From the NCBI RefSeq assembly GCF_900625105.1, contig NZ_UYYD01000004.1, positions 1 to 64,000 on the forward strand: a DNA stretch of 64,000 bases. The letters are read 5' to 3'. The DNA comes from Agathobaculum sp. Marseille-P7918. GTDB taxonomy: Bacteria; Bacillota; Clostridia; Oscillospirales; Butyricicoccaceae. Position 1 is the first letter of the stretch. Each line of letters opens with the position of its first letter. The position numbers and the translations under genes were made by a program. Under the pieces are notes generated by a model. It did not search any database, had not been told where the DNA came from, and saw nothing but the letters and a program-made list of their open reading frames with translations. Shown here in pieces: positions 1 through 64,000 of the stretch.

Positions 1-122
1 CGAGATAAGTGTTCCCATCCTTCGGGAGTAAGGCCCCTTGTAGACTACAAGGTTGATAGGTCAGGAGTGGAAGTGCAGTAATGCATGCAGCGGACTGATA
101 CTAATAGGCCGAGGGCTTGACC
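1..122 (+). rRNA. 23S ribosomal RNA, 3' end (partial)
   Basis: The first about 120 bases match the highly conserved 3' end of bacterial 23S rRNA, including the block around ACTAATAGGCCGAGGGCTTG just before the mature 3' end. The 5' part lies outside the window. The exact end is estimated from the conserved terminal helix strand. It is followed by tRNA genes and 5S rRNA on the same strand, so this is the distal part of an rrn operon. Confidence 0.93.
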
Positions 123-204
123 TCAAAGATTAGAGGCAATCTCAGAAAAGACTCTTAGCTTGCCAAGTTATTGTTCAGTTTTGAAGGTGTAAATCTTCAA
201 AGAT

Positions 205-280
205 GCACCATTAGCTCAGTTGGTAGAGCAACTGACTCTTAATCAGTGGGTCCACGGTTCGAGCCCGTGATGGTGTACCA
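205..280 (+). tRNA. tRNA-Lys(CUU)
   Basis: A full cloverleaf can be drawn: acceptor GCACCAT/ATGGTGT (G1-U72 wobble), D-arm GCTC/GAGC, anticodon stem ACTGA/TCAGT with loop CTCTTAA giving anticodon CTT, T-arm CACGG/CCGTG, and an encoded CCA. It sits between 23S and 5S rRNA. Confidence 0.95.
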
Positions 281-356
281 GAATGGTGCGCTGTGGGATT
301 GGACGGAAAGTGCAGTCCCACGGTGGTGCCAGGCATACCGGGAAGTTCGCTGAAAT

Positions 357-431
357 GGCCCGTTGGTCAAGCGGTTAAGACGGCGGCCTCTCACGCCGCA
401 AACGGGGGTTCGATTCCCCCACGGGTCACCA
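357..431 (+). tRNA. tRNA-Glu(CUC)
   Basis: Cloverleaf with acceptor GGCCCGT/ACGGGTC, D-stem GTC/GAC, anticodon stem GCGGC/GCCGC with loop CTCTCAC (anticodon CTC), T-stem GGGGG/CCCCC and encoded CCA. It lies between 23S and 5S rRNA, after tRNA-Lys. Confidence 0.93.
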
Positions 432-506
432 TCTTTTCTCTTGACAAGATGGTAGGCGGTATGGTATGTTATACAAGCGAGTAAATGCGAAAGCATTTCT
501 CATATA

Positions 507-622
<116 letters not shown>

Positions 623-652
623 ACCAGCGGATCGCTTTGATCCGCTCGACAT

Positions 653-728
653 TCCTCAATAGCTCAGTTGGTAGAGCATGCGGCTGTTAACCGCAGGGTC
701 GTTGGTTCGAGTCCAACTTGAGGAGCCA
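653..728 (+). tRNA. tRNA-Asn(GUU)
   Basis: Acceptor TCCTCAA/TTGAGGA, D-arm GCTC/GAGC, anticodon stem TGCGG/CCGCA with loop CTGTTAA (anticodon GTT), T-stem GTTGG/CCAAC, encoded CCA. First tRNA after the 5S gene. Confidence 0.95.
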
Positions 729-738
729 TCTGATAAGG

Positions 739-770
739 CTTTGCCGCCACCATAATACGTGGCGGCAAAG
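739..770. repeat. 12-bp perfect inverted repeat in tRNA spacer
   Basis: CTTTGCCGCCAC is followed after an 8-base loop by its exact reverse complement. There is no T-run after it, so a strong intrinsic terminator is unlikely; it may be an RNA processing hairpin between tRNA-Asn and the next tRNA. Confidence 0.6.
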
Positions 771-789
771 TACTGTCAATCCCTGATAT

Positions 790-866
790 GGGCCTTTAGC
801 TCAGTTGGTTAGAGCAACCGGCTCATAACCGGTCGGTCCCGGGTTCGAGTCCCCGAAGGCCCACCA
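790..866 (+). tRNA. tRNA with CAU anticodon (elongator Met or lysidine-modified Ile2)
   Basis: Acceptor GGGCCTT/AAGGCCC, D-arm GCTC/GAGC, anticodon stem ACCGG/CCGGT with loop CTCATAA (CAT), encoded CCA. It is not an initiator type, because the first acceptor pair is G-C. Elongator Met and Ile2 cannot be separated safely by eye. The T-stem CCGGG/CCCCG contains one C-C mismatch, which is unusual. Confidence 0.88.
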
Positions 867-882
867 AATTAATTTGATATTC

Positions 883-959
883 GGCCCGGTAGCTCAGTTG
901 GTTAGAGCGCCAGCCTGTCACGCTGGAGGCCGTGGGTTCAAGTCCCATCCGGGTCGCCA
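883..959 (+). tRNA. tRNA-Asp(GUC)
   Basis: Acceptor GGCCCGG/CCGGGTC, D-arm GCTC/GAGC, anticodon stem CCAGC/GCTGG with loop CTGTCAC (anticodon GTC), T-stem GTGGG/CCCAT, encoded CCA. Its GUC anticodon is the type of target used by the GluQ enzyme encoded about 2.5 kb downstream. Confidence 0.95.
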
Positions 960-962
960 TAC

Positions 963-994
963 AACGGCGATTCTTTGATCGCCGTTTGTTTTTT
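963..994 (+). terminator. Intrinsic terminator after tRNA-Asp
   Basis: AACGGCGA/TCGCCGTT hairpin followed by TTTGTTTTTT. It stands between tRNA-Asp and tRNA-Thr. Confidence 0.75.
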
Positions 995-1070
995 GCTGCT
1001 GTAGCTCAGTAGGTAGAGTGCATCCTTGGTAAGGATGAGGTCACCGGTTCAAATCCGGTCAGCAGCTCCA
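995..1070 (+). tRNA. tRNA-Thr(GGU)
   Basis: Acceptor GCTGCTG/CAGCAGC, D-arm GCTC/GAGT, anticodon stem CATCC/GGATG with loop TTGGTAA (anticodon GGT), T-stem ACCGG/CCGGT, encoded CCA. It abuts the T-run of the preceding terminator directly. Confidence 0.95.
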
Positions 1071-1100
1071 AAAAAAGCCTGTCTTTCGACAGGCTTTTTC
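1071..1100. terminator. Bidirectional terminator between tRNA-Thr and cysK
   Basis: AAAAGCCTGTC, loop TTTC, GACAGGCTTTTT. The A-run and T-run on the two sides let it serve both converging units. Confidence 0.85.
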
Positions 1101-1110
1101 TTTTGTTCTT

Positions 1111-2043
1111 TTAGTCGCTGACAAGCGGCGTGGACAGATAGCGGTCGCCGGTGTCCGGCAGCAGGGCCACAATGGTTTTGCCCTTGTTTTCCGGCCGCTG
1201 TGAAAGCGCAACTGCCGCATGCAGTGCCGCACCGGAGGAAATGCCGATGAACAGGCCTTCGCTGTGTGTAAACACGCGCGCGGTAGCAAAGGCATCCTCT
1301 CCCTTGATGCGCATAACCTCATCGTACACCTTGGTGTTGAGCACTTCCGGTACAAAGCCTGCGCCGATGCCCTGAATCTTGTGCGGACCGCCCTTGCCGG
1401 TGGACAGGACAGGGGATTCATCCGGCTCGACTGCGACGATCTTGATATCCGGATTGCGTTCTTTGAGATAAGAACCTACGCCGGTGATGGTGCCGCCGGT
1501 GCCAACGCCTGCAACAAAGATGTCGATTTTGCCATCGGTCTGTGCCCAAAGTTCGGGACCGGTGGAAGCATAGTGTGCTGCAGGATTGGCTGGATTGACA
1601 AACTGACCGGGGATAAAGCTGTTCTCGATCTCCTTTGCCAGCTCATCCGCCTTGGCGATTGCGCCGGACATGCCTTTGGCGCCGTCCGTCAGTACCAGCT
1701 CCGCGCCATATGCCTTGAGCATGTTGCGGCGCTCAACGCTCATGGTTTCGGGCATGGTCAGGATAATGCGATAGCCCTTGGCGGCTGCGACCGCAGCCAA
1801 ACCGATGCCGGTGTTGCCGCTGGTCGGCTCGATGATGGTCGCGCCCGGCTTAAGCGCACCGCTCTCCTCGGCTTTGGCAATCATCGCGTTGGCGACGCGG
1901 TCCTTGACCGAGCCTGCCGGATTGAAGTATTCGAGCTTTGCGAGGATCTGCGCCTCGGCGCCGGTTTTTTCTGCAAACTTATCTGCTGCATACAGGGGCG
2001 TGTTGCCGATCAGCTCGGCAAAGCTGTGCTTGATATCTGCCAT
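1111..2043 (-). CDS. cysK: Cysteine synthase A (O-acetylserine sulfhydrylase)
   Basis: PLP enzyme that makes L-cysteine from O-acetyl-L-serine and sulfide in the cytoplasm. The 310-residue product has the family signature PAGSVKDR with the PLP lysine at about residue 47, the substrate loop TSGNTGIG, the phosphate-binding glycine loop [10 protein letters not shown] and the late SSGAA motif, so it looks complete and canonical. The ATG at 2043 is preferred over a GTG four codons upstream because AAAGGTGG lies 8 bases before it. It is a single-gene unit with its own promoter and a terminator shared with tRNA-Thr. A second, divergent cysK-like gene lies near 12.4-13.4 kb. Confidence 0.93.
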
Positions 2044-2070
2044 GTGGTGTACCACCTTTCATATTTCCTT

Positions 2071-2095
2071 AATTCATAGGTGTTTTATATGAATT
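2071..2095. promoter_or_regulatory. Candidate operator in cysK leader
   Basis: AATTCATA, 9-base spacer, TATGAATT: a perfect 8-bp inverted repeat between the cysK -10 box and its ribosome binding site. Position fits a repressor site near the transcript start; the binding protein is unknown. Confidence 0.4.
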
Positions 2096-2096
2096 G

Positions 2097-2125
2097 AGCA
2101 TACAGGAAAAACTGGATTTTGTCAA
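2097..2125 (-). promoter_or_regulatory. Sigma-A promoter of cysK
   Basis: On the minus strand TTGACA, 17-base spacer, TATGCT, ending about 54 bases before the cysK start. Confidence 0.75.
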
Positions 2126-2134
2126 GAGATATTT

Positions 2135-2162
2135 AAAAAAACGCCCCTATTTTGTAGGGGCG
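2135..2162 (-). terminator. Terminator of the GH3 lipoprotein gene
   Basis: On the minus strand CGCCCCTA, loop CAAAA, TAGGGGCG followed by seven Ts. Confidence 0.8.
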
Positions 2163-2206
2163 CTGTGTTTTGCGGTGTGGTTGTGCTATGAAATTGTCAA
2201 AAGGGA

Positions 2207-3364
2207 TCAGCTGTTGCTGGTATCCAGAAGCTCCAGCTGCATTTTCCAGCGGATCACCCGGATGGCGGCGCCGCGGATGGTATCCTCGGAGATCGTCCCG
2301 TCCTGCACGGCGGTCAGCACAGCGTTGTACTGCGTGACAAAGTCGGACGAGATCAACATATCGTTGCCCGCCTGTACGGCCAGCACGGCTGCGTCCGCGC
2401 CTCCGGTGTAGTCGGTGATGGCCTGCATGACCAGATCGTCGGTCATCACAACGCCGTCAAAGCCGAGTTCATCCCGTAGGATCTGATGCACTGCGGGGGA
2501 GAGCGATGCGGGCAGCGTGCCGTCCATGCAGGAAACAATGTTGTGATTGACCAGGATGGCCTGTGCGCCGGCCTCAATGCCCGCGGTAAAGGGCAGAAAA
2601 TCCGAGGAACGGAACTGCGACAGCGGACGGTCGTCCTGCGCGATGCCGGTGTGCGTATCGGCATTGCTGCCGTATCCGGGAAAATGCTTGAGCACCATGC
2701 CCATGCCGTCCTCGTTCATCTGTTCGACCACCCTGCGGACATAGTCGCTGGTGGCGTCTGCGTCCTGCCCGAAGGCGCGGGCATAGATGAAGTCGGCCGG
2801 GGTGGTGGAGACGTCGCACACGGGCGCGAGATTGACGTTCACGCCAAGCGAGGCGAGCAGGGTATCCTTTTCCTTTGTGTCGCTTTGGATGCGATCCAGG
2901 CCGCCTTCGGCGAAAAGAGCTTGTGGAGATTGGAAGCGGCTTGCGCGGAAGCTGGGATAGGCGCTGACGCGCACGACCGTGCCGCCTTCCTCGTCCACAC
3001 CGATCAGCATGGGCGTCGCAGCGGCCTGCTGATAAGACGCGATCGTCTCGCGTATGCTGTCCGGGGTCTGGTTTTCAAAGTCACGGCCAAACAGGATATA
3101 GCCGCCGATATCGTACTGTGCGGCAAGCTGTGCCGCATCCACATCCGGGCAGCGCGCAAAGAACATCTGCGCGATCTGCTGTTCCAGCGTGAGGGAATCG
3201 ACATAGGTTTCCGCGGGGTCAGGCTCTTCCGGTTCAGGAACCGGATCGGGAGCGGGCTGAGCTGCAGAGACGTCATCCGCCGCGTCGTGGGACGTATGGC
3301 CGCAGCTGGCTGCGCCGAGCGGCAGGCAGAACGCGAGCAGCAAACAGAGCAAGCGTTTTTTCAT
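2207..3364 (-). CDS. GH3-family lipoprotein (beta-N-acetylhexosaminidase type)
   Basis: Glycoside hydrolase family 3, probably acting on beta-N-acetylglucosamine linkages of peptidoglycan fragments outside the membrane. The 385-residue protein begins with a basic, hydrophobic signal sequence and a weak lipobox ending AASC, then an acidic proline-rich linker (about residues 35-55) and the TIM-barrel. The NagZ-type motif KHFPGYGSNADTH (His/Asp catalytic pair) and the nucleophile motif MTDDLVM are present. The ATG at 3364 follows GGAAGG; a GTG three codons upstream is the alternative. Single-gene unit with its own promoter and terminator. It may also be called beta-glucosidase-like, but the KH-x-PGxG motif favours NagZ. 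Confidence 0.85.
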   Translation of the reverse strand: MKKRLLCLLLAFCLPLGAASCGHTSHDAADDVSAAQPAPDPVPEPEEPDPAETYVDSLTLEQQIAQMFFARCPDVDAAQLAAQYDIGGYILFGRDFENQTPDSIRETIASYQQAAATPMLIGVDEEGGTVVRVSAYPSFRASRFQSPQALFAEGGLDRIQSDTKEKDTLLASLGVNVNLAPVCDVSTTPADFIYARAFGQDADATSDYVRRVVEQMNEDGMGMVLKHFPGYGSNADTHTGIAQDDRPLSQFRSSDFLPFTAGIEAGAQAILVNHNIVSCMDGTLPASLSPAVHQILRDELGFDGVVMTDDLVMQAITDYTGGADAAVLAVQAGNDMLISSDFVTQYNAVLTAVQDGTISEDTIRGAAIRVIRWKMQLELLDTSNS

Positions 3365-3390
3365 CGTCAGCACCTTCCTTCCTTGCTCCC

Positions 3391-3419
3391 ATTATACAGG
3401 AGCGGGCAGGCCGTTGCAA
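3391..3419 (-). promoter_or_regulatory. Promoter of the GH3 gene
   Basis: Minus strand TTGCAA, 17 bases, TATAAT. The -35 TTGCAA is its own reverse complement and also serves as -35 for the divergent gluQ promoter. Confidence 0.75.
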
Positions 3420-3443
3420 AGTATATTGTGTTTGTGGTAAGAT
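3414..3443 (+). promoter_or_regulatory. Promoter of gluQ
   Basis: TTGCAA, 18 bases, TAAGAT with an extended TGG just before the -10. Shares its -35 hexamer with the divergent GH3 promoter. Confidence 0.55.
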
Positions 3444-3479
3444 AAGGGGACTGAGGGGATGGAAAGGGGAGAAACCGGG

Positions 3480-4397
3480 ATGCAGACCATCGGACGTTTT
3501 GCGCCCAGCCCGAGCGGACGCATGCACTTGGGCAACGTGCTGTGCGCACTGCTGGCGTTTTTGAGTGCGCGGCAGCAGAATGGGCAGTTTTTGCTGCGGA
3601 TAGAGGATCTGGATGCCATGCGCTGCCCGCGCAGCTTTGCGGATTTAATTATGGATGATCTGCGCTGGCTTGGGCTGGATTGGGACGGCGAAGTGCCATA
3701 TCAGTCCGAGCGGTCGGACATCTATGCGCATTACGAGGCCATTTTACGCGAGAAAGGGCTGCTCTATCCCTGTTTTTGTTCGCGTGCTGCGCTGCATGCG
3801 GCTTCCGCACCGCATTTATCGGATGGGCGCGTGATTTACGCGGGCACCTGCCGCGATCTGACACCCAAACAGGTGGCGGAAAAGCGCAAGACGCGCGTAC
3901 CGGCCACGCGCGTGCGCGTGCCGGATACGGTCGTACGGTTCACCGATGCGGTTTGGGGGGACTACGAGGAGAACCTCGCACAGGAGTGCGGGGATTTCAT
4001 CGTGCGCCGGTCGGACGGCGTATTCGCTTATCAGCTGGCCGTTGTGGTGGACGACGCGCTGACCGGCGTCAACGAAGTCGTGCGCGGCGCGGATCTGATT
4101 TCCAGCACGCCGCGTCAGATCTGGTTGTACCGCCAGTTTGGATTTACGCCGCCGCGGTTTGCGCACCTGCCGCTGCTGTGCGACCATGACGGCCGCCGCT
4201 TGTCCAAGCGGGATGAGGATCTCGACCTCGGCCTGCTGCGGCAGCGGTTTTCGCCCGAGCAGGTGATTGGCGCGCTGGCCTGCGCTGCCGGTCTGATCGA
4301 CCGGCCGGAGCCGGTCGCGGCGCGCGAGCTGGTTCTGTCCTTCGACTGGGCCAAGGTTCCGCGGCATGACCTGTATTTGCCGGATATCTTCAGATAA
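3480..4397 (+). CDS. gluQ: Glutamyl-Q tRNA(Asp) synthetase
   Basis: GluQ-RS is a truncated glutamyl-tRNA synthetase paralogue that attaches glutamate to the queuosine base at position 34 of tRNA-Asp rather than to the 3' end. The 305-residue product starts with the class I signature GRFAPSPSGRMHLGN (HIGH-like HLGN), carries the Cys pair CFC and a further Tyr-x3-Cys typical of the zinc site, and the KMSKS-like RRLSKRD, and lacks the anticodon-binding C-terminus of full GluRS. The ATG at 3480 places the signature at the usual position; an in-frame ATG at 3459 is the alternative and also has a G-rich upstream stretch. Confidence 0.88.
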   Translation: MQTIGRFAPSPSGRMHLGNVLCALLAFLSARQQNGQFLLRIEDLDAMRCPRSFADLIMDDLRWLGLDWDGEVPYQSERSDIYAHYEAILREKGLLYPCFCSRAALHAASAPHLSDGRVIYAGTCRDLTPKQVAEKRKTRVPATRVRVPDTVVRFTDAVWGDYEENLAQECGDFIVRRSDGVFAYQLAVVVDDALTGVNEVVRGADLISSTPRQIWLYRQFGFTPPRFAHLPLLCDHDGRRLSKRDEDLDLGLLRQRFSPEQVIGALACAAGLIDRPEPVAARELVLSFDWAKVPRHDLYLPDIFR

Positions 4398-4425
4398 AGC
4401 GCCCAAGCGGGCGCTTTTCTTTTTG
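4395..4425 (+). terminator. Terminator of gluQ
   Basis: AAAGCGCCC, loop AAGC, GGGCGCTTT followed by TCTTTTTG; it overlaps the stop codon of gluQ. Confidence 0.8.
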
Positions 4426-4437
4426 TCAAAATTTCTC

Positions 4438-4466
4438 TTGACAGCATGGATGGACGGTTGTATTAT
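4438..4466 (+). promoter_or_regulatory. Promoter of the SPFH operon
   Basis: TTGACA, 17 bases, TATTAT. One of the strongest consensus promoters in the window. Confidence 0.85.
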
Positions 4467-4470
4467 GATG

Positions 4471-4485
4471 ATATCAAATTGATAT
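4471..4485. promoter_or_regulatory. Palindromic operator at the SPFH operon start
   Basis: ATATCAAATTGATAT is a perfect 7-1-7 palindrome that starts 5 bases after the -10 box and so covers the transcription start. A bound protein would block initiation. The third gene of the operon encodes a ribbon-helix-helix protein, a natural candidate for autoregulation. Confidence 0.65.
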
Positions 4486-4503
4486 GATTGCGAGGGATAG
4501 GAT

Positions 4504-5514
4504 ATGAACGAAAAACAGGTAGAATATCAGGAAAAGACGCTGCGCGCGCCCAATGGATTGGGGGTCCTGGTGCTGGATGTGCTGCTGTGCATTGCAGCGA
4601 TTGCCCTGATCGTGTTCGGCATCATGAAGATGGATGAAATGGGCGGCAAGGCGGGCGCAATGCTCGCAGTCGGCATCGTGTACTTATGCGTACCGAGCTG
4701 GCTGCTGGCCTGCGGCATCAAGGTGCTGGGCCCGAACGAAGCGTTGGTGCTGACGCTGTTCGGCCAGTACATCGGCACGCTCAAGGGTGAGGGCATTTTC
4801 TTCGTCAACCCCTTCTGCGCGTCGGTCAACCCGGCGGTGGAGAGCGCAAGCGAAGCGGCGCTGACCCATCTGTCCAAGGACGAAAACCCGTCGAGCGGCA
4901 AGATCGTCAAGGCGGCGTCCATGAGCAAAAAGCTGTCGCTCAAGACCATGACGCTCAACAATGACAAGCAGAAGATCAACGACCTGCTCGGCAACCCGAT
5001 TGTGATCGGTATCGCGGTCATCTGGCACATCGAGGACACGGCCAAGGCGGTGTTCGCGGTGGATAATTATCAGGAGTTCCTGTCCATTCAGTCGGATGCG
5101 GCGCTGCGCAACACCGTGCGCCTGTATCCGTATGACGTGTCCGAGGGCGGCGACGAAAAGAGCCTGCGCGGCTCGTCGCAGGAGATCGCGGGCGTGCTGG
5201 CGGAGGAGATCCAGAAGCGCGTGGAATGCGCGGGCCTGAAGATCGAGGAAGCCCGCATCACGACGCTTGCGTACGCACCCGAGATCGTGGCGGCGATGCT
5301 CCAGCGGCAGCAGGCCAGCGCGGTCGTGGACGCGCGCAAGATGATCGTCGAAGGCGCGGTCGGCATGGTCGAAATGGCGCTTGATGAGCTTAGCCGCAAG
5401 CAGGTGGTCGAACTGGATGACGAGCGCAAGGCGCAGATGGTGTCCAACCTGATGGTCGTTTTGTGCGCAGGGAAAGACGCACAGCCGGTTGTCAATTCGG
5501 GTTCGATCTATTAA
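4504..5514 (+). CDS. SPFH/band-7 domain membrane protein
   Basis: 336 residues. Two hydrophobic segments near the N-terminus (about 21-41 and 49-70) are followed by a PHB/SPFH domain beginning at VLGPNEALVLTLFGQYIGT and reaching a helical, charged region ending about residue 310. Proteins of this kind oligomerise on membranes and scaffold functional microdomains; the exact partner is unknown. It is the first gene of a three-gene operon with a two-helix membrane protein and a ribbon-helix-helix protein. The start ATG follows GAGGGATAGG. The family assignment is firm; the cellular role is not. Confidence 0.85.
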   Translation: MNEKQVEYQEKTLRAPNGLGVLVLDVLLCIAAIALIVFGIMKMDEMGGKAGAMLAVGIVYLCVPSWLLACGIKVLGPNEALVLTLFGQYIGTLKGEGIFFVNPFCASVNPAVESASEAALTHLSKDENPSSGKIVKAASMSKKLSLKTMTLNNDKQKINDLLGNPIVIGIAVIWHIEDTAKAVFAVDNYQEFLSIQSDAALRNTVRLYPYDVSEGGDEKSLRGSSQEIAGVLAEEIQKRVECAGLKIEEARITTLAYAPEIVAAMLQRQQASAVVDARKMIVEGAVGMVEMALDELSRKQVVELDDERKAQMVSNLMVVLCAGKDAQPVVNSGSIY

Positions 5515-5546
5515 AATAGAGGTAGGAAGAGAGGAGGCTGGAACGG

Positions 5547-5807
5547 ATGCTTCTGGATCTGCTTCTGGGGTTCGCGGCGGATGCGGTCGTGACGGGCGCA
5601 CAGTCCCGGCGCGTGACCAAGGTACTGCGGATTGTGCTGGCGGTGCTGATCGCGTTGTTTATGCTGACGCTTGGTGGGTTCATGCTGCTCTGCGCAGTGG
5701 CAATTGACGGCGGCATTGCGGTGCGGCTGGTCTGTGGGGGACTGGCTGCACTGTGTTTGGGGTATCTGGTGTTTTTCATTCGCGCGGTTTGGCGCAAAAT
5801 GCGATAA
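5547..5807 (+). CDS. Small two-helix membrane protein of the SPFH operon
   Basis: 86 residues with two hydrophobic segments (about 26-50 and 53-76) and a basic C-terminus. I do not recognise a named family. It begins 32 bases after the SPFH stop behind GAGGAGG and is followed 27 bases later by the ribbon-helix-helix gene, so the three are almost surely cotranscribed. A role in the membrane with the SPFH protein is inferred from position only. Confidence 0.75.
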   Translation: MLLDLLLGFAADAVVTGAQSRRVTKVLRIVLAVLIALFMLTLGGFMLLCAVAIDGGIAVRLVCGGLAALCLGYLVFFIRAVWRKMR

Positions 5808-5834
5808 TCGGTCTGAACAAGGGGAGGTGCAGCC

Positions 5835-6005
5835 GTGGCCGACAAGGAAAAAGCAAAAAAACAGGTGCCGCTGCGGCTGTCTGCCTCGTTATATGATGAG
5901 ATCGCCCGTTGGGCCGAGGATGAGTTCCGTTCGGTCAACGGGCAGATCGAATATCTGCTCACCGAAGCGGTACGCCGCCGGAAAAAGCAAGGACCGAAGG
6001 ATTGA
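5835..6005 (+). CDS. Ribbon-helix-helix (Arc-type) DNA-binding protein
   Basis: A 56-residue reading frame starting with GTG, five bases after GGGAGGTG. The product has a basic N-terminus, then [20 protein letters not shown], which fits the beta strand plus first helix of Arc/CopG-like proteins (alternating V-L-L on the strand), and a second helix with [15 protein letters not shown]. Such proteins are repressors or antitoxins that bind palindromes as dimers. It is the last gene of the SPFH operon and may bind the palindrome over that operon's start. No toxin-like partner is adjacent other than the SPFH and small membrane proteins. Confidence 0.75.
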
Positions 6006-6044
6006 ACTTGCAGCGGGAATGCTCTTCCCACGGGCGTATGGGTG

Positions 6045-6053
6045 TGGTATAAT
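6045..6053 (+). promoter_or_regulatory. Extended -10 promoter of the GerMN gene
   Basis: TGGTATAAT, a perfect extended -10; no clear -35. About 57 bases before the GerMN start. Confidence 0.6.
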
Positions 6054-6109
6054 AGCTGCACATCCTCCGCAGCGATGTGAGCTGCGGCAGGCAGAAAGGA
6101 GAGAATTCC

Positions 6110-6688
6110 ATGAGCAGACAGTTAAAAATATTTTTGGCCGTGGTCATCATCGTGATCGTGGTTGCGGCGGCCTGCGTTTTTGGATATGTCAGCGGACAGC
6201 AGCCGGAGGATACGACGGAGCCGAACCAGACGGTGGAGCCGACCACCCCGGACGAACCGGACACCCCGGATGATACACAGCAGGAAAATCCGGTGCAGCC
6301 GGAAAACCCCAACCCGACGGGCGGGGATTCCGCGGTTGTCTATGTGCCGGATGAGCAGGGCGAAACGCTCACGCCGGTCGGCACGGACGTGGCGGATGAT
6401 TCCGATCAGGCGCTGGTCGATGCGCTGATTGCGGCGGGCTCGCTGCCCGAGGGCGCGGCGGTGCAGTCCTCTTCGACGGCGGATGGTGTGCTGACACTGG
6501 ATATGAACGCGGTATACGGCGACGCGGTGCGCTCTTCCGGTACGACCGGGGAAAGCCTGCTGATCTATTCGCTGGTCAATACCTTCGTGCAGGCGCGCGG
6601 CGTGAACAGCGTCATCATCACGGTGGATGGTGCGCCGCTCGAAAGCGGACATGAAATTTATGATTACCCGCTGGAGGCCACCAACTAA
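6110..6688 (+). CDS. GerMN domain membrane-anchored protein
   Basis: 192 residues: an N-terminal membrane anchor (about 6-28), a long acidic Pro/Thr/Glu linker (about 31-70) and a C-terminal GerMN domain, visible as the run around DDSDQALVDALIAAGSLPEG, LTLDMNAVYGD and the closing VNSVIITVDGAPLES. The domain occurs in the spore protein GerM and in the lipoprotein LpqB; it is thought to bind cell wall or protein partners outside the membrane. ATG at 6110 follows AAAGGAGAG and is chosen over an upstream frame start. Monocistronic, ending at a bidirectional hairpin. Confidence 0.82.
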   Translation: MSRQLKIFLAVVIIVIVVAAACVFGYVSGQQPEDTTEPNQTVEPTTPDEPDTPDDTQQENPVQPENPNPTGGDSAVVYVPDEQGETLTPVGTDVADDSDQALVDALIAAGSLPEGAAVQSSSTADGVLTLDMNAVYGDAVRSSGTTGESLLIYSLVNTFVQARGVNSVIITVDGAPLESGHEIYDYPLEATN

Positions 6689-6697
6689 GTGCAACAG

Positions 6698-6735
6698 AAA
6701 AAGGCTTCGGAACTTTCGTTCCGAAGCCTTTTTGC
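6698..6735. terminator. Bidirectional terminator between GerMN gene and rbr
   Basis: GGCTTCGGAAC, loop TTTC, GTTCCGAAGCC flanked by A5 and T5. The same stem recurs at 12384-12419 with the reverse-complement loop. Confidence 0.9.
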
Positions 6736-6746
6736 ATGAGATATGC

Positions 6747-7283
6747 TTAGTAGTTTTCTGCCTTGAGCTCGAAATATGCCTGCGGATGCGCGCATACCGG
6801 GCAAACCTCGGGCGCCTGCTTGCCGACAACAATGTGGCCGCAGTTGGAGCACTGCCAAATGCAGTCGCCGTCGCGGGAGAAGACCAGATTGCCTTCCACG
6901 TTGGAGAGCAGCTTGAGGTAACGCGCCTCATGCTCCTTCTCGATTTCGCCGACCTGCTCAAAGAGGAATGCGATATCTTCAAAGCCTTCTTCGTGCGCTT
7001 CCTTGGCAAAGGTCGCGTACATGTCGGTCCATTCGTAGTTTTCACCCGCGGCCGCAGCCTTGAGGTTTTCCGCCGTGCTGCCGATGCCCTCAAGCAGCTT
7101 GAACCAGATCTTTGCGTGTTCCTTTTCGTTATTCGCAGTCTCCTCGAAGATCTTGGAGATCTGCACATAGCCATCCTTCTTGGCCTTGGAGGCGTAGTAG
7201 GTATACTTATTCCGCGCCATGGATTCGCCCGCGAACGCGGTCTGGAGGTTTGCTTCCGTCTTGCTTCCCTTCAAATTTGCCAT
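6747..7283 (-). CDS. rbr: Rubrerythrin
   Basis: Cytoplasmic di-iron peroxidase of anaerobes that reduces hydrogen peroxide to water. The 178-residue product has the ferritin-like diiron domain (ExxH and Glu ligands in [25 protein letters not shown] and [10 protein letters not shown]) and a C-terminal rubredoxin-type iron site, CSNCGH with VCPVCAH. Length and order are typical. The ATG at 7283 is preceded by GAGGAG; a GTG two codons upstream is possible. It lies 55 bases downstream of a PerR-type gene on the same strand, so peroxide control of the pair is likely. Confidence 0.95.
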
Positions 7284-7338
7284 AATCACTTACTCCTCAC
7301 ATTGTAGTATTTTTCAGACAGCTTTTGGCTGCCGGAAA

Positions 7339-7728
7339 TCACGCTTGGTTCTCCTGGCAATCCTTGCAGATGCCTTCGAACAGGATATCATACCGCAGGA
7401 CTTGCACGCCCGAGGTGTCTTCCACCTGCTCGAGCAGGTTTTCGATATGCGGCATGTGCACGTCATAAACGGCGCCGCACTTTTCGCATCGGACATGGTA
7501 GTGTTCGCTGGTGTTGAAGTCAAACCGGTCCGCGCCGTTCGGCACAGGGACACGGCGGATCTCGCCCTGCGAAGCGAGCTGGTTTAAGTTGCGGTAAACG
7601 GTAGCCTTGCTGATGGAAGGATGTTCAGCCGCCACGGCAGCATACACGTTGTCCGCAGTGGGATGGTCGTGCATCTGCAGGACGGTCTGCAAAACAATTT
7701 GACGCTGCACCGTATTTCTGGTCTGCAT
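7339..7728 (-). CDS. perR: Fur-family repressor, PerR type
   Basis: 129-residue Fur-family regulator. The N-terminal winged helix (TADNVYAAVAAEHPSISKATVYRNLN) is followed by a dimerisation domain with a His-rich metal site (HYHVRC) and two zinc-binding pairs, CEKCG and CKDC. The short length and its place directly upstream of rubrerythrin favour PerR (peroxide sensing through iron-catalysed His oxidation) rather than iron-sensing Fur or zinc-sensing Zur. The AT-rich palindromic segment over its promoter suggests autoregulation. Subfamily choice is inference. Confidence 0.85.
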   Translation of the reverse strand: MQTRNTVQRQIVLQTVLQMHDHPTADNVYAAVAAEHPSISKATVYRNLNQLASQGEIRRVPVPNGADRFDFNTSEHYHVRCEKCGAVYDVHMPHIENLLEQVEDTSGVQVLRYDILFEGICKDCQENQA

Positions 7729-7742
7729 GCTGTCACCTGCTT

Positions 7743-7796
7743 CCTAATAGTATAAAGTATTAATTAGAGTATATACTTAATTTATACCATTGTCAA
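7743..7796 (-). promoter_or_regulatory. perR-rbr promoter with AT-rich operator
   Basis: Minus strand TTGACA (7791-7796), 17 bases, TATACT (7768-7773). The -10 lies in the perfect palindrome AGTATATACT and is followed by AAGTAT/ATACTT inverted arms, as expected for a Per-box-like site. Confidence 0.65.
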
Positions 7797-7827
7797 GCAC
7801 GAATCGTATCATCCGGCAGGTTTTGCC

Positions 7828-8481
7828 TTACAGGACGTAGAGAAAGACCATCAGATAGTGACAGACGCTGCCGGCGATCACGAACAGATGGAACAGTTCG
7901 TGGAATCCGAGCAAGGGCGTGGGGTTGGGGCGTTTGGTAATATAGATCACCCCGCCGATCGTATAGAATATCCCGCCGGCCGCCAGCAGCAGGATCGCGG
8001 GAACTGGCATGGAGAGCACGACGCCAAAATCAAAGACGATTGCCCAACCCAGCGCCAGATACAGTGCAGTGCCGAGAAAGCGCGGCGCATCGATCCAGAC
8101 CAGCTTGACGGCAATGCCGGTCGCGGCGATCAGCCAGATGCAGGCAAGAAATACATAGTTGTGCGGCGGCTGCATGTAGCAAAGCACGATCGGGGTGTAA
8201 CTGCCGGCGATTAGCACATAGATCATGCTGTGGTCGAGCTTTTTGAGGCGGCGCAGCGTTTTTTCCTCCCGGCAGGAATAATGATACACACAGCTGGCAG
8301 AGTACAGCCCGATCAGCGACAGGCAGAAGATGACGACCGAGGCGGCTTGCTGGCTGTTTGACGAACCGGTTGCGCCCAATCGAAGCAGCATGGCGAGCAG
8401 ACCGATCCCGCTCAGCACTGCGCCGACAAAGTGTGAATAACTGGAAAACGGTTCCCGTGCCTTGAGAAAAACACGCGGCAT
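7828..8481 (-). CDS. Hemolysin III / PAQR-family membrane protein
   Basis: 217 residues with seven predicted membrane helices. The family hallmarks are present: SASCVYHYS in helix 2, LDHSMIYVLIAGSYTP in helix 3 and HELFHLFVIAGSVCHY near the C-terminus, which together supply the Ser, Asp and His residues of the zinc site seen in PAQR proteins. These are thought to be membrane-embedded hydrolases (ceramidase-like); the name hemolysin III is historical. The ATG follows AAAAGGAGTG. It is a single gene upstream of, but transcribed towards, perR. Confidence 0.88.
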   Translation of the reverse strand: MPRVFLKAREPFSSYSHFVGAVLSGIGLLAMLLRLGATGSSNSQQAASVVIFCLSLIGLYSASCVYHYSCREEKTLRRLKKLDHSMIYVLIAGSYTPIVLCYMQPPHNYVFLACIWLIAATGIAVKLVWIDAPRFLGTALYLALGWAIVFDFGVVLSMPVPAILLLAAGGIFYTIGGVIYITKRPNPTPLLGFHELFHLFVIAGSVCHYLMVFLYVL

Positions 8482-8593
8482 ATCGTATCACTCCTTTTAA
8501 GATATGGTTTATAAAACTATTTAACGTATAATATAATACTACATCAAAGGGAAAATGCAATAGCTTTGGATGAAATTATTGTGTCCGATCGGT

Positions 8594-8625
8594 AAAAAAA
8601 TACACCTGTGTTTCCACAGGTGTAT
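8594..8625 (-). terminator. Terminator of the polysaccharide deacetylase gene
   Basis: On the minus strand ATACACCTGTG, loop GAAA, CACAGGTGTAT followed by TTTTTT. Confidence 0.85.
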
Positions 8626-8636
8626 CATGGTTTGTT

Positions 8637-9881
8637 TTATGCGATGACCACAACGGTGTGCGCGCTTTCCTCCCAGTCCACAAGGAATCCGCAGAGATCG
8701 CCGAGGCTTCGCAGTTTATAGTAGGTATAGCCGTCGATGTTGTAAGCGGCTACCATGTGCAGGCTGCCGTCCGCCATGGTCGGTTCGGTAATCGACCGAA
8801 CCGTGCGTTTTCCGGATGCAAGCGGTTTGTTTTCCGTTCCGATCGGCGTATAGGGGGCAAAGGACGTCAGCTCGACGCGCTGCGTGCTTTGGTTCCACTG
8901 CACGTCATAACCGCTTGCCGTGTCCTTGAGCAAAACGGCCACATCGCGCACGCGTACATAATTGTTGCCGCCGATGTTATAAGCCGGCAGCGAAGTGACC
9001 GTTCCGTTAACCGATACCTTCGCGGCGGTGGGGGTTGCGGTGGCGGTTTGCTGCAGCAGGGCGGACACCGGTTTGTCCATGTGGATGCCGTAGCGCGGCA
9101 TGTTGTACAGGGACGAGAACGGATGCGCCTGTCCCGCGTTGGTCAGGGTGCTGATTAAAATGCCGTTGTTGCGCAGGATCGAAGGCATCCAGCCATCATA
9201 GGCACCATAGGGATAGGAGAAATACAGCACATTTTGCTGGCCGGTGTACTGCTTGATGAGTTCAATGCTGGTTTGCAGGTCGCTGCCTACGCGCAGACGG
9301 TAGGCGTTTTCGGATTCCCCGGCCAGACGCATCACACCGTTGATGCCGTCGGGCGCATTGTTGCCGCCGTATTGCGGATTGTGCAGGTTATAGGTATGCG
9401 AGCCGATCTCCACCAGACCGCTGGATACCATTTCCTGTGCCTCTTCCCAAGTGAGCGAGCGCCGCGATGGGCTGGCGGCGATGTCCGGCTGGATATTGCG
9501 CGCCACCACGGCGATGGCTGCTTTCATACCGGTCTCCATCAGGATGGGATAAGCATAGTCGTAATTCGAGCGATAGCCGTCGTCAAACGTGATCATCACG
9601 GGTTTGTCCGGCATCTGCGCCCGGCCCTGCGTGATTTCCACCAAATCCGACGGGAGCAAGGGGGTATACCCGAATTCCTGCAAAAACTCCATGTCCTGAC
9701 GGAACCGATCCACCGTAATGGTCATGCTGTTGGTGGCATTCGGATCTTCTGTCAGATCATGGTACATCAAAATGGTCAGGTTCTTGCCTGCCGGTGCTGC
9801 GCCTGCGCTGCCGATCATGGATAAGACGATAGCCATGCAGGTAAAAGCTGTCAAAAAACGTTTCCAACCCCTTTTTTTCAT
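8637..9881 (-). CDS. Secreted polysaccharide deacetylase with copper amine oxidase-like stalk domain
   Basis: 414 residues with an N-terminal signal peptide (MKKRGWKRFLTAF, then a hydrophobic core ending GSAGAAPA). The NodB/CE4 domain follows: the metal motif TFDDG, the second motif IGSHTYNLHNP and a later FSYPYGAYD. Such enzymes remove acetyl groups from peptidoglycan or related glycans outside the cell. The C-terminal part (about 285-414) has the NGTVTSLPAYNIGGNNYVRV and YKLRSLGDLCGFLV pattern of copper amine oxidase N-terminal-like domains, which serve as wall or surface-binding modules. The ATG at 9881 precedes the signal peptide; longer in-frame extensions lack a ribosome site and overlap the promoter. 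Confidence 0.87.
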   Translation of the reverse strand: MKKRGWKRFLTAFTCMAIVLSMIGSAGAAPAGKNLTILMYHDLTEDPNATNSMTITVDRFRQDMEFLQEFGYTPLLPSDLVEITQGRAQMPDKPVMITFDDGYRSNYDYAYPILMETGMKAAIAVVARNIQPDIAASPSRRSLTWEEAQEMVSSGLVEIGSHTYNLHNPQYGGNNAPDGINGVMRLAGESENAYRLRVGSDLQTSIELIKQYTGQQNVLYFSYPYGAYDGWMPSILRNNGILISTLTNAGQAHPFSSLYNMPRYGIHMDKPVSALLQQTATATPTAAKVSVNGTVTSLPAYNIGGNNYVRVRDVAVLLKDTASGYDVQWNQSTQRVELTSFAPYTPIGTENKPLASGKRTVRSITEPTMADGSLHMVAAYNIDGYTYYKLRSLGDLCGFLVDWEESAHTVVVIA

Positions 9882-9907
9882 CTCTAAACCCTGCCTTTCT
9901 AACCATA

Positions 9908-9936
9908 AGTATACCAGAGAATTTCCATTTTGTCCA
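9908..9936 (-). promoter_or_regulatory. Promoter of the deacetylase gene
   Basis: Minus strand TGGACA, 17 bases, TATACT; diverges from the DUF1836 operon promoter 15 bases away. Confidence 0.7.
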
Positions 9937-9950
9937 CTTTGCCGTCCCAC

Positions 9951-9979
9951 TTGCATGCGGGAGCTGGAAGGATTATAAT
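9951..9979 (+). promoter_or_regulatory. Promoter of the DUF1836-ybaK-nitrilase-thiE operon
   Basis: TTGCAT, 17 bases, TATAAT. The expected start near 9986 lies within the AGGAGG just downstream, so the leader is very short and favours the ATG at 10003. Confidence 0.7.
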
Positions 9980-10002
9980 GAGGAGGAAATGAGGTGAAAA
10001 TC

Positions 10003-10533
10003 ATGCCGGACTTTGGTCAAATTCTGGAGCGGGTTTTTTCCGATCAGGATATTTTGCCGGCCGATGTGCCGCAGCTGGATCTGTATATGGATCAGGTCTT
10101 GTCGCTGTTCGACCAGCATCTGTCCGCTGATAAGAGAAATCCATCGGATAAGCTGCTGACCAAAACGATGGTGAATAATTATGTCAAAGAAGGGTTGATC
10201 ACGCCGGTGCGCGGCAAAAAGTATACGCGTCAGCAGATCATGCAGCTGCTGTGCGTGTATCATTTGAAGCAGAACCTGCGTCTGAGCGATGTCAAAGCGC
10301 TGACCGGGCGCGAGGATGTGGATTTTGAAGCCTGCTATGCGCATCTGCTGGAGGATAAAGCGCGCATCCGCGACAGCATCCCGCCGATGCTGGATGCGTT
10401 TGTGCCGTCGGACGTGGATGACCCAAACGGACGGCTGATGCTGTGCCTTGCGCTCAGCGAAATCGCGTCTTATCTGCGCCGGTTGTGTGAAAGCATGATC
10501 GACGGCATAGAGGAACAAACCGGAGGGAAATAA
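10003..10533 (+). CDS. DUF1836 family protein
   Basis: 176 residues, soluble. The central segment TKTMVNNYVKEGLITPVRGKKYTRQQIMQLLCVYHLKQNLRLSDVKAL reads as a MerR-like winged helix, the hallmark of DUF1836 proteins; a long helical C-terminus follows. A regulatory role is likely but no target is known. Two starts compete: GTG at 9994 behind AGGAGG, and ATG at 10003 behind GAGGTG. I prefer the ATG because the promoter just upstream would start transcription at about 9986, leaving AGGAGG mostly outside the mRNA. First gene of a four-gene operon. Confidence 0.78.
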   Translation: MPDFGQILERVFSDQDILPADVPQLDLYMDQVLSLFDQHLSADKRNPSDKLLTKTMVNNYVKEGLITPVRGKKYTRQQIMQLLCVYHLKQNLRLSDVKALTGREDVDFEACYAHLLEDKARIRDSIPPMLDAFVPSDVDDPNGRLMLCLALSEIASYLRRLCESMIDGIEEQTGGK

Positions 10534-10535
10534 AG

Positions 10536-11009
10536 ATGTCCATTGAAAGAGCAAAGGCTTGGCTGCGCCAGTTCGGCGCAGAGGATCGGGTGCTGGAATT
10601 TGATACGTCGTCGGCGACGGTCGAGCTGGCGGCGCAGGCGGTTGGCTGCGAGCCGGCGCGCATCGCCAAAACGCTGTCGTTCCGCACTGGGGACGGGGTG
10701 ATCCTGATTGTGGCCGCAGGGGATACCAAGATCGACAACCCGCGTTATAAGGCGCGCTTTGGCTGCAAAGCGAAGATGCTTGCCTTTGAAGAGGTGGAGC
10801 CGGAAATCGGTCATGCGGTCGGCGGGGTGTGCCCCTTCGGCATCAACGATGGGGTGACCGTTTTTCTGGATGAATCGCTGCATCGCTTTGAAACCGTGTT
10901 TCCTGCCTGCGGCTCGTCCAATTCCGCCATCGAGCTGACCATCCCCGAACTCGAGAAGTTTTCCGGCTATAAAGCCTGGGTGGATGTGTGCAAGGGATGG
11001 CGGGAATAA
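10536..11009 (+). CDS. YbaK/EbsC-type aminoacyl-tRNA deacylase
   Basis: 157-residue protein of the YbaK/ProX family, which hydrolyses mischarged tRNAs such as Cys-tRNA(Pro) or Ala-tRNA(Pro) in trans. The motifs KTLSFRTGDG, the conserved lysine-containing start of the pocket, and GGVCPFGI are present, and the length is typical for the stand-alone type. The start lies 2 bases after the previous stop behind GGAGGG. Its end overlaps the next gene by 13 bases. Substrate specificity cannot be read from the sequence. Confidence 0.87.
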   Translation: MSIERAKAWLRQFGAEDRVLEFDTSSATVELAAQAVGCEPARIAKTLSFRTGDGVILIVAAGDTKIDNPRYKARFGCKAKMLAFEEVEPEIGHAVGGVCPFGINDGVTVFLDESLHRFETVFPACGSSNSAIELTIPELEKFSGYKAWVDVCKGWRE

Positions 11010-11722
11010 CCGTTTCCTTGGCGCAGTTCGGCGCCGGAGAGGACAAGCAGGCCAACTTGCGCACAATAGAGTCGTTCGCACAAAAAGCAAGAGAATCCGA
11101 CTCCTGTATGCTGTTTCTGCCGGAATACAGCATGTTTTACGCAAAAGTGAACAGACGGTCACACATCCGGCAAGCGGCGGAGTCACTGGATGGCGCGTTT
11201 GTGCAGGCGCTGGCGCGGCTGGCGCGGCAATACAGCCTGTGGCTTGCGGCAGGGATGTATGAGCAAACGGACGGCCTGCCGTATAACACCATTGTGGTGG
11301 TGGATGCAGACGGTGTGCTGCGTGGCGTGCACCGCAAGCAGCGGCTGTACGACGCTTTCGGCTATCGCGAATCCGAGGAGTGCCGGGCAGGGGAAATGCC
11401 GTTTGTGCCGGTGCAGACACCGGCTGGCAAGCTGGGTATCATTACCTGTTTTGAGCTGCGTTTTCCTGCGCTCGCAGCGGAACAAAAGCAGGCAGGGGCG
11501 GAGGTCTTGTTCGTTCCGGCGGGCTGGGCTGCCGGTGAAAACAAGGTATTGCACTGGCGCACGCTGCTCTGCGCGCGTGCCATTGAAAACAGCATGACCG
11601 TGCTCGGCGTGGATCAGGATGCGCCCGGATGCTTTATCGGCCACAGCGCGGCGTTTGCCGCGGATGGCCGCACGCTGGGAGCGCTGGACGAGGGCAGCGG
11701 CCTGCTGCATATCACAATTTGA
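10997..11722 (+). CDS. Carbon-nitrogen hydrolase (nitrilase superfamily)
   Basis: 241-residue cytoplasmic amidase of the nitrilase/omega-amidase class. The catalytic triad is visible: Glu43 in LPEYSMF, the Lys in GVHRKQRLYD and the Cys in GIITCFELRFP. This type often deaminates omega-amides or repairs deaminated glutathione-like metabolites; the substrate here is unknown. The ATG at 10997 overlaps ybaK; a GTG at 10988 is an alternative and no strong ribosome site marks either, consistent with translational coupling. Third gene of the operon ending in thiE. Confidence 0.86.
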   Translation: MAGITVSLAQFGAGEDKQANLRTIESFAQKARESDSCMLFLPEYSMFYAKVNRRSHIRQAAESLDGAFVQALARLARQYSLWLAAGMYEQTDGLPYNTIVVVDADGVLRGVHRKQRLYDAFGYRESEECRAGEMPFVPVQTPAGKLGIITCFELRFPALAAEQKQAGAEVLFVPAGWAAGENKVLHWRTLLCARAIENSMTVLGVDQDAPGCFIGHSAAFAADGRTLGALDEGSGLLHITI

Positions 11723-11734
11723 AGGAGAATCATC

Positions 11735-12367
11735 ATGCAATTTGATCCCACATTGTATGTCATTACGGACAGCACTTATCATACGACGGAAACCCTGCTG
11801 CACGCGGTCGATCAGGCTTGCGCGGGCGGCGCAACCCTGATTCAGCTGCGCGAAAAGGATACGGGCGGCCGGGATTATCTGGCGCTGGCGCAGCAGGTCA
11901 AGGCGATCACTGACCGCTGGCAGGTGCCGCTGATCATCGATGACCGCGTGGATGTGGCCATCGCGTGCGACGCGGCGGGAGTACATGTCGGGGCGAGCGA
12001 TCTGCCGGTTGCGGTGTGCCGCAAGCTGCTGGGGCCGGACAAGATCGTCGGTGCGACCGCCAAGACCGTGGAAGCGGCGCAGGCAGCCTATGCCGACGGT
12101 GCGGATTATCTCGGCACGGGTGCGATTTTCCCGACCACGACCCATGTGACGACTAAGGTCACGCCGGTGTCCACGCTGGACGAAATCTGCCGCGCGGTGC
12201 CCATTCCGGTGGTGGCGATCGGCGGATTGAACGCGGAAAATATGGACGTTTTGGCAGGTAGCCCGATCGCGGGCATCGCGGTGGTTTCCGCGGTGATGAA
12301 AGCGGAGGACCCGCGTGCAGCGGCGGCACAAATCAAAGAAAAGTTTTTGGCGCAGCACAAACGCTGA
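11735..12367 (+). CDS. thiE: Thiamine-phosphate synthase
   Basis: ThiE joins the pyrimidine (HMP-PP) and thiazole phosphate moieties to make thiamine monophosphate. The 210-residue TIM-barrel shows LYVITD, QLREKD, LIIDDRVDVA, GVHVGASDLP, the GTGAIFPTTT loop and the phosphate-binding AIGGLNAEN. It starts 12 bases after the nitrilase gene behind AAGGAG. No other thiamine gene and no TPP riboswitch is seen here, so regulation follows the DUF1836 operon. In one strand segment GATAKT replaces the more usual G-x-S-x-x-T loop. Confidence 0.92.
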   Translation: MQFDPTLYVITDSTYHTTETLLHAVDQACAGGATLIQLREKDTGGRDYLALAQQVKAITDRWQVPLIIDDRVDVAIACDAAGVHVGASDLPVAVCRKLLGPDKIVGATAKTVEAAQAAYADGADYLGTGAIFPTTTHVTTKVTPVSTLDEICRAVPIPVVAIGGLNAENMDVLAGSPIAGIAVVSAVMKAEDPRAAAAQIKEKFLAQHKR

Positions 12368-12383
12368 TCCGGCTAAGATACAG

Positions 12384-12419
12384 AAAAAGGCTTCGGAACG
12401 AAAGTTCCGAAGCCTTTTT
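12384..12419. terminator. Bidirectional terminator between thiE and the second cysK-like gene
   Basis: GGCTTCGGAAC, loop GAAA, GTTCCGAAGCC with A5 and T5 flanks; same stem as 6698-6735. Confidence 0.9.
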
Positions 12420-12446
12420 GATTGCCGTTTGGATGAAAAATGCGGA

Positions 12447-13376
12447 TCAATCCTGAAACAGCGGGGTGGAGAAATAACGCTCCGCCGTGTCGGGCAGGAC
12501 AGTGACCACGGTTTTGCCGGGACCGAGCTTTTTGGCAAGCTGGATCGCGGCGGCAACGTTGGTGCCGCTCGAAATGCCGCACATCAAACCTTCCAGACGG
12601 GCCAGATCCTTTGCGGTCTGGATGGCCTCATCATCGGTGACGATGTACAGGTGATCGTAGATCTTTGTGTTCAGGTTCTTGGGGATGACGCCGTCGCCAA
12701 TGCCCATCTGCAAATGCGTGCCGATCGAGCCGCCGGACAGGATGGCCGCGTTTTCCGGCTCTACTGCCCAGATCTCAAGCTGGGGGTTCTGTGCTTTGAG
12801 CACTTCACCGATGCCGCTGATCGTGCCGCCTGTGCCGAAGCCGGAGCAGAAACCGTCGATCGGGCCGCCAACCTGCTCCAGGATTTCGGTGGCGGTGTGA
12901 TGGCGATGAACCGCGGGGTTGGCCGGGTTGTCGAACTGACCCGGAACAAAGACCTTGGGGTCATTTTTAGCCATTTCGTCTGCAATTCGCTGGCATTCCG
13001 CGATGCAATCGCCGATATTGCCGGCATCATGTACCAGAATCACTTCCGCGCCGTAGTGCTGCACGAGCTTGCGGCGTTCTTCGGAAACCGAATCCGGCAT
13101 GATGATCTTGACCGTATAGCCCTTGACCGCACCGCAAAGCGCAAGGCCGATGCCCTGATTGCCGCTGGTGGGTTCTACAATAATGGTGTCCGATTTGATC
13201 AAGCCCTTGCGCTCGGCATCTTCCACCATGTTGAGTGCAGTGCGCGTTTTAATGGAACCGCCGACGTTCAGGCCCTCGAACTTGACGAGCACCTCAGCGC
13301 AGTCTGCTGGAACCATGCGGTTCAAACGTACCATCGGCGTATGGCCGACTGCTTCCAGAATGTTGCTGCATATCAT
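12447..13376 (-). CDS. Cysteine synthase-like PLP enzyme (OAS-TL/CBS family paralogue)
   Basis: 309-residue fold-type II PLP enzyme. The PLP lysine sits at residue 43 in NVGGSIKTR, and GFGTGGTISGIG binds the phosphate. It differs from canonical CysK at two signature spots: GGSIKTR replaces P-x-GSVKDR, and TSGNQGIG replaces TSGNTGIG. This clade is often annotated as cysteine synthase, but the amino-acceptor or nucleophile may differ (for example a cystathionine, sulfocysteine or diaminopropionate synthase activity). Starts at ATG behind GAGAGGAAG, single-gene unit with an extended -10 promoter. Family certain, reaction uncertain. Confidence 0.85.
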   Translation of the reverse strand: MICSNILEAVGHTPMVRLNRMVPADCAEVLVKFEGLNVGGSIKTRTALNMVEDAERKGLIKSDTIIVEPTSGNQGIGLALCGAVKGYTVKIIMPDSVSEERRKLVQHYGAEVILVHDAGNIGDCIAECQRIADEMAKNDPKVFVPGQFDNPANPAVHRHHTATEILEQVGGPIDGFCSGFGTGGTISGIGEVLKAQNPQLEIWAVEPENAAILSGGSIGTHLQMGIGDGVIPKNLNTKIYDHLYIVTDDEAIQTAKDLARLEGLMCGISSGTNVAAAIQLAKKLGPGKTVVTVLPDTAERYFSTPLFQD

Positions 13377-13410
13377 CGAAAAATCTTCCTCTCAAACATG
13401 TCTGCTATAC

Positions 13411-13419
13411 ATTATAACA
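13411..13419 (-). promoter_or_regulatory. Extended -10 promoter of the second cysK-like gene
   Basis: Minus strand TGTTATAAT; no good -35 at 17 bases. Confidence 0.55.
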
Positions 13420-13511
13420 CAACTTTTTGCATAAGGATAGAACAGATTGACCAAAAAGTGTCAATCTGCTCTTCTTTTTTTGGAGTTTATGCAGGGAGGA
13501 GGTGAAATGTG

Positions 13512-14228
13512 ATGGAAATTCATTTTCAGCAGGCAAATGCGGGGAATTACTTGGCGGCGTCGCGCGGCAAGGCACAGATCGACTATCTGGTGATCCATTT
13601 TACCGCAAATGACGGCGATACGGCGAAAAACAATGCGGATTATTTTACGCGTGAGAATATTTCGACCTCGGCGCACTATTTTGTGGACGAAAACGAGGTT
13701 TGGCAGTCCGTGCGCGACGCGGATATCGCGTGGCATTGCGGCACCAAGGGTACTTATTTCCACCCGTATTGCCGCAACGCCAACAGCATTGGCATCGAGC
13801 TGTGCAGCCGGATGCAGGACGGGAAGTACTACTTCCGTTCTGGCACCGTGGATCAGGCCGTGCAGCTGGTGCGCACGCTGATGGCGCGATACGGCATTGC
13901 GCCTGACCATGTGGTGCGGCATTACGATGTGACGCACAAGAATTGTCCGGCGCCGTTTGTGGAAAATGCAGCGGCGTGGCAGGACTTCAAACGCAGACTG
14001 ACCGAGGAGGTGGACGATATGACGGCAGATGAAGTCAAGCAGCTGATCGAGCAGAGCAAGACGGTATACACGACGGCGGCAGCCGTGCCCGACTGGGGCC
14101 GCGCAACGGTGGATAAACTGGTGCGTAAGGGCTGGCTGCAAGGCGAAGAAAAGGGCAACCTCAATTTGCCCGAGGAGATGCTGCGCGTGCTGGTGATTAA
14201 TGACCGTGCGGGCATTTATGGGGATTGA
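13512..14228 (+). CDS. N-acetylmuramoyl-L-alanine amidase (Amidase_2), endolysin-like
   Basis: 238 residues without a signal peptide. The amidase_2/PGRP domain is clear: zinc-binding His in LVIHFTAN, AHYFVDENEVWQSV, and the later HYDVTHKNCPAPF that supplies the second His and Cys ligands. It cleaves the MurNAc-L-Ala bond of peptidoglycan. A C-terminal region (about 170-238) contains a short helical DWGRATVDKLVRKGWLQG repeat typical of phage lysins and wall-associated modules. The ATG at 13512 follows GGAGGTGA by 6 bases. Lack of a signal peptide and of wall-export context suggests phage origin or domestication, but no other phage gene is nearby. Confidence 0.88.
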   Translation: MEIHFQQANAGNYLAASRGKAQIDYLVIHFTANDGDTAKNNADYFTRENISTSAHYFVDENEVWQSVRDADIAWHCGTKGTYFHPYCRNANSIGIELCSRMQDGKYYFRSGTVDQAVQLVRTLMARYGIAPDHVVRHYDVTHKNCPAPFVENAAAWQDFKRRLTEEVDDMTADEVKQLIEQSKTVYTTAAAVPDWGRATVDKLVRKGWLQGEEKGNLNLPEEMLRVLVINDRAGIYGD

Positions 14229-14234
14229 GTGACG

Positions 14235-14268
14235 AAAAACGGCGAAAGCAATCTGCTTTCGCCGTTTT
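14235..14268. terminator. Bidirectional terminator between amidase and epimerase genes
   Basis: AAAACGGCGAAAGCA, loop ATC, TGCTTTCGCCGTTTT. Confidence 0.85.
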
Positions 14269-14292
14269 CCATGGGTTTATAGAAAAGGTGAT

Positions 14293-15384
14293 TTAGTCAA
14301 GGTAAGTGACTTTTTCGATGCCCTTGATGCCGAGGCCGGGCTCATCCGACACGGTGATGTCCTTTTCGTTGAACACCGCGCCGCCGAGGATCGGGTCTTC
14401 GGTGCACAGCACCGGGCCGTCCAGATCGATCTTGGTGATGACCTGCTTGGCGCAGGCGAGATGGATCGCCGCGTTGACGCTGATCTTGGCTTCGAGCATG
14501 CAGCCAAGCATGCACTCGACGCCGTATACCTCGGCCGCGGACGCGATCTTGAGCGCGTTGTACAGGCCGCCGGCCTTCATCAGCTTGATGTTGACCAGAT
14601 CGGCTGCGCGCATCTGCATAATGGTCAGCGCGTCCGCCGCGTTCTGTACGCTCTCGTCCGCCATGACCGGGATGGTCACGTTGTCGGTGACGTACTTCAG
14701 GCCGGTCAGGTCGTGCTGGGCAACCGGCTGCTCGACAAATTCGATGTTGAGTCCGGCGTCTTCCATCTGGCCGAGGATGCGCACGGCTTCTTTGGGCTTC
14801 CAGCCCTGATTGGCGTCGATGCGGATCTTGACGTCGTAGCCGACTTCGGCGCGGATGGCCTGCAGGCGGCGCAGGTCGAGCGGTGCGTCCTTGCCGACCT
14901 TGCACTTGAGGCAGTCATAGCCGCGGTCTACCGCGTTGCGTGCGTCGCGCGCCATTTCTTCCGGGTCGTTGACGCTGATGGTGATATCGGTGACGATCTT
15001 GTTGCGGCTGCCGCCGAGCATTTTGTAGACCGGGATGTGGTACAGCTGGCCGTACAGATCCCACAGCGCCATATCGACTGCGGCCTTGGCGCTGGTGTTC
15101 TTGAGGATGCAGCCTTGCAGGGCGAGCATCAGGTTTTCGAAGTCGTCCACTTCGCGGCCCAGAATGGTGGGCGCAATGTGATCCTGAATGGCGCCGATGA
15201 TCGCGCCGGCGGTGTCGCCCGTGACTGCGCCGGTCGGGGGCGCTTCACCGTAGCCGATCGCGCCGGTGTCCGTATGGATCTCCACGATCACGTCCTCGAC
15301 GGACGAAACCGAACGCACCGCCGTCTTAAACGGTACGCGCAGCGGGACGGTAATGCGGCCCAGCCGTATTTTTGTGATTTTCAT
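14293..15384 (-). CDS. L-Ala-D/L-Glu epimerase (enolase superfamily)
   Basis: 363-residue muconate-lactonising subgroup enzyme. The dipeptide epimerase signature is complete: Lys160-x-Lys162, metal ligands Asp190, Glu218 and Asp243, and Lys267 on the other face of the active site. These enzymes turn L-Ala-D-Glu, released from murein peptides, into L-Ala-L-Glu that ordinary dipeptidases can cut. The partner dipeptidase gene lies 35 bases upstream on the same strand, which supports the murein-peptide recycling role. A specificity for other dipeptides cannot be excluded. RBS before ATG is AAGGAG. Confidence 0.9.
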   Translation of the reverse strand: MKITKIRLGRITVPLRVPFKTAVRSVSSVEDVIVEIHTDTGAIGYGEAPPTGAVTGDTAGAIIGAIQDHIAPTILGREVDDFENLMLALQGCILKNTSAKAAVDMALWDLYGQLYHIPVYKMLGGSRNKIVTDITISVNDPEEMARDARNAVDRGYDCLKCKVGKDAPLDLRRLQAIRAEVGYDVKIRIDANQGWKPKEAVRILGQMEDAGLNIEFVEQPVAQHDLTGLKYVTDNVTIPVMADESVQNAADALTIMQMRAADLVNIKLMKAGGLYNALKIASAAEVYGVECMLGCMLEAKISVNAAIHLACAKQVITKIDLDGPVLCTEDPILGGAVFNEKDITVSDEPGLGIKGIEKVTYLD

Positions 15385-15419
15385 CAGTTGTCAACTCCTT
15401 GCTGTAACAGAAATCAGAA

Positions 15420-16784
15420 TTATTTTGCCAGTTCATACATGGCAGCGGCCAGAATTTCCGCGTTTTGGAGCAGCCGCTCGGTTTCCATGTATTCGTCCGG
15501 CTTGTGCTCGCGGATCTCATCGCCCGGGAAGATCGGGCCGAACGCGACCAGATTGGGGATGGACTTGGCATAGGTGCCGCCGCCGATCGACTTGAGCACC
15601 GCCTTGTCGCCGGTCTGCTCTTCGTAAACCTTGGACAGCTTGCGGATCAGCTCGCTTTCGGGCGGCATATAGATGGCGGCCTTGTGCTTCATTTTGGTTT
15701 CGTGGAAACCGCCGAGCGAGAAAGCGCGCTCCATGCGCGGATGCGCCTCGTCATAGGTCTTGGTGACCGGATACCGCACGGACAGGGTGAGCGAAAGCGT
15801 GTCGTCGGCAAAGGCTGCAACGCCGAGGTTGACCGTCAGGTCGCCCGACAGGTCGTCGCGCATGGCGATACCCAGCGATTCGCCGCGCGTTTCCATGCCA
15901 ATGCGGTCCGCGAGGAACGCCATGCAGTCGGCCAGATCGCCTTCGAGCGGGAGCATGGTGAGCGCAAGCGCCAGACGGCCGATCGCGTTTTCGCCCTGTT
16001 CGGGGGTCGAGCCGTGGGCGGATACGCCCTCGGCTTCCACGCGGATGCCGCCGTCGATGGCCGTGACCGTCACCTTGTCCAGCGCAATTTTGCCGGCCGC
16101 CTCCGCCGGGCAGGCAAGCTCCGCCACCGCATAGGCGGGGGAGACGTTGGATGCCGTGCCGCCTTCGAAGCGGGTCAGACGGTATGCGCCGGTCTGGTTC
16201 AGCTTGCGGGCATAGGTGCAGTTCATGATGCCCTTTTCGCCGTTGATGATCGGATATTCGCCGTCCGGCGTAAAGCCCATGACCGGCACTTCGCCGCCAT
16301 GCTCAAGATACCACACCATGTCCTGACAGCCGGTCTCCTCGTTGGTGCCAAACAGGATGCGGATGCGGCGGGACGGGACGAAGCCCGCGTCCTTGAGCGC
16401 GGCCAGTGCGTACAGCGCCGCGACCGTCGGCCCCTTGTCGTCCATCGTGCCGCGGCCGTAGATGCGGCCGTTTTTGATTTCGCCCGAAAACGGTTCGGCG
16501 GCCTGCCAGCCGTCGCCCGCGGGTACAACATCCAAGTGACCAAGTACGGCGATCATTTCGTCGCCTTCGCCATATTCACACCAGCCGACACGGTTGTCCA
16601 TGTTGACCGTGCGGAAGCCCAGACGGTCGCACAGTGCGAGCGTCTCGTGCAGGCAGCGTGCCACCTCGCTGCCGAACGGTGCATCCGGCGTGGGTTCGCC
16701 TTCAACGCTCGGGATCCGGATCAGCGTGGTCAGATCCTTCAGCAGGTCATCCGCGTGCGCCCGGATATAGGTTTTGCATTCCAT
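15420..16784 (-). CDS. pepV: M20 dipeptidase, PepV type
   Basis: 454-residue cytoplasmic zinc dipeptidase. The M20 motifs are visible: GHLDVVPAG with the first zinc His and catalytic Asp, YGRGTMDDKGP with bridging Asp, GTNEETGCQD with the general-base Glu pair, and a lid domain in the middle. It hydrolyses unspecific dipeptides and fits downstream of the epimerase step, so the pair would free L-Ala and L-Glu from murein peptides. The second of two consecutive ATGs is preferred (7 bases after GGAGG). Own promoter; first gene of the unit. Confidence 0.9.
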   Translation of the reverse strand: MECKTYIRAHADDLLKDLTTLIRIPSVEGEPTPDAPFGSEVARCLHETLALCDRLGFRTVNMDNRVGWCEYGEGDEMIAVLGHLDVVPAGDGWQAAEPFSGEIKNGRIYGRGTMDDKGPTVAALYALAALKDAGFVPSRRIRILFGTNEETGCQDMVWYLEHGGEVPVMGFTPDGEYPIINGEKGIMNCTYARKLNQTGAYRLTRFEGGTASNVSPAYAVAELACPAEAAGKIALDKVTVTAIDGGIRVEAEGVSAHGSTPEQGENAIGRLALALTMLPLEGDLADCMAFLADRIGMETRGESLGIAMRDDLSGDLTVNLGVAAFADDTLSLTLSVRYPVTKTYDEAHPRMERAFSLGGFHETKMKHKAAIYMPPESELIRKLSKVYEEQTGDKAVLKSIGGGTYAKSIPNLVAFGPIFPGDEIREHKPDEYMETERLLQNAEILAAAMYELAK

Positions 16785-16825
16785 CATTTTCCCTCCTTAA
16801 CGGGTTCTGAACAATCCCATATCAT

Positions 16826-16854
16826 ATTGTACAGGATGCACGACGAATTTGCAA
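16826..16854 (-). promoter_or_regulatory. Promoter of pepV-epimerase operon
   Basis: Minus strand TTGCAA, 17 bases, TACAAT. Confidence 0.7.
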
Positions 16855-16883
16855 ATCATTCTGTGCAAATTGCTTGCAAGACC

Positions 16884-16912
16884 TTGCAAAAAAAGTGTTT
16901 TTCCTGTATACT
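16884..16912 (+). promoter_or_regulatory. Promoter of the DUF819 gene
   Basis: TTGCAA, 17 bases, TATACT; divergent from and 30 bases away from the pepV promoter. Confidence 0.7.
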
Positions 16913-16993
16913 GAAGAAACAATCCGATGTTGCGGCACACGGGAAGCCGGGACGGAGGGAAAAAAGAGAATAAAAAGTGAGGGATGAAAACAG

Positions 16994-18181
16994 ATGATTA
17001 CCAACGGCTTTACCTATATTGCGGTGTTGGTTTTCCTGGCCGCAGTGCTGGTAGGTGCGGAAAAAGTGACCAAATGGAAGTTTTTCAAGTTCGTACCGCC
17101 GGTTGTGCTGCTGTATTTGCTCACCATGTTGCTGTGTACGGTAGGCGCATGGGATATGGAGGCGACTTCGGGCGCATACAGTGCATTGAAAAACAACATT
17201 CTGTACGCAATGCTTTGCCTGATGCTGCTGCGCTGCGACATCCGCAAGGTGCTCAAACTTGGTCCGCGTATGCTGGGCGGCTTCTTTGCAGCCAGCATTT
17301 CGATCGCGATCGGTTTTATTGCAACCTATGCAATCATGAATGGCGTGCTCGGTTCCGAGGCATGGAAGGCACTCGGCGCTCTGTGCGGCAGCTGGATGGG
17401 TGGTTCGGGCAACATGGTTGCCGTGCAGGCGGCGCTCCATATTTCCGAGGCGGATATGGGCTATGCGCTGGTCATCGACTCAATCGACTATTCGGTTTGG
17501 GTCATGTTCCTGCTGTGGGCCATCACGTTTGCACCGCAGTTTAACAAATGGACCAAGGCGTCCACCACAACGCTGGACGAGGTTTGCGCTCGTCTGGAGC
17601 AGGAAATGAAGGAAGAGGACAAGCACATGAGTTTCCCCGGCCTGCTGTTCCTGATCGGCGGCGCGCTGTTGGTTTCTGCGCTTTCGCAGAATATCGGCGG
17701 TATGATTTATGATTGGACGAGTGTGATCACGGGCGGCGGCACGCCCTGGATCGACTCCGCAACCTGGACCGTGCTGGTGGTTACCGTCATCGCATTGGTC
17801 GCGGCGGTCACGCCGATTGGCAGAATTGCCGGTGCGGCGGAGCTTTCCAATGTCATGCTGTACATCGTCATCGCGCTGCTTGCTTCCCGTGCAAGCCTGC
17901 TGGAGATGACCGATGCGCCGGCGTGGATCATTTCCGGATTTATGATTCTGGCAATCCATGGTATCATTCTGGTCATCATTGCAAAGATCTTCAAGCTCGA
18001 TATGTTCACCTGCGGCGTGGCGTCGCTCGCGAACATCGGCGGCACGGCGTCCGCGCCGGTTCTGGCAGCGTCTTATTCGGGCGCGCTCGTACCGGTCGGC
18101 GTGCTGATGGCGCTGATGGGCTACATCATCGGTACCGGCGGCGGTATCCTGACGGCGAATATTATGAAACTGTTCGCCTGA
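16994..18181 (+). CDS. DUF819 (YjcL-like) integral membrane protein
   Basis: 395 residues with about ten hydrophobic segments in two similar halves. Conserved glycine-rich helix breaks, GGSGNMVAVQAAL in the first half and ANIGGTASAPVLAASY in the second, resemble inverted-repeat transporters such as the gluconate/GntT or CPA type folds. DUF819 has no proven substrate. It is divergent from the pepV-epimerase operon with paired promoters, so transport of dipeptides or murein peptides is a fair guess, not proof. Start ATG at 16994 follows a weak AGTGAGGGA. Ends at a strong terminator. Confidence 0.85.
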   Translation: MITNGFTYIAVLVFLAAVLVGAEKVTKWKFFKFVPPVVLLYLLTMLLCTVGAWDMEATSGAYSALKNNILYAMLCLMLLRCDIRKVLKLGPRMLGGFFAASISIAIGFIATYAIMNGVLGSEAWKALGALCGSWMGGSGNMVAVQAALHISEADMGYALVIDSIDYSVWVMFLLWAITFAPQFNKWTKASTTTLDEVCARLEQEMKEEDKHMSFPGLLFLIGGALLVSALSQNIGGMIYDWTSVITGGGTPWIDSATWTVLVVTVIALVAAVTPIGRIAGAAELSNVMLYIVIALLASRASLLEMTDAPAWIISGFMILAIHGIILVIIAKIFKLDMFTCGVASLANIGGTASAPVLAASYSGALVPVGVLMALMGYIIGTGGGILTANIMKLFA

Positions 18182-18194
18182 TCTTGCTTGGAAT

Positions 18195-18231
18195 AAAAAC
18201 GGCTGTCTCAGTTTTGAGACAGCCGTTTTTT
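18195..18231 (+). terminator. Terminator of the DUF819 gene
   Basis: AAAACGGCTGTCTCA, loop GTTT, TGAGACAGCCGTTTTTT. Confidence 0.9.
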
Positions 18232-18247
18232 ATGTCTTTTGCAGTTT

Positions 18248-18290
18248 TGTTGTTATAACAACAGACGATATGCGGCCAAACGGTTATACT
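18248..18290 (+). promoter_or_regulatory. Crp/Fnr-like operator plus -10 of the ferredoxin-type gene
   Basis: TGTTGTTATAACAACA (18248-18263) is a perfect 16-bp palindrome. TATACT at 18285-18290 gives an expected start at 18297, which puts the palindrome centre at -41.5, the class II activator position of Crp/Fnr regulators. No -35 hexamer is present, as expected for an activated promoter. Confidence 0.6.
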
Positions 18291-18328
18291 GGTGCCAACA
18301 AACACGGAACAAACGGAGGAATGGATCT

Positions 18329-19036
18329 ATGCTGCGGAAAATTATTGAGATCAACGAAGAAAAGTGCAATGGCTGCGGCCTGTGCGCAAGCGCGTGCCAT
18401 GAAGGCGCGATCGGCATGGTGGACGGCAAAGCAAAGCTGCTGCGCGACGACTATTGTGACGGTTTGGGCAACTGCCTGCCGGTTTGCCCGACCGGCGCGA
18501 TCACCTTTGTCGAGCGCGAAGCTGCACCCTATGACGAAGCTGCGGTGCAGGCGAATCAGCGCGCCCAGCAGGCGGCACAGCAGCCGCTGGCCTGCGGCTG
18601 CCCCGGCAGTCAGGCACGCGCCATCGAACGCACGGCGGCGTCCGCACCGGCGGCTGCTGCGCCGATGGATTCTCAGCTGCGCCAGTGGCCGGTGCAGATC
18701 AAGCTTGTGCCGGTTAACGCCCCGTATTTTGACGGCGCAAACCTGCTCGTCGCAGCGGACTGCACGGCGTATGCATATGCAAACTTCCATCAGGACTTCA
18801 TCCGGAACAAGATCACACTCATCGGCTGTCCCAAGCTGGATGAGGGCGATTACAGCGAAAAGTTGACCGAGATCATCCGCCTGAACAATATCAAGAGCGT
18901 CACGGTCGTGCGCATGGAGGTGCCGTGCTGCGGCGGCATCGAGCACGCGGTACGCACCGCCTTGCAGGCGAGCGGCAAGTTCCTGCCGTGGCAGGTGGTT
19001 GTCGTATCGACCGATGGCCACATCCTGGAACAGTAA
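18329..19036 (+). CDS. 2[4Fe-4S] ferredoxin-domain protein
   Basis: 235 residues. Near the N-terminus Cys13-x2-Cys16-x2-Cys19-x3-Cys23 binds one [4Fe-4S] cluster, and Cys43, Cys49 and Cys53-Pro supply a second site. An Ala/Gln-rich linker leads to a C-terminal domain (about 125-235) with LIGCPKLDEGDY and CCGGIEHA motifs that may bind a further metal. This family often occurs with hydroxylamine reductase (Hcp) and a Crp-like regulator in clostridia; no hcp is next to it here. Start ATG after CGGAGGA; a longer in-frame extension lies upstream of the promoter and is rejected. Electron-transfer role inferred. Confidence 0.82.
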   Translation: MLRKIIEINEEKCNGCGLCASACHEGAIGMVDGKAKLLRDDYCDGLGNCLPVCPTGAITFVEREAAPYDEAAVQANQRAQQAAQQPLACGCPGSQARAIERTAASAPAAAAPMDSQLRQWPVQIKLVPVNAPYFDGANLLVAADCTAYAYANFHQDFIRNKITLIGCPKLDEGDYSEKLTEIIRLNNIKSVTVVRMEVPCCGGIEHAVRTALQASGKFLPWQVVVVSTDGHILEQ

Positions 19037-19045
19037 AGCATAGGC

Positions 19046-19092
19046 AAACCCCTTCGTTTGTGGTACAATGGGTAACACAAACGGAGGGGTTT
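19046..19092 (+). promoter_or_regulatory. Composite hairpin/promoter/RBS before mnmM
   Basis: A 17-bp inverted repeat (arms 19046-19062 and 19076-19092, one G-U pair) closes a 13-base loop. The extended -10 TGGTACAAT spans the end of the left arm and the loop (19061-19069). The right arm holds the ribosome site GGAGGGG and runs into a T5, so the hairpin also ends the upstream transcript. Confidence 0.65.
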
Positions 19093-19096
19093 TTGT

Positions 19097-19645
19097 ATGA
19101 ATACATTGGATGTGGTGCATGATTTTCTGCGGCGGCAGGTAAAGCCGGGCGCGTTCTGCATCGACGCGACGGCGGGGAAGGGACGCGACACCGCACTGCT
19201 GTGCCGGCTGGTTGGGCCGGAAGGGCGGGTGCTGGCGTTTGACGTGCAGCAGGATGCAGTGGATCAGACACGCGCGCTGCTGGACGCCGAGGGGCTGACC
19301 GCCGAGGTGGTGCTGGACAGCCACGCCAACATGGCGCGTTACGCCGCGCCCGAAAGCGTGGACTGCATTGTGTTCAATTTCGGTCGATTGCCGGGCGGCG
19401 ACCCGAAAATCTTTACTACGGCATCGTCGTCCATCCCTGCAATCGACGCGGGACTGACTCTGCTGCGGCCGGGCGGCGTGATGGCGCTCGCGCTCTATTA
19501 CGGAAAAGAAAATGGATATGATGAGAAAAATGCCGTTTTGCAGCACTTAAAGTCGTTAAATGACCGATCGTTCACTGTTCTGGCCTGCGACTGGCTCAAT
19601 CGGAAGCACGATCCGCCGCTGCCGATTTTTCTCTGGAAAGAATAG
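19097..19645 (+). CDS. mnmM: tRNA-modifying class I SAM methyltransferase, MnmM/YtqB type
   Basis: 182-residue Rossmann methyltransferase. The SAM motif is DATAGKGRDTALL, and the subfamily motif FNFGRLPGGD matches the FNLGYLPGGD pattern of YtqB, recently shown in Bacillus to be MnmM, which methylates nm5(s2)U at the tRNA wobble position. Older annotations call it rRNA methylase. The start follows GGAGGGG by 7 bases. It has its own extended -10 promoter. Function assigned by subfamily motif. Confidence 0.83.
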   Translation: MNTLDVVHDFLRRQVKPGAFCIDATAGKGRDTALLCRLVGPEGRVLAFDVQQDAVDQTRALLDAEGLTAEVVLDSHANMARYAAPESVDCIVFNFGRLPGGDPKIFTTASSSIPAIDAGLTLLRPGGVMALALYYGKENGYDEKNAVLQHLKSLNDRSFTVLACDWLNRKHDPPLPIFLWKE

Positions 19646-19653
19646 CCGGGATA

Positions 19654-19662
19654 TGCTATAAT
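19654..19662 (+). promoter_or_regulatory. Extended -10 promoter of the zinc-ribbon pair
   Basis: TGCTATAAT, 24 bases before the first zinc-ribbon gene. Confidence 0.55.
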
Positions 19663-19685
19663 CGGCAGGTAAGGAGGGATGCATC

Positions 19686-20213
19686 ATGCCTTGGTGCCCC
19701 AAGTGTAAAGCAGAGTACCGGGAAGGGTTCACAGAGTGCAGCACCTGCCATGTGCCGCTGGTGGATACCTTGCCCGAAAAAAATGAAGTGCCGGAGCGGG
19801 AGCAGTTTGTCCTGCCGGACGGCATGGAAAAACCGATCGCGGTTTACACGGCGCAAAACCGGCTGGAAGCGGAGACGATCTGTGATATGCTGCGCGATCA
19901 CGATATCGTCGTGATCGACCGGCCGGCAGCCTTCCGGCAGATCCAGGCCTACGCCGGCGCGGATGCGCGGTTCGGCGTGGAAATCGTTGTGGATGCCAGC
20001 CAAACCGCACAGGCGCGTGCGCTGATTGACGAAATGAACCACGATCTGGCGGAACAGCCGATGGATGAGGATGCGCTGGCCCGTTTGGCGGAGGAGCAGG
20101 CGATGGAAATGCCCGAGCAGCCGATGGAGGACAATACGTCGTTCAAACTGCTGCCGGTGGTGGCGGGCATTATCGTGGTGGCGCTTGTGCTGCTGTATTT
20201 TGTGACCAACTGA
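19686..20213 (+). CDS. Zinc-ribbon protein with DUF2007-like domain and C-terminal membrane anchor
   Basis: 175 residues in three parts: an N-terminal zinc ribbon (CPKC at 4-7 and CSTC near 18-21), a central alpha/beta segment (YTAQNRLEAETICDMLRDHDI onward) like DUF2007, a putative signal-transducing or nucleotide-independent binding domain, and a C-terminal transmembrane helix (about 155-173), so the protein is tail-anchored facing the cytoplasm. Function unknown. It is followed 16 bases later by a shorter relative with the same MPWCPKC start. Confidence 0.75.
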   Translation: MPWCPKCKAEYREGFTECSTCHVPLVDTLPEKNEVPEREQFVLPDGMEKPIAVYTAQNRLEAETICDMLRDHDIVVIDRPAAFRQIQAYAGADARFGVEIVVDASQTAQARALIDEMNHDLAEQPMDEDALARLAEEQAMEMPEQPMEDNTSFKLLPVVAGIIVVALVLLYFVTN

Positions 20214-20229
20214 GAAGGAGGCGAGGCAC

Positions 20230-20469
20230 ATGCCTTGGTGTCCCAAATGCGGGGCGGAGTTTCGCAAGGGGTTTACCGTCTGCAATACCTGTCATGTGCG
20301 GCTGATCGACCATAAGCCGGACGGCACGGAGACGATCGAGGAGCTGACGCCGCCGCCCGAAGGGTGGGAGCGGGAAAGCCCGAAAAAGCAGCGTATGCTG
20401 CGCATCCTGCGCGCGCTGACCTTTGTGCTGCTGGCGCTTGCCGCCGCGCTGCTGCTGCAAAACATATAA
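20230..20469 (+). CDS. Short zinc-ribbon tail-anchored protein
   Basis: 79 residues: zinc ribbon with CPKC and CNTC, a short Pro-rich linker and one C-terminal membrane helix (about 58-77). Its first 25 residues closely match the upstream gene, but the DUF2007-like middle is absent. Probably arose by tandem duplication with loss of the central domain. Starts behind GAAGGAGG. Function unknown. Confidence 0.75.
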   Translation: MPWCPKCGAEFRKGFTVCNTCHVRLIDHKPDGTETIEELTPPPEGWERESPKKQRMLRILRALTFVLLALAAALLLQNI

Positions 20470-20503
20470 AAAAGCGTGTACGCGAAAGCGTACACGCTTT
20501 TTT
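20467..20503. terminator. Bidirectional terminator between zinc-ribbon pair and lysA
   Basis: AAAAAAGCGTGTACGC, loop GAAA, GCGTACACGCTTTTTT. Confidence 0.9.
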
Positions 20504-20510
20504 ATTTGTG

Positions 20511-21779
20511 TTACTTCAGGATATCGTCAAACAGGCCGGTGAAGTCCAGCGTTGCGAAATAATCCTTCGGGGTTTCCGCGCGGCGGATCAGCTCGACCGA
20601 GCCGTCCTCACGCAGCAGCAGTTCTGCCGAACGCAGCTTGCCGTTGTAGTTGTAGCCCATCGAGAAACCATGCGCGCCCGTATCGTGGATATAGATGTAA
20701 TCGCCGATATCGATGCGGGGCAGGTTGCGGTCGATGGCAAACTTGTCGTTGTTTTCGCACAGGCCACCGGTGACGTCATAGGTGCGGTCGTGCAGGGCGT
20801 TCTCCTTGCCCAGCACAGTGATGTGGTGGTAAGCGCCGTACATGGCGGGACGCATCAGGTTGGCCGCGCAAGCGTCCAGACCGGCGTATTCCTTGTAGGT
20901 GTGCTTGTGGTGGATGCACTTGGCAACCAGCGCACCATAAGGCCCGAGGATGAAGCGGCCCATCTCGGTGTAGATGGCAACGTCGTCCATGCCGGCCGGT
21001 GCCAGCACTTCTTCGTATGCGCGGCGCACGCCTTCGCCGATGGCCATGATGTCGTTCGGCTCCTGCCACGGCTTATACGGGATGCCGACGCCGCCGGACA
21101 AGTTGATGAACGCGATGTGCACGCCGGTTTCCTTGCGCACCTCAACCGCAAGCTTGAACAGGATGCGGGCCAGCGCCGGGTAATACTCGTTTGCCACGGT
21201 GTTGGAGGCGAGGAACGCGTGGATGCCGAAGTGCTTGACACCCTTGGTCTTCATATACTTGAACGCTTCGATCAGCTGCTCGCGGGTCATGCCGTACTTG
21301 GCTTCCTGCGGGGTGTCCATGATCTCGTTTTCGAGCACAAAGTCGCCGCCGGGATTGAAACGGCAGGACATGGTTTCCTTCCACTCGCCAACCTTGTCGT
21401 AATAGTCGAGGTGGGTGATGTCGTCAAAGTTGACGATCGCGTCAAGGTCGCTGGCCAGCTTGAAGTCCTCGTTCGGGGTGACGTTGGAGGAGAACATGAT
21501 GTCGTGGCCGGTGATGCCGCATGCCTTGCTTAGCAGCAGCTCGGTGTAGCTCGAGCAGTCGCAGCCGAAGCCTTCCTCGTGCAGCAGCTGGACCAGACGC
21601 GGGTTGGGGGTCGCCTTGACGGCAAAATACTCCTTGAAGCCCGGGTTCCACGCAAATGCCGCCTTGACCTTGCGGGCATTCTCGCGGATGGCCTTCTCGT
21701 CATAGATGTGGAACGGGGTGGGGTAGGTCTTGGTGATTTCCTGGACCTGCTCCAGAGTCAAAAAGGGTTTCTTTTCCAT
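20511..21779 (-). CDS. lysA: Diaminopimelate decarboxylase
   Basis: Fold-type III PLP decarboxylase of 422 residues making L-lysine from meso-diaminopimelate. Visible are the PLP lysine in YFAVKATPNP, GFGCDCSSYTEL, the glycine loop NLSGGVGIPY, EMGRFILGPYG and the C-terminal catalytic GGLCENNDKFA. It belongs to a clade with long insertions relative to E. coli LysA; carboxynorspermidine decarboxylase is a more distant alternative, disfavoured by the LCENND motif. Last gene of the operon putP-MBL-DUF3006-lysA, 25 bases after DUF3006. The RBS AAAGGAAAGG is loosely spaced. Confidence 0.87.
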   Translation of the reverse strand: MEKKPFLTLEQVQEITKTYPTPFHIYDEKAIRENARKVKAAFAWNPGFKEYFAVKATPNPRLVQLLHEEGFGCDCSSYTELLLSKACGITGHDIMFSSNVTPNEDFKLASDLDAIVNFDDITHLDYYDKVGEWKETMSCRFNPGGDFVLENEIMDTPQEAKYGMTREQLIEAFKYMKTKGVKHFGIHAFLASNTVANEYYPALARILFKLAVEVRKETGVHIAFINLSGGVGIPYKPWQEPNDIMAIGEGVRRAYEEVLAPAGMDDVAIYTEMGRFILGPYGALVAKCIHHKHTYKEYAGLDACAANLMRPAMYGAYHHITVLGKENALHDRTYDVTGGLCENNDKFAIDRNLPRIDIGDYIYIHDTGAHGFSMGYNYNGKLRSAELLLREDGSVELIRRAETPKDYFATLDFTGLFDDILK

Positions 21780-21804
21780 TGGTTTTCGCCTTTCCTTTTA
21801 GGAT

Positions 21805-22038
21805 TTACTCATCGGATTGCTTGCCGAGGATGCGCTCGAACCGGCGGCGCATATCGTCCTCAAGCCGTTGGGTTTCGATCTGGTCGATCTCCGCGATGCG
21901 GCCGTCCCGGATGATGACGACCATGCCTTCGCCCAGCATAGCGGGCGCGTCGGCGCGGGGGAAATTGACCATTTTTCCATCGATTTCAACAATCACATCA
22001 TCGCCTTCAAAGCGATCGACAATACCGGTCTGTTTCAT
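21805..22038 (-). CDS. DUF3006 family protein
   Basis: 77 residues, small beta-rich fold: GIVDRFEGDDVIVEIDGKMVNFPRADAP is typical of DUF3006, with an acidic/basic helical tail. These small proteins are usually encoded next to ComEC/Rec2-like metallohydrolases, as here, and may modulate or stabilise them; no activity is known. Its ATG overlaps the TGA of the metallohydrolase gene (ATGA), behind AAGGAG, so translation is coupled. A longer frame is possible but lacks an RBS. Confidence 0.78.
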   Translation of the reverse strand: MKQTGIVDRFEGDDVIVEIDGKMVNFPRADAPAMLGEGMVVIIRDGRIAEIDQIETQRLEDDMRRRFERILGKQSDE

Positions 22039-22907
22039 GCAGCATTCTCCTTGCTTGATGACGGTGGGTGAAGCGGGAGGATCACGGTGCCGCATTCTGC
22101 TGTGATGCGGACGTCATCCACCCCCGCAAGGGACAGATTTTGCAGCGTTTGCGGGTCGGGGTGGCCGAAGTCGTTGTCTACGCCGCAGGAGATGACGGCA
22201 ACGGATGGCTGTACGGCTTGCAGGAAGGCGGTCGAGGACGAGGTCGCCGCGCCATGATGGCCCACCTTGAGCACATCGCAGCGAAGCGCGGGATAGTGCG
22301 CCAGCAGCGATTGCTCGGCAGCGGCTTCGGCATCGCCCATGAAAAGGACTTCCTGCGTATCGGTCCGAAACAGCGTGATGAGCGAACGGTCGTTGAGATT
22401 GCCGTCCGGCACATCGTCTGCGGGGCCGAGAAAGGTGAGCGAAGCACCGGAATCAAAAACCAGTTCTTCGCCCGGAGTGGGAATGGTTGGTTGGACGCCC
22501 TGTGCTTCCAGCGCATCCAGCAGGTTGGAATATGCGGAGGTGGTCTGCATCTCACGGCCCATGTAGAAATGCTCGACCGGGAATGCGTCGATCACCTGCG
22601 CCATGCCGCCGATGTGGTCGGCATGCGGATGGGTGGCAACCACGGCATACAGCCGGGTGACACCGAGTTCCTCTAAGTAATGGACAACCGCGGCGCCGCT
22701 TTGCGCGGTGCCCGCGTCGATCAGCACGGCCTGCCCGCCCGAAAGCAGCAGCGCCGCGTCGCCTTGGCCGACGTCAATGAAATGCACAGCAGTGTCTTGG
22801 GTCAGTGCCGGCTGAGGGAGCAGGCGGTCGGATACCTGCACCAAACCGCTGAGCACAAGGGCCACAGCGGCCGCGCACCAGAGAACCAGCCGGAGCCTGC
22901 GTTTCAT
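22035..22907 (-). CDS. Secreted or membrane-tethered ComEC/Rec2-type metallo-beta-lactamase-fold hydrolase
   Basis: 290 residues with an N-terminal membrane/signal segment (about 6-26), then the MBL fold: FIDVGQGDAALL, the metal motif THPHADHIGG, MGDAE and GHHGAATS. This is the stand-alone form of the ComEC C-terminal domain, in which related proteins act as extracellular nucleases. It begins immediately after the putP stop codon (TAA directly followed by ATG) and overlaps DUF3006. Nuclease activity is inferred from family and topology. Confidence 0.87.
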   Translation of the reverse strand: MKRRLRLVLWCAAAVALVLSGLVQVSDRLLPQPALTQDTAVHFIDVGQGDAALLLSGGQAVLIDAGTAQSGAAVVHYLEELGVTRLYAVVATHPHADHIGGMAQVIDAFPVEHFYMGREMQTTSAYSNLLDALEAQGVQPTIPTPGEELVFDSGASLTFLGPADDVPDGNLNDRSLITLFRTDTQEVLFMGDAEAAAEQSLLAHYPALRCDVLKVGHHGAATSSSTAFLQAVQPSVAVISCGVDNDFGHPDPQTLQNLSLAGVDDVRITAECGTVILPLHPPSSSKENAA

Positions 22908-24404
22908 TTACTCTTCGCAGCTGCGGTAAGAGTCGAACTGATCGGTGACTGCCTTGCTCGGTGCGGGGGTCAGCAGGCTGACCACGATGATGGCGATCAG
23001 GCCGCAGACAAAGCCGGGCACGATCTCATACAGTTCGAAGATGCCGCCGGACAGCTGTGCCCAGACCAGATCGACCACGCCGCCGACGATGATGCCGGCA
23101 TACGCGCCGTACTTGTTGGTGCGGCGCCAGAACAGCGAGCAGAGCACCAGCGGGCCGAAGGCCGAGCCGAAACCGGCCCACGCGTATTCGACCAGACCGA
23201 GTACGGTGCTGTTCTGGTTGGTGGCGATGAAAACAGCGATCAGCGCAACGACGATGACGCAGATGCGGGAAACCCACATCAGCTCGGACGCCGAAGCGTT
23301 CGGACGGATCTTGTTATGGTAAAAGTCTTCCGTGATGGCGGAAGCGGTGACCAGCAGCTGGCTGTCCGCCGTGGACATGATGGCCGCAAGGATCGCAGAC
23401 AGGAAGATGCCGGCGATAAAGACCGGGAAAATGCGGCTGACCATGTTGATGTAAATGGTTTCTTCGTTGCCGGCGGTGACCAGCAGGCCGTCGCCGAGGA
23501 ACATACGGCCGGAAACGCCGATCAGAACCGCGGCCGTCAGCGAAATCAGTACCCAGATGGTAGCGATGCGGCGGGACTTCTTGATGGCGCTGGGCGACGA
23601 AATACCCATAAAGCGCACCAGAATGTGCGGCTGGCCAAAGTAGCCAAGGCCCCATGCCAGCAGCGAGATGATGCCGAGCGCGGTGTAGGGCGTATTGGTT
23701 TCGCCGTCCACAAACATGTTCAGGAAGTTGGGGTTAAAGGATTCGACCTGCGACAGAAAGTCGGACGGGCCGCCGAGCGAGCCGATGGCGATCGTCGGGA
23801 CTGCGATGACGCAGAAGAACATCAGAAGGCCCTGGAAAAAGTCGGTCCAGCAAACGGCGAAGAAGCCGCCGGCAAAGGTGTACGAAATGACGACGACTGC
23901 ACCCACCAGCAGCGACACCAGATACGGGATGCCGAACACGGAGGAGAACAGCTTGGCGCAGGAAACAAAGCCGGACGCCGTGTAGAACAGGAAGAACACC
24001 AGAATGAATACGGCCGCGATGACCGAGATCATGCCGCTTTCATCCTGATAGCGGTTTTTGAAAAACTGCGGAAGCGTGATCGCGTCGTTTGCGACCTTGG
24101 TATACTGGCGCAGCGGCTTGGCAACCAGCAGCCAGTTGAGGTAAGTACCCACGGCAAGGCCGATGGCGATCCAGCCGGCGGAAATACCGGACAGATAGGC
24201 AGCGCCGGGCAGACCCATCAGCAGCCAGCCGGACATATCCGAGGCCTGGGCGCTCATCGAGGTGACCCAGGAGCCGAGCTTGCGGCCGCCGAGGAAGTAA
24301 TCGGTCGTCGTACGGCTTTTGCCCATGAAGTACATACCGATACAGATCATGAAGATCAGGTATACGCCGAATGCGGCGATCGTGATGATGCTGTCAAAGT
24401 TCAT
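22908..24404 (-). CDS. putP: Sodium/proline symporter
   Basis: 498-residue SSS-family transporter with 13 expected membrane helices. It shows the PutP-type N-terminus with YFLGGRKLGSWVTSMSAQASDMSGWL, containing the sodium-site serines, and the family signature near IFLSAILAAIMSTADSQLLV. It imports proline with Na+. Located first in an operon with an MBL hydrolase, DUF3006 and lysA; proline biosynthesis genes proBA lie just upstream on the same strand in a separate unit. The start ATG at 24404 follows GGGAGGGT. Confidence 0.92.
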   Translation of the reverse strand: MNFDSIITIAAFGVYLIFMICIGMYFMGKSRTTTDYFLGGRKLGSWVTSMSAQASDMSGWLLMGLPGAAYLSGISAGWIAIGLAVGTYLNWLLVAKPLRQYTKVANDAITLPQFFKNRYQDESGMISVIAAVFILVFFLFYTASGFVSCAKLFSSVFGIPYLVSLLVGAVVVISYTFAGGFFAVCWTDFFQGLLMFFCVIAVPTIAIGSLGGPSDFLSQVESFNPNFLNMFVDGETNTPYTALGIISLLAWGLGYFGQPHILVRFMGISSPSAIKKSRRIATIWVLISLTAAVLIGVSGRMFLGDGLLVTAGNEETIYINMVSRIFPVFIAGIFLSAILAAIMSTADSQLLVTASAITEDFYHNKIRPNASASELMWVSRICVIVVALIAVFIATNQNSTVLGLVEYAWAGFGSAFGPLVLCSLFWRRTNKYGAYAGIIVGGVVDLVWAQLSGGIFELYEIVPGFVCGLIAIIVVSLLTPAPSKAVTDQFDSYRSCEE

Positions 24405-24433
24405 GTGTATTTACCCTCCCAAAATTCATGTTT

Positions 24434-24462
24434 ATTATACATGGAAACTGCATTTTTTGCAA
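24434..24462 (-). promoter_or_regulatory. Promoter of the putP operon
   Basis: Minus strand TTGCAA, 17 bases, TATAAT. Confidence 0.8.
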
Positions 24463-24570
24463 GAACGCGGGGAGAGAATTGCGCGGGCGGATAAAAATAT
24501 ACGCTTTGCACAATTTTATGCAGATTTCTTTCGCGGCAGTTATCGGAAACGTCTGCGCGCTGCGCGCAGC

Positions 24571-24604
24571 AAAAAAGGGGCTGCCGGTCCGGCAGCCCCT
24601 TTGC
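24571..24604 (-). terminator. Terminator of the proB operon
   Basis: On the minus strand AAAGGGGCTGCCGG, one-base loop, CCGGCAGCCCCTTTTTT. Confidence 0.85.
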
Positions 24605-24613
24605 AGGTCGGTG

Positions 24614-25219
24614 TTACAGTTTCATGGCCCGGACCAGCTTGCTTTCCGGTTCGGGAATGAGCGAGAGGTGGTCGGCCAGCTCGGCGGCCAGCGCGTGGAA
24701 CGCGTCCTCGCTGCCGGCGACATATTCCAGCTCGATCTCACACAGCGGCGCGGTTTTATCCCCGTGCCGCAAAGTGCCCTGGTCAAGCGCAAGCTCGCAC
24801 ACGGTGTCGTCCTGCTGCAGCAGGATCGCGCAGCGGCGGAAGTCCACCGTGCAGATCTGCTCGAGCGGGGCGGCCAGCGCCTGCGCGCACAGCGTCAGCG
24901 GCGCGCCCTTTTTGGGCAGAATAGCAAGTCCTTCGGCGACCGTCTGCGCCAAGCACTCGTATTCCTCGTGCGCGCGCATGCCGTCGGGCGTGTTTTCGTT
25001 GCGCAGCTTCATGCAGCAAACGCTGCGGTCGTTTTCTTTTCGCAGGCGCAGCGCGGCCTGCTGGCGGCGCAGCAAGCCGTCCGCCGTGTCATAATACTGC
25101 GACCGCATGTGCAGCGTCCGGCTCTGCGTGCCGATGCGGGAGGAGGCCCACAAAAGCGCCTGCCCCAAAAGCTCCTCATCGGCGCGCCACTTGTATTCCT
25201 TCTCCATGGTTTTGTTCAT
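24614..25219 (-). CDS. CYTH-domain triphosphate tunnel metalloenzyme
   Basis: 201 residues. The N-terminal ExExK signature (MEKEYKWR) and later alternating charged beta strands (ALRLRKEN, CMKLR, EEYEC, ALDQGTLRHG, CEIELEYV) define the CYTH tunnel. Members hydrolyse inorganic triphosphate or thiamine triphosphate with Mg2+; the substrate here is not known. The ATG overlaps the proA stop (ATGA), so it is cotranslated as the last gene of the proB operon; a second ATG four codons later is possible. Confidence 0.82.
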   Translation of the reverse strand: MNKTMEKEYKWRADEELLGQALLWASSRIGTQSRTLHMRSQYYDTADGLLRRQQAALRLRKENDRSVCCMKLRNENTPDGMRAHEEYECLAQTVAEGLAILPKKGAPLTLCAQALAAPLEQICTVDFRRCAILLQQDDTVCELALDQGTLRHGDKTAPLCEIELEYVAGSEDAFHALAAELADHLSLIPEPESKLVRAMKL

Positions 25220-26466
25220 CAGCGCACCTGTCCGTTTCCGTAGATAATATATTTGGTGGTGGTCAGCGCGGTCAGGCCCATCGGGCCGCGCGCGTGCAAT
25301 TTCTGGGTGGAAATGCCGATTTCCGCGCCGAAACCGAATTCAAAGCCGTCGGTGAAGCGGGTGGAAGCATTGACGTAGACCGCTGCCGCATCCACTTCGT
25401 CGAGAAACCGCTGCGACGAGGCGTAGTCCCGGGTGACGATGCACTCGGAGTGGCCGGTGTTGAAACGGTTGATGTGGTCGATCGCCTCGTCGAGCGAGTC
25501 AACGACCTTGCAGGAGATCTCGTAGCCGAGATATTCACGGCCGTAGTCCTCGTCGGTTGCGGGCAGCACCGTGTCGCCAAGAATCGCCATCGTGCGCGGG
25601 CAACCGTGCAGCACCACGCCGTCGGGCGCAAGTCCGGCCGCCGCCATGGGTAGGAAGTCGGCTGCGACGTCCTTGTGCACCAGCAGGCTTTCGGCCGCGT
25701 TGCACACGCTCGGCCGCTGGCACTTGGCGTTGACCAGAATCCTCTGCGCCATGTCGAGGTCAGCCGACGCATCCACATACACATGGCAGTTGCCCGTGCC
25801 GGTTTCAATCACCGGGACGGTCGCGTTCTGTACGACCGCGCGGATCAGCCCTGCGCCGCCGCGCGGGATGAGTACATCCAGATAGCCGTTGAGCTTCATC
25901 ATCTGGTTTGCGCTGTCGCGCGAGGTGTCCTCAACCAGATTGATCGCGTCCGCGGGCAGACCCTCGGCTTCGAGCGCCGCGCGCATGAGCTGGGTCAGGC
26001 ACATGGAGGAGTGGAACGCCTCCTTGCCGCCGCGCAGGATGCAGGCCGAGCCTGCCTTGAAGCACAGCGCCGCCGCATCCACCGTGACGTTGGGGCGCGC
26101 CTCGTAAATGATGCCGATGACGCCCATCGGTACGCGCTTCTGACCGATCAGCAGGCCGTTGGGGCGTTTGTGCATGCCCAGCACTTCACCGACCGGATCG
26201 GGCAGGGCGGCCACCTGCCGGCAGCCTTCCGCGATGCCCTTGATGCGCTTTTCATCCAGCATCAGCCGGTCGATCAGTCCGTCCGCCAGTCCGGCGGCGC
26301 GGCCGTTTTCGATGTCGATGCGGTTGGCGGCGATGATCTCGTCCGCGTGCGTCGTGAGCGCGTCCGCGATAGCGAGCAGGCCGCGGTTTTTATCGTTTGT
26401 GCCGAGTTTTGCTACCGCGTGTTTGACGCGGCGTGCATCTTCAGCAATTTCCAGCAGTTGCCGCAT
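25219..26466 (-). CDS. proA: Gamma-glutamyl phosphate reductase
   Basis: 415-residue NADPH-dependent aldehyde dehydrogenase-fold enzyme that makes glutamate-5-semialdehyde, the second step of proline synthesis. Family sequences include MGVIGIIYEARPNVTVDAA, RGGKEAFHSS, PRGGAGLIR, the catalytic Cys in KCQRPSVCNAAE and the closing FGAEIGISTQKLHARGPMGL. Length is standard. GAGGTGA precedes the ATG by 7 bases. It is third in proB-orf50-proA-CYTH. Confidence 0.95.
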   Translation of the reverse strand: MRQLLEIAEDARRVKHAVAKLGTNDKNRGLLAIADALTTHADEIIAANRIDIENGRAAGLADGLIDRLMLDEKRIKGIAEGCRQVAALPDPVGEVLGMHKRPNGLLIGQKRVPMGVIGIIYEARPNVTVDAAALCFKAGSACILRGGKEAFHSSMCLTQLMRAALEAEGLPADAINLVEDTSRDSANQMMKLNGYLDVLIPRGGAGLIRAVVQNATVPVIETGTGNCHVYVDASADLDMAQRILVNAKCQRPSVCNAAESLLVHKDVAADFLPMAAAGLAPDGVVLHGCPRTMAILGDTVLPATDEDYGREYLGYEISCKVVDSLDEAIDHINRFNTGHSECIVTRDYASSQRFLDEVDAAAVYVNASTRFTDGFEFGFGAEIGISTQKLHARGPMGLTALTTTKYIIYGNGQVR

Positions 26467-26512
26467 GGCGTTTCACCTCGTTTGGAAAAAATGGTTGCAG
26501 GATGGCGTAAAA

Positions 26513-26665
26513 TCAGCCCAGCCAGCCGTTGCAGTACGCCTGTACGCCCAGGAATGCGCCGATGGCCGCGCCGATGAGCGCCGCGGCGACCTGTGCCTTG
26601 GAGAACACGCGCAGATTGCCGCTGCAAAGCACATCGGTCAACCGGTGAAAATGGAATTTTGTCAT
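26513..26665 (-). CDS. 50-residue hydrophobic protein between proB and proA
   Basis: Short frame whose ATG overlaps the proB stop codon (ATGA) and has GGAGGAAG about 10 bases upstream. The product MTKFHFHRLTDVL.. continues to an Ala/Gly-rich hydrophobic helix (AQVAAALIGAAIGAFLGVQA, about 24-43) and ends CNGWLG. It fills most of the gap between proB and proA. I recognise no family. Overlap, ribosome site and amphipathic/hydrophobic content support a real, translated gene. Confidence 0.6.
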   Translation of the reverse strand: MTKFHFHRLTDVLCSGNLRVFSKAQVAAALIGAAIGAFLGVQAYCNGWLG

Positions 26666-27474
26666 ACGTGTTCTTCCTCCTCCCGTGCAAACAGCGTGCC
26701 GACCGGCCTGCCGTCTACGATGTCATATAAAATGTCGTCCTTGTCGCCGTTGGCCACCAGCATCGGGATGCCGGCGTCCATGCAAAGCTCGGCGGCGGTG
26801 ATCTTGGTGGCCATGCCGCCCGTGCCGTGGGCCGAGCCTGCGCCGCCCGCCATGCGGCGGATCTTGGCGTCGATCTTGGTCACATGACCGATCAGCTTGG
26901 CCTGCGGGTTTTTGCGCGGGTCGGAATCATACAGTCCGTCGATATCCGAGAAGATGACCAGCAGATCCGCGTCGCACATGCGCGCAACCACGGCGGAAAG
27001 CGTGTCGTTATCGCCGAAGTTTTCGATGTGCTTAAGCTCTGCGGTGGCGACCGTGTCGTTTTCGTTGACGATCGGCACAACGCCCGTGCGCATGAGCGCG
27101 GTGAACGTGTTGTGGATGTTTTCGCGCTGGTCGTCGTCGATGATGTTTTCGCGCGTCAGCAGGATCTGGGCGACGTTGATGCCGTATTCCAGAAACATCT
27201 TGTCGTAAATATGCATCAGCTCGCACTGGCCGACCGCTGCGGCGGCCTGTTTCATGGCAAGTTCCCTAGGGCGTCCGCCCAGCCCGAGCTTGGCCGCGCC
27301 CACGCCTACTGCGCCCGAGGAGACGAGCACCATATCGAACCCGCGGTTTTGCAGGTCGCTGATCGTGCGCACGAGCCGTTCGATGCGGCGGATGTTGAGC
27401 TTGCCGTTTTCGTATGTCAGCGTCGAGGTACCCACCTTGACCACGATGCGGCGGACCTCGTTGATGTGCAGCAT
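26662..27474 (-). CDS. proB: Glutamate 5-kinase
   Basis: First enzyme of proline synthesis: phosphorylates L-glutamate with ATP. 270 residues consisting of the amino acid kinase domain only (VVKVGTSTLT, SSGAVGVGAAKLG, NENDTVA, FGDNDTLSA, LLVIFSDIDGLYD, GTGGMATKITAAE); the C-terminal PUA domain of enterobacterial ProB is absent, which is common in Firmicutes. Start ATG after GGGGGA. Own promoter with extended -10; first gene of the operon. Confidence 0.94.
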   Translation of the reverse strand: MLHINEVRRIVVKVGTSTLTYENGKLNIRRIERLVRTISDLQNRGFDMVLVSSGAVGVGAAKLGLGGRPRELAMKQAAAAVGQCELMHIYDKMFLEYGINVAQILLTRENIIDDDQRENIHNTFTALMRTGVVPIVNENDTVATAELKHIENFGDNDTLSAVVARMCDADLLVIFSDIDGLYDSDPRKNPQAKLIGHVTKIDAKIRRMAGGAGSAHGTGGMATKITAAELCMDAGIPMLVANGDKDDILYDIVDGRPVGTLFAREEEEHV

Positions 27475-27528
27475 AGTTTTCCCCCAATGACTGTCCGGCA
27501 TCTCGTCCGGACGGAATAATTCAGTCTT

Positions 27529-27557
27529 ATTTTAGCACAGTGCAGCGCACCGTACAA
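27529..27557 (-). promoter_or_regulatory. Promoter of the proB operon
   Basis: Minus strand TTGTAC, 17 bases, TAAAAT with TGC extension. Confidence 0.65.
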
Positions 27558-27668
27558 GGAAAACAAAAATCTTTTACAAATTCGCGTCCCGGCATCGCTT
27601 TGTACAAAAAACCGCAGGCCGAACGCCCATCTTTGCACAGATTTTGTGTTCCAAAAGGGGATGGGTTG

Positions 27669-27677
27669 TGGTATACT
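27669..27677 (+). promoter_or_regulatory. Extended -10 promoter of zapA
   Basis: TGGTATACT, 55 bases before the zapA start; no clear -35. Confidence 0.55.
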
Positions 27678-27732
27678 ATATTTTATCAAATTATGCCTTT
27701 TGAACGACTATTTTGCGAAAGGAAGGATTTGC

Positions 27733-28044
27733 ATGGCAAACCGAGTGACCATACAGATCGCAGGACAGCGATATACCATGCTGGCGGAGGAATCTGTGGA
27801 ATATATGAACGAGGTGGCGGAGCTGGCGCAGCAGACCATCGCGGAGTGCGGCGGTTCGGCGGCTTTCGCGTCCACGCGGGCGCTTGCGCTGGCGACAGTC
27901 AACCTCGCCGACGAATATATCAAGGCGAAAACGGCGGCCGAAGCTGCCGAGGCCAAGTGCCGCGCGCTGGAGGCGGAGAACACCGCCCTGCGGCAGCAGG
28001 TCAATCGCAACAGCGGGAACCACCCGGGGAACCGCCGCAAATGA
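27733..28044 (+). CDS. zapA: Cell division protein ZapA
   Basis: 103 residues that promote FtsZ bundling at the division site. The N-terminal globular part (VTIQIAGQRYTMLAEESVEYMNEVAEL) and the C-terminal coiled coil (from about residue 55, ALATVNLADEYIKAKTAAEAAEAKCRALEAEN) match ZapA. ATG follows AAGGAAGG. It overlaps the U32 peptidase gene by ATGA. A much longer frame running through this region in another phase is not a gene. Confidence 0.85.
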   Translation: MANRVTIQIAGQRYTMLAEESVEYMNEVAELAQQTIAECGGSAAFASTRALALATVNLADEYIKAKTAAEAAEAKCRALEAENTALRQQVNRNSGNHPGNRRK

Positions 28045-30071
28045 GTAACGTAGAACTGCTGGCCCCTGCCGGTTCGCCGGAAGGGGTGCGCGCGGCCGTG
28101 CAGTCGGGCGCGGGCGCGGTGTATATGGGCTTCGGCACGTTCAACGCGCGCCGCAACGCGCAGGGCTTTTCGGCCGATGAAATGGCGGACGCGATCGCGT
28201 ACTGCCGGGCGCGCGGGGTCAAGACCAACATCACGCTCAATATCCTGACCGGCGACCGCGAACTGGACGCGGCGCTTCGCGACGCGAAATTCTTGTATGA
28301 GGCGGGCGCGGATGCGCTGATCGTGCAGGATTTGGGTCTGGCGCGCCTGATCCATGCGCACGCGCCGGATTTTGCGCTGCATGCCTCCACCCAGATGACC
28401 ATTCACACGCTGGACGGCGCAAAGCAGGCGCGCGACCTCGGCTTTTCGCGCGTTGTGCTCAGCCGTGAGTGCACGCGGGACGAGGTGCGCCTGATCACCG
28501 AGCAAGCGGGCGTGGAAACCGAGGTGTTTGTGCACGGCGCGCTGTGCATGTGTTATTCCGGGCAGTGCTATCTGTCCGCGGTCATCGGGCAGCGCTCGGG
28601 CAACCGCGGTCTGTGCGCGCAGCCCTGCCGCCTGCCGTATGACGGCGGCTATCCGCTCTCGCTCAAGGATCTGGCGCTGGCCGGGCATGTGGCGGAGCTG
28701 GCCGACCTCGGCGTGTCCTCGCTCAAGATCGAGGGCCGCATGAAGCGGCCGGAATACACCGCGATCGTGACCCAAATTTACGCTGATCTGCTGCGCGAGC
28801 ATCGGAACCCGACGCCGGAGGAACGCGACACGCTGCGGCGTGTCTTTTCGCGCGACGGGTTCACCGACGGCTATTACACCGGCAAAAAGGGCGACCGCAT
28901 GTTCGGCACCAAGACCGATGTGCCGCTGCACGAGGTGCAGGCGCTGTACGACGAGGCGGCGCATCGTTTTGCCGAGGGCAAGGAAGCGCCGCTCGTGCCG
29001 GTTTCGCTGTGCTTTACCGCGCGCGAGGATACGGGCGCGGTGCTCAGTGCGGACGGCGTTTCGTCCGCGGCGCCGGTCGAGCAGGCGCGTACCCGGCCGA
29101 CCACGCCGGAGATGGTGGAAAAGTCGCTGCGCAAAACAGGCGGCACACCGTTTTATATCAAAAACTTACGCATTGAGATCGAGGACGGCCTTGCGCTGCC
29201 CGCGTCTGTGATCAACGGCATGCGGCGCGATGCGCTTGCTCTGCTGCTGGCCAAGCGTGCGGCGCCGCCGTCGCGCGACTGGCTGGAAGGTGCGCTGCTC
29301 GAGCGGGACGACGACAGCCGTCCGCGCACTGGCTTCTGCGGGTATACGGCGTCCGTGCGCACCCGCGCGCAGGCGGATGCGCTGCGTGGGCTGGGGCTGG
29401 AAACCATCTATGTCCCGCTGGACGTTGCCGCACAGACCGGCCTGCCGGCCGTGCTACCGCGCGTCTTTTCGGATGCGGAGCAGCCCGAGATCGAGATGCT
29501 GCTGGGCGAGGCCATGAGCCGCGGCACAAAAACCGTGCTGGCGGGCAACCTCGGCCATATCGCCATGGCGCGGCGGTTGGGCTTTGCCGTGCACGGCGAC
29601 TTCGGCCTGAACGCGTTCAACAGCAAAACCCTGTATGCGCTGGCTGAACTGGGTGTGCAGCGGCAGACGCTGTCGTTTGAAGCGCGTCTGGCGCAGATCC
29701 GCGATATGCGCGGGCCGCTGGAAACCGAAATGATCGTCTACGGCCATCTGCCGCTGATGATTTTTGAAAACTGCGCGATCCGCCGTCAGCACGGCGGCAA
29801 GTGCAGCTGCAAGGATGGGATCACCTATCTGACCGACCGGCGCGGCGAGCGCTTTGCACTGCTGCCCGAGTACGGCTGCCGCAATACGCTTTTGGGCAAC
29901 CGCCCGCTGTGCCTGCGGGAGAATGTGGTGCGCCTTGGCGTACAGACCGCGCGGCTGCTGTTTACGATCGAAACGCCGGAGGAGTGCGCGCGCATTGCCT
30001 GCGCGTTCCTCGAGGGCAACCCCATGGAAGGGGAATTCACCAACGGACTGTACAAAAGAGGAGTCGAATAA
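28041..30071 (+). CDS. U32 family peptidase
   Basis: 676 residues. The N-terminal U32 domain begins ELLAPAGSPEGVRAAVQSGAGAVYMG and contains the Cys-rich signature MCYSGQCYLSAVIGQRSGNRGLCAQPCR, which may hold an Fe-S cluster; the C-terminal half carries DUF3656-like and CGYTASV.. segments with further Cys (CSCKD, YGCRN). Related proteins RlhA and TrhP/YrrNO hydroxylate RNA (23S C2501 or tRNA U34), others are called collagenases. The ATG overlaps the zapA stop; the open frame extends 167 codons further upstream but that part overlaps zapA in a different phase and lacks a start signal. Confidence 0.88.
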   Translation: MSNVELLAPAGSPEGVRAAVQSGAGAVYMGFGTFNARRNAQGFSADEMADAIAYCRARGVKTNITLNILTGDRELDAALRDAKFLYEAGADALIVQDLGLARLIHAHAPDFALHASTQMTIHTLDGAKQARDLGFSRVVLSRECTRDEVRLITEQAGVETEVFVHGALCMCYSGQCYLSAVIGQRSGNRGLCAQPCRLPYDGGYPLSLKDLALAGHVAELADLGVSSLKIEGRMKRPEYTAIVTQIYADLLREHRNPTPEERDTLRRVFSRDGFTDGYYTGKKGDRMFGTKTDVPLHEVQALYDEAAHRFAEGKEAPLVPVSLCFTAREDTGAVLSADGVSSAAPVEQARTRPTTPEMVEKSLRKTGGTPFYIKNLRIEIEDGLALPASVINGMRRDALALLLAKRAAPPSRDWLEGALLERDDDSRPRTGFCGYTASVRTRAQADALRGLGLETIYVPLDVAAQTGLPAVLPRVFSDAEQPEIEMLLGEAMSRGTKTVLAGNLGHIAMARRLGFAVHGDFGLNAFNSKTLYALAELGVQRQTLSFEARLAQIRDMRGPLETEMIVYGHLPLMIFENCAIRRQHGGKCSCKDGITYLTDRRGERFALLPEYGCRNTLLGNRPLCLRENVVRLGVQTARLLFTIETPEECARIACAFLEGNPMEGEFTNGLYKRGVE

Positions 30072-30661
30072 TGCAAATCGTTCTGGCGTCCGGCTCGCCG
30101 CGCAGGCGCGAGCTGCTGGCGCTGATCACCGAGGAATTTACCGTCTGTCCGGCGGATGCGGATGAAACGCTGCGTCCCGGCGCGCCGCTTTCGGAGGAGG
30201 TCGTGCGCCTGTCCCTGCTTAAAGCGCAGGCAGCGCAGCGGCTGCATCCCGAGGCCGTGTGCATCGGGTCGGACACGATGGTCACGATAGACGGCCTGCC
30301 GCTGGGCAAACCGGCGGATGCGGCGCAGGCGGCGGATATGCTGCGCCGTTTGCGTGGCCGCACACACGAGGTGCTGACCGGGCTGGCCGTGCTGCCGCCC
30401 GAAGGTGACGCGCGCACGCTGTGTACCCGCACGCGTGTTTCGTTCCGTAACTTTGCGGAGGACGAGCTCGCGGCCTATCTTGCCACGGGCGAGCCGCTGG
30501 ACAAAGCGGGCGCGTACGGCATTCAGGGGCACGGCGCGCTGCTCATCGAGGGCATTGAGGGAGATTATTACAGCGTGATGGGCCTGCCGGTGGCGGGGCT
30601 GCATGTGATTTTGCGGCAGCTGGCGCGGGAAATGCCCGACAGCCAGCGCTGTATGGAATAA
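30071..30661 (+). CDS. maf: Maf-type nucleotide pyrophosphatase
   Basis: 196-residue dTTP/UTP pyrophosphatase-type house-cleaning enzyme. Motifs: LASGSPRRRELL at the start, IGSDTMVTIDG, LGKPADAAQAADMLRRLRGRTHEVLTG and the EPLDKAGAYGIQGHG block. The start overlaps the previous stop by one base (TAATG). It precedes mreC by 19 bases, a common association with cell-shape genes. Confidence 0.92.
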   Translation: MQIVLASGSPRRRELLALITEEFTVCPADADETLRPGAPLSEEVVRLSLLKAQAAQRLHPEAVCIGSDTMVTIDGLPLGKPADAAQAADMLRRLRGRTHEVLTGLAVLPPEGDARTLCTRTRVSFRNFAEDELAAYLATGEPLDKAGAYGIQGHGALLIEGIEGDYYSVMGLPVAGLHVILRQLAREMPDSQRCME

Positions 30662-30680
30662 TGAAAGGAGTTTAGGATTC

Positions 30681-31526
30681 TTGCGAAGACGTAACAGAGT
30701 GGGATCCCGTTTTGTGGTCGGCGTAGCGATCGTGATCTTGCTGTGCATCCTGTCCGCGCTGTACAGCGGCGTGACCGGCAACCCGTCTCCGATAACGCGG
30801 GCGGTCAGCTTTGTGACCACGCCTGTGCAGCGGCTGGCTTCCGGCGTGACCGGGGCACTGGGGAAGGGCTTGGGCTACTTTACCGAGTTTGACAACCTCA
30901 AGGCGGAAAACGAGGAGCTGAAAAAGCAGATCCGCGATATGGAGCAGACTGTGCGCGACGCGGAACTGGTCATTGAGGAGAACAATCAGCTGCGCGCGGC
31001 GGCAGGCCAGCCCGAACGCACGCGCGAGCTGACGACCATCAACGCCGAGGTCATTGCCCGCAACCCGGGCGACTGGGCGATGACGCTCAGCCTGGACAAG
31101 GGCTCGTCCCACGGCGTGGGAGAGGGAGATCTGGTCACGACGGTGGACGGCATGGTCGGCTACGTCAGCGAGGTGTATTCCAACACCTGTGAGGTCACGA
31201 CCGTGATCGATGTGGAGATGCAATGCGGTGCGCTGATTACCCGCACGCGCGAAACCGCGATTGCCGAAGGCAATTACGACCTGATGGCGGAAGGCAACCT
31301 GCGCTTGAGCTACCTGACCGAGGATTCCAGCGTGGTCATCGGCGACACGGTGGAAACATCCGGCCGTGGCGGCCTGTTCCCCAAGGGCATCATGATCGGC
31401 ACGGTCGAAAGCGTGCTGCCGGAGGAAAACGGCATTTCCTATTATGCGGTTATCAAGCCGTTTGTGGACGTGGATACGGTATCGAGCGTTTCCATCGTCA
31501 CCGACTTTACGGATACTACGGAGTGA
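30681..31526 (+). CDS. mreC: Cell shape protein MreC
   Basis: 281 residues: one N-terminal membrane helix (about 11-31), a coiled coil (about 68-110, DNLKAENEELKKQIRDMEQ..) and the two beta-barrel domains with GDWAMTLSLDKGSSHGVGEGD, GMVGYVSEV and GLFPKGIMIGTV. MreC links the MreB/RodA-PBP2 elongation machine outside the membrane. The start is TTG, chosen because AAAGGAG lies 10 bases upstream and the basic N-terminus RRRN follows. No mreB precedes it. Confidence 0.93.
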   Translation: MRRRNRVGSRFVVGVAIVILLCILSALYSGVTGNPSPITRAVSFVTTPVQRLASGVTGALGKGLGYFTEFDNLKAENEELKKQIRDMEQTVRDAELVIEENNQLRAAAGQPERTRELTTINAEVIARNPGDWAMTLSLDKGSSHGVGEGDLVTTVDGMVGYVSEVYSNTCEVTTVIDVEMQCGALITRTRETAIAEGNYDLMAEGNLRLSYLTEDSSVVIGDTVETSGRGGLFPKGIMIGTVESVLPEENGISYYAVIKPFVDVDTVSSVSIVTDFTDTTE

Positions 31527-31530
31527 GCAC

Positions 31531-32040
31531 ATGCAGAGAGAACAATTATCCATTCCTAAGATCCTGCTGTACATTCTGATCGCGCTGCTGATCTATGTGC
31601 TGCAAACCAGCCTGTTCGGCACCTGGTCGATCCGCGGCTACCATCTGGATCTGCTGCCCGCGCTGGTCGCAGCGGCGGCGCTGCTGGACGGCCCGGTGGA
31701 AGGCGTGATCATCGGTATCACAGTGGGTCTGTTTTACGATCTGGGCTTTATCGGCATCGACGGCCTGTATCCGCTGTTCTTCCTGATTTTCGGCTTTATT
31801 GCCGGGGAGATGAGCCGCCTGACGCTCAGTGGAAGCTATGTTTCCATGGTGCTGATGACGGCGTTCGAAATGATCGTGCTCGGACTGCTGCGGTATTTCT
31901 CCTATCTGCTGCCGCAGGCCGGCGCCTCGTTCGGTCTGGTGCTGCGCCAGATCATCGGCGGAACGCTGCTCGCTTGTCTGTTTTGTTTCATCGTTTACTG
32001 GCCGATGCAGAAGATCAGCCGGAAGTTCGCCAACCGATGA
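31531..32040 (+). CDS. mreD: Cell shape protein MreD
   Basis: 169 residues with five to six hydrophobic helices and the family-like segment LLPALVAAAALLDGPVEG..GLFYDLGF. It is an integral membrane partner of MreC and the elongasome. The ATG lies 5 bases after the mreC stop, with GGAGTG inside the mreC end as ribosome site. Confidence 0.9.
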   Translation: MQREQLSIPKILLYILIALLIYVLQTSLFGTWSIRGYHLDLLPALVAAAALLDGPVEGVIIGITVGLFYDLGFIGIDGLYPLFFLIFGFIAGEMSRLTLSGSYVSMVLMTAFEMIVLGLLRYFSYLLPQAGASFGLVLRQIIGGTLLACLFCFIVYWPMQKISRKFANR

Positions 32041-32061
32041 GAAGCGAAAAGAGGAACCCCT

Positions 32062-34362
32062 ATGGTAAATAAATCACAACTGCTGCGCCGTCTGCTCGTG
32101 CTGTGCTGCATGCTGCTGCTGTGCGTGGGATTGGCAGGCGGACAGCTGGTCCAGCTGCAGCTGATCAACGGAGAAAGCTATGTGCGCCGTTCGGCGAGCT
32201 TTTTGACGACAACGTCCACTGTTTCGGCGGCCCGCGGTGAGATTCTCGACCGGTATGGCCGCGCGATGGTGACCAACCAGACCGGTTTTTCGCTGGTGCT
32301 GATCTATTCCTCCTTCTGGGAGGATAAGGAGGACCGCTTTGAGATCCTGTTGGATCTGGCCAATCGCGTCAAGGCGGACGGGACGACAACCGCGTCCGGA
32401 ACCGATGCCGGGGACGGCACTGAAGACACTACGGAAGACGGAACCGAAACGAATACGACGGATAACAGCGATTCCGCGGTGCTCAATGACACCATGCCCA
32501 TTACGGATACGGCGCCGTACGAGTTTGTGGGAGAATCGGGCGATTCCGAACGCAAGGCGCTGTCGGATTACATCAAGGACAGTGCGGACACGCTCGGTTT
32601 GCAGGCGGTGAAGGACGCGAAGGCAGCGGCCAGCACGGCCAATGAGCAAAATCCGAAGTATGATGCGGACGGCAACACGATCGATCAGGTCGCGGCGCTG
32701 GACGCGACGACCATTATCTCTGCGTCCGATTTCATCAGTGCGATGCGCACCTATATGGAAAACAACCTGGGCATGCCGACCGGCCTGTCCGACGCGGACG
32801 CACGCACGCTTGTCGGCCTGTATTACAGCATGCGCCGCGTGAATTTCAGCAATAATGCGACCTTTACGCTGGCGGACAACGTGTCCATGGATCTGATTGC
32901 TTACATCAAGGAACATCATCAGCAATATGAAGGCGTGGATGTGCAGAGCGAAGCGATCCGTAAGTACGACACCACCTATGCCGCACACCTGCTGGGCACG
33001 GTGGGTCCGATGTGGCAGACCGAGTGGGAAGGCACCGACCATGGCGGCCCGTACAAGGATAAAGCGGGCTACACCATGAACGACACGATCGGTAAGACCG
33101 GTTTGGAGGCGGCGCTCGAGAGCTACCTGCATGGTACGGCCGGCTCGCGTACGGTGGAGACCGATCTCGGCGGCGACAGCGTCACTGACCATACTAACTC
33201 GTATGCACCGCAGCCGGGCGATAACGTCATCACGACCATTGATCTGGAACTGCAGGGCGTTGCCGAGCGGTCGCTGGCCAATTATGTTTCCGGCTATGGC
33301 CGCGGCGGCGCGGCGGTCGCGCTCGATCCGGATACGGGTGAAGTGCTGGTTATGGCGTCCTATCCGACCTATGATCTGGAAAACTACAACAAGAACTATG
33401 ATGCAATCTCCAGCGACTCGAGAAGTCCGGAACTGAACCGCGCGACCAGCGGTCTGTATCCGCCCGGTTCGACCTTTAAGGTGCTTACCGCGATCGCGGC
33501 GCTGGAGGAAGGCATCATTGATGCGAACACCACCTTTACCTGCGACGGCACGTTTGAATACGGCGGTCAGAAGTTTACCTGTAAGAATCATGAGCAGCCG
33601 ATGACGCTGGATGTCACGCAGGCGATCAAATATTCCTGCAACGTGTTTTTCTACAATGTCGGCCAGCGGCTGACCGGTGCGCATCTGGAACAGTGGTGCG
33701 ATAAATTCGGCCTCGGCAATGTGACCGGCATTGAGATCGGCGAAAGCGCCGGTCAGGCGGCCGGCCCGACCGAACGCGATGCCAACCGCAAAAATGATCC
33801 TACACTGCGCGAGTGGCAGGGCGGCGACGATGTCAACGCGGCGATCGGCCAGTCGGATAACCTGTTCACCCCCTTGCAGCTGGCAAACTATATGGCCGCT
33901 GTGGTCAACGGCGGTACGCTGTACAAGCCGACGCTGGTCAAGAGCATCAAAACCTACGATTATTCCGACGTGGTCGAGGAAGAACAGCCCGAAGTGTTGG
34001 GTACGATCGAATTTTCGGACGCCACGCGCGCCCTCGTCATGCAGGGCATGAGCGAGGTTACCGCAGAGGGCGGTACCGCGGCGACCACCTTTGCCGATTA
34101 CCCGATCAAGGTCGGCGGCAAGACCGGTTCGGCGGAAATGACCGAATATAAGGACGGCGTGGAAATCAACTATACGAACGGCCTGTTTGTTGCCTTCGCG
34201 CCGTTTGACGATCCGGAAATCGTCATTTGCGTGGTCGGCGAGGGCGCAGGACACGGTTCTGCGGTCGCGCCGGTCGTGCGTGATATTCTGGATGCGTATT
34301 TTGCCGAGGAAGAGCCGGATACGGTCGAGTCCGTGCAGGACGAAAACACGATGGTTCCTTGA
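32062..34362 (+). CDS. mrdA: Penicillin-binding protein 2 (class B transpeptidase)
   Basis: 766 residues. An N-terminal membrane anchor (about 8-28), the dimerisation domain (AARGEILDRYGRAM) and the transpeptidase with Ser470-x-x-Lys473 (PPGSTFK), the SCN motif and KTGSAE at about Lys687. It crosslinks lateral wall with RodA, MreC and MreD, directly upstream. Odd: a 40-50 residue Thr/Asp/Gly-rich low-complexity insertion at about 107-150, plus a charged helical insert to about 230, makes it longer than most PBP2s. RBS GAGGAAC before ATG. Confidence 0.93.
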   Translation: MVNKSQLLRRLLVLCCMLLLCVGLAGGQLVQLQLINGESYVRRSASFLTTTSTVSAARGEILDRYGRAMVTNQTGFSLVLIYSSFWEDKEDRFEILLDLANRVKADGTTTASGTDAGDGTEDTTEDGTETNTTDNSDSAVLNDTMPITDTAPYEFVGESGDSERKALSDYIKDSADTLGLQAVKDAKAAASTANEQNPKYDADGNTIDQVAALDATTIISASDFISAMRTYMENNLGMPTGLSDADARTLVGLYYSMRRVNFSNNATFTLADNVSMDLIAYIKEHHQQYEGVDVQSEAIRKYDTTYAAHLLGTVGPMWQTEWEGTDHGGPYKDKAGYTMNDTIGKTGLEAALESYLHGTAGSRTVETDLGGDSVTDHTNSYAPQPGDNVITTIDLELQGVAERSLANYVSGYGRGGAAVALDPDTGEVLVMASYPTYDLENYNKNYDAISSDSRSPELNRATSGLYPPGSTFKVLTAIAALEEGIIDANTTFTCDGTFEYGGQKFTCKNHEQPMTLDVTQAIKYSCNVFFYNVGQRLTGAHLEQWCDKFGLGNVTGIEIGESAGQAAGPTERDANRKNDPTLREWQGGDDVNAAIGQSDNLFTPLQLANYMAAVVNGGTLYKPTLVKSIKTYDYSDVVEEEQPEVLGTIEFSDATRALVMQGMSEVTAEGGTAATTFADYPIKVGGKTGSAEMTEYKDGVEINYTNGLFVAFAPFDDPEIVICVVGEGAGHGSAVAPVVRDILDAYFAEEEPDTVESVQDENTMVP

Positions 34363-34400
34363 CAGAATGTGTCAGTGCAATAAAATATTTGCACAAATGC

Positions 34401-34429
34401 TTGTAAATTAACGGCTCGTAGTTTATAAT
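34401..34429 (+). promoter_or_regulatory. Promoter of minD
   Basis: TTGTAA, 17 bases, TATAAT. Confidence 0.75.
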
Positions 34430-34462
34430 ACAATATATAAGTTTTTCTATTTCGGAGGCGGT

Positions 34463-35206
34463 ATGTTGAAGGTGATTCTGGTCGCGTCCGGTAAGGGCGG
34501 CACAGGGAAAACCTCCTTTACTGCGGGCGTGGGCGCTGCGTTGGCGCAGCTTGGCCACCGCGTGCTCCTGATCGACGGCGACTGCGGCCTTCGGAATCTG
34601 GATATCGTGCTGGGCATGTCGGACAGAGTGGTCTATTCCTTTGCCGATGTGGCGGGCGGCGCTGTGCCGCTCGGAGACGCCATGGCGCGGCATCCGGAGT
34701 ATCAGACCCTGTACTTACTCACGGCGCCGGTGGCCTTGCCTGCGCTCAGCGAGCGCGGCATGGAACAACTGGCCGTACAGGCGGAGGAAGCCGGTTTTGA
34801 TTATCTGTTGATTGACGGCCCCGCGGGCCTGCCGGCGGAGCTTTCTTTTCTGGCGCATATTGCCACCCAGGCGGTTGTCGTCACGGCGACCGACCGTGCC
34901 TGCATCCGCGGCGCGGAGCGGTGCGCGCGCAAGCTGGAAGAGGAATATTGCATCCAGCGTATCCGCATGGTGCTCAACCGGGTGCGTCCGCAGCTCATCT
35001 GCCGCGGCAAATCAGGCAATATCGACGACGCGATGGACGAAGCGGGGCTTCCGCTTTTGGGCGTTGTGCCGGAGGATGTGGATCTGATCTCCTGCGGAAA
35101 CAGTGGGAAAAGCATTCTGTCCGTCAAACATTCCGGTGCGGCACGCGCGTTTCACAACATTGCGCGCCGGCTGGATGGCGAGCGGGTCCCGCTGCTTCGC
35201 ATCTGA
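34463..35206 (+). CDS. minD: Septum site-determining protein MinD
   Basis: 247-residue ParA/MinD ATPase. The deviant Walker A ASGKGGTGKTS (residues 8-18), IDGDCGLRNLD, the Walker B-like LLIDGPAGL and the C-terminal amphipathic stretch HNIARRLDGERVPLLRI suited to membrane binding are visible. MinD places the division septum with MinC, but no minC or minE gene is in the neighbourhood, so the inhibitor is elsewhere or the protein has another cargo. Behind GGAGG. Own promoter. Follows mrdA in the classical cell-shape cluster. Confidence 0.88.
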   Translation: MLKVILVASGKGGTGKTSFTAGVGAALAQLGHRVLLIDGDCGLRNLDIVLGMSDRVVYSFADVAGGAVPLGDAMARHPEYQTLYLLTAPVALPALSERGMEQLAVQAEEAGFDYLLIDGPAGLPAELSFLAHIATQAVVVTATDRACIRGAERCARKLEEEYCIQRIRMVLNRVRPQLICRGKSGNIDDAMDEAGLPLLGVVPEDVDLISCGNSGKSILSVKHSGAARAFHNIARRLDGERVPLLRI

Positions 35207-35332
35207 TACAAACAGCATTTGACACAGCAAAGCATCTTTTCTGTTAAACATCATAAGCCAAGCAGGTTGTTTGACGCAAAATGAGAGTGGAAACAGCATA
35301 TATGTGGTATTTGGAAAGGGGATGTTTCGGAA

Positions 35333-35743
35333 ATGAACATAGCGCTTATTGCGCACGACCGGAAAAAAGAGCTGATGGTTCAGTTCTGTATGGCGTATTG
35401 TGGTATTCTGGCAAAGCATGATATTTGTGCAACCGGCACAACAGGCAAATTTGTGGAAGAAGCAACCGGACTGAAAATCGATAAATGTCTGGCGGGCATG
35501 CAGGGCGGCGAAGAGCAGATTGCATCCCGTGTCGCTTACAATGAGATCGACCTTGTTCTGTTTTTCCGCGATCCGATGTCCAACTCCCAGTACGAGCCGG
35601 ATGTGCACGCCATTGCACGGCTTTGCGATATGCATAACATTCCGATCGCAACCAACTCCGCAACGGCCGAAATGCTCATCCTTGGCCTCGACCGCGGTGA
35701 TCTGGATTGGCGTAACATTGTCAATCCCAAGAATAAAAAATAA
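35333..35743 (+). CDS. Methylglyoxal synthase-like protein with altered active site
   Basis: 136 residues of the MgsA fold (IALIAHD, ATGTTGKF, LVLFFRDP, IPIATNSATAEMLI). True MgsA converts dihydroxyacetone phosphate to methylglyoxal. Compared with E. coli MgsA, which I align by the GGDQQ and PHDPDV blocks, the catalytic Asp71 is Glu60 here (GGEEQ) and His98 is Tyr87 (QYEPDV); His19 and Asp101 equivalents (His8, Asp90) remain. It may be inactive, slower, or have another ligand. Located after minD, the usual clostridial place for mgsA. RBS AAAGGGG. Confidence 0.85.
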   Translation: MNIALIAHDRKKELMVQFCMAYCGILAKHDICATGTTGKFVEEATGLKIDKCLAGMQGGEEQIASRVAYNEIDLVLFFRDPMSNSQYEPDVHAIARLCDMHNIPIATNSATAEMLILGLDRGDLDWRNIVNPKNKK

Positions 35744-35821
35744 TCGACAGCAAGCAATGCACCGGATGGGCAGAGGGGCCTATTCGGTGCAATCGTCTGT
35801 CTTGAGGAGAATCAAAATACT

Positions 35822-37180
35822 ATGGAAAAAGTGAAACCCAGAACCCTGTCCGGCTTTATGGAACTGCTGCCCGCACCGCAGGTGCAGATGGAACGCATCA
35901 TGCAGGTGCTGCGCGAAACCTATGCGCTGTACGGCTTCTATCCGCTGGACACACCGCTGATCGAGTCCTCTGAGGTGCTGCTGGCCAAGGGCGGCGGCGA
36001 GACCGAGAAGCAGATCTACCGCTTCACCAAGGGCGACAGCGACCTGTCGCTGCGTTTTGACCTGACGGTGCCGCTGGCCAAGTACGTCGCGCAGCATTAC
36101 GGCGAGCTGACCTTCCCGTTCCGTCGTTTCCAGATCGGCAAGGTCTACCGCGGCGAGCGCGCGCAGCGCGGCCGTTTCCGCGAGTTCTATCAGGCGGATA
36201 TCGACGTCATCGGCGACGGCAAGCTGGACATCATCAACGAGGCCGAGGTGCCGAGCATCATCTATAAAACCTTCACTTCGCTGGGGCTTGAGCGTTTCAA
36301 GATCCGCATCAACAACCGCAAGGTATTAAACGGCTTTTTCGCCATCCTCGGCCTGACCGAACAGGCGGGCGATGTGATGCGTACGATCGATAAGCTGGAG
36401 AAGATCGGTGCGGAAAAGGTCAAGGCCATTCTGGTCGAGGATTTCGGCGTGGCGGACGCTGTGGCGGACGAACTGCTGGCCTTCATCCAGACGCCGGGCG
36501 GCACGGAGGGCATTCTGGCCGCGCTGGACGGTTACAAGGGCAAGAACGAGGTGTTCGATCAGGGCGCGGACGAGTTGCGCACGGTTGCGCAGTACATGAC
36601 CGCATTCGGCGTGCCGGCGGATCATTTCGAGATCGACCTGACGATCGCGCGCGGCCTGGACTACTACACCGGCACGGTGTATGAGACCGCGATGCTCGAC
36701 CACCCGGAGATCGGTTCGATCTGCTCGGGCGGTCGGTATGACAACCTGGCAGAGTATTACACGGACAAGCAGCTGCCGGGCGTGGGCATTTCGATCGGCC
36801 TGACCCGTCTGTTCTATGTGCTGGGCGAGCAGGGCTACCTGAACGACAGCATGAACAAGGCGCCCGCCGATGTGCTCATCCTGCCGATGACCGACGATAT
36901 GGGCGCGGCGATTGCACTGGCGACCAGCCTGCGCGAGGCGGGCATCCGCACGCAGTTGTACAGCGAACAGAAAAAGTTCAAGCACAAGATCGGTTATGCC
37001 GACAAGCTGGGCATCCCGTATGTCATCTTCCTCGGTGAGGATGAAATTAAGGAAAATGTGATCGCGGTCAAGGATATGGACTCGGGCGAGCAGGTCAAGG
37101 TCTCGCTCGCGGACGCAATCGCCCGCATCCGGGACGGTCTGGCTGCCAAGAATCAGGGCAAGGTCATCTGCGACAAGTAA
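35822..37180 (+). CDS. hisS: Histidyl-tRNA synthetase
   Basis: 452-residue class II synthetase. Motif 2 region FQIGKVYRGERAQRGRFREFYQ with the class II arginine, histidine-specific motifs LDYYTGTVYE and SGGRYDNL and the C-terminal anticodon-binding domain (from about 350) are present. Start ATG at 35822 follows GAGGAG. It begins an operon with a small membrane protein and aspS, an arrangement hisS-aspS seen widely in Firmicutes. No T-box leader is recognised in the 78-base gap upstream. Confidence 0.94.
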   Translation: MEKVKPRTLSGFMELLPAPQVQMERIMQVLRETYALYGFYPLDTPLIESSEVLLAKGGGETEKQIYRFTKGDSDLSLRFDLTVPLAKYVAQHYGELTFPFRRFQIGKVYRGERAQRGRFREFYQADIDVIGDGKLDIINEAEVPSIIYKTFTSLGLERFKIRINNRKVLNGFFAILGLTEQAGDVMRTIDKLEKIGAEKVKAILVEDFGVADAVADELLAFIQTPGGTEGILAALDGYKGKNEVFDQGADELRTVAQYMTAFGVPADHFEIDLTIARGLDYYTGTVYETAMLDHPEIGSICSGGRYDNLAEYYTDKQLPGVGISIGLTRLFYVLGEQGYLNDSMNKAPADVLILPMTDDMGAAIALATSLREAGIRTQLYSEQKKFKHKIGYADKLGIPYVIFLGEDEIKENVIAVKDMDSGEQVKVSLADAIARIRDGLAAKNQGKVICDK

Positions 37181-37202
37181 ATATGGGAGAGGGGAATCGG
37201 CT

Positions 37203-37409
37203 ATGAAGGACAATGCGCAATTCATTTGGAGTTGTACGAAATTTCTCGCCTGTATCCTGTGCATGCTGAGTTCGGCTGTCTGGTGGATCATCGGTTTTGT
37301 GATCCTGGGCTATGTAGCTATCGTGCTCGGCCTGCTGTTTGCATTGCTCACCTATGTGACGGATATTTCCCCTGTAATAAAGCAAGAAAATTCAGAGAAT
37401 AAGGACTGA
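37203..37409 (+). CDS. Small membrane protein between hisS and aspS
   Basis: 68 residues with one long or two short hydrophobic segments (about 15-50, WWIIGFVILGYVAIVLGLLFALL) and a charged C-terminus. No recognised family. RBS GAGGGG before ATG; 22 bases after hisS and 5 bases before aspS, so cotranscribed. Function unknown. Confidence 0.7.
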   Translation: MKDNAQFIWSCTKFLACILCMLSSAVWWIIGFVILGYVAIVLGLLFALLTYVTDISPVIKQENSENKD

Positions 37410-37414
37410 TAAAC

Positions 37415-39226
37415 ATGAATAACACATCCATTGCGGGCATGAAGCGCACGCATATGTGCGGCGATCTGCGCCTGGCCGACGCGGGTCAGGAAGTCACGGT
37501 CAACGGTTGGGTGGATCGCGTGCGCGATAACGGCGGCGTGCTGTTCCTGCTCGTGCGCGACCGCGCGGGCATCGTGCAGTGCACGTTTGACAAGTCGGTC
37601 AACGCCGACCTGTTCAACATCGCCTTTACCTGCCGCACCGAATTTGTGGTTGCGGTGCGCGGCAAGCTGGTGGCGCGCGACGAGGCCGCGATCAATAAGA
37701 AGATGCCGACCGGCGAGGTCGAGATCATTGCCGAGGATATCCGCATTCTGTCCAAGGCGGAGACGACTCCGTTCGAGATCGACGACACCAAGGAAGTCGG
37801 TGATCAGGTGCGCCTGAAGTACCGCTATCTGGACCTGCGCCGTCCGTCCATGCAGAAGAACCTGATGCTGCGCCACCGCGTCACGCAGGTGGCCCGCAAC
37901 TACTTTGATGAGCAGGGCTTCATCGAGATCGAGACTCCGATGCTGACCAAGTCCACACCTGAGGGCGCGCGCGACTACCTCGTGCCCAGCCGCGTGCATC
38001 CGGGCAAGTTCTATGCGCTGCCGCAGTCCCCGCAGCAGTACAAGCAGCTGCTCATGCTGGCGGGCATGGATCGCTATATCCAGATCACCCGCTGCTTCCG
38101 CGACGAGGACCTGCGTGCTGACCGTCAGCCTGAGTTCACCCAGATCGACCTGGAGATGAGCTTTGTTGAGCAGGACGATGTCATTGCAGTCAACGAAGGC
38201 TTTTTGAAGCGCGTGTTTAAGGAAGTGCTGGATATCGACATCCAGCTGCCGCTGCCGCGCCTGACCTGGCGCGAGGCGATGGATCGCTTCGGTTCGGACA
38301 AGCCGGATACACGTTTCGGCTTTGAGATCAAGGATATTTCGGATATCGCGGCAAACTGCGGTTTTGGCGTGTTCAAGGGCGCGATCGAAGCCGGCGGCAC
38401 CGTGCGTCTGATTAACATCAACGGCTACGCGGACAAGTTCCCGCGCAAGGAGATCGACAAGCTGGCCGATTTCGTCAAGACTTACCGCGCCAAGGGCCTG
38501 CCGTGGATGAAGGTCGCGGCTGACGGCACGATGACCTCCTCTTTTGCCAAGTTCCTTTCTGAGGAGGAGATCGCGGCCATCAAGGAACGCGCCGACATGC
38601 ACGAAAACGACGTGCTGTTCGTTGTGGCGGACGCTTCCGAGCAGACCGCGCTGGTATCGCTCGGCGCGCTGCGCTGCGAGCTGGCCAAGCGCCTCGGCCT
38701 TGCCAAGAAGGACGATTTCAAGCTCCTGTGGGTCACCGAGTTCCCGCAGTTCGAGTACAGCGAGGAAGAAAACCGTCTGGTTGCGATGCACCATCCGTTC
38801 ACCGCGCCGATGGACGAGGATATCCCGCTGCTGGACACCGACCCGGCCAAGGTGCGCGCCAAGGCGTATGACATCATCCTCAACGGCTGCGAGCTGGGCG
38901 GCGGTTCGATCCGTATCCACGATCCCGAACTCCAGACCAAGATGTTCGAAGCGCTCGGCTTTACCGAAGAGCGCGCCAAGGAGCAGTTTGGCCATCTGAT
39001 CACCGCGTTCTCGTATGGTGCGCCCCCGCACGGCGGCCTGGCGTACGGCCTGGACCGTCTGTGCATGCTGCTGGCGGGTCTGGATTCCATCCGCGACGTG
39101 ATCGCGTTCCCCAAGGTGCAGAACGCATCCGATCTGATGATGAATTGCCCGGATGTGGTAGACGCCAAGCAGCTTGACGACCTGTCCATCGCGGTGACCC
39201 GCGTGGAGAAGGACACGGAAGCGTAA
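37415..39226 (+). CDS. aspS: Aspartyl-tRNA synthetase
   Basis: 603 residues, bacterial type with N-terminal OB-fold anticodon domain (KRTHMCGDLRLADAGQEVTVNGWVDRVRDNGG), class II catalytic core (FIEIETPML, RCFRDEDLRADRQPEFTQID, and GLDRLCMLLAG) and the GAD insertion (about 290-400). Charges tRNA-Asp or both Asp and Asn tRNAs depending on the strain. First ATG used; the second Met (residue 9) starts the more widely conserved part. It ends at a hairpin. Confidence 0.95.
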   Translation: MNNTSIAGMKRTHMCGDLRLADAGQEVTVNGWVDRVRDNGGVLFLLVRDRAGIVQCTFDKSVNADLFNIAFTCRTEFVVAVRGKLVARDEAAINKKMPTGEVEIIAEDIRILSKAETTPFEIDDTKEVGDQVRLKYRYLDLRRPSMQKNLMLRHRVTQVARNYFDEQGFIEIETPMLTKSTPEGARDYLVPSRVHPGKFYALPQSPQQYKQLLMLAGMDRYIQITRCFRDEDLRADRQPEFTQIDLEMSFVEQDDVIAVNEGFLKRVFKEVLDIDIQLPLPRLTWREAMDRFGSDKPDTRFGFEIKDISDIAANCGFGVFKGAIEAGGTVRLININGYADKFPRKEIDKLADFVKTYRAKGLPWMKVAADGTMTSSFAKFLSEEEIAAIKERADMHENDVLFVVADASEQTALVSLGALRCELAKRLGLAKKDDFKLLWVTEFPQFEYSEEENRLVAMHHPFTAPMDEDIPLLDTDPAKVRAKAYDIILNGCELGGGSIRIHDPELQTKMFEALGFTEERAKEQFGHLITAFSYGAPPHGGLAYGLDRLCMLLAGLDSIRDVIAFPKVQNASDLMMNCPDVVDAKQLDDLSIAVTRVEKDTEA

Positions 39227-39235
39227 AACAAGCAG

Positions 39236-39267
39236 AAAAGCCGCTGCGGCAGGCCCGTAGCGGCTTT
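39236..39267 (+). terminator. Terminator of the hisS-aspS operon
   Basis: AAAGCCGCT/AGCGGCTTT hairpin with a 14-base loop, then CCCGTTTT; weak T-run. Confidence 0.55.
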
Positions 39268-39294
39268 CCCGTTTTGCAAAGGAGACAGGCTAAC

Positions 39295-41238
39295 GTGCAC
39301 CCCAAATGTAAAGAACAAGCAAAAAGCAGGAAAATTTTAAGTTATATCGTCAACGCCGTGCTGGCGCTGGTGCTGATCTATGCGGCGGTGTATCTGCTGC
39401 GCAAGGGCACGATTTTTTACCGGCCGGAAAGCCAGAAGCCGCTGGGGGTGTTGGCGGCGCTGCCCTTTTTGCTGCGTCCGCGCAGACGGGCGACCGGGCC
39501 GGAATTGGCGATCCATGATATTCTGGTGCTGCTGTCGGCCAGTTCGTTTGCGCTGCTGCTGACCGAGTTTGTGGTCAAGGGCGGCATCATCGTCGGCAAT
39601 ACGGCCATCTGGCAGGGATATGTGTACCATGCGGCGATTTTCGGTCTGATTTATGTATTTGCCGGCAGCATCCGCTGGACCACCTGCATCGGCATGGGCG
39701 TGACCCTGCTGTATGCGCTGATCGACCATTATGTAACCGTGTTCCGCGGCACACCGGTGCTGCTGAGCGATATTTTTGCCATCGGAACGGCAAAAAACGT
39801 GGCGGCGAATTATTCTGTGCCGATCGAGTTTTCCGTGCTGGTCACCGTGGGAATTGCGGTGCTGTTCTGCTTCGCCGTGTGGCGGATGCGCCGCAGGGCG
39901 ACGCCGCGCCGCTGGCAGTTCCTCACCTGCTCGCTGCTGCTGTGCTGCTGGCTGTATGGGCTTCGGCTCGCGGGCAACAGCTTTGGCTTCTGGCAGGGCA
40001 ATCTGGAGTACAGCGAGTGGTACTATTTCTGCCGCACGGCGGGCAACGCCATTGTGGAGCAGCCGACAGGCTATTCGGCGGAGGCGCTAAGCGAGATCAC
40101 GGAGGAATACAGCGGTGAGCAGGGTGAAACGCGACCCAACATCATCATGGTGATGAATGAGTCGTTTGCGGATCTGAAGGACGTCGGCGCGTTTGAGACC
40201 AATGAGGATTATCTGCCGTTCCTGCATTCGCTCGCGGGGCGGGAGAATACGATTACGGGCGACCTTCTGGTTTCGACCTTTGGCGGCGGCACCGCTACCA
40301 CCGAGTTTGAGGTGCTGACGGGGGACACGATGGCATTCTTACCGTTCGGTTGCTCACCGTACCAGATGTACGTCAAGAGCGCGACGCCGGGGGTGGTGTC
40401 CGGTCTGTCGGAGCAGGGCTACCAGACGGTTTCGCTGCACCCATACCGCGCTACGTCGTGGAATCGCCAGCAGGTGTATGAACGGTTTGGGTTTGTAACT
40501 CAGCTGTATGAGGGCGATTTTTCATCGGATGCGGAACGTCTGCGCAGCTTCATCAGCGACAGCGAGGATTATCGCAAGATCATCGAGGTCTATGAAAACA
40601 AGCCGGCGGATACACCGCTGTTCCTGTTCAACGTGACCATGCAGAACCATGGCGGATATGTGCCGGATGATACGGACAATTTCGAGCAGACGATCTGGCT
40701 GACGGGGGAATACGAGGGGAAATATCCGGAAGTGGACGAGTACCTTTCGCTTGCAAGGCGCAGCGATGATGCCATCAAAGAACTGATCGACTATTTTTCG
40801 TCGGTGGATGAGCCGACGGCGATCATTTTCTTCGGCGATCACCAGCCGAATGTGCCGAGCGCGTTCTATGACGATCTGTTCGGCAACACGGACGCCAACC
40901 GCAGCCGGGAAGAGAAGCAGAAGAAGATGGTCACACCGTTCTTCATTTGGGCCAACTACGATATTGCCGAGCAGACCGATGTGCAGATCAGCGCCAATTA
41001 CCTGACGGCGTTCGCGCTGGATGCGCTGGGATGCTCCACCTCGGGATACGATCAGCTGCGCCTGTCCGTGCGGGAGCAGATCCCGCGCATTAATAATTAC
41101 GGGTACTACATGCAGGATGGCAGCTGGTATGACTCGGAAACCGCAGAGGAATGTGAGACGCTGGATGCATATCAGATGATGCAGTATGCGCAGCTGTTCG
41201 ACACAAAAAAACGAGACGATTCCTGGTATCAACCATGA
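39295..41238 (+). CDS. LTA synthase/phosphoglycerol transferase-like membrane sulfatase
   Basis: 647 residues: about five N-terminal membrane helices (to about 240) and an extracellular sulfatase-fold domain. Metal-site motifs are visible: NIIMVMNESFADL, the nucleophile region GDLLVSTFGGGTATTEFEVLTG and FFGDHQPNVPS. Such enzymes polymerise or transfer glycerol phosphate to glycolipids or glycans. The start is GTG at 39295 behind AAAGGAGA; an upstream TTG precedes that ribosome site and is rejected. Which polymer it builds is unknown. Confidence 0.86.
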   Translation: MHPKCKEQAKSRKILSYIVNAVLALVLIYAAVYLLRKGTIFYRPESQKPLGVLAALPFLLRPRRRATGPELAIHDILVLLSASSFALLLTEFVVKGGIIVGNTAIWQGYVYHAAIFGLIYVFAGSIRWTTCIGMGVTLLYALIDHYVTVFRGTPVLLSDIFAIGTAKNVAANYSVPIEFSVLVTVGIAVLFCFAVWRMRRRATPRRWQFLTCSLLLCCWLYGLRLAGNSFGFWQGNLEYSEWYYFCRTAGNAIVEQPTGYSAEALSEITEEYSGEQGETRPNIIMVMNESFADLKDVGAFETNEDYLPFLHSLAGRENTITGDLLVSTFGGGTATTEFEVLTGDTMAFLPFGCSPYQMYVKSATPGVVSGLSEQGYQTVSLHPYRATSWNRQQVYERFGFVTQLYEGDFSSDAERLRSFISDSEDYRKIIEVYENKPADTPLFLFNVTMQNHGGYVPDDTDNFEQTIWLTGEYEGKYPEVDEYLSLARRSDDAIKELIDYFSSVDEPTAIIFFGDHQPNVPSAFYDDLFGNTDANRSREEKQKKMVTPFFIWANYDIAEQTDVQISANYLTAFALDALGCSTSGYDQLRLSVREQIPRINNYGYYMQDGSWYDSETAEECETLDAYQMMQYAQLFDTKKRDDSWYQP

Positions 41239-41240
41239 GG

Positions 41241-41278
41241 AAAACGGCGCTCCACGCTTTGCGTGGAGCGCCGTTTTT
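41241..41278 (+). terminator. Terminator of the LTA-synthase-like gene
   Basis: AAAACGGCGCTCCACGC, loop TTT, GCGTGGAGCGCCGTTTTT. Confidence 0.9.
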
Positions 41279-41653
41279 GTGCAAAATGGAGAGAACTAAA
41301 ATGGTGGGTTTTGAGTATGAAAATGATGATAAAATGAGTAAATTGTTGTAAAAAAGGAAAAATATTAGTTCAATTTAGACAAAAAGGTTTTGCTGTTTAT
41401 GTGCAATCAAACAAAGTGCTGGAAAAAACTTAAAAAAGTTTTGCCAAGATAGGAACATAGTGTTAAAATGGATGACGGACATAGGAGGAGCAGCGAGTGC
41501 ACACTTCAGGATCTTCGGTGAAAACTGGCGATCTGTTTTTTTATGGTGTTTGCGTGCGCGCGCCCGCAAAATCGGTTCCATCTTGCTGGGGAGTGTATGG
41601 GATGGAATTCCTCCGACCCAGGAAAGAAAGAAAAACAAGAAGGGGAGAAAAGC
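41279..41653. other. AT-rich intergenic and leader region of the symporter
   Basis: The first half (to about 41440) is AT-rich and shows no gene. The second half is an expected 180-base leader with a short frame behind a strong ribosome site. No known riboswitch consensus is recognised. Confidence 0.6.
41441..41469 (+). promoter_or_regulatory. Promoter of the symporter transcription unit
   Basis: TTGCCA, 17 bases, TAAAAT; implies a leader of about 180 bases. Confidence 0.7.
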
Positions 41654-41667
41654 ATGCAGTTTTTTAA
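41497..41667 (+). CDS. Leader ORF (56 codons) overlapping the symporter start
   Basis: GTG six bases after AGGAGGAG, in the leader of the symporter mRNA. It encodes 56 residues with a strongly basic end (RPRKERKTRRGEK) and stops 14 bases inside the symporter gene in a different phase. Could be a leader peptide that couples or regulates symporter translation, or a chance frame. No homologue recognised. Confidence 0.4.
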   Translation: MHTSGSSVKTGDLFFYGVCVRAPAKSVPSCWGVYGMEFLRPRKERKTRRGEKHAVF

Positions 41668-43378
41668 TTCCTTGGCGTTCACCGCGATCACCTTCGTGGC
41701 ATTCACGGCGCTCGTCGCGATCATCTCCTGGTGGAAAACCCGTGGAGATAATCTGGATACGCAGGACGGCTACTATCTGGCCGGCCGCGGTCTGACCGGC
41801 CCGGTTATTGCCGGTTCTCTGCTGATGACCAACCTGTCTGCTGAACAGCTGGTCGGCAACAATGGTCAGGCGGTTCGTGTTGGTATGAGTACGATGGGCT
41901 GGGAAGTTACCTCGGCCATCGCGCTGGTTATTCTGGCGTTCGTGCTGATGCCGAAGTACTTACAGACCGGTCTGACGACCGTACCGCAGTTCTTTGAGGA
42001 GCGCTATGACGCGGGCAGCCGCCGTCTGGTTTCGATCATCGTACTGCTGAGCTATGTTGTCATCATGCTGCCGAATATCCTGTATGCCGGCGCAGAAGTG
42101 TTTGTTAACATCTTCGGCCTGGACAAGGTGCTTGGTATTTCTTATTTCGCAGCCATCGCCATTGTGTGTGTTGCGACCGCAATTGTCGGTTCGATTTACG
42201 CAATTTTCGGCGGCCTGAAGGCGATTGCACTGTCCGACTCGATCAACGGTCTGGGCCTGATCGTCGGCGGTCTGCTGGTGCCGATTTTCGGCCTGATGTT
42301 CCTGTCCGGCCAGCTGGGCGGCGACGGCAGCTTTATGGACGGCTTTGACAAGTTCCTGCACACCGATCCGGCTTACCTGAACTCCATCAACGAATATAAC
42401 TCGCCCGAGCCGTGGCTTCCGTGGCCGCTGCTGCTGACCGGTCTGCTGGTCAACAACATGTACTACTGGGCGACCAACCAGTCCATCATTCAGCGTACCT
42501 TCGGTGCAAAGAACCTGAAGGAAGCACAGAAGGGCGCGGTATTCGCGGGCTTCCTTAAGATCATGACGCCGCTGATCATCGTTGTGCCGGGCGTTATCTG
42601 CGCGCTGGCTTATCCGGGTCAGGATTGGGGCAACGGCAACTCGGCTTACCCGATGCTGGTTTCCCAGGTTATGCCGAAGCCGGTACTGGGCTTCTTTGCG
42701 GCCGTTATGTTCGGCGCCATCCTTTCTTCGTTCAACTCGGTGCTGAACTCCGCATCCACCATTTACGCACTGGATATTCACCGTCCGATCTTCAACCCGA
42801 CCGCGTCCGATGCGCACATGGTTAAGGTTGGCCAGAATTTCGGTACGATCGTTGCAATCGTTTCTACTATCATGAGCCCGTTCATGCTGTACATGACCGG
42901 TATTACCACGTTTGTTAACTCCGCTTTCGCGGCGTTCAACACGCCGATCTTCGTCTGCCTGCTGTGCGGCTTCTTCTGGAAGAAGGTTCCGTCCATCGCA
43001 GCCAAGATCGTCATTCCGGTGCACGTTGTGCTGTACTTCCTGCTGCAGTTCGTCCTGCGTGACATCATCCCGGCGCTGAACGATATCCACTATCTGTACT
43101 TCACCGCGATCCTGTTCGTGTTCGACATGCTGCTGATGTGGGTCATCGTCAAGAAGAACCCGCGTCCGGAGGACTTCGTGCTGCACGATGCCAAGGCAGT
43201 CGATATGACGCCGTGGAAAAACGGCAAGATCTGGGCGACCATTACGCTGCTGATCATGGTTGCGGCGTATATCATCTTCTCGCCCCTTGGCTTCGGCAAG
43301 AGCGATACTTCTACCTTTGAGCGCTATCAGGCAAACCAGGCTTCGGCTTCGGCGGTTACCGAAATGGTGCAGGAATAA
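41654..43378 (+). CDS. Sodium:solute symporter (SSS family), probably for inositol or a related sugar
   Basis: 574 residues, SGLT-type with about 14 helices. Family features: GYYLAGRGLTGPVIAGSLLMTNLSAEQLVGNNGQ (sodium-site helix 1), TGLLVNNMYYWATNQSIIQRTFGA and FFAAVMFGAILSSFNSVLNSASTIYALDIH. It resembles glucose/inositol symporters more than proline ones. First gene of the inositol island, so inositol uptake is inferred from context. The ATG at 41654 follows AAGGGGAGAAA. Codon use with many GTT, GCT and CGT codons suggests strong expression. Confidence 0.86.
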   Translation: MQFFNSLAFTAITFVAFTALVAIISWWKTRGDNLDTQDGYYLAGRGLTGPVIAGSLLMTNLSAEQLVGNNGQAVRVGMSTMGWEVTSAIALVILAFVLMPKYLQTGLTTVPQFFEERYDAGSRRLVSIIVLLSYVVIMLPNILYAGAEVFVNIFGLDKVLGISYFAAIAIVCVATAIVGSIYAIFGGLKAIALSDSINGLGLIVGGLLVPIFGLMFLSGQLGGDGSFMDGFDKFLHTDPAYLNSINEYNSPEPWLPWPLLLTGLLVNNMYYWATNQSIIQRTFGAKNLKEAQKGAVFAGFLKIMTPLIIVVPGVICALAYPGQDWGNGNSAYPMLVSQVMPKPVLGFFAAVMFGAILSSFNSVLNSASTIYALDIHRPIFNPTASDAHMVKVGQNFGTIVAIVSTIMSPFMLYMTGITTFVNSAFAAFNTPIFVCLLCGFFWKKVPSIAAKIVIPVHVVLYFLLQFVLRDIIPALNDIHYLYFTAILFVFDMLLMWVIVKKNPRPEDFVLHDAKAVDMTPWKNGKIWATITLLIMVAAYIIFSPLGFGKSDTSTFERYQANQASASAVTEMVQE

Positions 43379-43393
43379 AAAGGTACTTATCAT

Positions 43394-43426
43394 AAAAAAG
43401 GGCTGCCCGTTGGGGCGGCCCTTTTT
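43394..43426 (+). terminator. Terminator of the symporter gene
   Basis: AAAAAGGGCTGCCC, loop GTTG, GGGCGGCCCTTTTT (one T-G pair). Confidence 0.85.
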
Positions 43427-43448
43427 GTCGTTTACAGCGGGAAAGCGC

Positions 43449-43477
43449 TTTGCAGTGCTGCACGGATATGGTAAAAT
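43449..43477 (+). promoter_or_regulatory. Promoter of the VOC gene
   Basis: TTTGCA, 17 bases, TAAAAT with TGG extension. Confidence 0.55.
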
Positions 43478-43501
43478 AGAATAACAAGGAGGTTGACTGA
43501 C

Positions 43502-43906
43502 ATGAAGGAATTGTATAAGGGCTTGGGCCATGTCGCGATCTACACGGCGGACATGGAAGAGAGCATTGCGTTTTATGAAAAGATCGGCGGCAGCGTCTAC
43601 AAGCGGGACGGCGTCGCGACGCCGACAGGGGAGAAGAAGTTGGCGCTGGTGGAGTTCGGCGGCTTCCTGCTGGAGCTGATCGAGCCGCCTGCGGGCGAGC
43701 TGGTGCCGGCAGGAGAGGGCAGCATCCCGCACTTTGCGGTCTATGTGGACGATCTGGACAAGGCGGCTGCTGCAATCAAGGAGGCCGGTGTGATCTCGTT
43801 TATGACGCCGGAGAAAAAGGTGCTGCCGGATACCTTCGGCGGCCTGCAGAACTGGTTCTTCACCGGCCCGTCCGGGGAGCAGATCGAGCTGCTGCAAATG
43901 CTTTGA
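43502..43906 (+). CDS. VOC-family (glyoxalase I-like) metalloenzyme
   Basis: 134 residues forming two beta-alpha-beta3 modules. All four glyoxalase-type metal ligands are kept: His10 (GLGHVAIY), Glu58 (LLELIEPP), His77 (IPHFAVYVDD) and Glu129 (GEQIELLQ). Such proteins isomerise, epimerise or hydrolyse small oxo or hydroxy compounds; the substrate here is unknown. It sits within the inositol island between the symporter and iolD, with its own promoter. ATG at 43502 lies 9 bases after GGAGG. Could serve aldehyde or keto-acid detoxification in the pathway. Confidence 0.82.
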   Translation: MKELYKGLGHVAIYTADMEESIAFYEKIGGSVYKRDGVATPTGEKKLALVEFGGFLLELIEPPAGELVPAGEGSIPHFAVYVDDLDKAAAAIKEAGVISFMTPEKKVLPDTFGGLQNWFFTGPSGEQIELLQML

Positions 43907-43957
43907 GGATGGATAGCTGTGCAGCGCACGGCAATCCTCGAGTGAAAAACGCAAAAG

Positions 43958-43994
43958 AAAAGAGCGCCTTCGGGTTTCCCGAAGGCGCTCTTTG
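43958..43994. terminator. Bidirectional terminator between VOC gene and iolD
   Basis: AAAGAGCGCCTTCGGG, loop TTT, CCCGAAGGCGCTCTTT. Confidence 0.9.
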
Positions 43995-44013
43995 TTGAGA
44001 AGAGGAGAGAGTA

Positions 44014-45984
44014 TTAATAGTGACGAGCTTCGTACAGGTGATCTTCGATCGCCTTGCGCGCAGCCTGCACTTCCGGCTTGGTAGAAACTTCCGGTACACC
44101 AACACGCCACCAGTTCTCGTAGCCCTTGGACATGGTCTTGGGCAGAACCTTCATGTCGATGACGGTGGAAACCGTCTGCTTCTTGGCGTCCTCGATGGCA
44201 GCCTTGAGCTCATCCATGGTCTTGACGGTGTAGGTCTTGCAGCCGTAAGCCGCGCCGATTGCCGCATAGTCTACCTGGATGACCTTGCCCTTGTAAATGC
44301 CGTTGGTCACGCCCGGCTCGAGCATGTTCTTCTCGGTGCAGATGCAGGCGTTGCCCTGGCCAACCTCGAGGTTGTTGATGCAGCCGAAGGAAGCGTTATC
44401 AAACAGCATGACGTTGATCTTCTTGCCGATCTGAACGGAAGTGATCAGCTCGGAGTGCAGCATATCGAACGAACCGTCGCCGCACATTGCGTAAACTTCC
44501 TTGTCCGGGCAAGCGAGCTTCGCGCCCAGAGCAGAAGCGATTTCGTAACCCATGCAGGAGTAGCCGTACTCCATGTGATAGGTGTTGATCTTGCGTGCAC
44601 GCCACATGCCCTGCATGTCGCCCGGCAGCGAACCAGCCGCTGCGCAAACGATGGCATCGTCATCAATCAGGTGGTTGATCGTGCCGAGAACCGCGGTCTG
44701 GCACAGCTTGCAGCCGGTGTCCTCGATGTACTTCTCAACGCATTCGCGGTTTGCGTCGTTGATTTCCGGAATGAAGGAATCCTTGTCGGTGTAAGTGCAG
44801 TGATCCAGACGATCAACCTCGTCGAACCACTCCTTGCGGTAAGCCGCAATCGTCTTGGCATACTCTTCGTCGGTGTGGTAGCCGATCTTCTTGAGCTCTT
44901 CGCCGATGGCGGTCAGTGCCTCGTTGGCGTCAGCCACAACCGGGGTAGCGTCCATCTTGTATGCCTGGAACTCGGACGGGTTGATGTTGACGAACTTGGC
45001 GTCCGTGCGGTACAGCCACTTGGAAGCGGTGGTGAAGTCGGTGTAGCGGGTGCCGACGCCGATGACAACGTCCGCCTCGTGTGCCAGCTTGTTGGCCGCG
45101 ATGCCGCCGGTGGTGCCCAGACCGCCGAGGTTGAGCTCGTGGGTCCATTCAACCGCGCTCTTGCCCGCCTGGGTCTCGCCGAAGGCAATGCCGAAGTCCT
45201 CAGCGAACTTCTTGAATACCTTGTGCGCTTCTGCGTAGCGTACGCCGCCGCCGCAGATCAGGAGCGGCTTCTTTGCGGTCTTGATGACCTCAACGGCCTT
45301 CTCGAGTGCATACTTGGTGATCGGACGACGGTCGATGCGCCATACGCGCTTCTTGAAGAAGTCAACCGGGTAGTCGTAAGCTTCTGCCTGTACATCCTGC
45401 GGCAGGGAGATCGCAACCGCGCCGGTGTTGGCGGTATCGGTCAGCACGCGCATCGCGGAGATCATGTCGGTCATAACCTGCTCCGGACGGTTGATGCGGC
45501 CCCAGTACTTGGTGACAGCCTGGAACGCGTCGTGTGCGGAAATGGTCAGGTTCTGCGGCTGCTCCATCTGCTGGAGAACCGGGTCAGGCTGACGGGAAGC
45601 GTAAATATCGCCCGGCAGGATCAGAACCGGAATGTTGTTGGCGGTAGCGGTCGCAGCAGCGGTTACCATGTTGCATGCGCCGGGGCCGACAGAAGAGGTA
45701 GCAGCAAAGATCTGCTTGCGGCGCATCTGCTTGGCATAGCCGACAGCAGCCAGCGCCATGCCCTGCTCGTTCTTGCCCTGATAGACAACCATGTCCTTCA
45801 GTTCCTGCTCAACGCCGTTGGCAAAGCCGACAACGTTGCCGTGGCCGGGCAGCATGAAGATGCCCTTGACGAACTTGTGCTCCTGCTCGTTGCCATCCAT
45901 GTCAATGTAGCTGACATACTGGTTCTCGAGGAAGCGGACGAGTGCCTGAGAAGCGGTCAGGCGTACAGTTTCCATATGCTTCAT
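44014..45984 (-). CDS. iolD: 3D-trihydroxycyclohexane-1,2-dione hydrolase
   Basis: 656-residue thiamine diphosphate enzyme that opens the inositol-derived ring to 5-deoxy-glucuronate. N-terminal [18 protein letters not shown] and [15 protein letters not shown], the ThDP-binding motif [40 protein letters not shown], and the substrate loop GLGTTGG are typical for IolD. It is last in a two-gene minus-strand operon with iolB, 69 bases apart. Starts at ATG behind TAGGAGG. Complete by length. Confidence 0.92.
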
Positions 45985-46052
45985 AGGTTTTGTTTCCTCC
46001 TAAAAAGAATTCTCTTTCTTCTTTAATCTAAGCCGATCGGCGAAGCAGCTGA

Positions 46053-46859
46053 TCAGTTGCCGGTCGGGCAGTGCCAGATGTGATCGTTGGCATCGTCCGC
46101 GAGCAGCCACAGATGCTCCTCGTCGTCGATACGGGTCTTGTCCCACGGATTGCCCGGCAGATGACGGATGCCCCAAGCGTAGCAGCAGGAGTAGCCCGGT
46201 GCGGTGACCTGAGAATGCATCTTGTCGGTGATGATAGCCAGACCGTTGTGGTGAGTCTCGTAGATCTCGCCGTTGCCCCAGCCAGCGCCGAAGCCCATCG
46301 GCTTGTCATAGCGGTAGAAGTAGCACTCCGGCTGCGGATGATGATGCGGCGGATAGCTCGACCACTTGCCCGGCAGGTTGACAACTTCGCCCAGCACCAT
46401 GTTGGAGTAGGGGGCGTTGTCCAGATCGAAGCAGGTGCGCACGTCGCGCTTGATGCAGCCCATCAGTTCGCCCTGATTGCCGCGCGCCCAAGTGTCGGTG
46501 TCTTCCGGCTTATACATCTTGTTCGGGAAGGTCTTTTCGTTGATGGTCTTCTGGATATAGATATTGCAGGGACCGTGCGCGGTGATCTTCACCTTGGTGC
46601 CCTTGCAGACATGCAGGCAGGACGGGTTGTAATCGAACGGATTGGGACGGTCTACGTCGTAGGTCTGGTCATCCCACTCGAAGGTGCACTTGCCGTCGAA
46701 TACGAGCGCAGCCAGTTCCTTTTCCGGCTCCTCGAAGGAGTAGGTGTCGCCATCCTCCATGACGAGCAGGGCAACGTCCATCATGGCATCCTTGCCGATG
46801 CCTTCGTCCAGACGGATATACTCGTTGTATCCGCGCTTGACTTGCTTATCAATGTACAT
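46053..46859 (-). CDS. iolB: 5-deoxy-glucuronate isomerase, divergent form
   Basis: 268-residue cupin isomerase that turns 5-deoxy-glucuronate into 2-deoxy-5-keto-gluconate. The double-stranded beta-helix metal motif SYPPHHHPQPECYFYR and the later ETHHNGLAIITDKMHSQVTAPGYS fit the IolB/KduI family, but the pattern differs from the Bacillus type (PPHKH..ETYYHR). It precedes iolD on the same strand and is divergent from an AraC gene. Start ATG after GGAGGG. The context makes IolB the best call; KduI activity is an alternative. Confidence 0.85.
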   Translation of the reverse strand: MYIDKQVKRGYNEYIRLDEGIGKDAMMDVALLVMEDGDTYSFEEPEKELAALVFDGKCTFEWDDQTYDVDRPNPFDYNPSCLHVCKGTKVKITAHGPCNIYIQKTINEKTFPNKMYKPEDTDTWARGNQGELMGCIKRDVRTCFDLDNAPYSNMVLGEVVNLPGKWSSYPPHHHPQPECYFYRYDKPMGFGAGWGNGEIYETHHNGLAIITDKMHSQVTAPGYSCCYAWGIRHLPGNPWDKTRIDDEEHLWLLADDANDHIWHCPTGN

Positions 46860-46953
46860 AACTGTTTCCCTCCAAAAAAAGATTTTTTTGGTACAGCGTC
46901 CGGCGGTTGGGCCGGGCGGTTGGCGGTCAGCCGTACAGGGCTGTCCAACTCTT

Positions 46954-46983
46954 ATTATAACATGCAGCGCCAAATGCTTTCAA
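46954..46983 (-). promoter_or_regulatory. Promoter of iolB-iolD
   Basis: Minus strand TTGAAA, 18 bases, TATAAT with TGT extension. Confidence 0.7.
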
Positions 46984-47087
46984 CGCATTCCAAGCTGCGG
47001 GGGAACTCTTTGGCATTTAGCACAAAAACCGGCTGGGTTCTTCTGTCAAATGATACAACAAAAATACGATTTTCGGATTCCGTACTC

Positions 47088-47116
47088 TTGCGTTTGTTCC
47101 CGTTTGCGACTATAAT
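47088..47116 (+). promoter_or_regulatory. Promoter of the AraC-family gene
   Basis: TTGCGT, 17 bases, TATAAT; the -10 lies in the palindrome CTATAATTATAG. Confidence 0.7.
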
Positions 47117-47196
47117 TATAGCAGATAGCGGCAAAAATGCTTGCAATATCTTCACAAACAATAACACTATTTTAAGGAATAAAGCGGAGGGATGAA

Positions 47197-48078
47197 ATGG
47201 ACGCGGCAAGGCGGGAAAAACGGGAACACGGTACGCAGGCGTTTCCGTTTCAGATTTACCCTGCGCTGGACGGCAGCGAGGCAGATGACAGCGATTTCAT
47301 CCCCTATCACTGGCATCCGGAACTCGAGATCATCACGGTGGACGCCGGACATGTTTCGCTGACGATCGCGGACCATGTGTATGAAGGCGAGCACGGGGAT
47401 GTGTTCTTTGCCGCGGGGGAAGAACTGCACGAAATCCGCGCGGCGGGACGGGAAAATCAGTTCCGTTCCTTTGTGTTTGCGGCGGATTTCCTGCAGTTTG
47501 CGCGTGCCGATCAGGCGGAGACCGAGCTGCTTGCGCCGCTCGCGGAGGGCCGACTGCGGTTTGCCACCTGTCTGCGCGTGGGTGAGACCGGACAGCGGGA
47601 GGTGCGCGCCCTGCTGGCGCAGATTGTGCGCGCCTGCCTGGGACAGGCGCCGGGGTATCAGCTGGCGGTCAAAGCGGCGTTGCTCGGCATTGTGGCGGTG
47701 TGCGCCCAAGCCGGCCTGTTGACCGGCCGGCGGGTGCGACCGGGCGCGGACTACAAGGCGCGCCAACTCAAGGAGATCGTCGGGTATCTGGGCGCGCATT
47801 TTACCGAACCGCTGTCGCTGACCGCGGTGGCCGCGCATTTCGGTCTGTCGCCGCAGTATTTCAGCAGCTTCTTTCGGGAGAATTTCGGCCGGACGTTCAC
47901 GCAGCATATCAATTCCCTGCGCATCGAGCAGGCGGCGCGCCTGCTGCGCGAAAGCGACCTGCCGGTGATGGAGATCGCATTCAACGTTGGGTTTGACAAT
48001 TTCAGCTATTTTATCAAGCGTTTCCGTTCGGTCTACGGCGTTTCGCCCTCAACTTATCGCAAAAACAGTCTGGCATAA
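47197..48078 (+). CDS. AraC-family transcriptional regulator
   Basis: 293 residues: N-terminal cupin sensor (YHWHPELEIITVDAGHVSLTIADHVYEGEHGDVFFAAGEELHEI) and C-terminal double helix-turn-helix (LTAVAAHFGLSPQYFSSFFRENFG and MEIAFNVGFDNFSYFIKRFRSVYGVSPSTYRKN). It is divergent from iolB-iolD and most likely activates them in response to an inositol-derived ligand. ATG after GCGGAGGG. Ligand identity is inferred from context. Confidence 0.88.
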   Translation: MDAARREKREHGTQAFPFQIYPALDGSEADDSDFIPYHWHPELEIITVDAGHVSLTIADHVYEGEHGDVFFAAGEELHEIRAAGRENQFRSFVFAADFLQFARADQAETELLAPLAEGRLRFATCLRVGETGQREVRALLAQIVRACLGQAPGYQLAVKAALLGIVAVCAQAGLLTGRRVRPGADYKARQLKEIVGYLGAHFTEPLSLTAVAAHFGLSPQYFSSFFRENFGRTFTQHINSLRIEQAARLLRESDLPVMEIAFNVGFDNFSYFIKRFRSVYGVSPSTYRKNSLA

Positions 48079-48082
48079 CAAA

Positions 48083-48119
48083 AACGGGCGGCTTCGGCGC
48101 AGTGCCGAAGCCGCCCGTT
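48083..48119. terminator. Bidirectional terminator between araC and deoR genes
   Basis: AACGGGCGGCTTCGGC, loop GCAGT, GCCGAAGCCGCCCGTT; little T-run. Confidence 0.7.
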
Positions 48120-48141
48120 CGTGTGACGGAAGGATCAGAGA

Positions 48142-48897
48142 TTATTCATACCGGAGCTTGACGTTTTCCTGCCGGCACAGGTCCACATATTCCTTGGGCG
48201 GTTCGCGGTCGGTGATGAAAGCGGTCAGATCCTTGAGGTGACAGAAGGTGACGATGGCTTCCTTGCCGATCTTGGAGGAGTCCACCATGCCGTAGATCGT
48301 GTCCGCACGCTGTACGACCGCGCGCTTGATCTCGGCTTCGAGGAAGGTGGTGTTGGTCATGCCGGCGGTCAGCGAAACGCCGGTAGCGCCCATGAATGCT
48401 TTATTGATGCGCATGGCGCTGAGCGCTTCGATCGTGGACAGACCGACAAACGAGTCGGTCGTCGGGCTGTAAATGCCGCCGAGCGAGATGATGTTCAGGT
48501 TATCATACTTGGATGCCTCGCTGAGCGCACCGAGCGAGTGCGTGATGATCGTAATGCGTTTTTTCGCCACCAGAAACCGCAGCAGGCACAGTGTCGTCGT
48601 GCCGGAGTCGATAAAAATGGTGTCGCCGTCGGCAACTTCCTCGGCGGCCAGGCGGCCGATGAGGGACTTGTCGATCGGGTTGAGGCCGGAACGGATGGGG
48701 GTCGGCACAGCGCCGGAGGGCACGGTGGCGGTGACGCCGCCGTAAACCTTCGTAATATGCCCGCGCACCTCAAGTTCGTTCAAATCGCGGCGGATGGTGT
48801 TTTTGGAAACGCCGAAAACCTCGCATAATTCATCAATGCTGACGGTCTCGCGTGAGATCACATATTGTTCAATTGAATTGAGACGGCTGACTTTCAT
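48142..48897 (-). CDS. DeoR-family repressor
   Basis: 251 residues: N-terminal DeoR helix-turn-helix (IEQYVISRETVSIDELCEVFGVSKNTIRRDLNELE) and a C-terminal sugar-phosphate binding domain (IFIDSGTTTLCLLRFL, SLGGIYSPTTDSFVG). IolR of Bacillus belongs to this family and senses 2-deoxy-5-keto-gluconate-6-phosphate; a comparable role is plausible here although the kinase gene is not in the window. It faces a long AT-rich spacer with the transketolase genes on the other side. Start ATG at 48897. Confidence 0.88.
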   Translation of the reverse strand: MKVSRLNSIEQYVISRETVSIDELCEVFGVSKNTIRRDLNELEVRGHITKVYGGVTATVPSGAVPTPIRSGLNPIDKSLIGRLAAEEVADGDTIFIDSGTTTLCLLRFLVAKKRITIITHSLGALSEASKYDNLNIISLGGIYSPTTDSFVGLSTIEALSAMRINKAFMGATGVSLTAGMTNTTFLEAEIKRAVVQRADTIYGMVDSSKIGKEAIVTFCHLKDLTAFITDREPPKEYVDLCRQENVKLRYE

Positions 48898-48947
48898 CTT
48901 CCATGTTCCCCAATCTTACCCGAAAATTAACCAGAATAACTTTCTTT

Positions 48948-48976
48948 AGTGTATCAAAAATTGCTTAAAATGTCTA
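48948..48976 (-). promoter_or_regulatory. Promoter of the deoR gene
   Basis: Minus strand TAGACA, 17 bases, TACACT; the segment TGATACACT is shared with the transketolase promoter. Confidence 0.6.
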
Positions 48977-49328
48977 CTGGTCCAAAAGAGGGGGAAAAAC
49001 TGCCAATTGCGTTATTAATGTAACACAATCCTGTGCGGGGGCGTGAACGCAGCAATTATTTTCCTCTTAAGATAGGAAAAATAAAAATAAAAATATTTCT
49101 GCGTGCACAAAATCTGGTTGCTTTTTGGTCATATGCGTTCGATGCAGGCATGGGCTGCTGTTACAGGTACAAAATTGGATTCTACTCGCGAGATAACCAA
49201 AAAAATATAGAAACACAACCAAGACATAACAAACAAATTTCGAAAAATTGCCAGCGGAAATTTATAAATAATTCCGAAGGGTACAAAACCGGGGATGGAA
49301 TTTTTGTAAACAAATGTGTGAATTTTGG

Positions 49329-49357
49329 TTGAAATCTGGGTAGCTTGGTGATACACT
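49329..49357 (+). promoter_or_regulatory. Promoter of the transketolase genes
   Basis: TTGAAA, 17 bases, TACACT. Confidence 0.65.
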
Positions 49358-49443
49358 GTAATCGATATACAGCGGCCAGTTGCCGCTGTCGCCGGAACCT
49401 GTTCCGCGGAGAGAAAATATTTTGAATTAGGCAGGTGTATGCA

Positions 49444-50295
49444 ATGCAGAAAGCAGAAAAGATGCAGGAGCTTCGCGTATTTGCGCAGGAAATCCGTTTG
49501 GAAACCCTGAAAACCATCGGCTCGCTCGGCTTTGGCCATGTGGGCGGTTCGATGTCCATCATTGACGCGCTGGCCGTTCTGTATGGTGACGTAATGAAGA
49601 TCGATCCGAAGAACCCCCGTTGGGAGGATCGTGACTGGTGCGTACTGTCCAAGGGTCATGCCGGCCCGGCGATGTATGCCACCCTCGGCCTGAAGGGCTT
49701 CTATCCGCTGGAGAACGCTTACACGCTCAACCAGCCGCACACCAACTTCCCGTCCCACACCGACCGCACCAAGACCCCCGGTGTTGACCTGACCACCGGC
49801 TCGCTCGGCCAGGGCATGTCCACCGCAACGGGCGCGGCGCTCGGCAACAAGATCGACGGCCGCGACAATCATGTATTCGTATTTGTCGGCGACGGCGAGG
49901 CGGACGAAGGCCAGGTTTGGGAGGCTGCTCAGTTCGCGGTACATTATCAGCTGGACAACCTGGTTTGCTTTGTTGATGATAACAAGTATCAGCTCGACGG
50001 CGCATGCGAAAAGGTTATGAAGCATGCCAAGGGCATCGGCGCGAAGTTCGCGGCGTTCGGCTGGAACGTAGTCGAGTGCGCAGACGGCAACGATGTAGAG
50101 CAGATTTATGACGCTATCCAGACCGCTTATGCGACCAAGGGCGTTCCGACCTGCATTGTGCTGAACACGGTCAAGGGCAAGGGCGCTACCTTTGCTGACG
50201 GTACGGGCGCGCATTCTTCTCAGCCGTCCAAGGAGCAGTGGGACGAAGCCATTGCTTACGCTGAGAAGCAGCTCGCTGAGATCAAGGCACAGTAA
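49444..50295 (+). CDS. Transketolase, N-terminal (ThDP-binding) subunit
   Basis: 283 residues forming the PP domain of a split transketolase. ThDP-site features: SLGFGHVGGSMSIIDALAVLYGDV, SKGHAGPAMYATLGLKGFY, TGSLGQGMSTATGAAL and the GDGEADEGQVWEAAQFAVHYQLDNLVCFVDDNKYQLDG motif. It moves two-carbon ketol units between sugars. The partner subunit gene follows after 14 bases. Its position inside an inositol island rather than a pentose cluster suggests a ketose derived from inositol as donor. ATG at 49444 chosen behind AGGTG. Codon use suggests high expression. Confidence 0.9.
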   Translation: MQKAEKMQELRVFAQEIRLETLKTIGSLGFGHVGGSMSIIDALAVLYGDVMKIDPKNPRWEDRDWCVLSKGHAGPAMYATLGLKGFYPLENAYTLNQPHTNFPSHTDRTKTPGVDLTTGSLGQGMSTATGAALGNKIDGRDNHVFVFVGDGEADEGQVWEAAQFAVHYQLDNLVCFVDDNKYQLDGACEKVMKHAKGIGAKFAAFGWNVVECADGNDVEQIYDAIQTAYATKGVPTCIVLNTVKGKGATFADGTGAHSSQPSKEQWDEAIAYAEKQLAEIKAQ

Positions 50296-50309
50296 GGGAG
50301 GGTACGAAC

Positions 50310-51275
50310 ATGAGCTTTACTTTGATTGGCAAACACGAAAAGGATTCTCGTGCAAACCGCGACGGTTACGTTTCCGCGATGCTCGAGATGATGGAAAAGG
50401 ATCCCACGGTCATGCATGTTGACTGTGACCTCGAAAACTGCATCAACACCGGCAAGCTGGCAAAGGCTTTCCCGGAGCGTACCATTAACGCAGGTATTGC
50501 GGAAGCCAACGCCGTAGGCGTATCCGCCGGCCTGTGCGCAACCGGCAAGACCGTATTTGTGCACTCCTTCGGCTGCTTTGCTTCCCGCCGTGCATTCGAT
50601 CAGGCGTTCATGAGCGCCGCTTACGCCAAGCTGCCGGTACATATTGTTGGTTCCGACCCCGGCGTATGCGCAGCATACAACGGCGGCACCCATATGCCGT
50701 TCGAGGATTGCGCTCTGTACCTGTCCATTCCGGACGCAATCGTAATCGATCCGGTTGACTATGCGCAGATCAACTGCCTGACCAAGAAGCTGGCCGCTTC
50801 CGGCAAGTTCTCTTACATGCGCATGATCCGTAAGGCGTTCACCACCGTTTACGCGGACGGCTCGGACTTCGAGATCGGCAAGGGCGTGACCCTGAAGGAA
50901 GGCAAGGACGTTGCCATCATCGCTTCCGGCATCATGGTAGACGAAGCACTCAAGGCACAGGAGCAGCTGGCCGCTGAGGGCATTTCCGCCAAGGTGATCG
51001 ATATGTTCACCTGGAAGCCGCTCGACGAGCAGCTCATCATCGACTCCGCCAAGGAGTGCGGCGCGATCGTAACCGCTGAGAACCATCAGGTCAAGTGCGG
51101 CCTGGGTTCCGCGATTGCCAACGTTGTCATCAAGAACTGCCCGGTTCCGATGGAAATGGTCGGCGTCGAGGATCGCTTCGGCCAGGTTGGCGCGGAGAGC
51201 TTCCTGCGTGAGGAGTACGGCCTGACTGCCGCTCACATTGTTGAGGCTGCCAAGAAGGCTATTTCCCGCAAGTAA
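50310..51275 (+). CDS. Transketolase, C-terminal (pyrimidine-binding) subunit
   Basis: 321 residues forming the Pyr and C-terminal domains. INAGIAEANAVGVSAGLCATGKTVFVHSFGCFASRRAFDQ contains the catalytic Glu that activates ThDP; later VHIVGSDPGVCAAYNGGTHMPFEDCA and ENHQVKCGLGSAIANVV follow the family. It pairs with the preceding subunit in the same operon. RBS AAGGGAGGG. Followed by a strong terminator. Confidence 0.9.
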   Translation: MSFTLIGKHEKDSRANRDGYVSAMLEMMEKDPTVMHVDCDLENCINTGKLAKAFPERTINAGIAEANAVGVSAGLCATGKTVFVHSFGCFASRRAFDQAFMSAAYAKLPVHIVGSDPGVCAAYNGGTHMPFEDCALYLSIPDAIVIDPVDYAQINCLTKKLAASGKFSYMRMIRKAFTTVYADGSDFEIGKGVTLKEGKDVAIIASGIMVDEALKAQEQLAAEGISAKVIDMFTWKPLDEQLIIDSAKECGAIVTAENHQVKCGLGSAIANVVIKNCPVPMEMVGVEDRFGQVGAESFLREEYGLTAAHIVEAAKKAISRK

Positions 51276-51286
51276 TCCAAACAGAT

Positions 51287-51320
51287 CAAAAGGCGCGCTG
51301 CACAAGCAGCGCGCCTTTTT
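51287..51320 (+). terminator. Terminator of the transketolase genes
   Basis: AAAAGGCGCGCTGC, loop ACAA, GCAGCGCGCCTTTTT. Confidence 0.9.
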
Positions 51321-51425
51321 CCGGTTTTGCCGCGGCTTTGTCCATTCTGCCCCTATGCAGGGCTGGGATTTTGCGGTAAAATTATACTAAGAAAATTTGT
51401 GCACAAAACCGATGGAGGAAACACT

Positions 51426-52598
51426 ATGGATTTGAAGGAGCGCGCCCTCAAGGCGCATGAGCAGTGGGGCGGCAAGATCGAGGTCGTCGCGCGCTGCGAG
51501 GTCAACAGCAAGGAAGATCTTTCGATCGCGTATACGCCGGGCGTTGCCGAGCCGTGCCTTAAGATCAAGGACGACCCGTCCCTGAGCTATACCTACACCC
51601 GCCGCCATAATCTGGTTGCCGTCATCACGGACGGCACGGCGGTGCTGGGCCTGGGCGATATCGGCCCGGAGGCCGGCATGCCGGTTATGGAGGGCAAATG
51701 CGCGCTGTTCAAGGCGTTTGCCGATGTGGACGCGTTCCCGCTTTGCGTCAAGAGCAAGGATGTGGACGAGATCGTACGCACGATCCAGCTGATTTCCGGC
51801 TCGTTCGGCGGCATCAACCTGGAGGATATCGCCGCGCCGCGCTGCTTTGAGATCGAGCGCAAGCTCAAGGAAGTCTGCGACATTCCGGTGTTCCATGATG
51901 ACCAGCACGGCACAGCGGTGTGCTGCGGCGCGGCGCTCATCAACGCCTGCCGCCTGACCGGCCGCAAGGTAGAGGACATCAAAATGGTCGTCAACGGCTG
52001 CGGCGCGGCCGCGATCGCGGTGACCAAGTTCCTGATGTTCCTCGGCATCCGCGATGTGACCATGGTCGAGCGCTTCGGCATCGTTTGCGAGGGTGATGAG
52101 CGCCTCAATCCCGCACAGGCCGAGATGGCCAAGGTCACCAACCGCAGCCATATGACCGGCACGCTGGCCGATGCCATCAAGGGTGCGGACGTGTTCTTCG
52201 GCATGTCGGCACCGCAGGTGCTGACCAGCGACATGGTTTCCACCATGGCGGAGAACCCGATGGTGTTTGCAATGGCCAATCCGGTGCCGGAAATCTGGCC
52301 GGAGGACGCCAAGAAGGGCGGCGCCGCGGTGGTCGGCACCGGCCGTTCGGACTATCCGAACCAGATCAACAATGTGCTCGCGTTCCCAGGTATCTTCCGC
52401 GGCGCGCTCGATGTGCGCGCCAGCGACATCAACGAGGAGATGAAGCTCGCCGCCGCCAAGGCGATCGCCTACTGCGTCTCGGACGAGGAGCTGACTCCGG
52501 AATATATCATGCCGATGGCATTTGACAAAAAGGTCATCCGCGCGGTTGCCGACGCCGTGGCACAGGCCGCGCGCGACTCGGGTGTGGCGCGCATCTGA
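51426..52598 (+). CDS. Malic enzyme (malate dehydrogenase, decarboxylating)
   Basis: 390-residue short bacterial type that oxidises and decarboxylates L-malate to pyruvate. Motifs: AYTPGVAEPC, ITDGTAVLGLGDIGPEAGMPVMEGK, PVFHDDQHGTAVCCGAALIN with metal and substrate residues, and the NAD(P) site VVNGCGAAAIAVTKFL. Within the inositol island it could take malate formed from a C4 fragment. ATG after GGAGGAAA. It has no terminator before iolE but iolE has its own promoter. Cofactor preference cannot be told. Confidence 0.9.
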   Translation: MDLKERALKAHEQWGGKIEVVARCEVNSKEDLSIAYTPGVAEPCLKIKDDPSLSYTYTRRHNLVAVITDGTAVLGLGDIGPEAGMPVMEGKCALFKAFADVDAFPLCVKSKDVDEIVRTIQLISGSFGGINLEDIAAPRCFEIERKLKEVCDIPVFHDDQHGTAVCCGAALINACRLTGRKVEDIKMVVNGCGAAAIAVTKFLMFLGIRDVTMVERFGIVCEGDERLNPAQAEMAKVTNRSHMTGTLADAIKGADVFFGMSAPQVLTSDMVSTMAENPMVFAMANPVPEIWPEDAKKGGAAVVGTGRSDYPNQINNVLAFPGIFRGALDVRASDINEEMKLAAAKAIAYCVSDEELTPEYIMPMAFDKKVIRAVADAVAQAARDSGVARI

Positions 52599-52704
52599 GC
52601 CGGCTTTTTGTCGCGGAAAAGGGCGCTGCGTGCCCGTGCACGGCGGAACTGTGCAATTTGCTGAAAAAGTTTTTTGCACAGGGCGTTTCTGTGCAAAAAT
52701 GCGT

Positions 52705-52733
52705 TTGACTTTTGCAATATAGTTGAGTACAAT
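52705..52733 (+). promoter_or_regulatory. Promoter of iolE
   Basis: TTGACT, 17 bases, TACAAT. The leader contains the hairpin CGCATGC, GAAA, GCATGCG at 52748-52765. Confidence 0.7.
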
Positions 52734-52796
52734 AAGGATAGTAATGGCGCATGCGAAAGCATGCGGTATGAGAGATGAAAATGGAGGGAATAACAC

Positions 52797-53732
52797 ATGT
52801 TAGATCCGAAGAAAGTAAAGCTGGGTATCTGCCCGATCGGCTGGTCCAACGATGATATGTGGGATCTTGGCGATGAGAACACGTTCCAGCAGTGCATTTC
52901 CGAGATGAAGCTCGCGGGCTTCGATGGCTGCGAAGTCGGCCATAAGTATCCGGAGGATAAGGAAGTCCTCAAGCACATGCTCGACGTGCGCAACATGACC
53001 ATCGCGTCCAAGTGGTTCTCCTCTTTCCTGGTTGACAAGCCGTACGAAGAGGTTGAGGCCGAGTTTATCAAGGAACTGGATTACCTTTCCTACGTCGGCG
53101 CAACTGCAATCAATGTATCCGAGCAGTCCGGCTCTATCCAGGGCAAGCTCGACACCGCGATTCTCGATATGGAGAACAAGCGCGTCCTGACCGACGAGGA
53201 GTGGGACCGCTTCACCACCGGCCTGAACAAGCTGGGCAAGCTGTCCATGGAGAAGTACGGCATCCGTACCTGCTTCCATCATCACATGGGTACCGTGTGC
53301 CAGACGGTTGAGGAAACCACCCGCCTGATGGAGAACACCGATCCCAAGTACGTATTCCTGTGCTTCGATACCGGCCACTTCACCTTCGCAGGCGAGGATC
53401 CGGTCAAGATGCTCGAGAAGTTCGCTGACCGTGTAGGTCACGTTCACCTGAAGAACATGCGTATGCCGATGGTTGAGAAGGCTCGTGCAGAGCACTGGTC
53501 CTTCCTCGACGCGGTTCGCGCTGGCGCGTTCACCGTTCCGGGCGATCCGGACGGCTGCGTTGAGTTCGATAAGGTATTCGACCTGCTGGACAAGGCTGGT
53601 TACACCGGCTGGATCATGGTCGAGGCTGAGCAGGATCCGGCGAAGGCCAATCCGTTCGAGTACGCCAAGATGGGCCGCGAGTACATCACCGCGCACACCG
53701 GTCTGGGCGGCGAAGTCGTTCTCAAGAAGTAA
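52797..53732 (+). CDS. iolE: Myo-inosose-2 dehydratase
   Basis: 311-residue TIM-barrel that dehydrates 2-keto-myo-inositol to 3D-trihydroxycyclohexane-1,2-dione, the substrate of IolD. The N-terminal block KLGICPIGWSNDDMWDLGDENTFQQCISEMKLAGFDGCEVGHKYPED is diagnostic; metal ligands appear in HHHMGTVC, CFDTGHFTFAG, GHVHLKNM and MVEAEQDP. The ATG at 52797 follows TGGAGGGAA. Highly biased codons. No other iol gene is immediately next to it; iolD/iolB are 6 kb upstream on the other strand. Confidence 0.93.
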   Translation: MLDPKKVKLGICPIGWSNDDMWDLGDENTFQQCISEMKLAGFDGCEVGHKYPEDKEVLKHMLDVRNMTIASKWFSSFLVDKPYEEVEAEFIKELDYLSYVGATAINVSEQSGSIQGKLDTAILDMENKRVLTDEEWDRFTTGLNKLGKLSMEKYGIRTCFHHHMGTVCQTVEETTRLMENTDPKYVFLCFDTGHFTFAGEDPVKMLEKFADRVGHVHLKNMRMPMVEKARAEHWSFLDAVRAGAFTVPGDPDGCVEFDKVFDLLDKAGYTGWIMVEAEQDPAKANPFEYAKMGREYITAHTGLGGEVVLKK

Positions 53733-53750
53733 TTTTCCCGCTGTGGATCC

Positions 53751-53783
53751 AAAATCCCGCTCCGTTTGGAGCGGGATTTTTTT
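53751..53783 (+). terminator. Terminator of iolE
   Basis: AAAATCCCGCTCC, loop GTTT, GGAGCGGGATTTTTTT. Confidence 0.92.
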
Positions 53784-53875
53784 GTGCCGTACAGGATGCC
53801 GCCGGCAGAATGGTGCAGACTGGTACAATGCATGATACAGTTGTGCATAAATTGTAAAATCCATAGCGAAACCCT

Positions 53876-53904
53876 TTGCAAAATAAGCGGTTATAGGGTA
53901 GAAT
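53876..53904 (+). promoter_or_regulatory. Promoter of the pyrH operon
   Basis: TTGCAA, 17 bases, TAGAAT. Confidence 0.7.
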
Positions 53905-53938
53905 AGAAAGCGGGAAAATGAAGCAAGGAGAGTGCATC

Positions 53939-54664
53939 ATGGAAACACAGAGATATAAACGCGTGCTGATCAAAATCAGCGGCGAGGCGCTTGCGGGCGA
54001 TAAGCATTTCGGTCTGAATTTTGACGTGATCGGTCCGGTATGCGATGTGATCAAAAAATGCAATGAAGAGGGCTGCGAGATCGGCATTGTTGTCGGCGGC
54101 GGCAACTTCTGGCGCGGCGTCAAGGACGGCGGCGGCAAGATGGAGCGCACCCGCGCGGACCATATGGGCATGCTGGCGACGACCATCAATGCGCTGGCGC
54201 TGGCCGATGCCCTCGAGCAGCGCGGCGTGCCGGTGCGTGTGCAGACCGCGATCGAGATGAACCGCATCGCGGAGCCGTATATCCGGCAGCGTGCAACGCG
54301 CCATCTGGAAAAGGGCCGCGTGGTCATTTTCGGCTGCGGCACGGGCAACCCGTTCTTCTCGACCGATACTGCGGCGGTGCTGCGTGCGGCGGAGATCGGC
54401 GCGGAAGTCATCCTGCTGGCCAAAAATGTGGACGGCGTATACGATTCCGATCCGGCCAAGAACCCGGATGCCAAGAAGTACGACCGCCTGACCTATATGG
54501 ACGTGCTCAATCAGGGGCTCGGCGTTATGGATACGACCGCGACTTCGCTTTCCATGGATAACCATATTCCGATTTTGGTATTTGCACTTTCCGATCCGGA
54601 AAATATTTATCGTGCAGTCAACGGTGAGAAGATCGGCACGATCGTAGAGGAGGACAAATCATGA
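53939..54664 (+). CDS. pyrH: UMP kinase
   Basis: 241-residue hexameric UMP kinase of the amino acid kinase fold. Visible are [63 protein letters not shown] and [12 protein letters not shown]. It makes UDP for nucleotide, wall and glycan synthesis. Starts at ATG behind CAAGGAGA and overlaps frr (ATGA). It opens the pyrH-frr-uppS-cdsA-dxr-rseP-ispG-polC run; rpsB-tsf, usually just upstream, is not in the window. Confidence 0.95.
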
Positions 54665-55215
54665 AGGCTCAGCTCAACGCATACGAGGAAAAAATGAAGA
54701 AAACGCTCGACGTGCTCGCCAAGGAACTGGCAGCCGTTCGCGCAGGCCGCGCCACCCCCGCCGTGCTCGATAAGATCACGGTCGAGTATTACGGCGCGCC
54801 GACCCCGCTGAACCAGGTGGCGGCGATTTCCACGCCCGATCCCCGTTCGCTCGCGATCCAGCCGTGGGACGGCTCGATCCTCAAGGCGATCGAGAAGGCG
54901 ATCCAGGTTTCCGATCTGGGCATCAACCCGCAGAACGACGGCAAGCAGATCCGTCTGAACTTCCCGCCGCTGACCGAGGAACGCCGTAAGGAACTGATCA
55001 AGGGCGTTTCCAAGACGGGCGAGGAATCCAAGGTTGCACTGCGCAACATTCGCCGCGATGCGATCGATAAGTTCAAGGCAGCGCAGAAGAAGAGCGAAAT
55101 GACCGAGGACGAACTGCATGAGGGCGAAGAGAAGATGCAGAAGCTGACCGATAAGTACGTCAAGGAGATTGACGGCATGGTCGCCAAGAAGTCCAAGGAG
55201 CTGGCCGAGGTATAA
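54661..55215 (+). CDS. frr: Ribosome recycling factor
   Basis: 184-residue three-helix bundle plus alpha/beta domain. [50 protein letters not shown] and the C-terminal RRDAIDKFK block are diagnostic. With EF-G it splits ribosomes after termination. Its ATG overlaps the pyrH stop; translation is probably coupled. Confidence 0.96.
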
Positions 55216-55294
55216 ACCATTTCTCGGTTTCCGATCAAATAAAATCACATTGGGGGGCGGCGGGATCGCCGCCTCTTTGCATGGGGGAAGAAAT

Positions 55295-56041
55295 TTGGGT
55301 CTGTTCACACGGAAAAAGAAGGCGGAGCCGGAAAACCGTCCGGTGCCGCGTCATATTGCGGTCATCATGGACGGCAACGGCCGCTGGGCGAAAAAGCGCG
55401 GGCTGCCGCGGCAGGCCGGGCATAAGGTCGGCGCGGAAACCTTCCGCACGATCGCGACCTATTGCAAGGATATCGGCGTGCAGTATTTTACGGTTTACGC
55501 GTTTTCCACGGAAAACTGGAAGCGCCCGCAGGAAGAGGTCAATGCGCTGATGAATTTGTTCCGCGCGTACCTCAAAGAGGCGGCGGAAACCATGTTCCAG
55601 CGCGGCGTCGCGGTGCGCGTGCTGGGCGATCTGACACCGCTGCCCGAGGATATCCGTGCGCAGATCCGCGAGGTGGATGAGATCGCCGACCGGCTGGGGC
55701 CGGACGCGGCGACCGCGTCCCTGTGCATCAACTACGGCGGACGGGACGAGATCAAAAACGCGGTGCGTGCGCTCGCCGAGCAGGTGAAAACCGGCGCGCT
55801 CGCGCCCGAGGATATCACCGAGGACACCATCAGCGCGCATCTGTATACCGCGCACATGCCCGATCCGGATCTCATCATCCGCCCGTCCGGGGAGATCCGC
55901 ACCTCGAATTTCCTGTTGTGGCAGTCGGCCTATGCCGAGTATTATTTTACCGATGTGCTGTGGCCGGACTTCAAGACCGCCGATATGGATGCGGCGATCG
56001 ATGCGTTCAACAAGCGCAATCGCCGGTTCGGCGGTGTATAA
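55295..56041 (+). CDS. uppS: Undecaprenyl diphosphate synthase
   Basis: 248-residue cis-prenyltransferase that makes the lipid carrier for peptidoglycan. HIAVIMDGNGRWAKKRGLPRQAGHKVGA, FSTENWKRP, SLCINYGGRDEI and LIIRPSGEIRTSNFLLWQSAYAEYYF are diagnostic. The start is TTG at 55295, 7 bases after GGGGG and shortly before the charged tail FTRKKK; an ATG at 55281 is out of frame, and longer frames overlap frr. Confidence 0.93.
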   Translation: MGLFTRKKKAEPENRPVPRHIAVIMDGNGRWAKKRGLPRQAGHKVGAETFRTIATYCKDIGVQYFTVYAFSTENWKRPQEEVNALMNLFRAYLKEAAETMFQRGVAVRVLGDLTPLPEDIRAQIREVDEIADRLGPDAATASLCINYGGRDEIKNAVRALAEQVKTGALAPEDITEDTISAHLYTAHMPDPDLIIRPSGEIRTSNFLLWQSAYAEYYFTDVLWPDFKTADMDAAIDAFNKRNRRFGGV

Positions 56042-56065
56042 ACGGACGGAGCGAGGTGTAAAGCT

Positions 56066-56923
56066 ATGAAAGCAAGAGTGTTGTTCGGCGTGGTCGGTTT
56101 TGCGTTTGTGCTGCTCGCGCTGTATGTGTTCCCTTCGATCGTGCTGGAGATCGCGATCGCGGCGCTGTGCGTTTTGGCGACGTATGAGGTGCTTGGGTCC
56201 ACCAAACTGGTGCACAATCGGCTGGAACTGCTGCTGTGTATGCTGGTGGCGCTGGGCCTGGCGGTCGGCCATGTGACAGGGCTGCCGGTCAGCCTGTCCG
56301 CCGTAGTGCAGGGACTGGTTTTCGTGATGCTGGTCGGCTCGTTTGCGATCGAACTGAAATTCCACGACAGTATGAATGTGTCGCAGGTCGCGTGGGGCTT
56401 TTTCGGCGCGCTGATCGTGCCGTATCTCATGCTCAGCCTGCTGCGCATTTACCAAATGGATTTCCAGCCCATCCTCGATACCGATTTCCGCGCGGGACAG
56501 TTTATCGTGCTGCTGCCGCTGCTCGCGGCGTGGGGCGCGGACACCTGCGCGCTGTTTTCCGGCATGTTTTTCGGCAAGCATAAGCTTGCACCGGTCGTCA
56601 GTCCGAAAAAGACGGTCGAAGGTGCGGTCGGCGGCGTGATCGGCGGCGCGGTGCTGGTGGTGCTGGCAGCACTGCTGATGAATGTATTTCTCGATCTGGA
56701 TATGCCGCTCTGGTCGGCGGCCGTGCTGGGCGCGGTCGGCGCGGTGCTCGGCGAGATCGGCGACCTGTCGTTCTCGGTCATCAAGCGTCAGACCGGCATC
56801 AAGGACTATGGCCATATCTTCCCGGGACACGGCGGCGTGCTCGACCGGTTTGACAGCGTCCTGTTTGTCGCGCCGTTCGCGGAAATTCTGTTCCGGATCC
56901 TCTGGCAAGGGAGTGCTTTATGA
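56066..56923 (+). CDS. cdsA: Phosphatidate cytidylyltransferase
   Basis: 285-residue integral membrane enzyme making CDP-diacylglycerol. Eight or so hydrophobic helices and the C-terminal signature GDLSFSVIKRQTGIKDYGHIFPGHGGVLDRFDS. KTVEGAVGG is also present. ATG after GAGGTG, 24 bases past uppS. Overlaps dxr by ATGA. Confidence 0.94.
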   Translation: MKARVLFGVVGFAFVLLALYVFPSIVLEIAIAALCVLATYEVLGSTKLVHNRLELLLCMLVALGLAVGHVTGLPVSLSAVVQGLVFVMLVGSFAIELKFHDSMNVSQVAWGFFGALIVPYLMLSLLRIYQMDFQPILDTDFRAGQFIVLLPLLAAWGADTCALFSGMFFGKHKLAPVVSPKKTVEGAVGGVIGGAVLVVLAALLMNVFLDLDMPLWSAAVLGAVGAVLGEIGDLSFSVIKRQTGIKDYGHIFPGHGGVLDRFDSVLFVAPFAEILFRILWQGSAL

Positions 56924-58053
56924 AAAAAATTGCGATTTTGGGCTCAACTGGGTCGATCGGCACGCAAACGGTCGATATTTTGCCCTCGATTGACGCCGAA
57001 GTTGTCGCATTGACGACCAATCGGCGCATAGACTTACTCGAAGAGCAGGCGCGCGCGCTGCATCCCAAGATGGTGTGCGCGTTTGACGAAACGGCGGCGG
57101 CAGACCTCAAGGTCAAGCTCGCGGACACGGAGATCCAAGTGCTGGGCGGTATGGACGGCCTGATCGCCTGCGCGGCGGAGTCGGGCGCGGACATTGTCGT
57201 GACGGCTGTGGTCGGCATGGTCGGCCTGCTGCCGACGCTGGCCGCGATCGACGCGGGCAAGGATATCGCGCTGGCGAACAAGGAAACGCTCGTGTGTGCG
57301 GGCGAACTGGTGATGCGCGCGGCGCGGGAAAAGGGCGTCAAGATCTTGCCGGTCGATTCTGAACATTCGGCGATTTTCCAGTGCGCGCAGGCCGCGCACG
57401 GCAACCCGCTTTCCAAGATCATTCTGACCGCGTCGGGCGGCCCGTTTTTCGGTAAGACGGCGGAGGAAATGCGGTCGGTGACGCGCGAGCAGGCGCTCAA
57501 GCACCCGAACTGGCATATGGGCGCGAAGATCACGATCGACTCGGCAACCATGATGAACAAGGGGCTTGAGCTGATCGAAGCCATGTGGCTGTACGATGTG
57601 CCGCCCGAGCAGATCGAAATCGTCATCCATCGGGAAAGCATCGTGCATTCCGCGGTGGAGTTTGCCGACGGTGCGGTGATCGCGCAGCTCGGCCTGCCTG
57701 ATATGCGGCTGCCGATCCAGTACGCGCTGACCTATCCGGCGCGCGTGCCGTGCAAGGTGCCGCATCTGTCGCTCGCGGAGATCGCCAAGCTGACCTTTTT
57801 CCAGCCGGATGACAAGGCGTTTCCGGCGCTTGGCCTCGCGTGGCAGGCGGCGGCGCAGAAGGGCGACCGCGGCGCGGTGCTCAATGGTGCAAACGAAGCG
57901 GCGGTCGGCCTGTTTTTGGAGGGCCGCATCGGGTTTACCGATATCGCCGCATGCGTCGCGCATGCGCTGGATACCATCCCGTACCGCGGCAATATCACGC
58001 TGGACGATGTGCTGGCGGCTGATCGCGCCGCAAGGGAGATCGTGCTTGCCTGA
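56920..58053 (+). CDS. dxr: 1-deoxy-D-xylulose-5-phosphate reductoisomerase
   Basis: 377-residue NADPH enzyme making MEP for isoprenoids. Motifs: ILGSTGSIGTQT, ALANKETLVCAGELV, ILPVDSEHSAIFQC with metal ligands, SGGPFFGKTAEEM, HPNWHMGAKITIDSATMMNKGLELIEAMWLY and the flexible loop. Start ATG overlaps cdsA. Feeds ispG, encoded in the same operon. Confidence 0.96.
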   Translation: MKKIAILGSTGSIGTQTVDILPSIDAEVVALTTNRRIDLLEEQARALHPKMVCAFDETAAADLKVKLADTEIQVLGGMDGLIACAAESGADIVVTAVVGMVGLLPTLAAIDAGKDIALANKETLVCAGELVMRAAREKGVKILPVDSEHSAIFQCAQAAHGNPLSKIILTASGGPFFGKTAEEMRSVTREQALKHPNWHMGAKITIDSATMMNKGLELIEAMWLYDVPPEQIEIVIHRESIVHSAVEFADGAVIAQLGLPDMRLPIQYALTYPARVPCKVPHLSLAEIAKLTFFQPDDKAFPALGLAWQAAAQKGDRGAVLNGANEAAVGLFLEGRIGFTDIAACVAHALDTIPYRGNITLDDVLAADRAAREIVLA

Positions 58054-58088
58054 CGCGGTGGATTCTGTCCTTTGAGAGGAGAAGTGTT

Positions 58089-59129
58089 TTGCTGCAAATC
58101 ATACTTGCTATTCTGGCGTTTGGCGTGCTGGTGATCGTGCATGAATTCGGACATTTCATCACGGCCAAGCGCGGAGGGGTACAGGTCAATGAGTTTTGGA
58201 TCGGTATGGGGCCGACGCTGCTGAAAAAACAGTATCACGGCACGCTGTATTGCCTGAAAATACTGCCGTTTGGCGGCGCGTGTGTGATGGAAGGGGAAGA
58301 CAGCGAAAGCGAGAACGAGCATGCATTCGGCAAGGCGAGCCTGCCGCGCCGCATGCTGATCGTGGCCGCGGGGGCGCTGATGAACTTCCTCGTCGGTTTC
58401 CTGATCGTGCTGGCGGTCATGCGGCCCAACGGGCCGGACGGCGGCTATATCGTCTCGACGCTGGCGTCGGTGGACCCGGCGAGCACGGCGGCGGCACAAG
58501 GCGGCCTCCAGGCCGGGGACGAGATCCTCAAAGTGGACGGATACAGAATCCTGCTGCGCAGCGACTTTGAAACCGCTCTGGCGCGCGGCAAGGATACGAC
58601 GTATGAAGTTGTGGTGCGGCGAAATGGCGAGAAGGTCACGCTGCCTGCGGTCAAACTGGAAGCGACCATCGATGCCGGAGACGGCCGCAAAATGATCGGC
58701 CTGACCTTTGCCGAGCAGCCGGACAGCATCGGAATGCATCTGAGCATGACGGTGCGCACTTCGGTGAGCTATGCGCGCATGGTTTGGGCAAGTCTCGGCA
58801 TGCTGGCAACCGGGCAGGTCGGCGTCGATCAGCTGTCCGGGCCGGTCGGCGTGGCCGAGGTGATGGCGGATACGGCAAAGTACAGCATGATTTCGTTCTT
58901 CCAGCTGGTCGCGTTCATTTCGATCAATCTGGGTGTGATGAATTTGCTGCCGCTGCCCGCGCTGGACGGCGGACGGCTGCTGTTCCTTATCATTGAGGCG
59001 GTGCGCCGCAAGCCGGTGCCGCCCAAGTATGAAGGATATATTCACGCGGCGGGGCTGGTGCTGCTGCTCGCGCTGATGGTGTATGTGACAGGACAGGATA
59101 TTTTGCGCATTGTTGCGGGAGGTTCATGA
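58089..59129 (+). CDS. rseP: Site-2 zinc protease RseP
   Basis: 346-residue intramembrane metalloprotease. HEFGH at residues 18-22 in the first helix binds zinc with Asp in the later LLPLPALDGGRLLF; a PDZ domain lies between (about 120-200, STAAAQGGLQAGDEILKVDGY). It cleaves anti-sigma factors and signal peptide remnants. TTG start, chosen for position, behind GAGAGGAG; the N-terminal helix starts directly. Confidence 0.92.
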   Translation: MLQIILAILAFGVLVIVHEFGHFITAKRGGVQVNEFWIGMGPTLLKKQYHGTLYCLKILPFGGACVMEGEDSESENEHAFGKASLPRRMLIVAAGALMNFLVGFLIVLAVMRPNGPDGGYIVSTLASVDPASTAAAQGGLQAGDEILKVDGYRILLRSDFETALARGKDTTYEVVVRRNGEKVTLPAVKLEATIDAGDGRKMIGLTFAEQPDSIGMHLSMTVRTSVSYARMVWASLGMLATGQVGVDQLSGPVGVAEVMADTAKYSMISFFQLVAFISINLGVMNLLPLPALDGGRLLFLIIEAVRRKPVPPKYEGYIHAAGLVLLLALMVYVTGQDILRIVAGGS

Positions 59130-59131
59130 AC

Positions 59132-60184
59132 ATGAAACAGACCAAACAGATCATGGTGCGGGATGTGCCCATCGGCGGCGGCGCGCCGATCGCGGTGCAG
59201 TCGATGACGAATACAGACACACGCGACGCGAAAGCGACGCTCGCGCAGATCCGCGCGCTGGCGGAGGCCGGCTGCGATATTGTGCGCTGTGCCGTGCCGG
59301 ACGCACAGGCGGCCGAGGCGCTCAAAGAAATCTGCGCGAAGTCGCCCATCCCGGTCGTGGCGGATATCCATTTTGACTATCGGCTCGCGCTCGCGTCCAT
59401 TGAGGCGGGCGTGGATAAGATCCGCTTAAACCCCGGCAACATTGGCGGCGCGGACCGCGTGCACGCGGTCGTGCAGGCGGCGAAGGCGCGTAAAATCCCG
59501 ATCCGCATCGGCGTCAACTCGGGTTCGGTCGAAAAGCATATTCTTGAAAAATACGGCAGCCCGACACCCGAGGCGATGGTTGAGTCCGCGCTCTATCACG
59601 TTGGTCTGCTGAACGACTGCGGCTTTGACGATATCTGCATTTCGATCAAGTCGTCGTCCGTGCCGTACACCATGCAGGCTTATCTGCTGGCAAGCGAAAA
59701 GACGAACTATCCGCTCCACCTCGGCGTGACCGAGGCGGGCACTGAGTACATGGGCACGATCAAGTCCGCGGCCGGCATCGGCGGCCTGCTCGCGCTGGGC
59801 GTGGGCGACACCATCCGCGTGTCGCTGACCGATGATCCGGTCAAGGAGATTTACGCGGCCAAGGCGATTTTGAAGGCGGTCGGCCGCGCGGAGGACGGCA
59901 TCAACGTCGTTTCCTGCCCGACCTGCGGGCGCACGCGCATCGACCTGATCGGCATCGCCAAGGAAGTCGAGCAGCGCTGCATGGACATCCACGGCAAAAA
60001 GCTCAAAGTGGCCGTGATGGGCTGCGCGGTCAACGGCCCGGGCGAGGCGCGCGAAGCCGATCTCGGCATCGCGGGCGGCGACGGCGTCGGCCTGATCTTC
60101 CGCAAGGGGGAGATCATCAAAAAGGTACCGCAGGAGCAGCTGGTGGACGCGCTGATGGAGGAGATCAAGCATTTTGGAGCATAA
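59132..60184 (+). CDS. ispG: 4-hydroxy-3-methylbut-2-enyl diphosphate synthase
   Basis: 350-residue [4Fe-4S] enzyme of the MEP pathway. PIAVQSMTNTDTRD, ADIHFDYRLALASIEAGVDKIRLNPGNIG and the cluster ligands CPTCGR and GCAVNGPGEA are clear. Two in-frame ATGs: one (59126) overlaps the rseP stop with only 3 bases to GGGAGG, the other (59132) has the better 9-base spacing and is used here. Confidence 0.95.
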   Translation: MKQTKQIMVRDVPIGGGAPIAVQSMTNTDTRDAKATLAQIRALAEAGCDIVRCAVPDAQAAEALKEICAKSPIPVVADIHFDYRLALASIEAGVDKIRLNPGNIGGADRVHAVVQAAKARKIPIRIGVNSGSVEKHILEKYGSPTPEAMVESALYHVGLLNDCGFDDICISIKSSSVPYTMQAYLLASEKTNYPLHLGVTEAGTEYMGTIKSAAGIGGLLALGVGDTIRVSLTDDPVKEIYAAKAILKAVGRAEDGINVVSCPTCGRTRIDLIGIAKEVEQRCMDIHGKKLKVAVMGCAVNGPGEAREADLGIAGGDGVGLIFRKGEIIKKVPQEQLVDALMEEIKHFGA

Positions 60185-60202
60185 TCCGGAGGAACGGTCA
60201 AA

Positions 60203-63200
60203 TTGGCTGGCAAACTGATAGACTTATTTCAAAACTGCAAATGGACGGAAGAAGAACAGCACCTTGCCTCGGGCGAGGTGCGTTCTCTCGCGTTTGGGGA
60301 TAATAACACGGTGATGGTGGTCGAACTGGGCCTGAAACGGGTCATCAGCCGAAAAACCATCGCGAAAGCGGAAAAACAGATCGCAAAACAGTACGGTCTG
60401 CACCGTGTGTGCATCGAACCGCGCTATTCCATGCCGGATGGGTTGACGGTGGAGTACATCCGCTCGCTGTATGAGGATATGGCATATCGCATGCCGTCCG
60501 CGCGCGGGCTGCTCGACTGCGGCAAATGGGAGTATGCGGACGGCGCGCTGCAAATCCCGATGGACGAGGTGAGCGAAAAGCATTTTGCGGGCGCGCTGCG
60601 CCATCTGGAAGCGCGCATCCTGCGCGAACTGGGCCGGCCGTGTCCGGTGCATGCGGTGTGCGTGGAGGTTTGCGACTGCGCGCCGGCGTCTGAAGCACCG
60701 CAGCGTGAGGAGATCCTGCACAAAGCGATCGAACAGGCCGCAGCGGAAGCGACTGCCGTGCCCAAGCCGAAAAAGCCGCGTCCCGCGCCCAAACCGGAGC
60801 ATACCGGCTATCAGCGCCCGCGTACGGAAAAGGTGCGCGAGGACGACCTGATCTTCGGCAAGCTGATGCAGGACCCGATCATTTCGGTCAACGAGGCGAT
60901 CGCGGCCTACGATATGGTCACCATTCAGGGCGAGGTGTTCTTCACCGACAACAAGGACATCCACAGCAAGAAAACCGGCAAGGACTACGTCAAGATCGCA
61001 TTTGATATGACCGACCGCACCAATTCCGTGCGCGTGTCCAAGTTCCTTGCCGCGGATAAGGCGGGCGATACCGCATCCAAGATCAAGAACGGCCTGTACT
61101 GCACGGTGCAGGGCAAGATGGTGTACGATACCTATGCCAAGGAGATGGTGCTCGAGCCGACCGGCATCGTCAAGGCGAAAAAGCCCGTCCGGCAGGATAA
61201 GGCCGAGGGGATGAAGCGTGTCGAGCTGCATCTGCACACCAATATGAGTGCGATGGACGGCATGTCCTCGACCGCGTCGCTGCTGTGCCGCGCGGCGCAG
61301 TGGGGGCACCGTGCCATGGCGATCACCGACCACGGCGTCGCGCAGGCCTTCCCGGAAGCGCTGCATGCGCAGGAAGGCAAGCAGAAGGACATCATCGGGG
61401 ACATGAAGATCATCTATGGTATTGAGGCGTATTATGTCAACGATGAGGACACGCTGTCCGTTGTGCGCGGCAAGTCGGAGGAGCCGCTGACCGGCACATT
61501 TATCGTCTTTGACCTTGAGACCACCGGCCTCAATCCCGCGAGTGAGGAAATCACCGAGATTGCGGCGGTACGCGTCGTAGACGGCGCGATTCAGGACGCT
61601 TTCCAGACCTATGTCAACCCGCACAAGCCGATTCCCGAGGAGATCACCAAGCTGACCGGCATTTCGGATGAGACGGTCGCAAACGCGCCCGAGCTTGCCG
61701 AAGCCGTGCCCAAGTTCCTTGCGTGGGCGGGCGAGGGCAAGTATCCGCTTGTCGCGCACAACGCGGGCTTTGATATGGGCTTTCTGCGCACGGCCTGCAA
61801 GCGGCTCGCCATCGAGCGGGAATTCACCGCGATCGATACGCTGGAAATGAGCCGCCTGATGCTGCCGCACTTGCATAAGTTCAAGCTGAACATTCTGGCA
61901 AAAGAATTGGCCGTCGGCCCGTTCGAGCATCACCGCGCAAGCGAGGATGCGGCGGTGCTGGGACGTATTTTTGTAAAACTGCTGGCGAGGCTGAAAGACG
62001 AGATGCACGCGGTCACCACGGCGGACATTAACCCTGTCCTCGCCGCGACGACCGACCGCAAAAACAAGCTGAAAAACCTGCCGCGCTATCACTTCATCAT
62101 TCTGGTGCAGAATCAGGCGGGCCTGAGAAACTTGTATCAGCTGATTTCCAAGAGTTTTCTCGAGTATTACAACAAGCGGCCGATCATGCCGCGAAGCGAG
62201 CTGATTCGCCACCGCGAAGGGCTGATCTTCGGCTCGGCATGCGAGGCGGGTGAGGGGTTCCGCGCGCTGACCGGCGGCGCGGAGTGGGATGAGCTCAAGC
62301 GGCTCGCGTCCTTCTATGATTATCTGGAGATTCAGCCGATCGGCAATAACAAGTTCATGGTTGCGAAAGGTATGGCTAAGGATGACGAGCAGCTGCGCGA
62401 CTGGAACCGCGACATCCTGCGGCTCGCCGACGAGCTGGGCAAGCCCTGCTGCGCGACCGGTGACGTGCACTTCCTCGAACCCGAGGATGAGGCCTTCCGC
62501 CGCATCCTGATGGCGGGGCAGGGCTTCGGTGACGCGGACAATCAGGCGCCGCTGTACTTTAAGTCCACCGACGAGATGCTCAAAGAGTTTTCTTATCTGG
62601 GCGAGGACCGCGCGTATGAGGTCGTCGTCAAGAATACCAATATGATCGCGGACCGGTGCGATGTCATCCGTCCGGTGCCGCGTGAAAACTATCCGCCGCA
62701 TATCGACGGCTGCGAGGACGACCTGCGCAACATGTGTTACGAAAAAGCCAAGCGTATCTATGGCGACCCGCTGCCCGAGATCGTGCAGGCGCGGCTCGAC
62801 CGCGAGCTGAATTCCATCATCGGCAACGGCTACGCGGTCATGTACATCATCGCGCAGAAGCTGGTGACCAAGTCGCTCGCGGACGGTTATCTAGTCGGCT
62901 CGCGTGGTTCGGTCGGCTCGTCGCTTGCGGCGTTTATGTCGGATATCACCGAGGTTAATTCGCTTGCGCCGCATTACCTGTGCCCGGATGACAAATACGT
63001 CGAGTGGCACGAGGAATACTCCTGCGGCGTCGATCTGCCGGACAAGATTTGTCCCAAGTGCGGCAAGCCGCTCACCAAGCAGGGCTTCAACATCCCGTTC
63101 GAGACCTTCCTCGGTTTCGAGGGCGACAAGGTGCCTGATATCGACCTGAATTTCGCGGGCGAATATCAGTCGCGCATTCATTGGTACACGGGCGAGATTT

Positions 63201-64000
63201 TCGGTCACGACCATGTGTTCCGCGCGGGCACGATTGGCACGGTGGCGGAAAAGACGGCCTACGGCTATGTCAAAAAGTACATGGATGAGCGCGGCATCGA
63301 GTGCTCGCGTGCCGAGGAAAACCGCCTTGCCGCGGGCTGCACGGGCGTGCGCCGCACGTCGGGACAGCATCCCGGCGGCGTCGTCGTTGTGCCAAAGGAA
63401 ATCGAGATTTATGACGTCTGCCCGGTGCAGCATCCGGCGGACGACCCGGATTCGGATATCATCACCACCCATTTTGAATATCACTCGATCGACGCGAATT
63501 TGCTCAAGCTCGACGAGCTGGGACACGATGATCCGACCATGATCAAGCACCTTGAAAATTTAACCGGCGTCAACGCGCAAGAGATTCCGCTGGACGACCC
63601 GGAGACCATGAGCCTGTTCCATTCGTGCAAGGCGCTGCGCTACACCGGAGAAAACCCGGACACCGACCCGATTCTGGGCGACCTCGGTTGTTTGGCGGTG
63701 CCCGAGTTCGGCACCAAGTTCGTGCGCGGCATGGTCAAGGAGACGCATCCCTCGACGTTTGCCGAGCTGGTTTCGATTTCCGGCCTGTCGCACGGCACGG
63801 ACGTATGGTTGGGCAACGCGGCCGAGCTGGTGCGCCAGGGGATTCCGCTGTCCGGCTGTATCTGCTGCCGTGATGATATTATGAACTACCTGATTTTGCA
63901 GGGCGTGCAGCCCAAACTGTCGTTCAAGACGATGGAGTCGGTGCGTAAGGGCAAGGGCTTGACCGAGGAAATGGAAGCGGCCATGCGCGAGCAGAACGTG
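60203..64000 (+). CDS. polC: DNA polymerase III subunit alpha, PolC type (3' end outside window)
   Basis: Replicative polymerase of low-GC Gram-positives. 1266 codons are open to the window edge. Order: N-terminal domain, OB fold (about 235-330), PHP domain starting RVELHLHTNMSAMDG (about 341) split by the DEDD exonuclease (FDLETTG near 435, HNAGFDMGFL, HHRASEDAAV), second PHP part, then the polymerase domain with RGSVGSSLAAFMSDI, a zinc finger (CGVDLPDK, CPKCGK near 935-950) and PDIDLNF (catalytic Asp pair near 978). TTG start behind CCGGAGGA, 18 bases after ispG. Complete gene would be about 1450 codons. Confidence 0.96.
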   Translation, partial: MAGKLIDLFQNCKWTEEEQHLASGEVRSLAFGDNNTVMVVELGLKRVISRKTIAKAEKQIAKQYGLHRVCIEPRYSMPDGLTVEYIRSLYEDMAYRMPSARGLLDCGKWEYADGALQIPMDEVSEKHFAGALRHLEARILRELGRPCPVHAVCVEVCDCAPASEAPQREEILHKAIEQAAAEATAVPKPKKPRPAPKPEHTGYQRPRTEKVREDDLIFGKLMQDPIISVNEAIAAYDMVTIQGEVFFTDNKDIHSKKTGKDYVKIAFDMTDRTNSVRVSKFLAADKAGDTASKIKNGLYCTVQGKMVYDTYAKEMVLEPTGIVKAKKPVRQDKAEGMKRVELHLHTNMSAMDGMSSTASLLCRAAQWGHRAMAITDHGVAQAFPEALHAQEGKQKDIIGDMKIIYGIEAYYVNDEDTLSVVRGKSEEPLTGTFIVFDLETTGLNPASEEITEIAAVRVVDGAIQDAFQTYVNPHKPIPEEITKLTGISDETVANAPELAEAVPKFLAWAGEGKYPLVAHNAGFDMGFLRTACKRLAIEREFTAIDTLEMSRLMLPHLHKFKLNILAKELAVGPFEHHRASEDAAVLGRIFVKLLARLKDEMHAVTTADINPVLAATTDRKNKLKNLPRYHFIILVQNQAGLRNLYQLISKSFLEYYNKRPIMPRSELIRHREGLIFGSACEAGEGFRALTGGAEWDELKRLASFYDYLEIQPIGNNKFMVAKGMAKDDEQLRDWNRDILRLADELGKPCCATGDVHFLEPEDEAFRRILMAGQGFGDADNQAPLYFKSTDEMLKEFSYLGEDRAYEVVVKNTNMIADRCDVIRPVPRENYPPHIDGCEDDLRNMCYEKAKRIYGDPLPEIVQARLDRELNSIIGNGYAVMYIIAQKLVTKSLADGYLVGSRGSVGSSLAAFMSDITEVNSLAPHYLCPDDKYVEWHEEYSCGVDLPDKICPKCGKPLTKQGFNIPFETFLGFEGDKVPDIDLNFAGEYQSRIHWYTGEIFGHDHVFRAGTIGTVAEKTAYGYVKKYMDERGIECSRAEENRLAAGCTGVRRTSGQHPGGVVVVPKEIEIYDVCPVQHPADDPDSDIITTHFEYHSIDANLLKLDELGHDDPTMIKHLENLTGVNAQEIPLDDPETMSLFHSCKALRYTGENPDTDPILGDLGCLAVPEFGTKFVRGMVKETHPSTFAELVSISGLSHGTDVWLGNAAELVRQGIPLSGCICCRDDIMNYLILQGVQPKLSFKTMESVRKGKGLTEEMEAAMREQNV

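Follow-up and report, generated by a model that had tools for sequence, protein, structure and literature searches.

The window, a stretch of 64,000 nucleotides from Agathobaculum sp. Marseille-P7918 (contig NZ_UYYD01000004.1 of assembly GCF_900625105.1), carries an island in which inositol genes lie together with both halves of a split transketolase and a malic enzyme. Its genes, with the profiles that they match, are:

41654..43378, + strand: sodium:solute symporter (SSS; PF00474; NF007790, 670 bits against a cut-off of 401)
43502..43906, + strand: VOC-superfamily metalloprotein, glyoxalase/epimerase-like (PF00903)
44014..45984, - strand: IolD, trihydroxycyclohexanedione hydrolase, yielding 5-deoxy-D-glucuronate (TIGR04377, 860 bits, cut-off 715)
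46053..46859, - strand: divergent IolB/KduI-type isomerase (PF04962, 153.7 bits against 23.9; TIGR04378, 82.5 against 205)
47197..48078, + strand: AraC-family regulator (PF12833, PF02311)
48142..48897, - strand: DeoR-family regulator (PF00455, PF08220)
49444..50295, + strand: transketolase N-terminal subunit (TktN), proposed to act on 2-deoxy-5-keto-D-gluconate (DKG) (PF00456)
50310..51275, + strand: transketolase C-terminal subunit (TktC; PF02779, PF02780)
51426..52598, + strand: malic enzyme, short form (PF00390, PF03949)
52797..53732, + strand: IolE, inosose dehydratase (TIGR04379, 383 bits, cut-off 290)

A reading made earlier from the sequence only had named all of these except the VOC gene between the symporter and iolD, and each gene that it named (symporter, IolD, IolB, AraC, DeoR, the transketolase halves, malic enzyme and IolE) was recovered by profile search; it had also correctly placed IolC, IolJ, IolG and IolA outside the island. 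The IolB-like protein scores below the TIGR04378 cut-off and above that of PF04962, and is hence classed as a divergent IolB/KduI; it would convert 5-deoxyglucuronate to DKG. The symporter probably imports inositol, a substrate read from its gene context. Across the two transketolase halves the thiamine diphosphate, pyrimidine and C-terminal domains are all present. A shared operator was sought in the iolB-araC, deoR-tkt and symporter upstream regions and rejected as evidence, with only single weak sites recovered. The iolB-araC and symporter regions share a single overlapping site (three 14-base matches with one mismatch, against 0, 0, 0, 0 and 1 in five shuffles), whose copy on the symporter side runs into a terminator-like repeat; the deoR-tkt and symporter regions have one match of 16 bases in common, and the deoR-tkt and iolB-araC regions share no site.

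The Agathobaculum-like host genome is 99% complete, and its inventory of canonical inositol genes is partial. IolG is encoded elsewhere: two of its ten Gfo/Idh proteins exceed the TIGR04380 cut-off (L016, L017). A whole-genome model search found no IolC over the curated cut-off of 300 bits, the best score being about 198-198.8; PfkB proteins occur at nine places, six of which were also scanned individually against the IolC model. The best of them (L002, 198 bits) is fructokinase-like and adjoins a sucrose-type PTS cluster; given this context, labelled by eye, we rejected it as a hidden IolC. IolA is absent, because the only protein of the aldehyde dehydrogenase family (PF00171) is ProA. The candidates for IolJ are four class II aldolases, and nothing links any of them to inositol. 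The genome search proposed by the sequence-only reading thus recovered IolG, four aldolases of the right class, and neither IolA nor an IolC over cut-off.

Across the host's order, IolC over cut-off is missing in 30 of the 53 IolD-bearing genomes. The 23 that have it comprise 19/19 genomes of one family (f21) and 4/31 of the host's own (f1), with 0/3 in a third (f11). For a split transketolase in the fetched IolD loci, the corresponding counts in f21, f1 and f11 are 0/19, 26/30 and 1/3, from a table of 52 genomes that leaves the host out; members of the same family do not count as independent evidence. The fetched IolD stretch lacks a transketolase in four f1 genomes and in two f11 genomes (G435, G407), the latter two also having no IolC above the cut-off. 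By locus the two never coincide: among 68 IolD loci, transketolase is found in 30, IolC in 14 and both in none. The 68 cover every IolD place above the cut-off but that of the window, with L203 holding two adjacent places; two loci fetched around IolC (L212, L213) are not counted. Intestinibacillus massiliensis also combines the transketolase island with the lack of an IolC above the cut-off. The association of transketolase with inositol genes is far from a chance grouping, since it recurs in differently ordered clusters of several lineages, Chloroflexota included.

The transketolases of these clusters also share a distinctive substrate site. TktC-like matches number 72 (53 distinct), of which 48 distinct sequences are linked to clusters of IolD or of the dehydratase, and five are not (L009, L011, L094 and the DXS-like L012 and L233). 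By alignment, all 48 linked sequences have Asp at the position of E. coli H461, which normally binds the substrate phosphate, and Asn at that of D469. R358, S385 and R520 (E. coli numbering) we take to be further substrate-phosphate residues; the window TktC keeps R358 and R520, has C aligned with position 385, and thus does not fully keep the canonical set R358, S385, H461, R520. The Asp461/Asn469 fingerprint is absent from the L094 transketolase, which lies near a type II GAPDH fragment. The closest solved relative of the window TktC, the split transketolase of Carboxydothermus (PDB 6yaj; 252 bits), resembles the island enzyme in having two chains, but keeps H461 and D469. Trees were built from chosen sequences (22 and 18); in the latter the Iol- and dehydratase-linked transketolases, the window TktN included, form one group (support 96/97), to be read with the tree's long-branch warning and its small outgroup of canonical transketolases in mind. 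The sequence-only reading had proposed that a transketolase bypasses IolC. Given the mutual exclusivity of IolC and transketolase across loci, and the Asp461/Asn469 pair in the linked TktC, this idea is well supported.

We think it probable that the island belongs to a route for inositol that dispenses with the ATP-consuming IolC step, in which transketolase acts on DKG and two lineage-specific exits follow, the host using the reductive one. The scheme is built on gene content, conservation, grouping and residue changes, and every reaction and substrate in it is proposed from these. Inositol would be oxidised by the IolG encoded elsewhere, and IolE, IolD and the IolB-like isomerase would then produce DKG. 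The C3-C4 configuration of DKG is D-threo, the arrangement required of transketolase donors. The dedicated split transketolase would transfer its two-carbon ketol to an aldose phosphate, for example glyceraldehyde 3-phosphate, with xylulose 5-phosphate and (R)-malate semialdehyde as the products.

The oxidative exit is suggested by clusters outside the host. One of these (L065) has, on a single strand, the order IolG-GAPDH2-PGK-TktN-TktC-racemase-Mae-IolE-IolB-IolD; another (L171) is differently ordered and also encodes type II GAPDH, PGK, malate racemase and malic enzyme. Against the malate racemase model NF052593 (cut-off 500 bits), the L065, L069 and L171 racemases score 556, 550 and 549 bits; that of L065 matches the malate racemase Mar2 (PDB 6d6z), and that of L078 was assigned by similarity to L069. 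In L065, L171 and L069/L078, type II GAPDH and PGK would convert the semialdehyde to D-malate with a gain of ATP, a nickel malate racemase would convert D-malate to L-malate, and malic enzyme, where it is in the cluster (L065, L171), would yield pyruvate. By stereochemistry the transketolase product of DKG should give D-malate and not L-malate, and malic enzymes normally use L-malate; this expectation was made before malate racemase genes turned up in L065, L171 and L069.

The exit as originally written, in which malate semialdehyde is oxidised by an aldehyde dehydrogenase encoded elsewhere and the malate passes to malic enzyme, is not supported. The host has ProA as its only aldehyde dehydrogenase family member, and D-malate is the expected product. 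Of the four-gene oxidative set the host has malic enzyme, while neither type II GAPDH nor malate racemase was found in its genome. No LarA (malate racemase) over cut-off occurs there: the sole PF09861 match (21.6 bits against 23.3) was rejected, being under cut-off and in an open frame unlike LarA, presumably a DUF362-type protein as read by eye. The synteny of transketolase and malic enzyme gave a divided answer, transketolase being widely kept and malic enzyme accompanying it in no more than 10 of the 30 IolD loci that carry it (L171 among them; contig ends truncate some loci).

The reductive exit emerges from seven Butyricicoccaceae loci with the order IolD-IolB-iron alcohol dehydrogenase-CoA-transferase-4-hydroxybutyryl-CoA dehydratase-transketolase (two with an extra Gfo/Idh gene before TktN, one ending within TktN). 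The IolD-linked dehydratase matches PDB 1u8v at 756 bits and the CoA-transferase PDB 3eh7 at 470 bits; none of the three enzymes reaches an NCBIfam curated cut-off, and their names come from PDB matches and from resemblance at the Pfam scale. The dehydratase is found in 30 of 31 f1 genomes (short fragments only in G322) and in 0 of 19 genomes of the IolC-bearing family f21. This suggests a route in which the iron alcohol dehydrogenase would reduce malate semialdehyde to 3,4-dihydroxybutyrate, the CoA-transferase would activate it, and the dehydratase would take off its 4-hydroxyl, leaving acetoacetyl-CoA in its enol form to feed butyrate synthesis. An alternative from malate semialdehyde by way of fumarate semialdehyde to 4-hydroxybutyrate is disfavoured, no extra dehydratase or ene reductase being visible in the seven clusters.

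In the host all three families occur together on another contig (C32, L226), in a general butyrate cluster: the dehydratase is 91% and the iron alcohol dehydrogenase 41% identical to their IolD-linked counterparts; of the CoA-transferases, a nearby one is an ordinary butyryl-CoA:acetate CoA-transferase (865 bits, cut-off 675) and another is also present. These genes most likely provide the host with its reductive exit, although the dehydratase may instead serve 4-hydroxybutyrate. The malic enzyme and the VOC gene of the host find no place in either exit, the former because the genome lacks racemase and type II GAPDH. The malic enzyme itself appears orthodox (462 bits to the NAD malic enzyme 5cee; LEDI, FHDDQHGTA, ANPVPEI and PNQxNN stretches kept), and these catalytic stretches disfavour its conversion of malate semialdehyde to methylglyoxal with VOC as glyoxalase.

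These two genes are the ground for an oxidative route in the host too, which we consider unlikely: an unrecognised oxidoreductase, or the host's one housekeeping GAPDH together with a PGK, would oxidise malate semialdehyde, and VOC would epimerise the semialdehyde towards L-malate for malic enzyme. Malic enzyme does recur, in the 10 IolD loci above and in two clusters of the oxidative type, L065 and L066. VOC weakly resembles methylmalonyl-CoA epimerase (PDB match, E 2.6e-5), has an invariant H-E-H-E metal site (H11, E59, H78, E130 in 10 aligned sequences), and is found in many racemase-free islands and not in the racemase clusters L065, L066, L069, L078 and L171. However, the island has no gene for the oxidation, and the host offers ProA alone, with neither type II GAPDH nor LarA over cut-off.

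Decidedly improbable is a canonical pathway with replaced parts, in which another PfkB phosphorylates DKG, a class II aldolase splits it, and transketolase and malic enzyme belong to ordinary central metabolism. The host's nine PfkB and four aldolase places leave room for it, but the kinase scoring 198 bits adjoins a sucrose-type PTS cluster, kinases with similar sub-cut-off scores are widespread, IolA is missing for the product, and the transketolase stays beside IolD in unrelated gene orders with altered substrate-site residues. That the enzyme is a general pentose phosphate transketolase placed there by chance or shared regulation is very improbable indeed: only three split transketolases were found in the host, the other two in specialised-looking clusters, but one of those, on C23, has the canonical H461 and D469, unlike the island copy, and transketolase recurs beside IolD in several gene orders.

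Many gut bacteria of the host's family seem to break down inositol by a specialised transketolase and not by the textbook kinase and aldolase. More tentatively, and at somewhat less than even confidence, we propose that a DKG-dedicated transketolase clade marks an inositol pathway that needs no kinase and has two interchangeable exits, one by substrate-level phosphorylation of malate semialdehyde through type II GAPDH and PGK with malate racemisation after it, and the other by radical dehydration of 3,4-dihydroxybutyryl-CoA to acetoacetyl-CoA, the second being the missing inositol-to-butyrate route of Butyricicoccaceae. A 2025 review describes the myo-inositol-to-butyrate pathway of gut bacteria as yet to be fully characterised, with Dysosmobacter welbionis and, from unpublished data, Intestinibacillus (I. 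massiliensis) apparently involved (PMC12482443). The genes reported here give a specific candidate for it in gut butyrate producers, and could explain how some family members turn dietary inositol into butyrate. If the scheme is true, annotation requiring IolC misses inositol users, calling 30 of the 53 IolD-bearing genomes of the sampled order non-users; a transketolase clade with altered phosphate-site residues is added; type II GAPDH and malate racemase acquire a catabolic role; and 4-hydroxybutyryl-CoA dehydratase gains a proposed new substrate.

By titles and the beginnings of abstracts among the matches listed, the literature searched contained no transketolase pathway for inositol. The Anaerostipes inositol-to-propionate pathway is likewise an anaerobic gut fermentation but differs in its product, propionate, and its key enzyme, a 3-oxoacid CoA-transferase; the word transketolase has 0 occurrences in its main text (PMC8355322). 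With 4-hydroxybutyrate fermentation (PDB 1u8v) the reductive exit shares the iron alcohol dehydrogenase, CoA-transferase and dehydratase families; here they are tied to IolD, IolB and transketolase, and the proposed substrate has one more hydroxyl, at position 3, and would lead to acetoacetyl-CoA. With the canonical pathway of Bacillus subtilis (iolABCDEFGHIJ) the host shares IolG, IolE, IolD and an IolB-type isomerase as far as DKG, beyond which it lacks IolA and an IolC over cut-off and a transketolase is proposed instead. The sulfo-transketolase pathway for sulfoquinovose (SQ) has an SQ isomerase, a split transketolase working on sulfofructose, and sulfoacetaldehyde enzymes; its transketolase takes ketol units off a non-phosphorylated anionic ketose. 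The likeness to the enzyme proposed here, drawn from that general description and not by sequence, would lie in this chemistry, whereas the anionic group is here a carboxylate instead of a sulfonate and the partners are iol genes with a malate or 4-hydroxybutyrate module.

The host genome measures 2.83 Mb and is 99.2% complete, the window being positions 1-64000 of its contig C15. The window IolD is mostly 90-99% identical to Agathobaculum and Butyricicoccus sequences on record, with 73% in one Candidatus Butyricicoccus; the host is therefore probably an Agathobaculum-like member of the Butyricicoccaceae (order Oscillospirales), family f1 in the genome searches. The inositol island is flanked by an LTA-synthase-like gene on one side and pyrH on the other (labels assigned by eye), and its gene order is as follows:

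symporter
VOC protein, 43502-43906
iolD, reverse strand
iolB, reverse strand
araC regulator
deoR regulator, reverse strand
tktN, forward strand, transketolase part
tktC, forward strand, transketolase part
mae, forward strand, malic enzyme
iolE, forward strand

The IolB-like protein is divergent, as are the IolB versions of two clusters from other genomes, L065 and L172, which score 93 and 103 bits against a cut-off of 205. The VOC metalloprotein displays an invariant H-E-H-E constellation and is common to many transketolase islands without a malate racemase; it is possibly an epimerase. The adjoining LTA-synthase-like membrane protein (39274-41238; by eye) shows 52-84% identity in 7 related loci where matched. 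Elsewhere, a tandem iolD pair was observed at positions 7061 and 10225 of locus L203 (the same site as L054), 77% and 79% identical to the window IolD.

The sequence-only reading had the island's split transketolase (TktN and TktC) act on 2-deoxy-5-keto-D-gluconate (DKG) to give malate semialdehyde, which an aldehyde dehydrogenase encoded elsewhere would oxidise ahead of malic enzyme. That dehydrogenase is not encoded: across the whole host genome the only member of the aldehyde dehydrogenase family is ProA. IolG is encoded outside the island (loci L016 and L017), and no protein in the whole genome exceeds the IolC cut-off. With no IolC over cut-off and ProA as the sole aldehyde dehydrogenase family protein, the canonical lower pathway is thus not encoded as such in the host. 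The genome has one Gp_dh_N GAPDH; type II GAPDH was not found in it, and nothing in it passes the cut-off for the malate racemase LarA. The housekeeping GAPDH and PGK might accept malate semialdehyde as a substrate. A search of 22 genomes for type II GAPDH found it in 7, including two from Butyricicoccaceae-like loci, G011 and G009 (the latter in fragments).

A scan of genome contigs recovered 50 IolD loci, with TktN or TktC in 33 and neither in 17, several of the latter being short or cut. An order-wide sample of 395 Oscillospirales genomes yielded 53 with IolD over cut-off, whose IolD neighbourhoods were fetched. Among the resulting 68 IolD loci, transketolase occurs in 30, IolC in 14, both in none and neither in 24, some contigs being cut and some genomes of family f21 carrying IolC away from IolD. 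By genome, IolC exceeds the cut-off in 23 of the 53 (19/19 in f21, 4/31 in the host's family f1 and 0/3 in family f11), and transketolase is in a fetched IolD locus in 26/30 of f1 (host excluded), 1/3 of f11 and 0/19 of f21. In the four f1 genomes that encode IolC, the gene sits apart in a transketolase-free locus, and a transketolase-type locus is present besides. Butyricicoccus pullicaecorum DSM 23266 has no IolC over cut-off; Agathobaculum butyriciproducens DSM 100391 additionally encodes IolC. Two f11 genomes, G435 and G407, have IolD without IolC over cut-off and without a nearby transketolase. In another set of 45 genomes, partly overlapping the others, IolC passes the cut-off in 4. All these counts are inflated by kinship within the family and draw on many draft or metagenome assemblies; independent gene orders are the stronger evidence.

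Three split transketolase pairs are encoded in the host genome, in the island and on contigs C23 and C17, a fourth match being DXS-like. All 48 distinct TktC proteins from IolD-linked or dehydratase-linked clusters have aspartate and asparagine at E. coli positions 461 and 469, respectively (anchored to E. coli TktA on 17 of the 48), as against His461 and Asp469 in E. coli TktA, the human enzyme, the Carboxydothermus split enzyme and the host C23 copy. Lysine at 521 is common to the linked TktC proteins but also found in the host C17 copy. As reported for E. coli transketolase, H461 is normally associated with substrate phosphate binding, and H461S, R520V and D469 changes had enhanced activity towards the set of non-phosphorylated aldehydes assayed (PMC3657141). 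In a tree of TktN plus TktC with 18 rows, the linked sequences form one group against the C23, C17 and E. coli sequences (support 96/97), the outgroups being few and long. The simplest reading of these sequence features is that the island transketolase would be dedicated to a donor that carries no phosphate. The Asp461/Asn469 fingerprint is missing from the transketolase of locus L094, which lies close to a type II GAPDH fragment. The C17 pair (C17:520000-534000, locus L099) has a TktC whose residues at 461 and 469 are neither canonical nor of the island type, and adjoins genes labelled by eye as HAD-like phosphatase, aldolase-like and PTS-like.

By our own chemical derivation, transketolase action on DKG would yield (R)-malate semialdehyde, the carboxymethyl analogue of D-glyceraldehyde 3-phosphate, because DKG is D-threo at the carbons adjoining the ketone. 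Its oxidation would give D-malate, and therefore a racemase would be needed ahead of malic enzyme. This problem was derived before the racemase-bearing, oxidative clusters came to light:

L065 (Clostridiales MAG-R050), on one strand: IolG, type II GAPDH, PGK, TktN, TktC, LarA, malic enzyme, IolE, IolB, IolD
L171 (family f11): the same ten gene kinds in a different order, its Gfo/Idh gene being only 27% identical to IolG
L066: the L065 set minus transketolase in the fetched stretch
L069 and L078 (Chloroflexota): IolG, IolD, IolE, type II GAPDH, PGK, TktN, TktC, LarA; malic enzyme and IolB not found in the fetched stretches

Against the nickel-dependent malate racemase model (cut-off 500), LarA scores 556 bits in L065, 550 in L069 and 549 in L171, and the L065 protein matches Mar2, a structurally solved malate racemase, with 399 bits. 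The GAPDH proteins of L065 and L171 are assigned to the archaeal type II by 394 and 395 bits (cut-off 185), and the L065 PGK matches solved phosphoglycerate kinases, best 2cun. The gene content of these clusters fits the derived D-malate chemistry. Separately, L091:393-8466 has type II GAPDH and PGK near a short-chain dehydrogenase, an FGGY-like kinase and a transporter (labels partly by eye), with no iol match in the stretch, which suggests wider use of the GAPDH-PGK pair.

A second, reductive gene set is seen in seven f1 loci (L168, L169, L170, L172, L176, L177 and L187):

IolD, IolB, iron alcohol dehydrogenase, CoA-transferase, dehydratase, TktN, TktC

L169 and L170 have an extra Gfo/Idh gene ahead of TktN, and the L187 contig ends within TktN. 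Five more loci (L165, L166, L174, L183 and L201), several of them cut, show either its opening genes or only the alcohol dehydrogenase. The dehydratase belongs to the 4-hydroxybutyryl-CoA dehydratase family (756 bits to 1u8v) and the CoA-transferase to the 4-hydroxybutyrate CoA-transferase family (470 bits to 3eh7); neither these nor the alcohol dehydrogenase of the IolD loci pass any NCBIfam cut-off. Malate semialdehyde would be converted to 3,4-dihydroxybutyrate and its CoA ester, which by losing the 4-hydroxyl would give the enol of acetoacetyl-CoA, so that three enzymes would suffice. This exit would suit the host because it needs no aldehyde dehydrogenase, and the host has ProA alone. The host dehydratase is on contig C32, with genes for iron alcohol dehydrogenase, CoA-transferase, thiolase, a crotonase-like protein (by eye) and 3-hydroxybutyryl-CoA dehydrogenase.

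The dehydratase is found in 30/31 genomes of f1 (G322 with two short fragments only, G258 in pieces, G191 with none), 2/3 of f11, 0/19 of f21 and 1/5 further genomes. The f11 genome without it, G328, is the owner of the oxidative cluster L171; among the further five it is present in G020 and absent from G016, G017, G019 and G021, which have oxidative clusters. This distribution alone is weak evidence, because butyrate clusters with the dehydratase may be typical of the family in general; the IolD linkage in the seven loci is the direct evidence. Malic enzyme and dehydratase, found in 10 and 8 of the 68 IolD loci, never share one (0/68). Three loci without iol genes, L228:8263-17998, L230:3049-14162 and L232, combine a fingerprint transketolase with iron alcohol dehydrogenase, 4-hydroxybutyryl-CoA dehydratase and CoA-transferase, and may serve another sugar acid entering the same route; L228 and L230 also have a zinc alcohol dehydrogenase and a glycyl radical enzyme (by eye in L228, under all curated cut-offs in L230). 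In a Clostridia genome, L092:4487-15217 brings components of the two exits together, namely transketolase, type II GAPDH, dehydratase and CoA-transferase, with no iol genes in the stretch.

Phytate enrichments had Butyricicoccus as one of their abundant taxa, although by the end most taxa were down and Mitsuokella was up, as reported in PMC7618129. A 2025 review describes conversion of myo-inositol to butyrate in gut bacteria as being without a fully characterised pathway, and names Dysosmobacter welbionis and, on unpublished data, Intestinibacillus massiliensis as apparent participants (PMC12482443). In an Intestinibacillus massiliensis MAG, which has no IolC over cut-off, one stretch (L068) has IolD, IolB, AraC, DeoR, TktN and TktC, and the assembly encodes two dehydratase genes.
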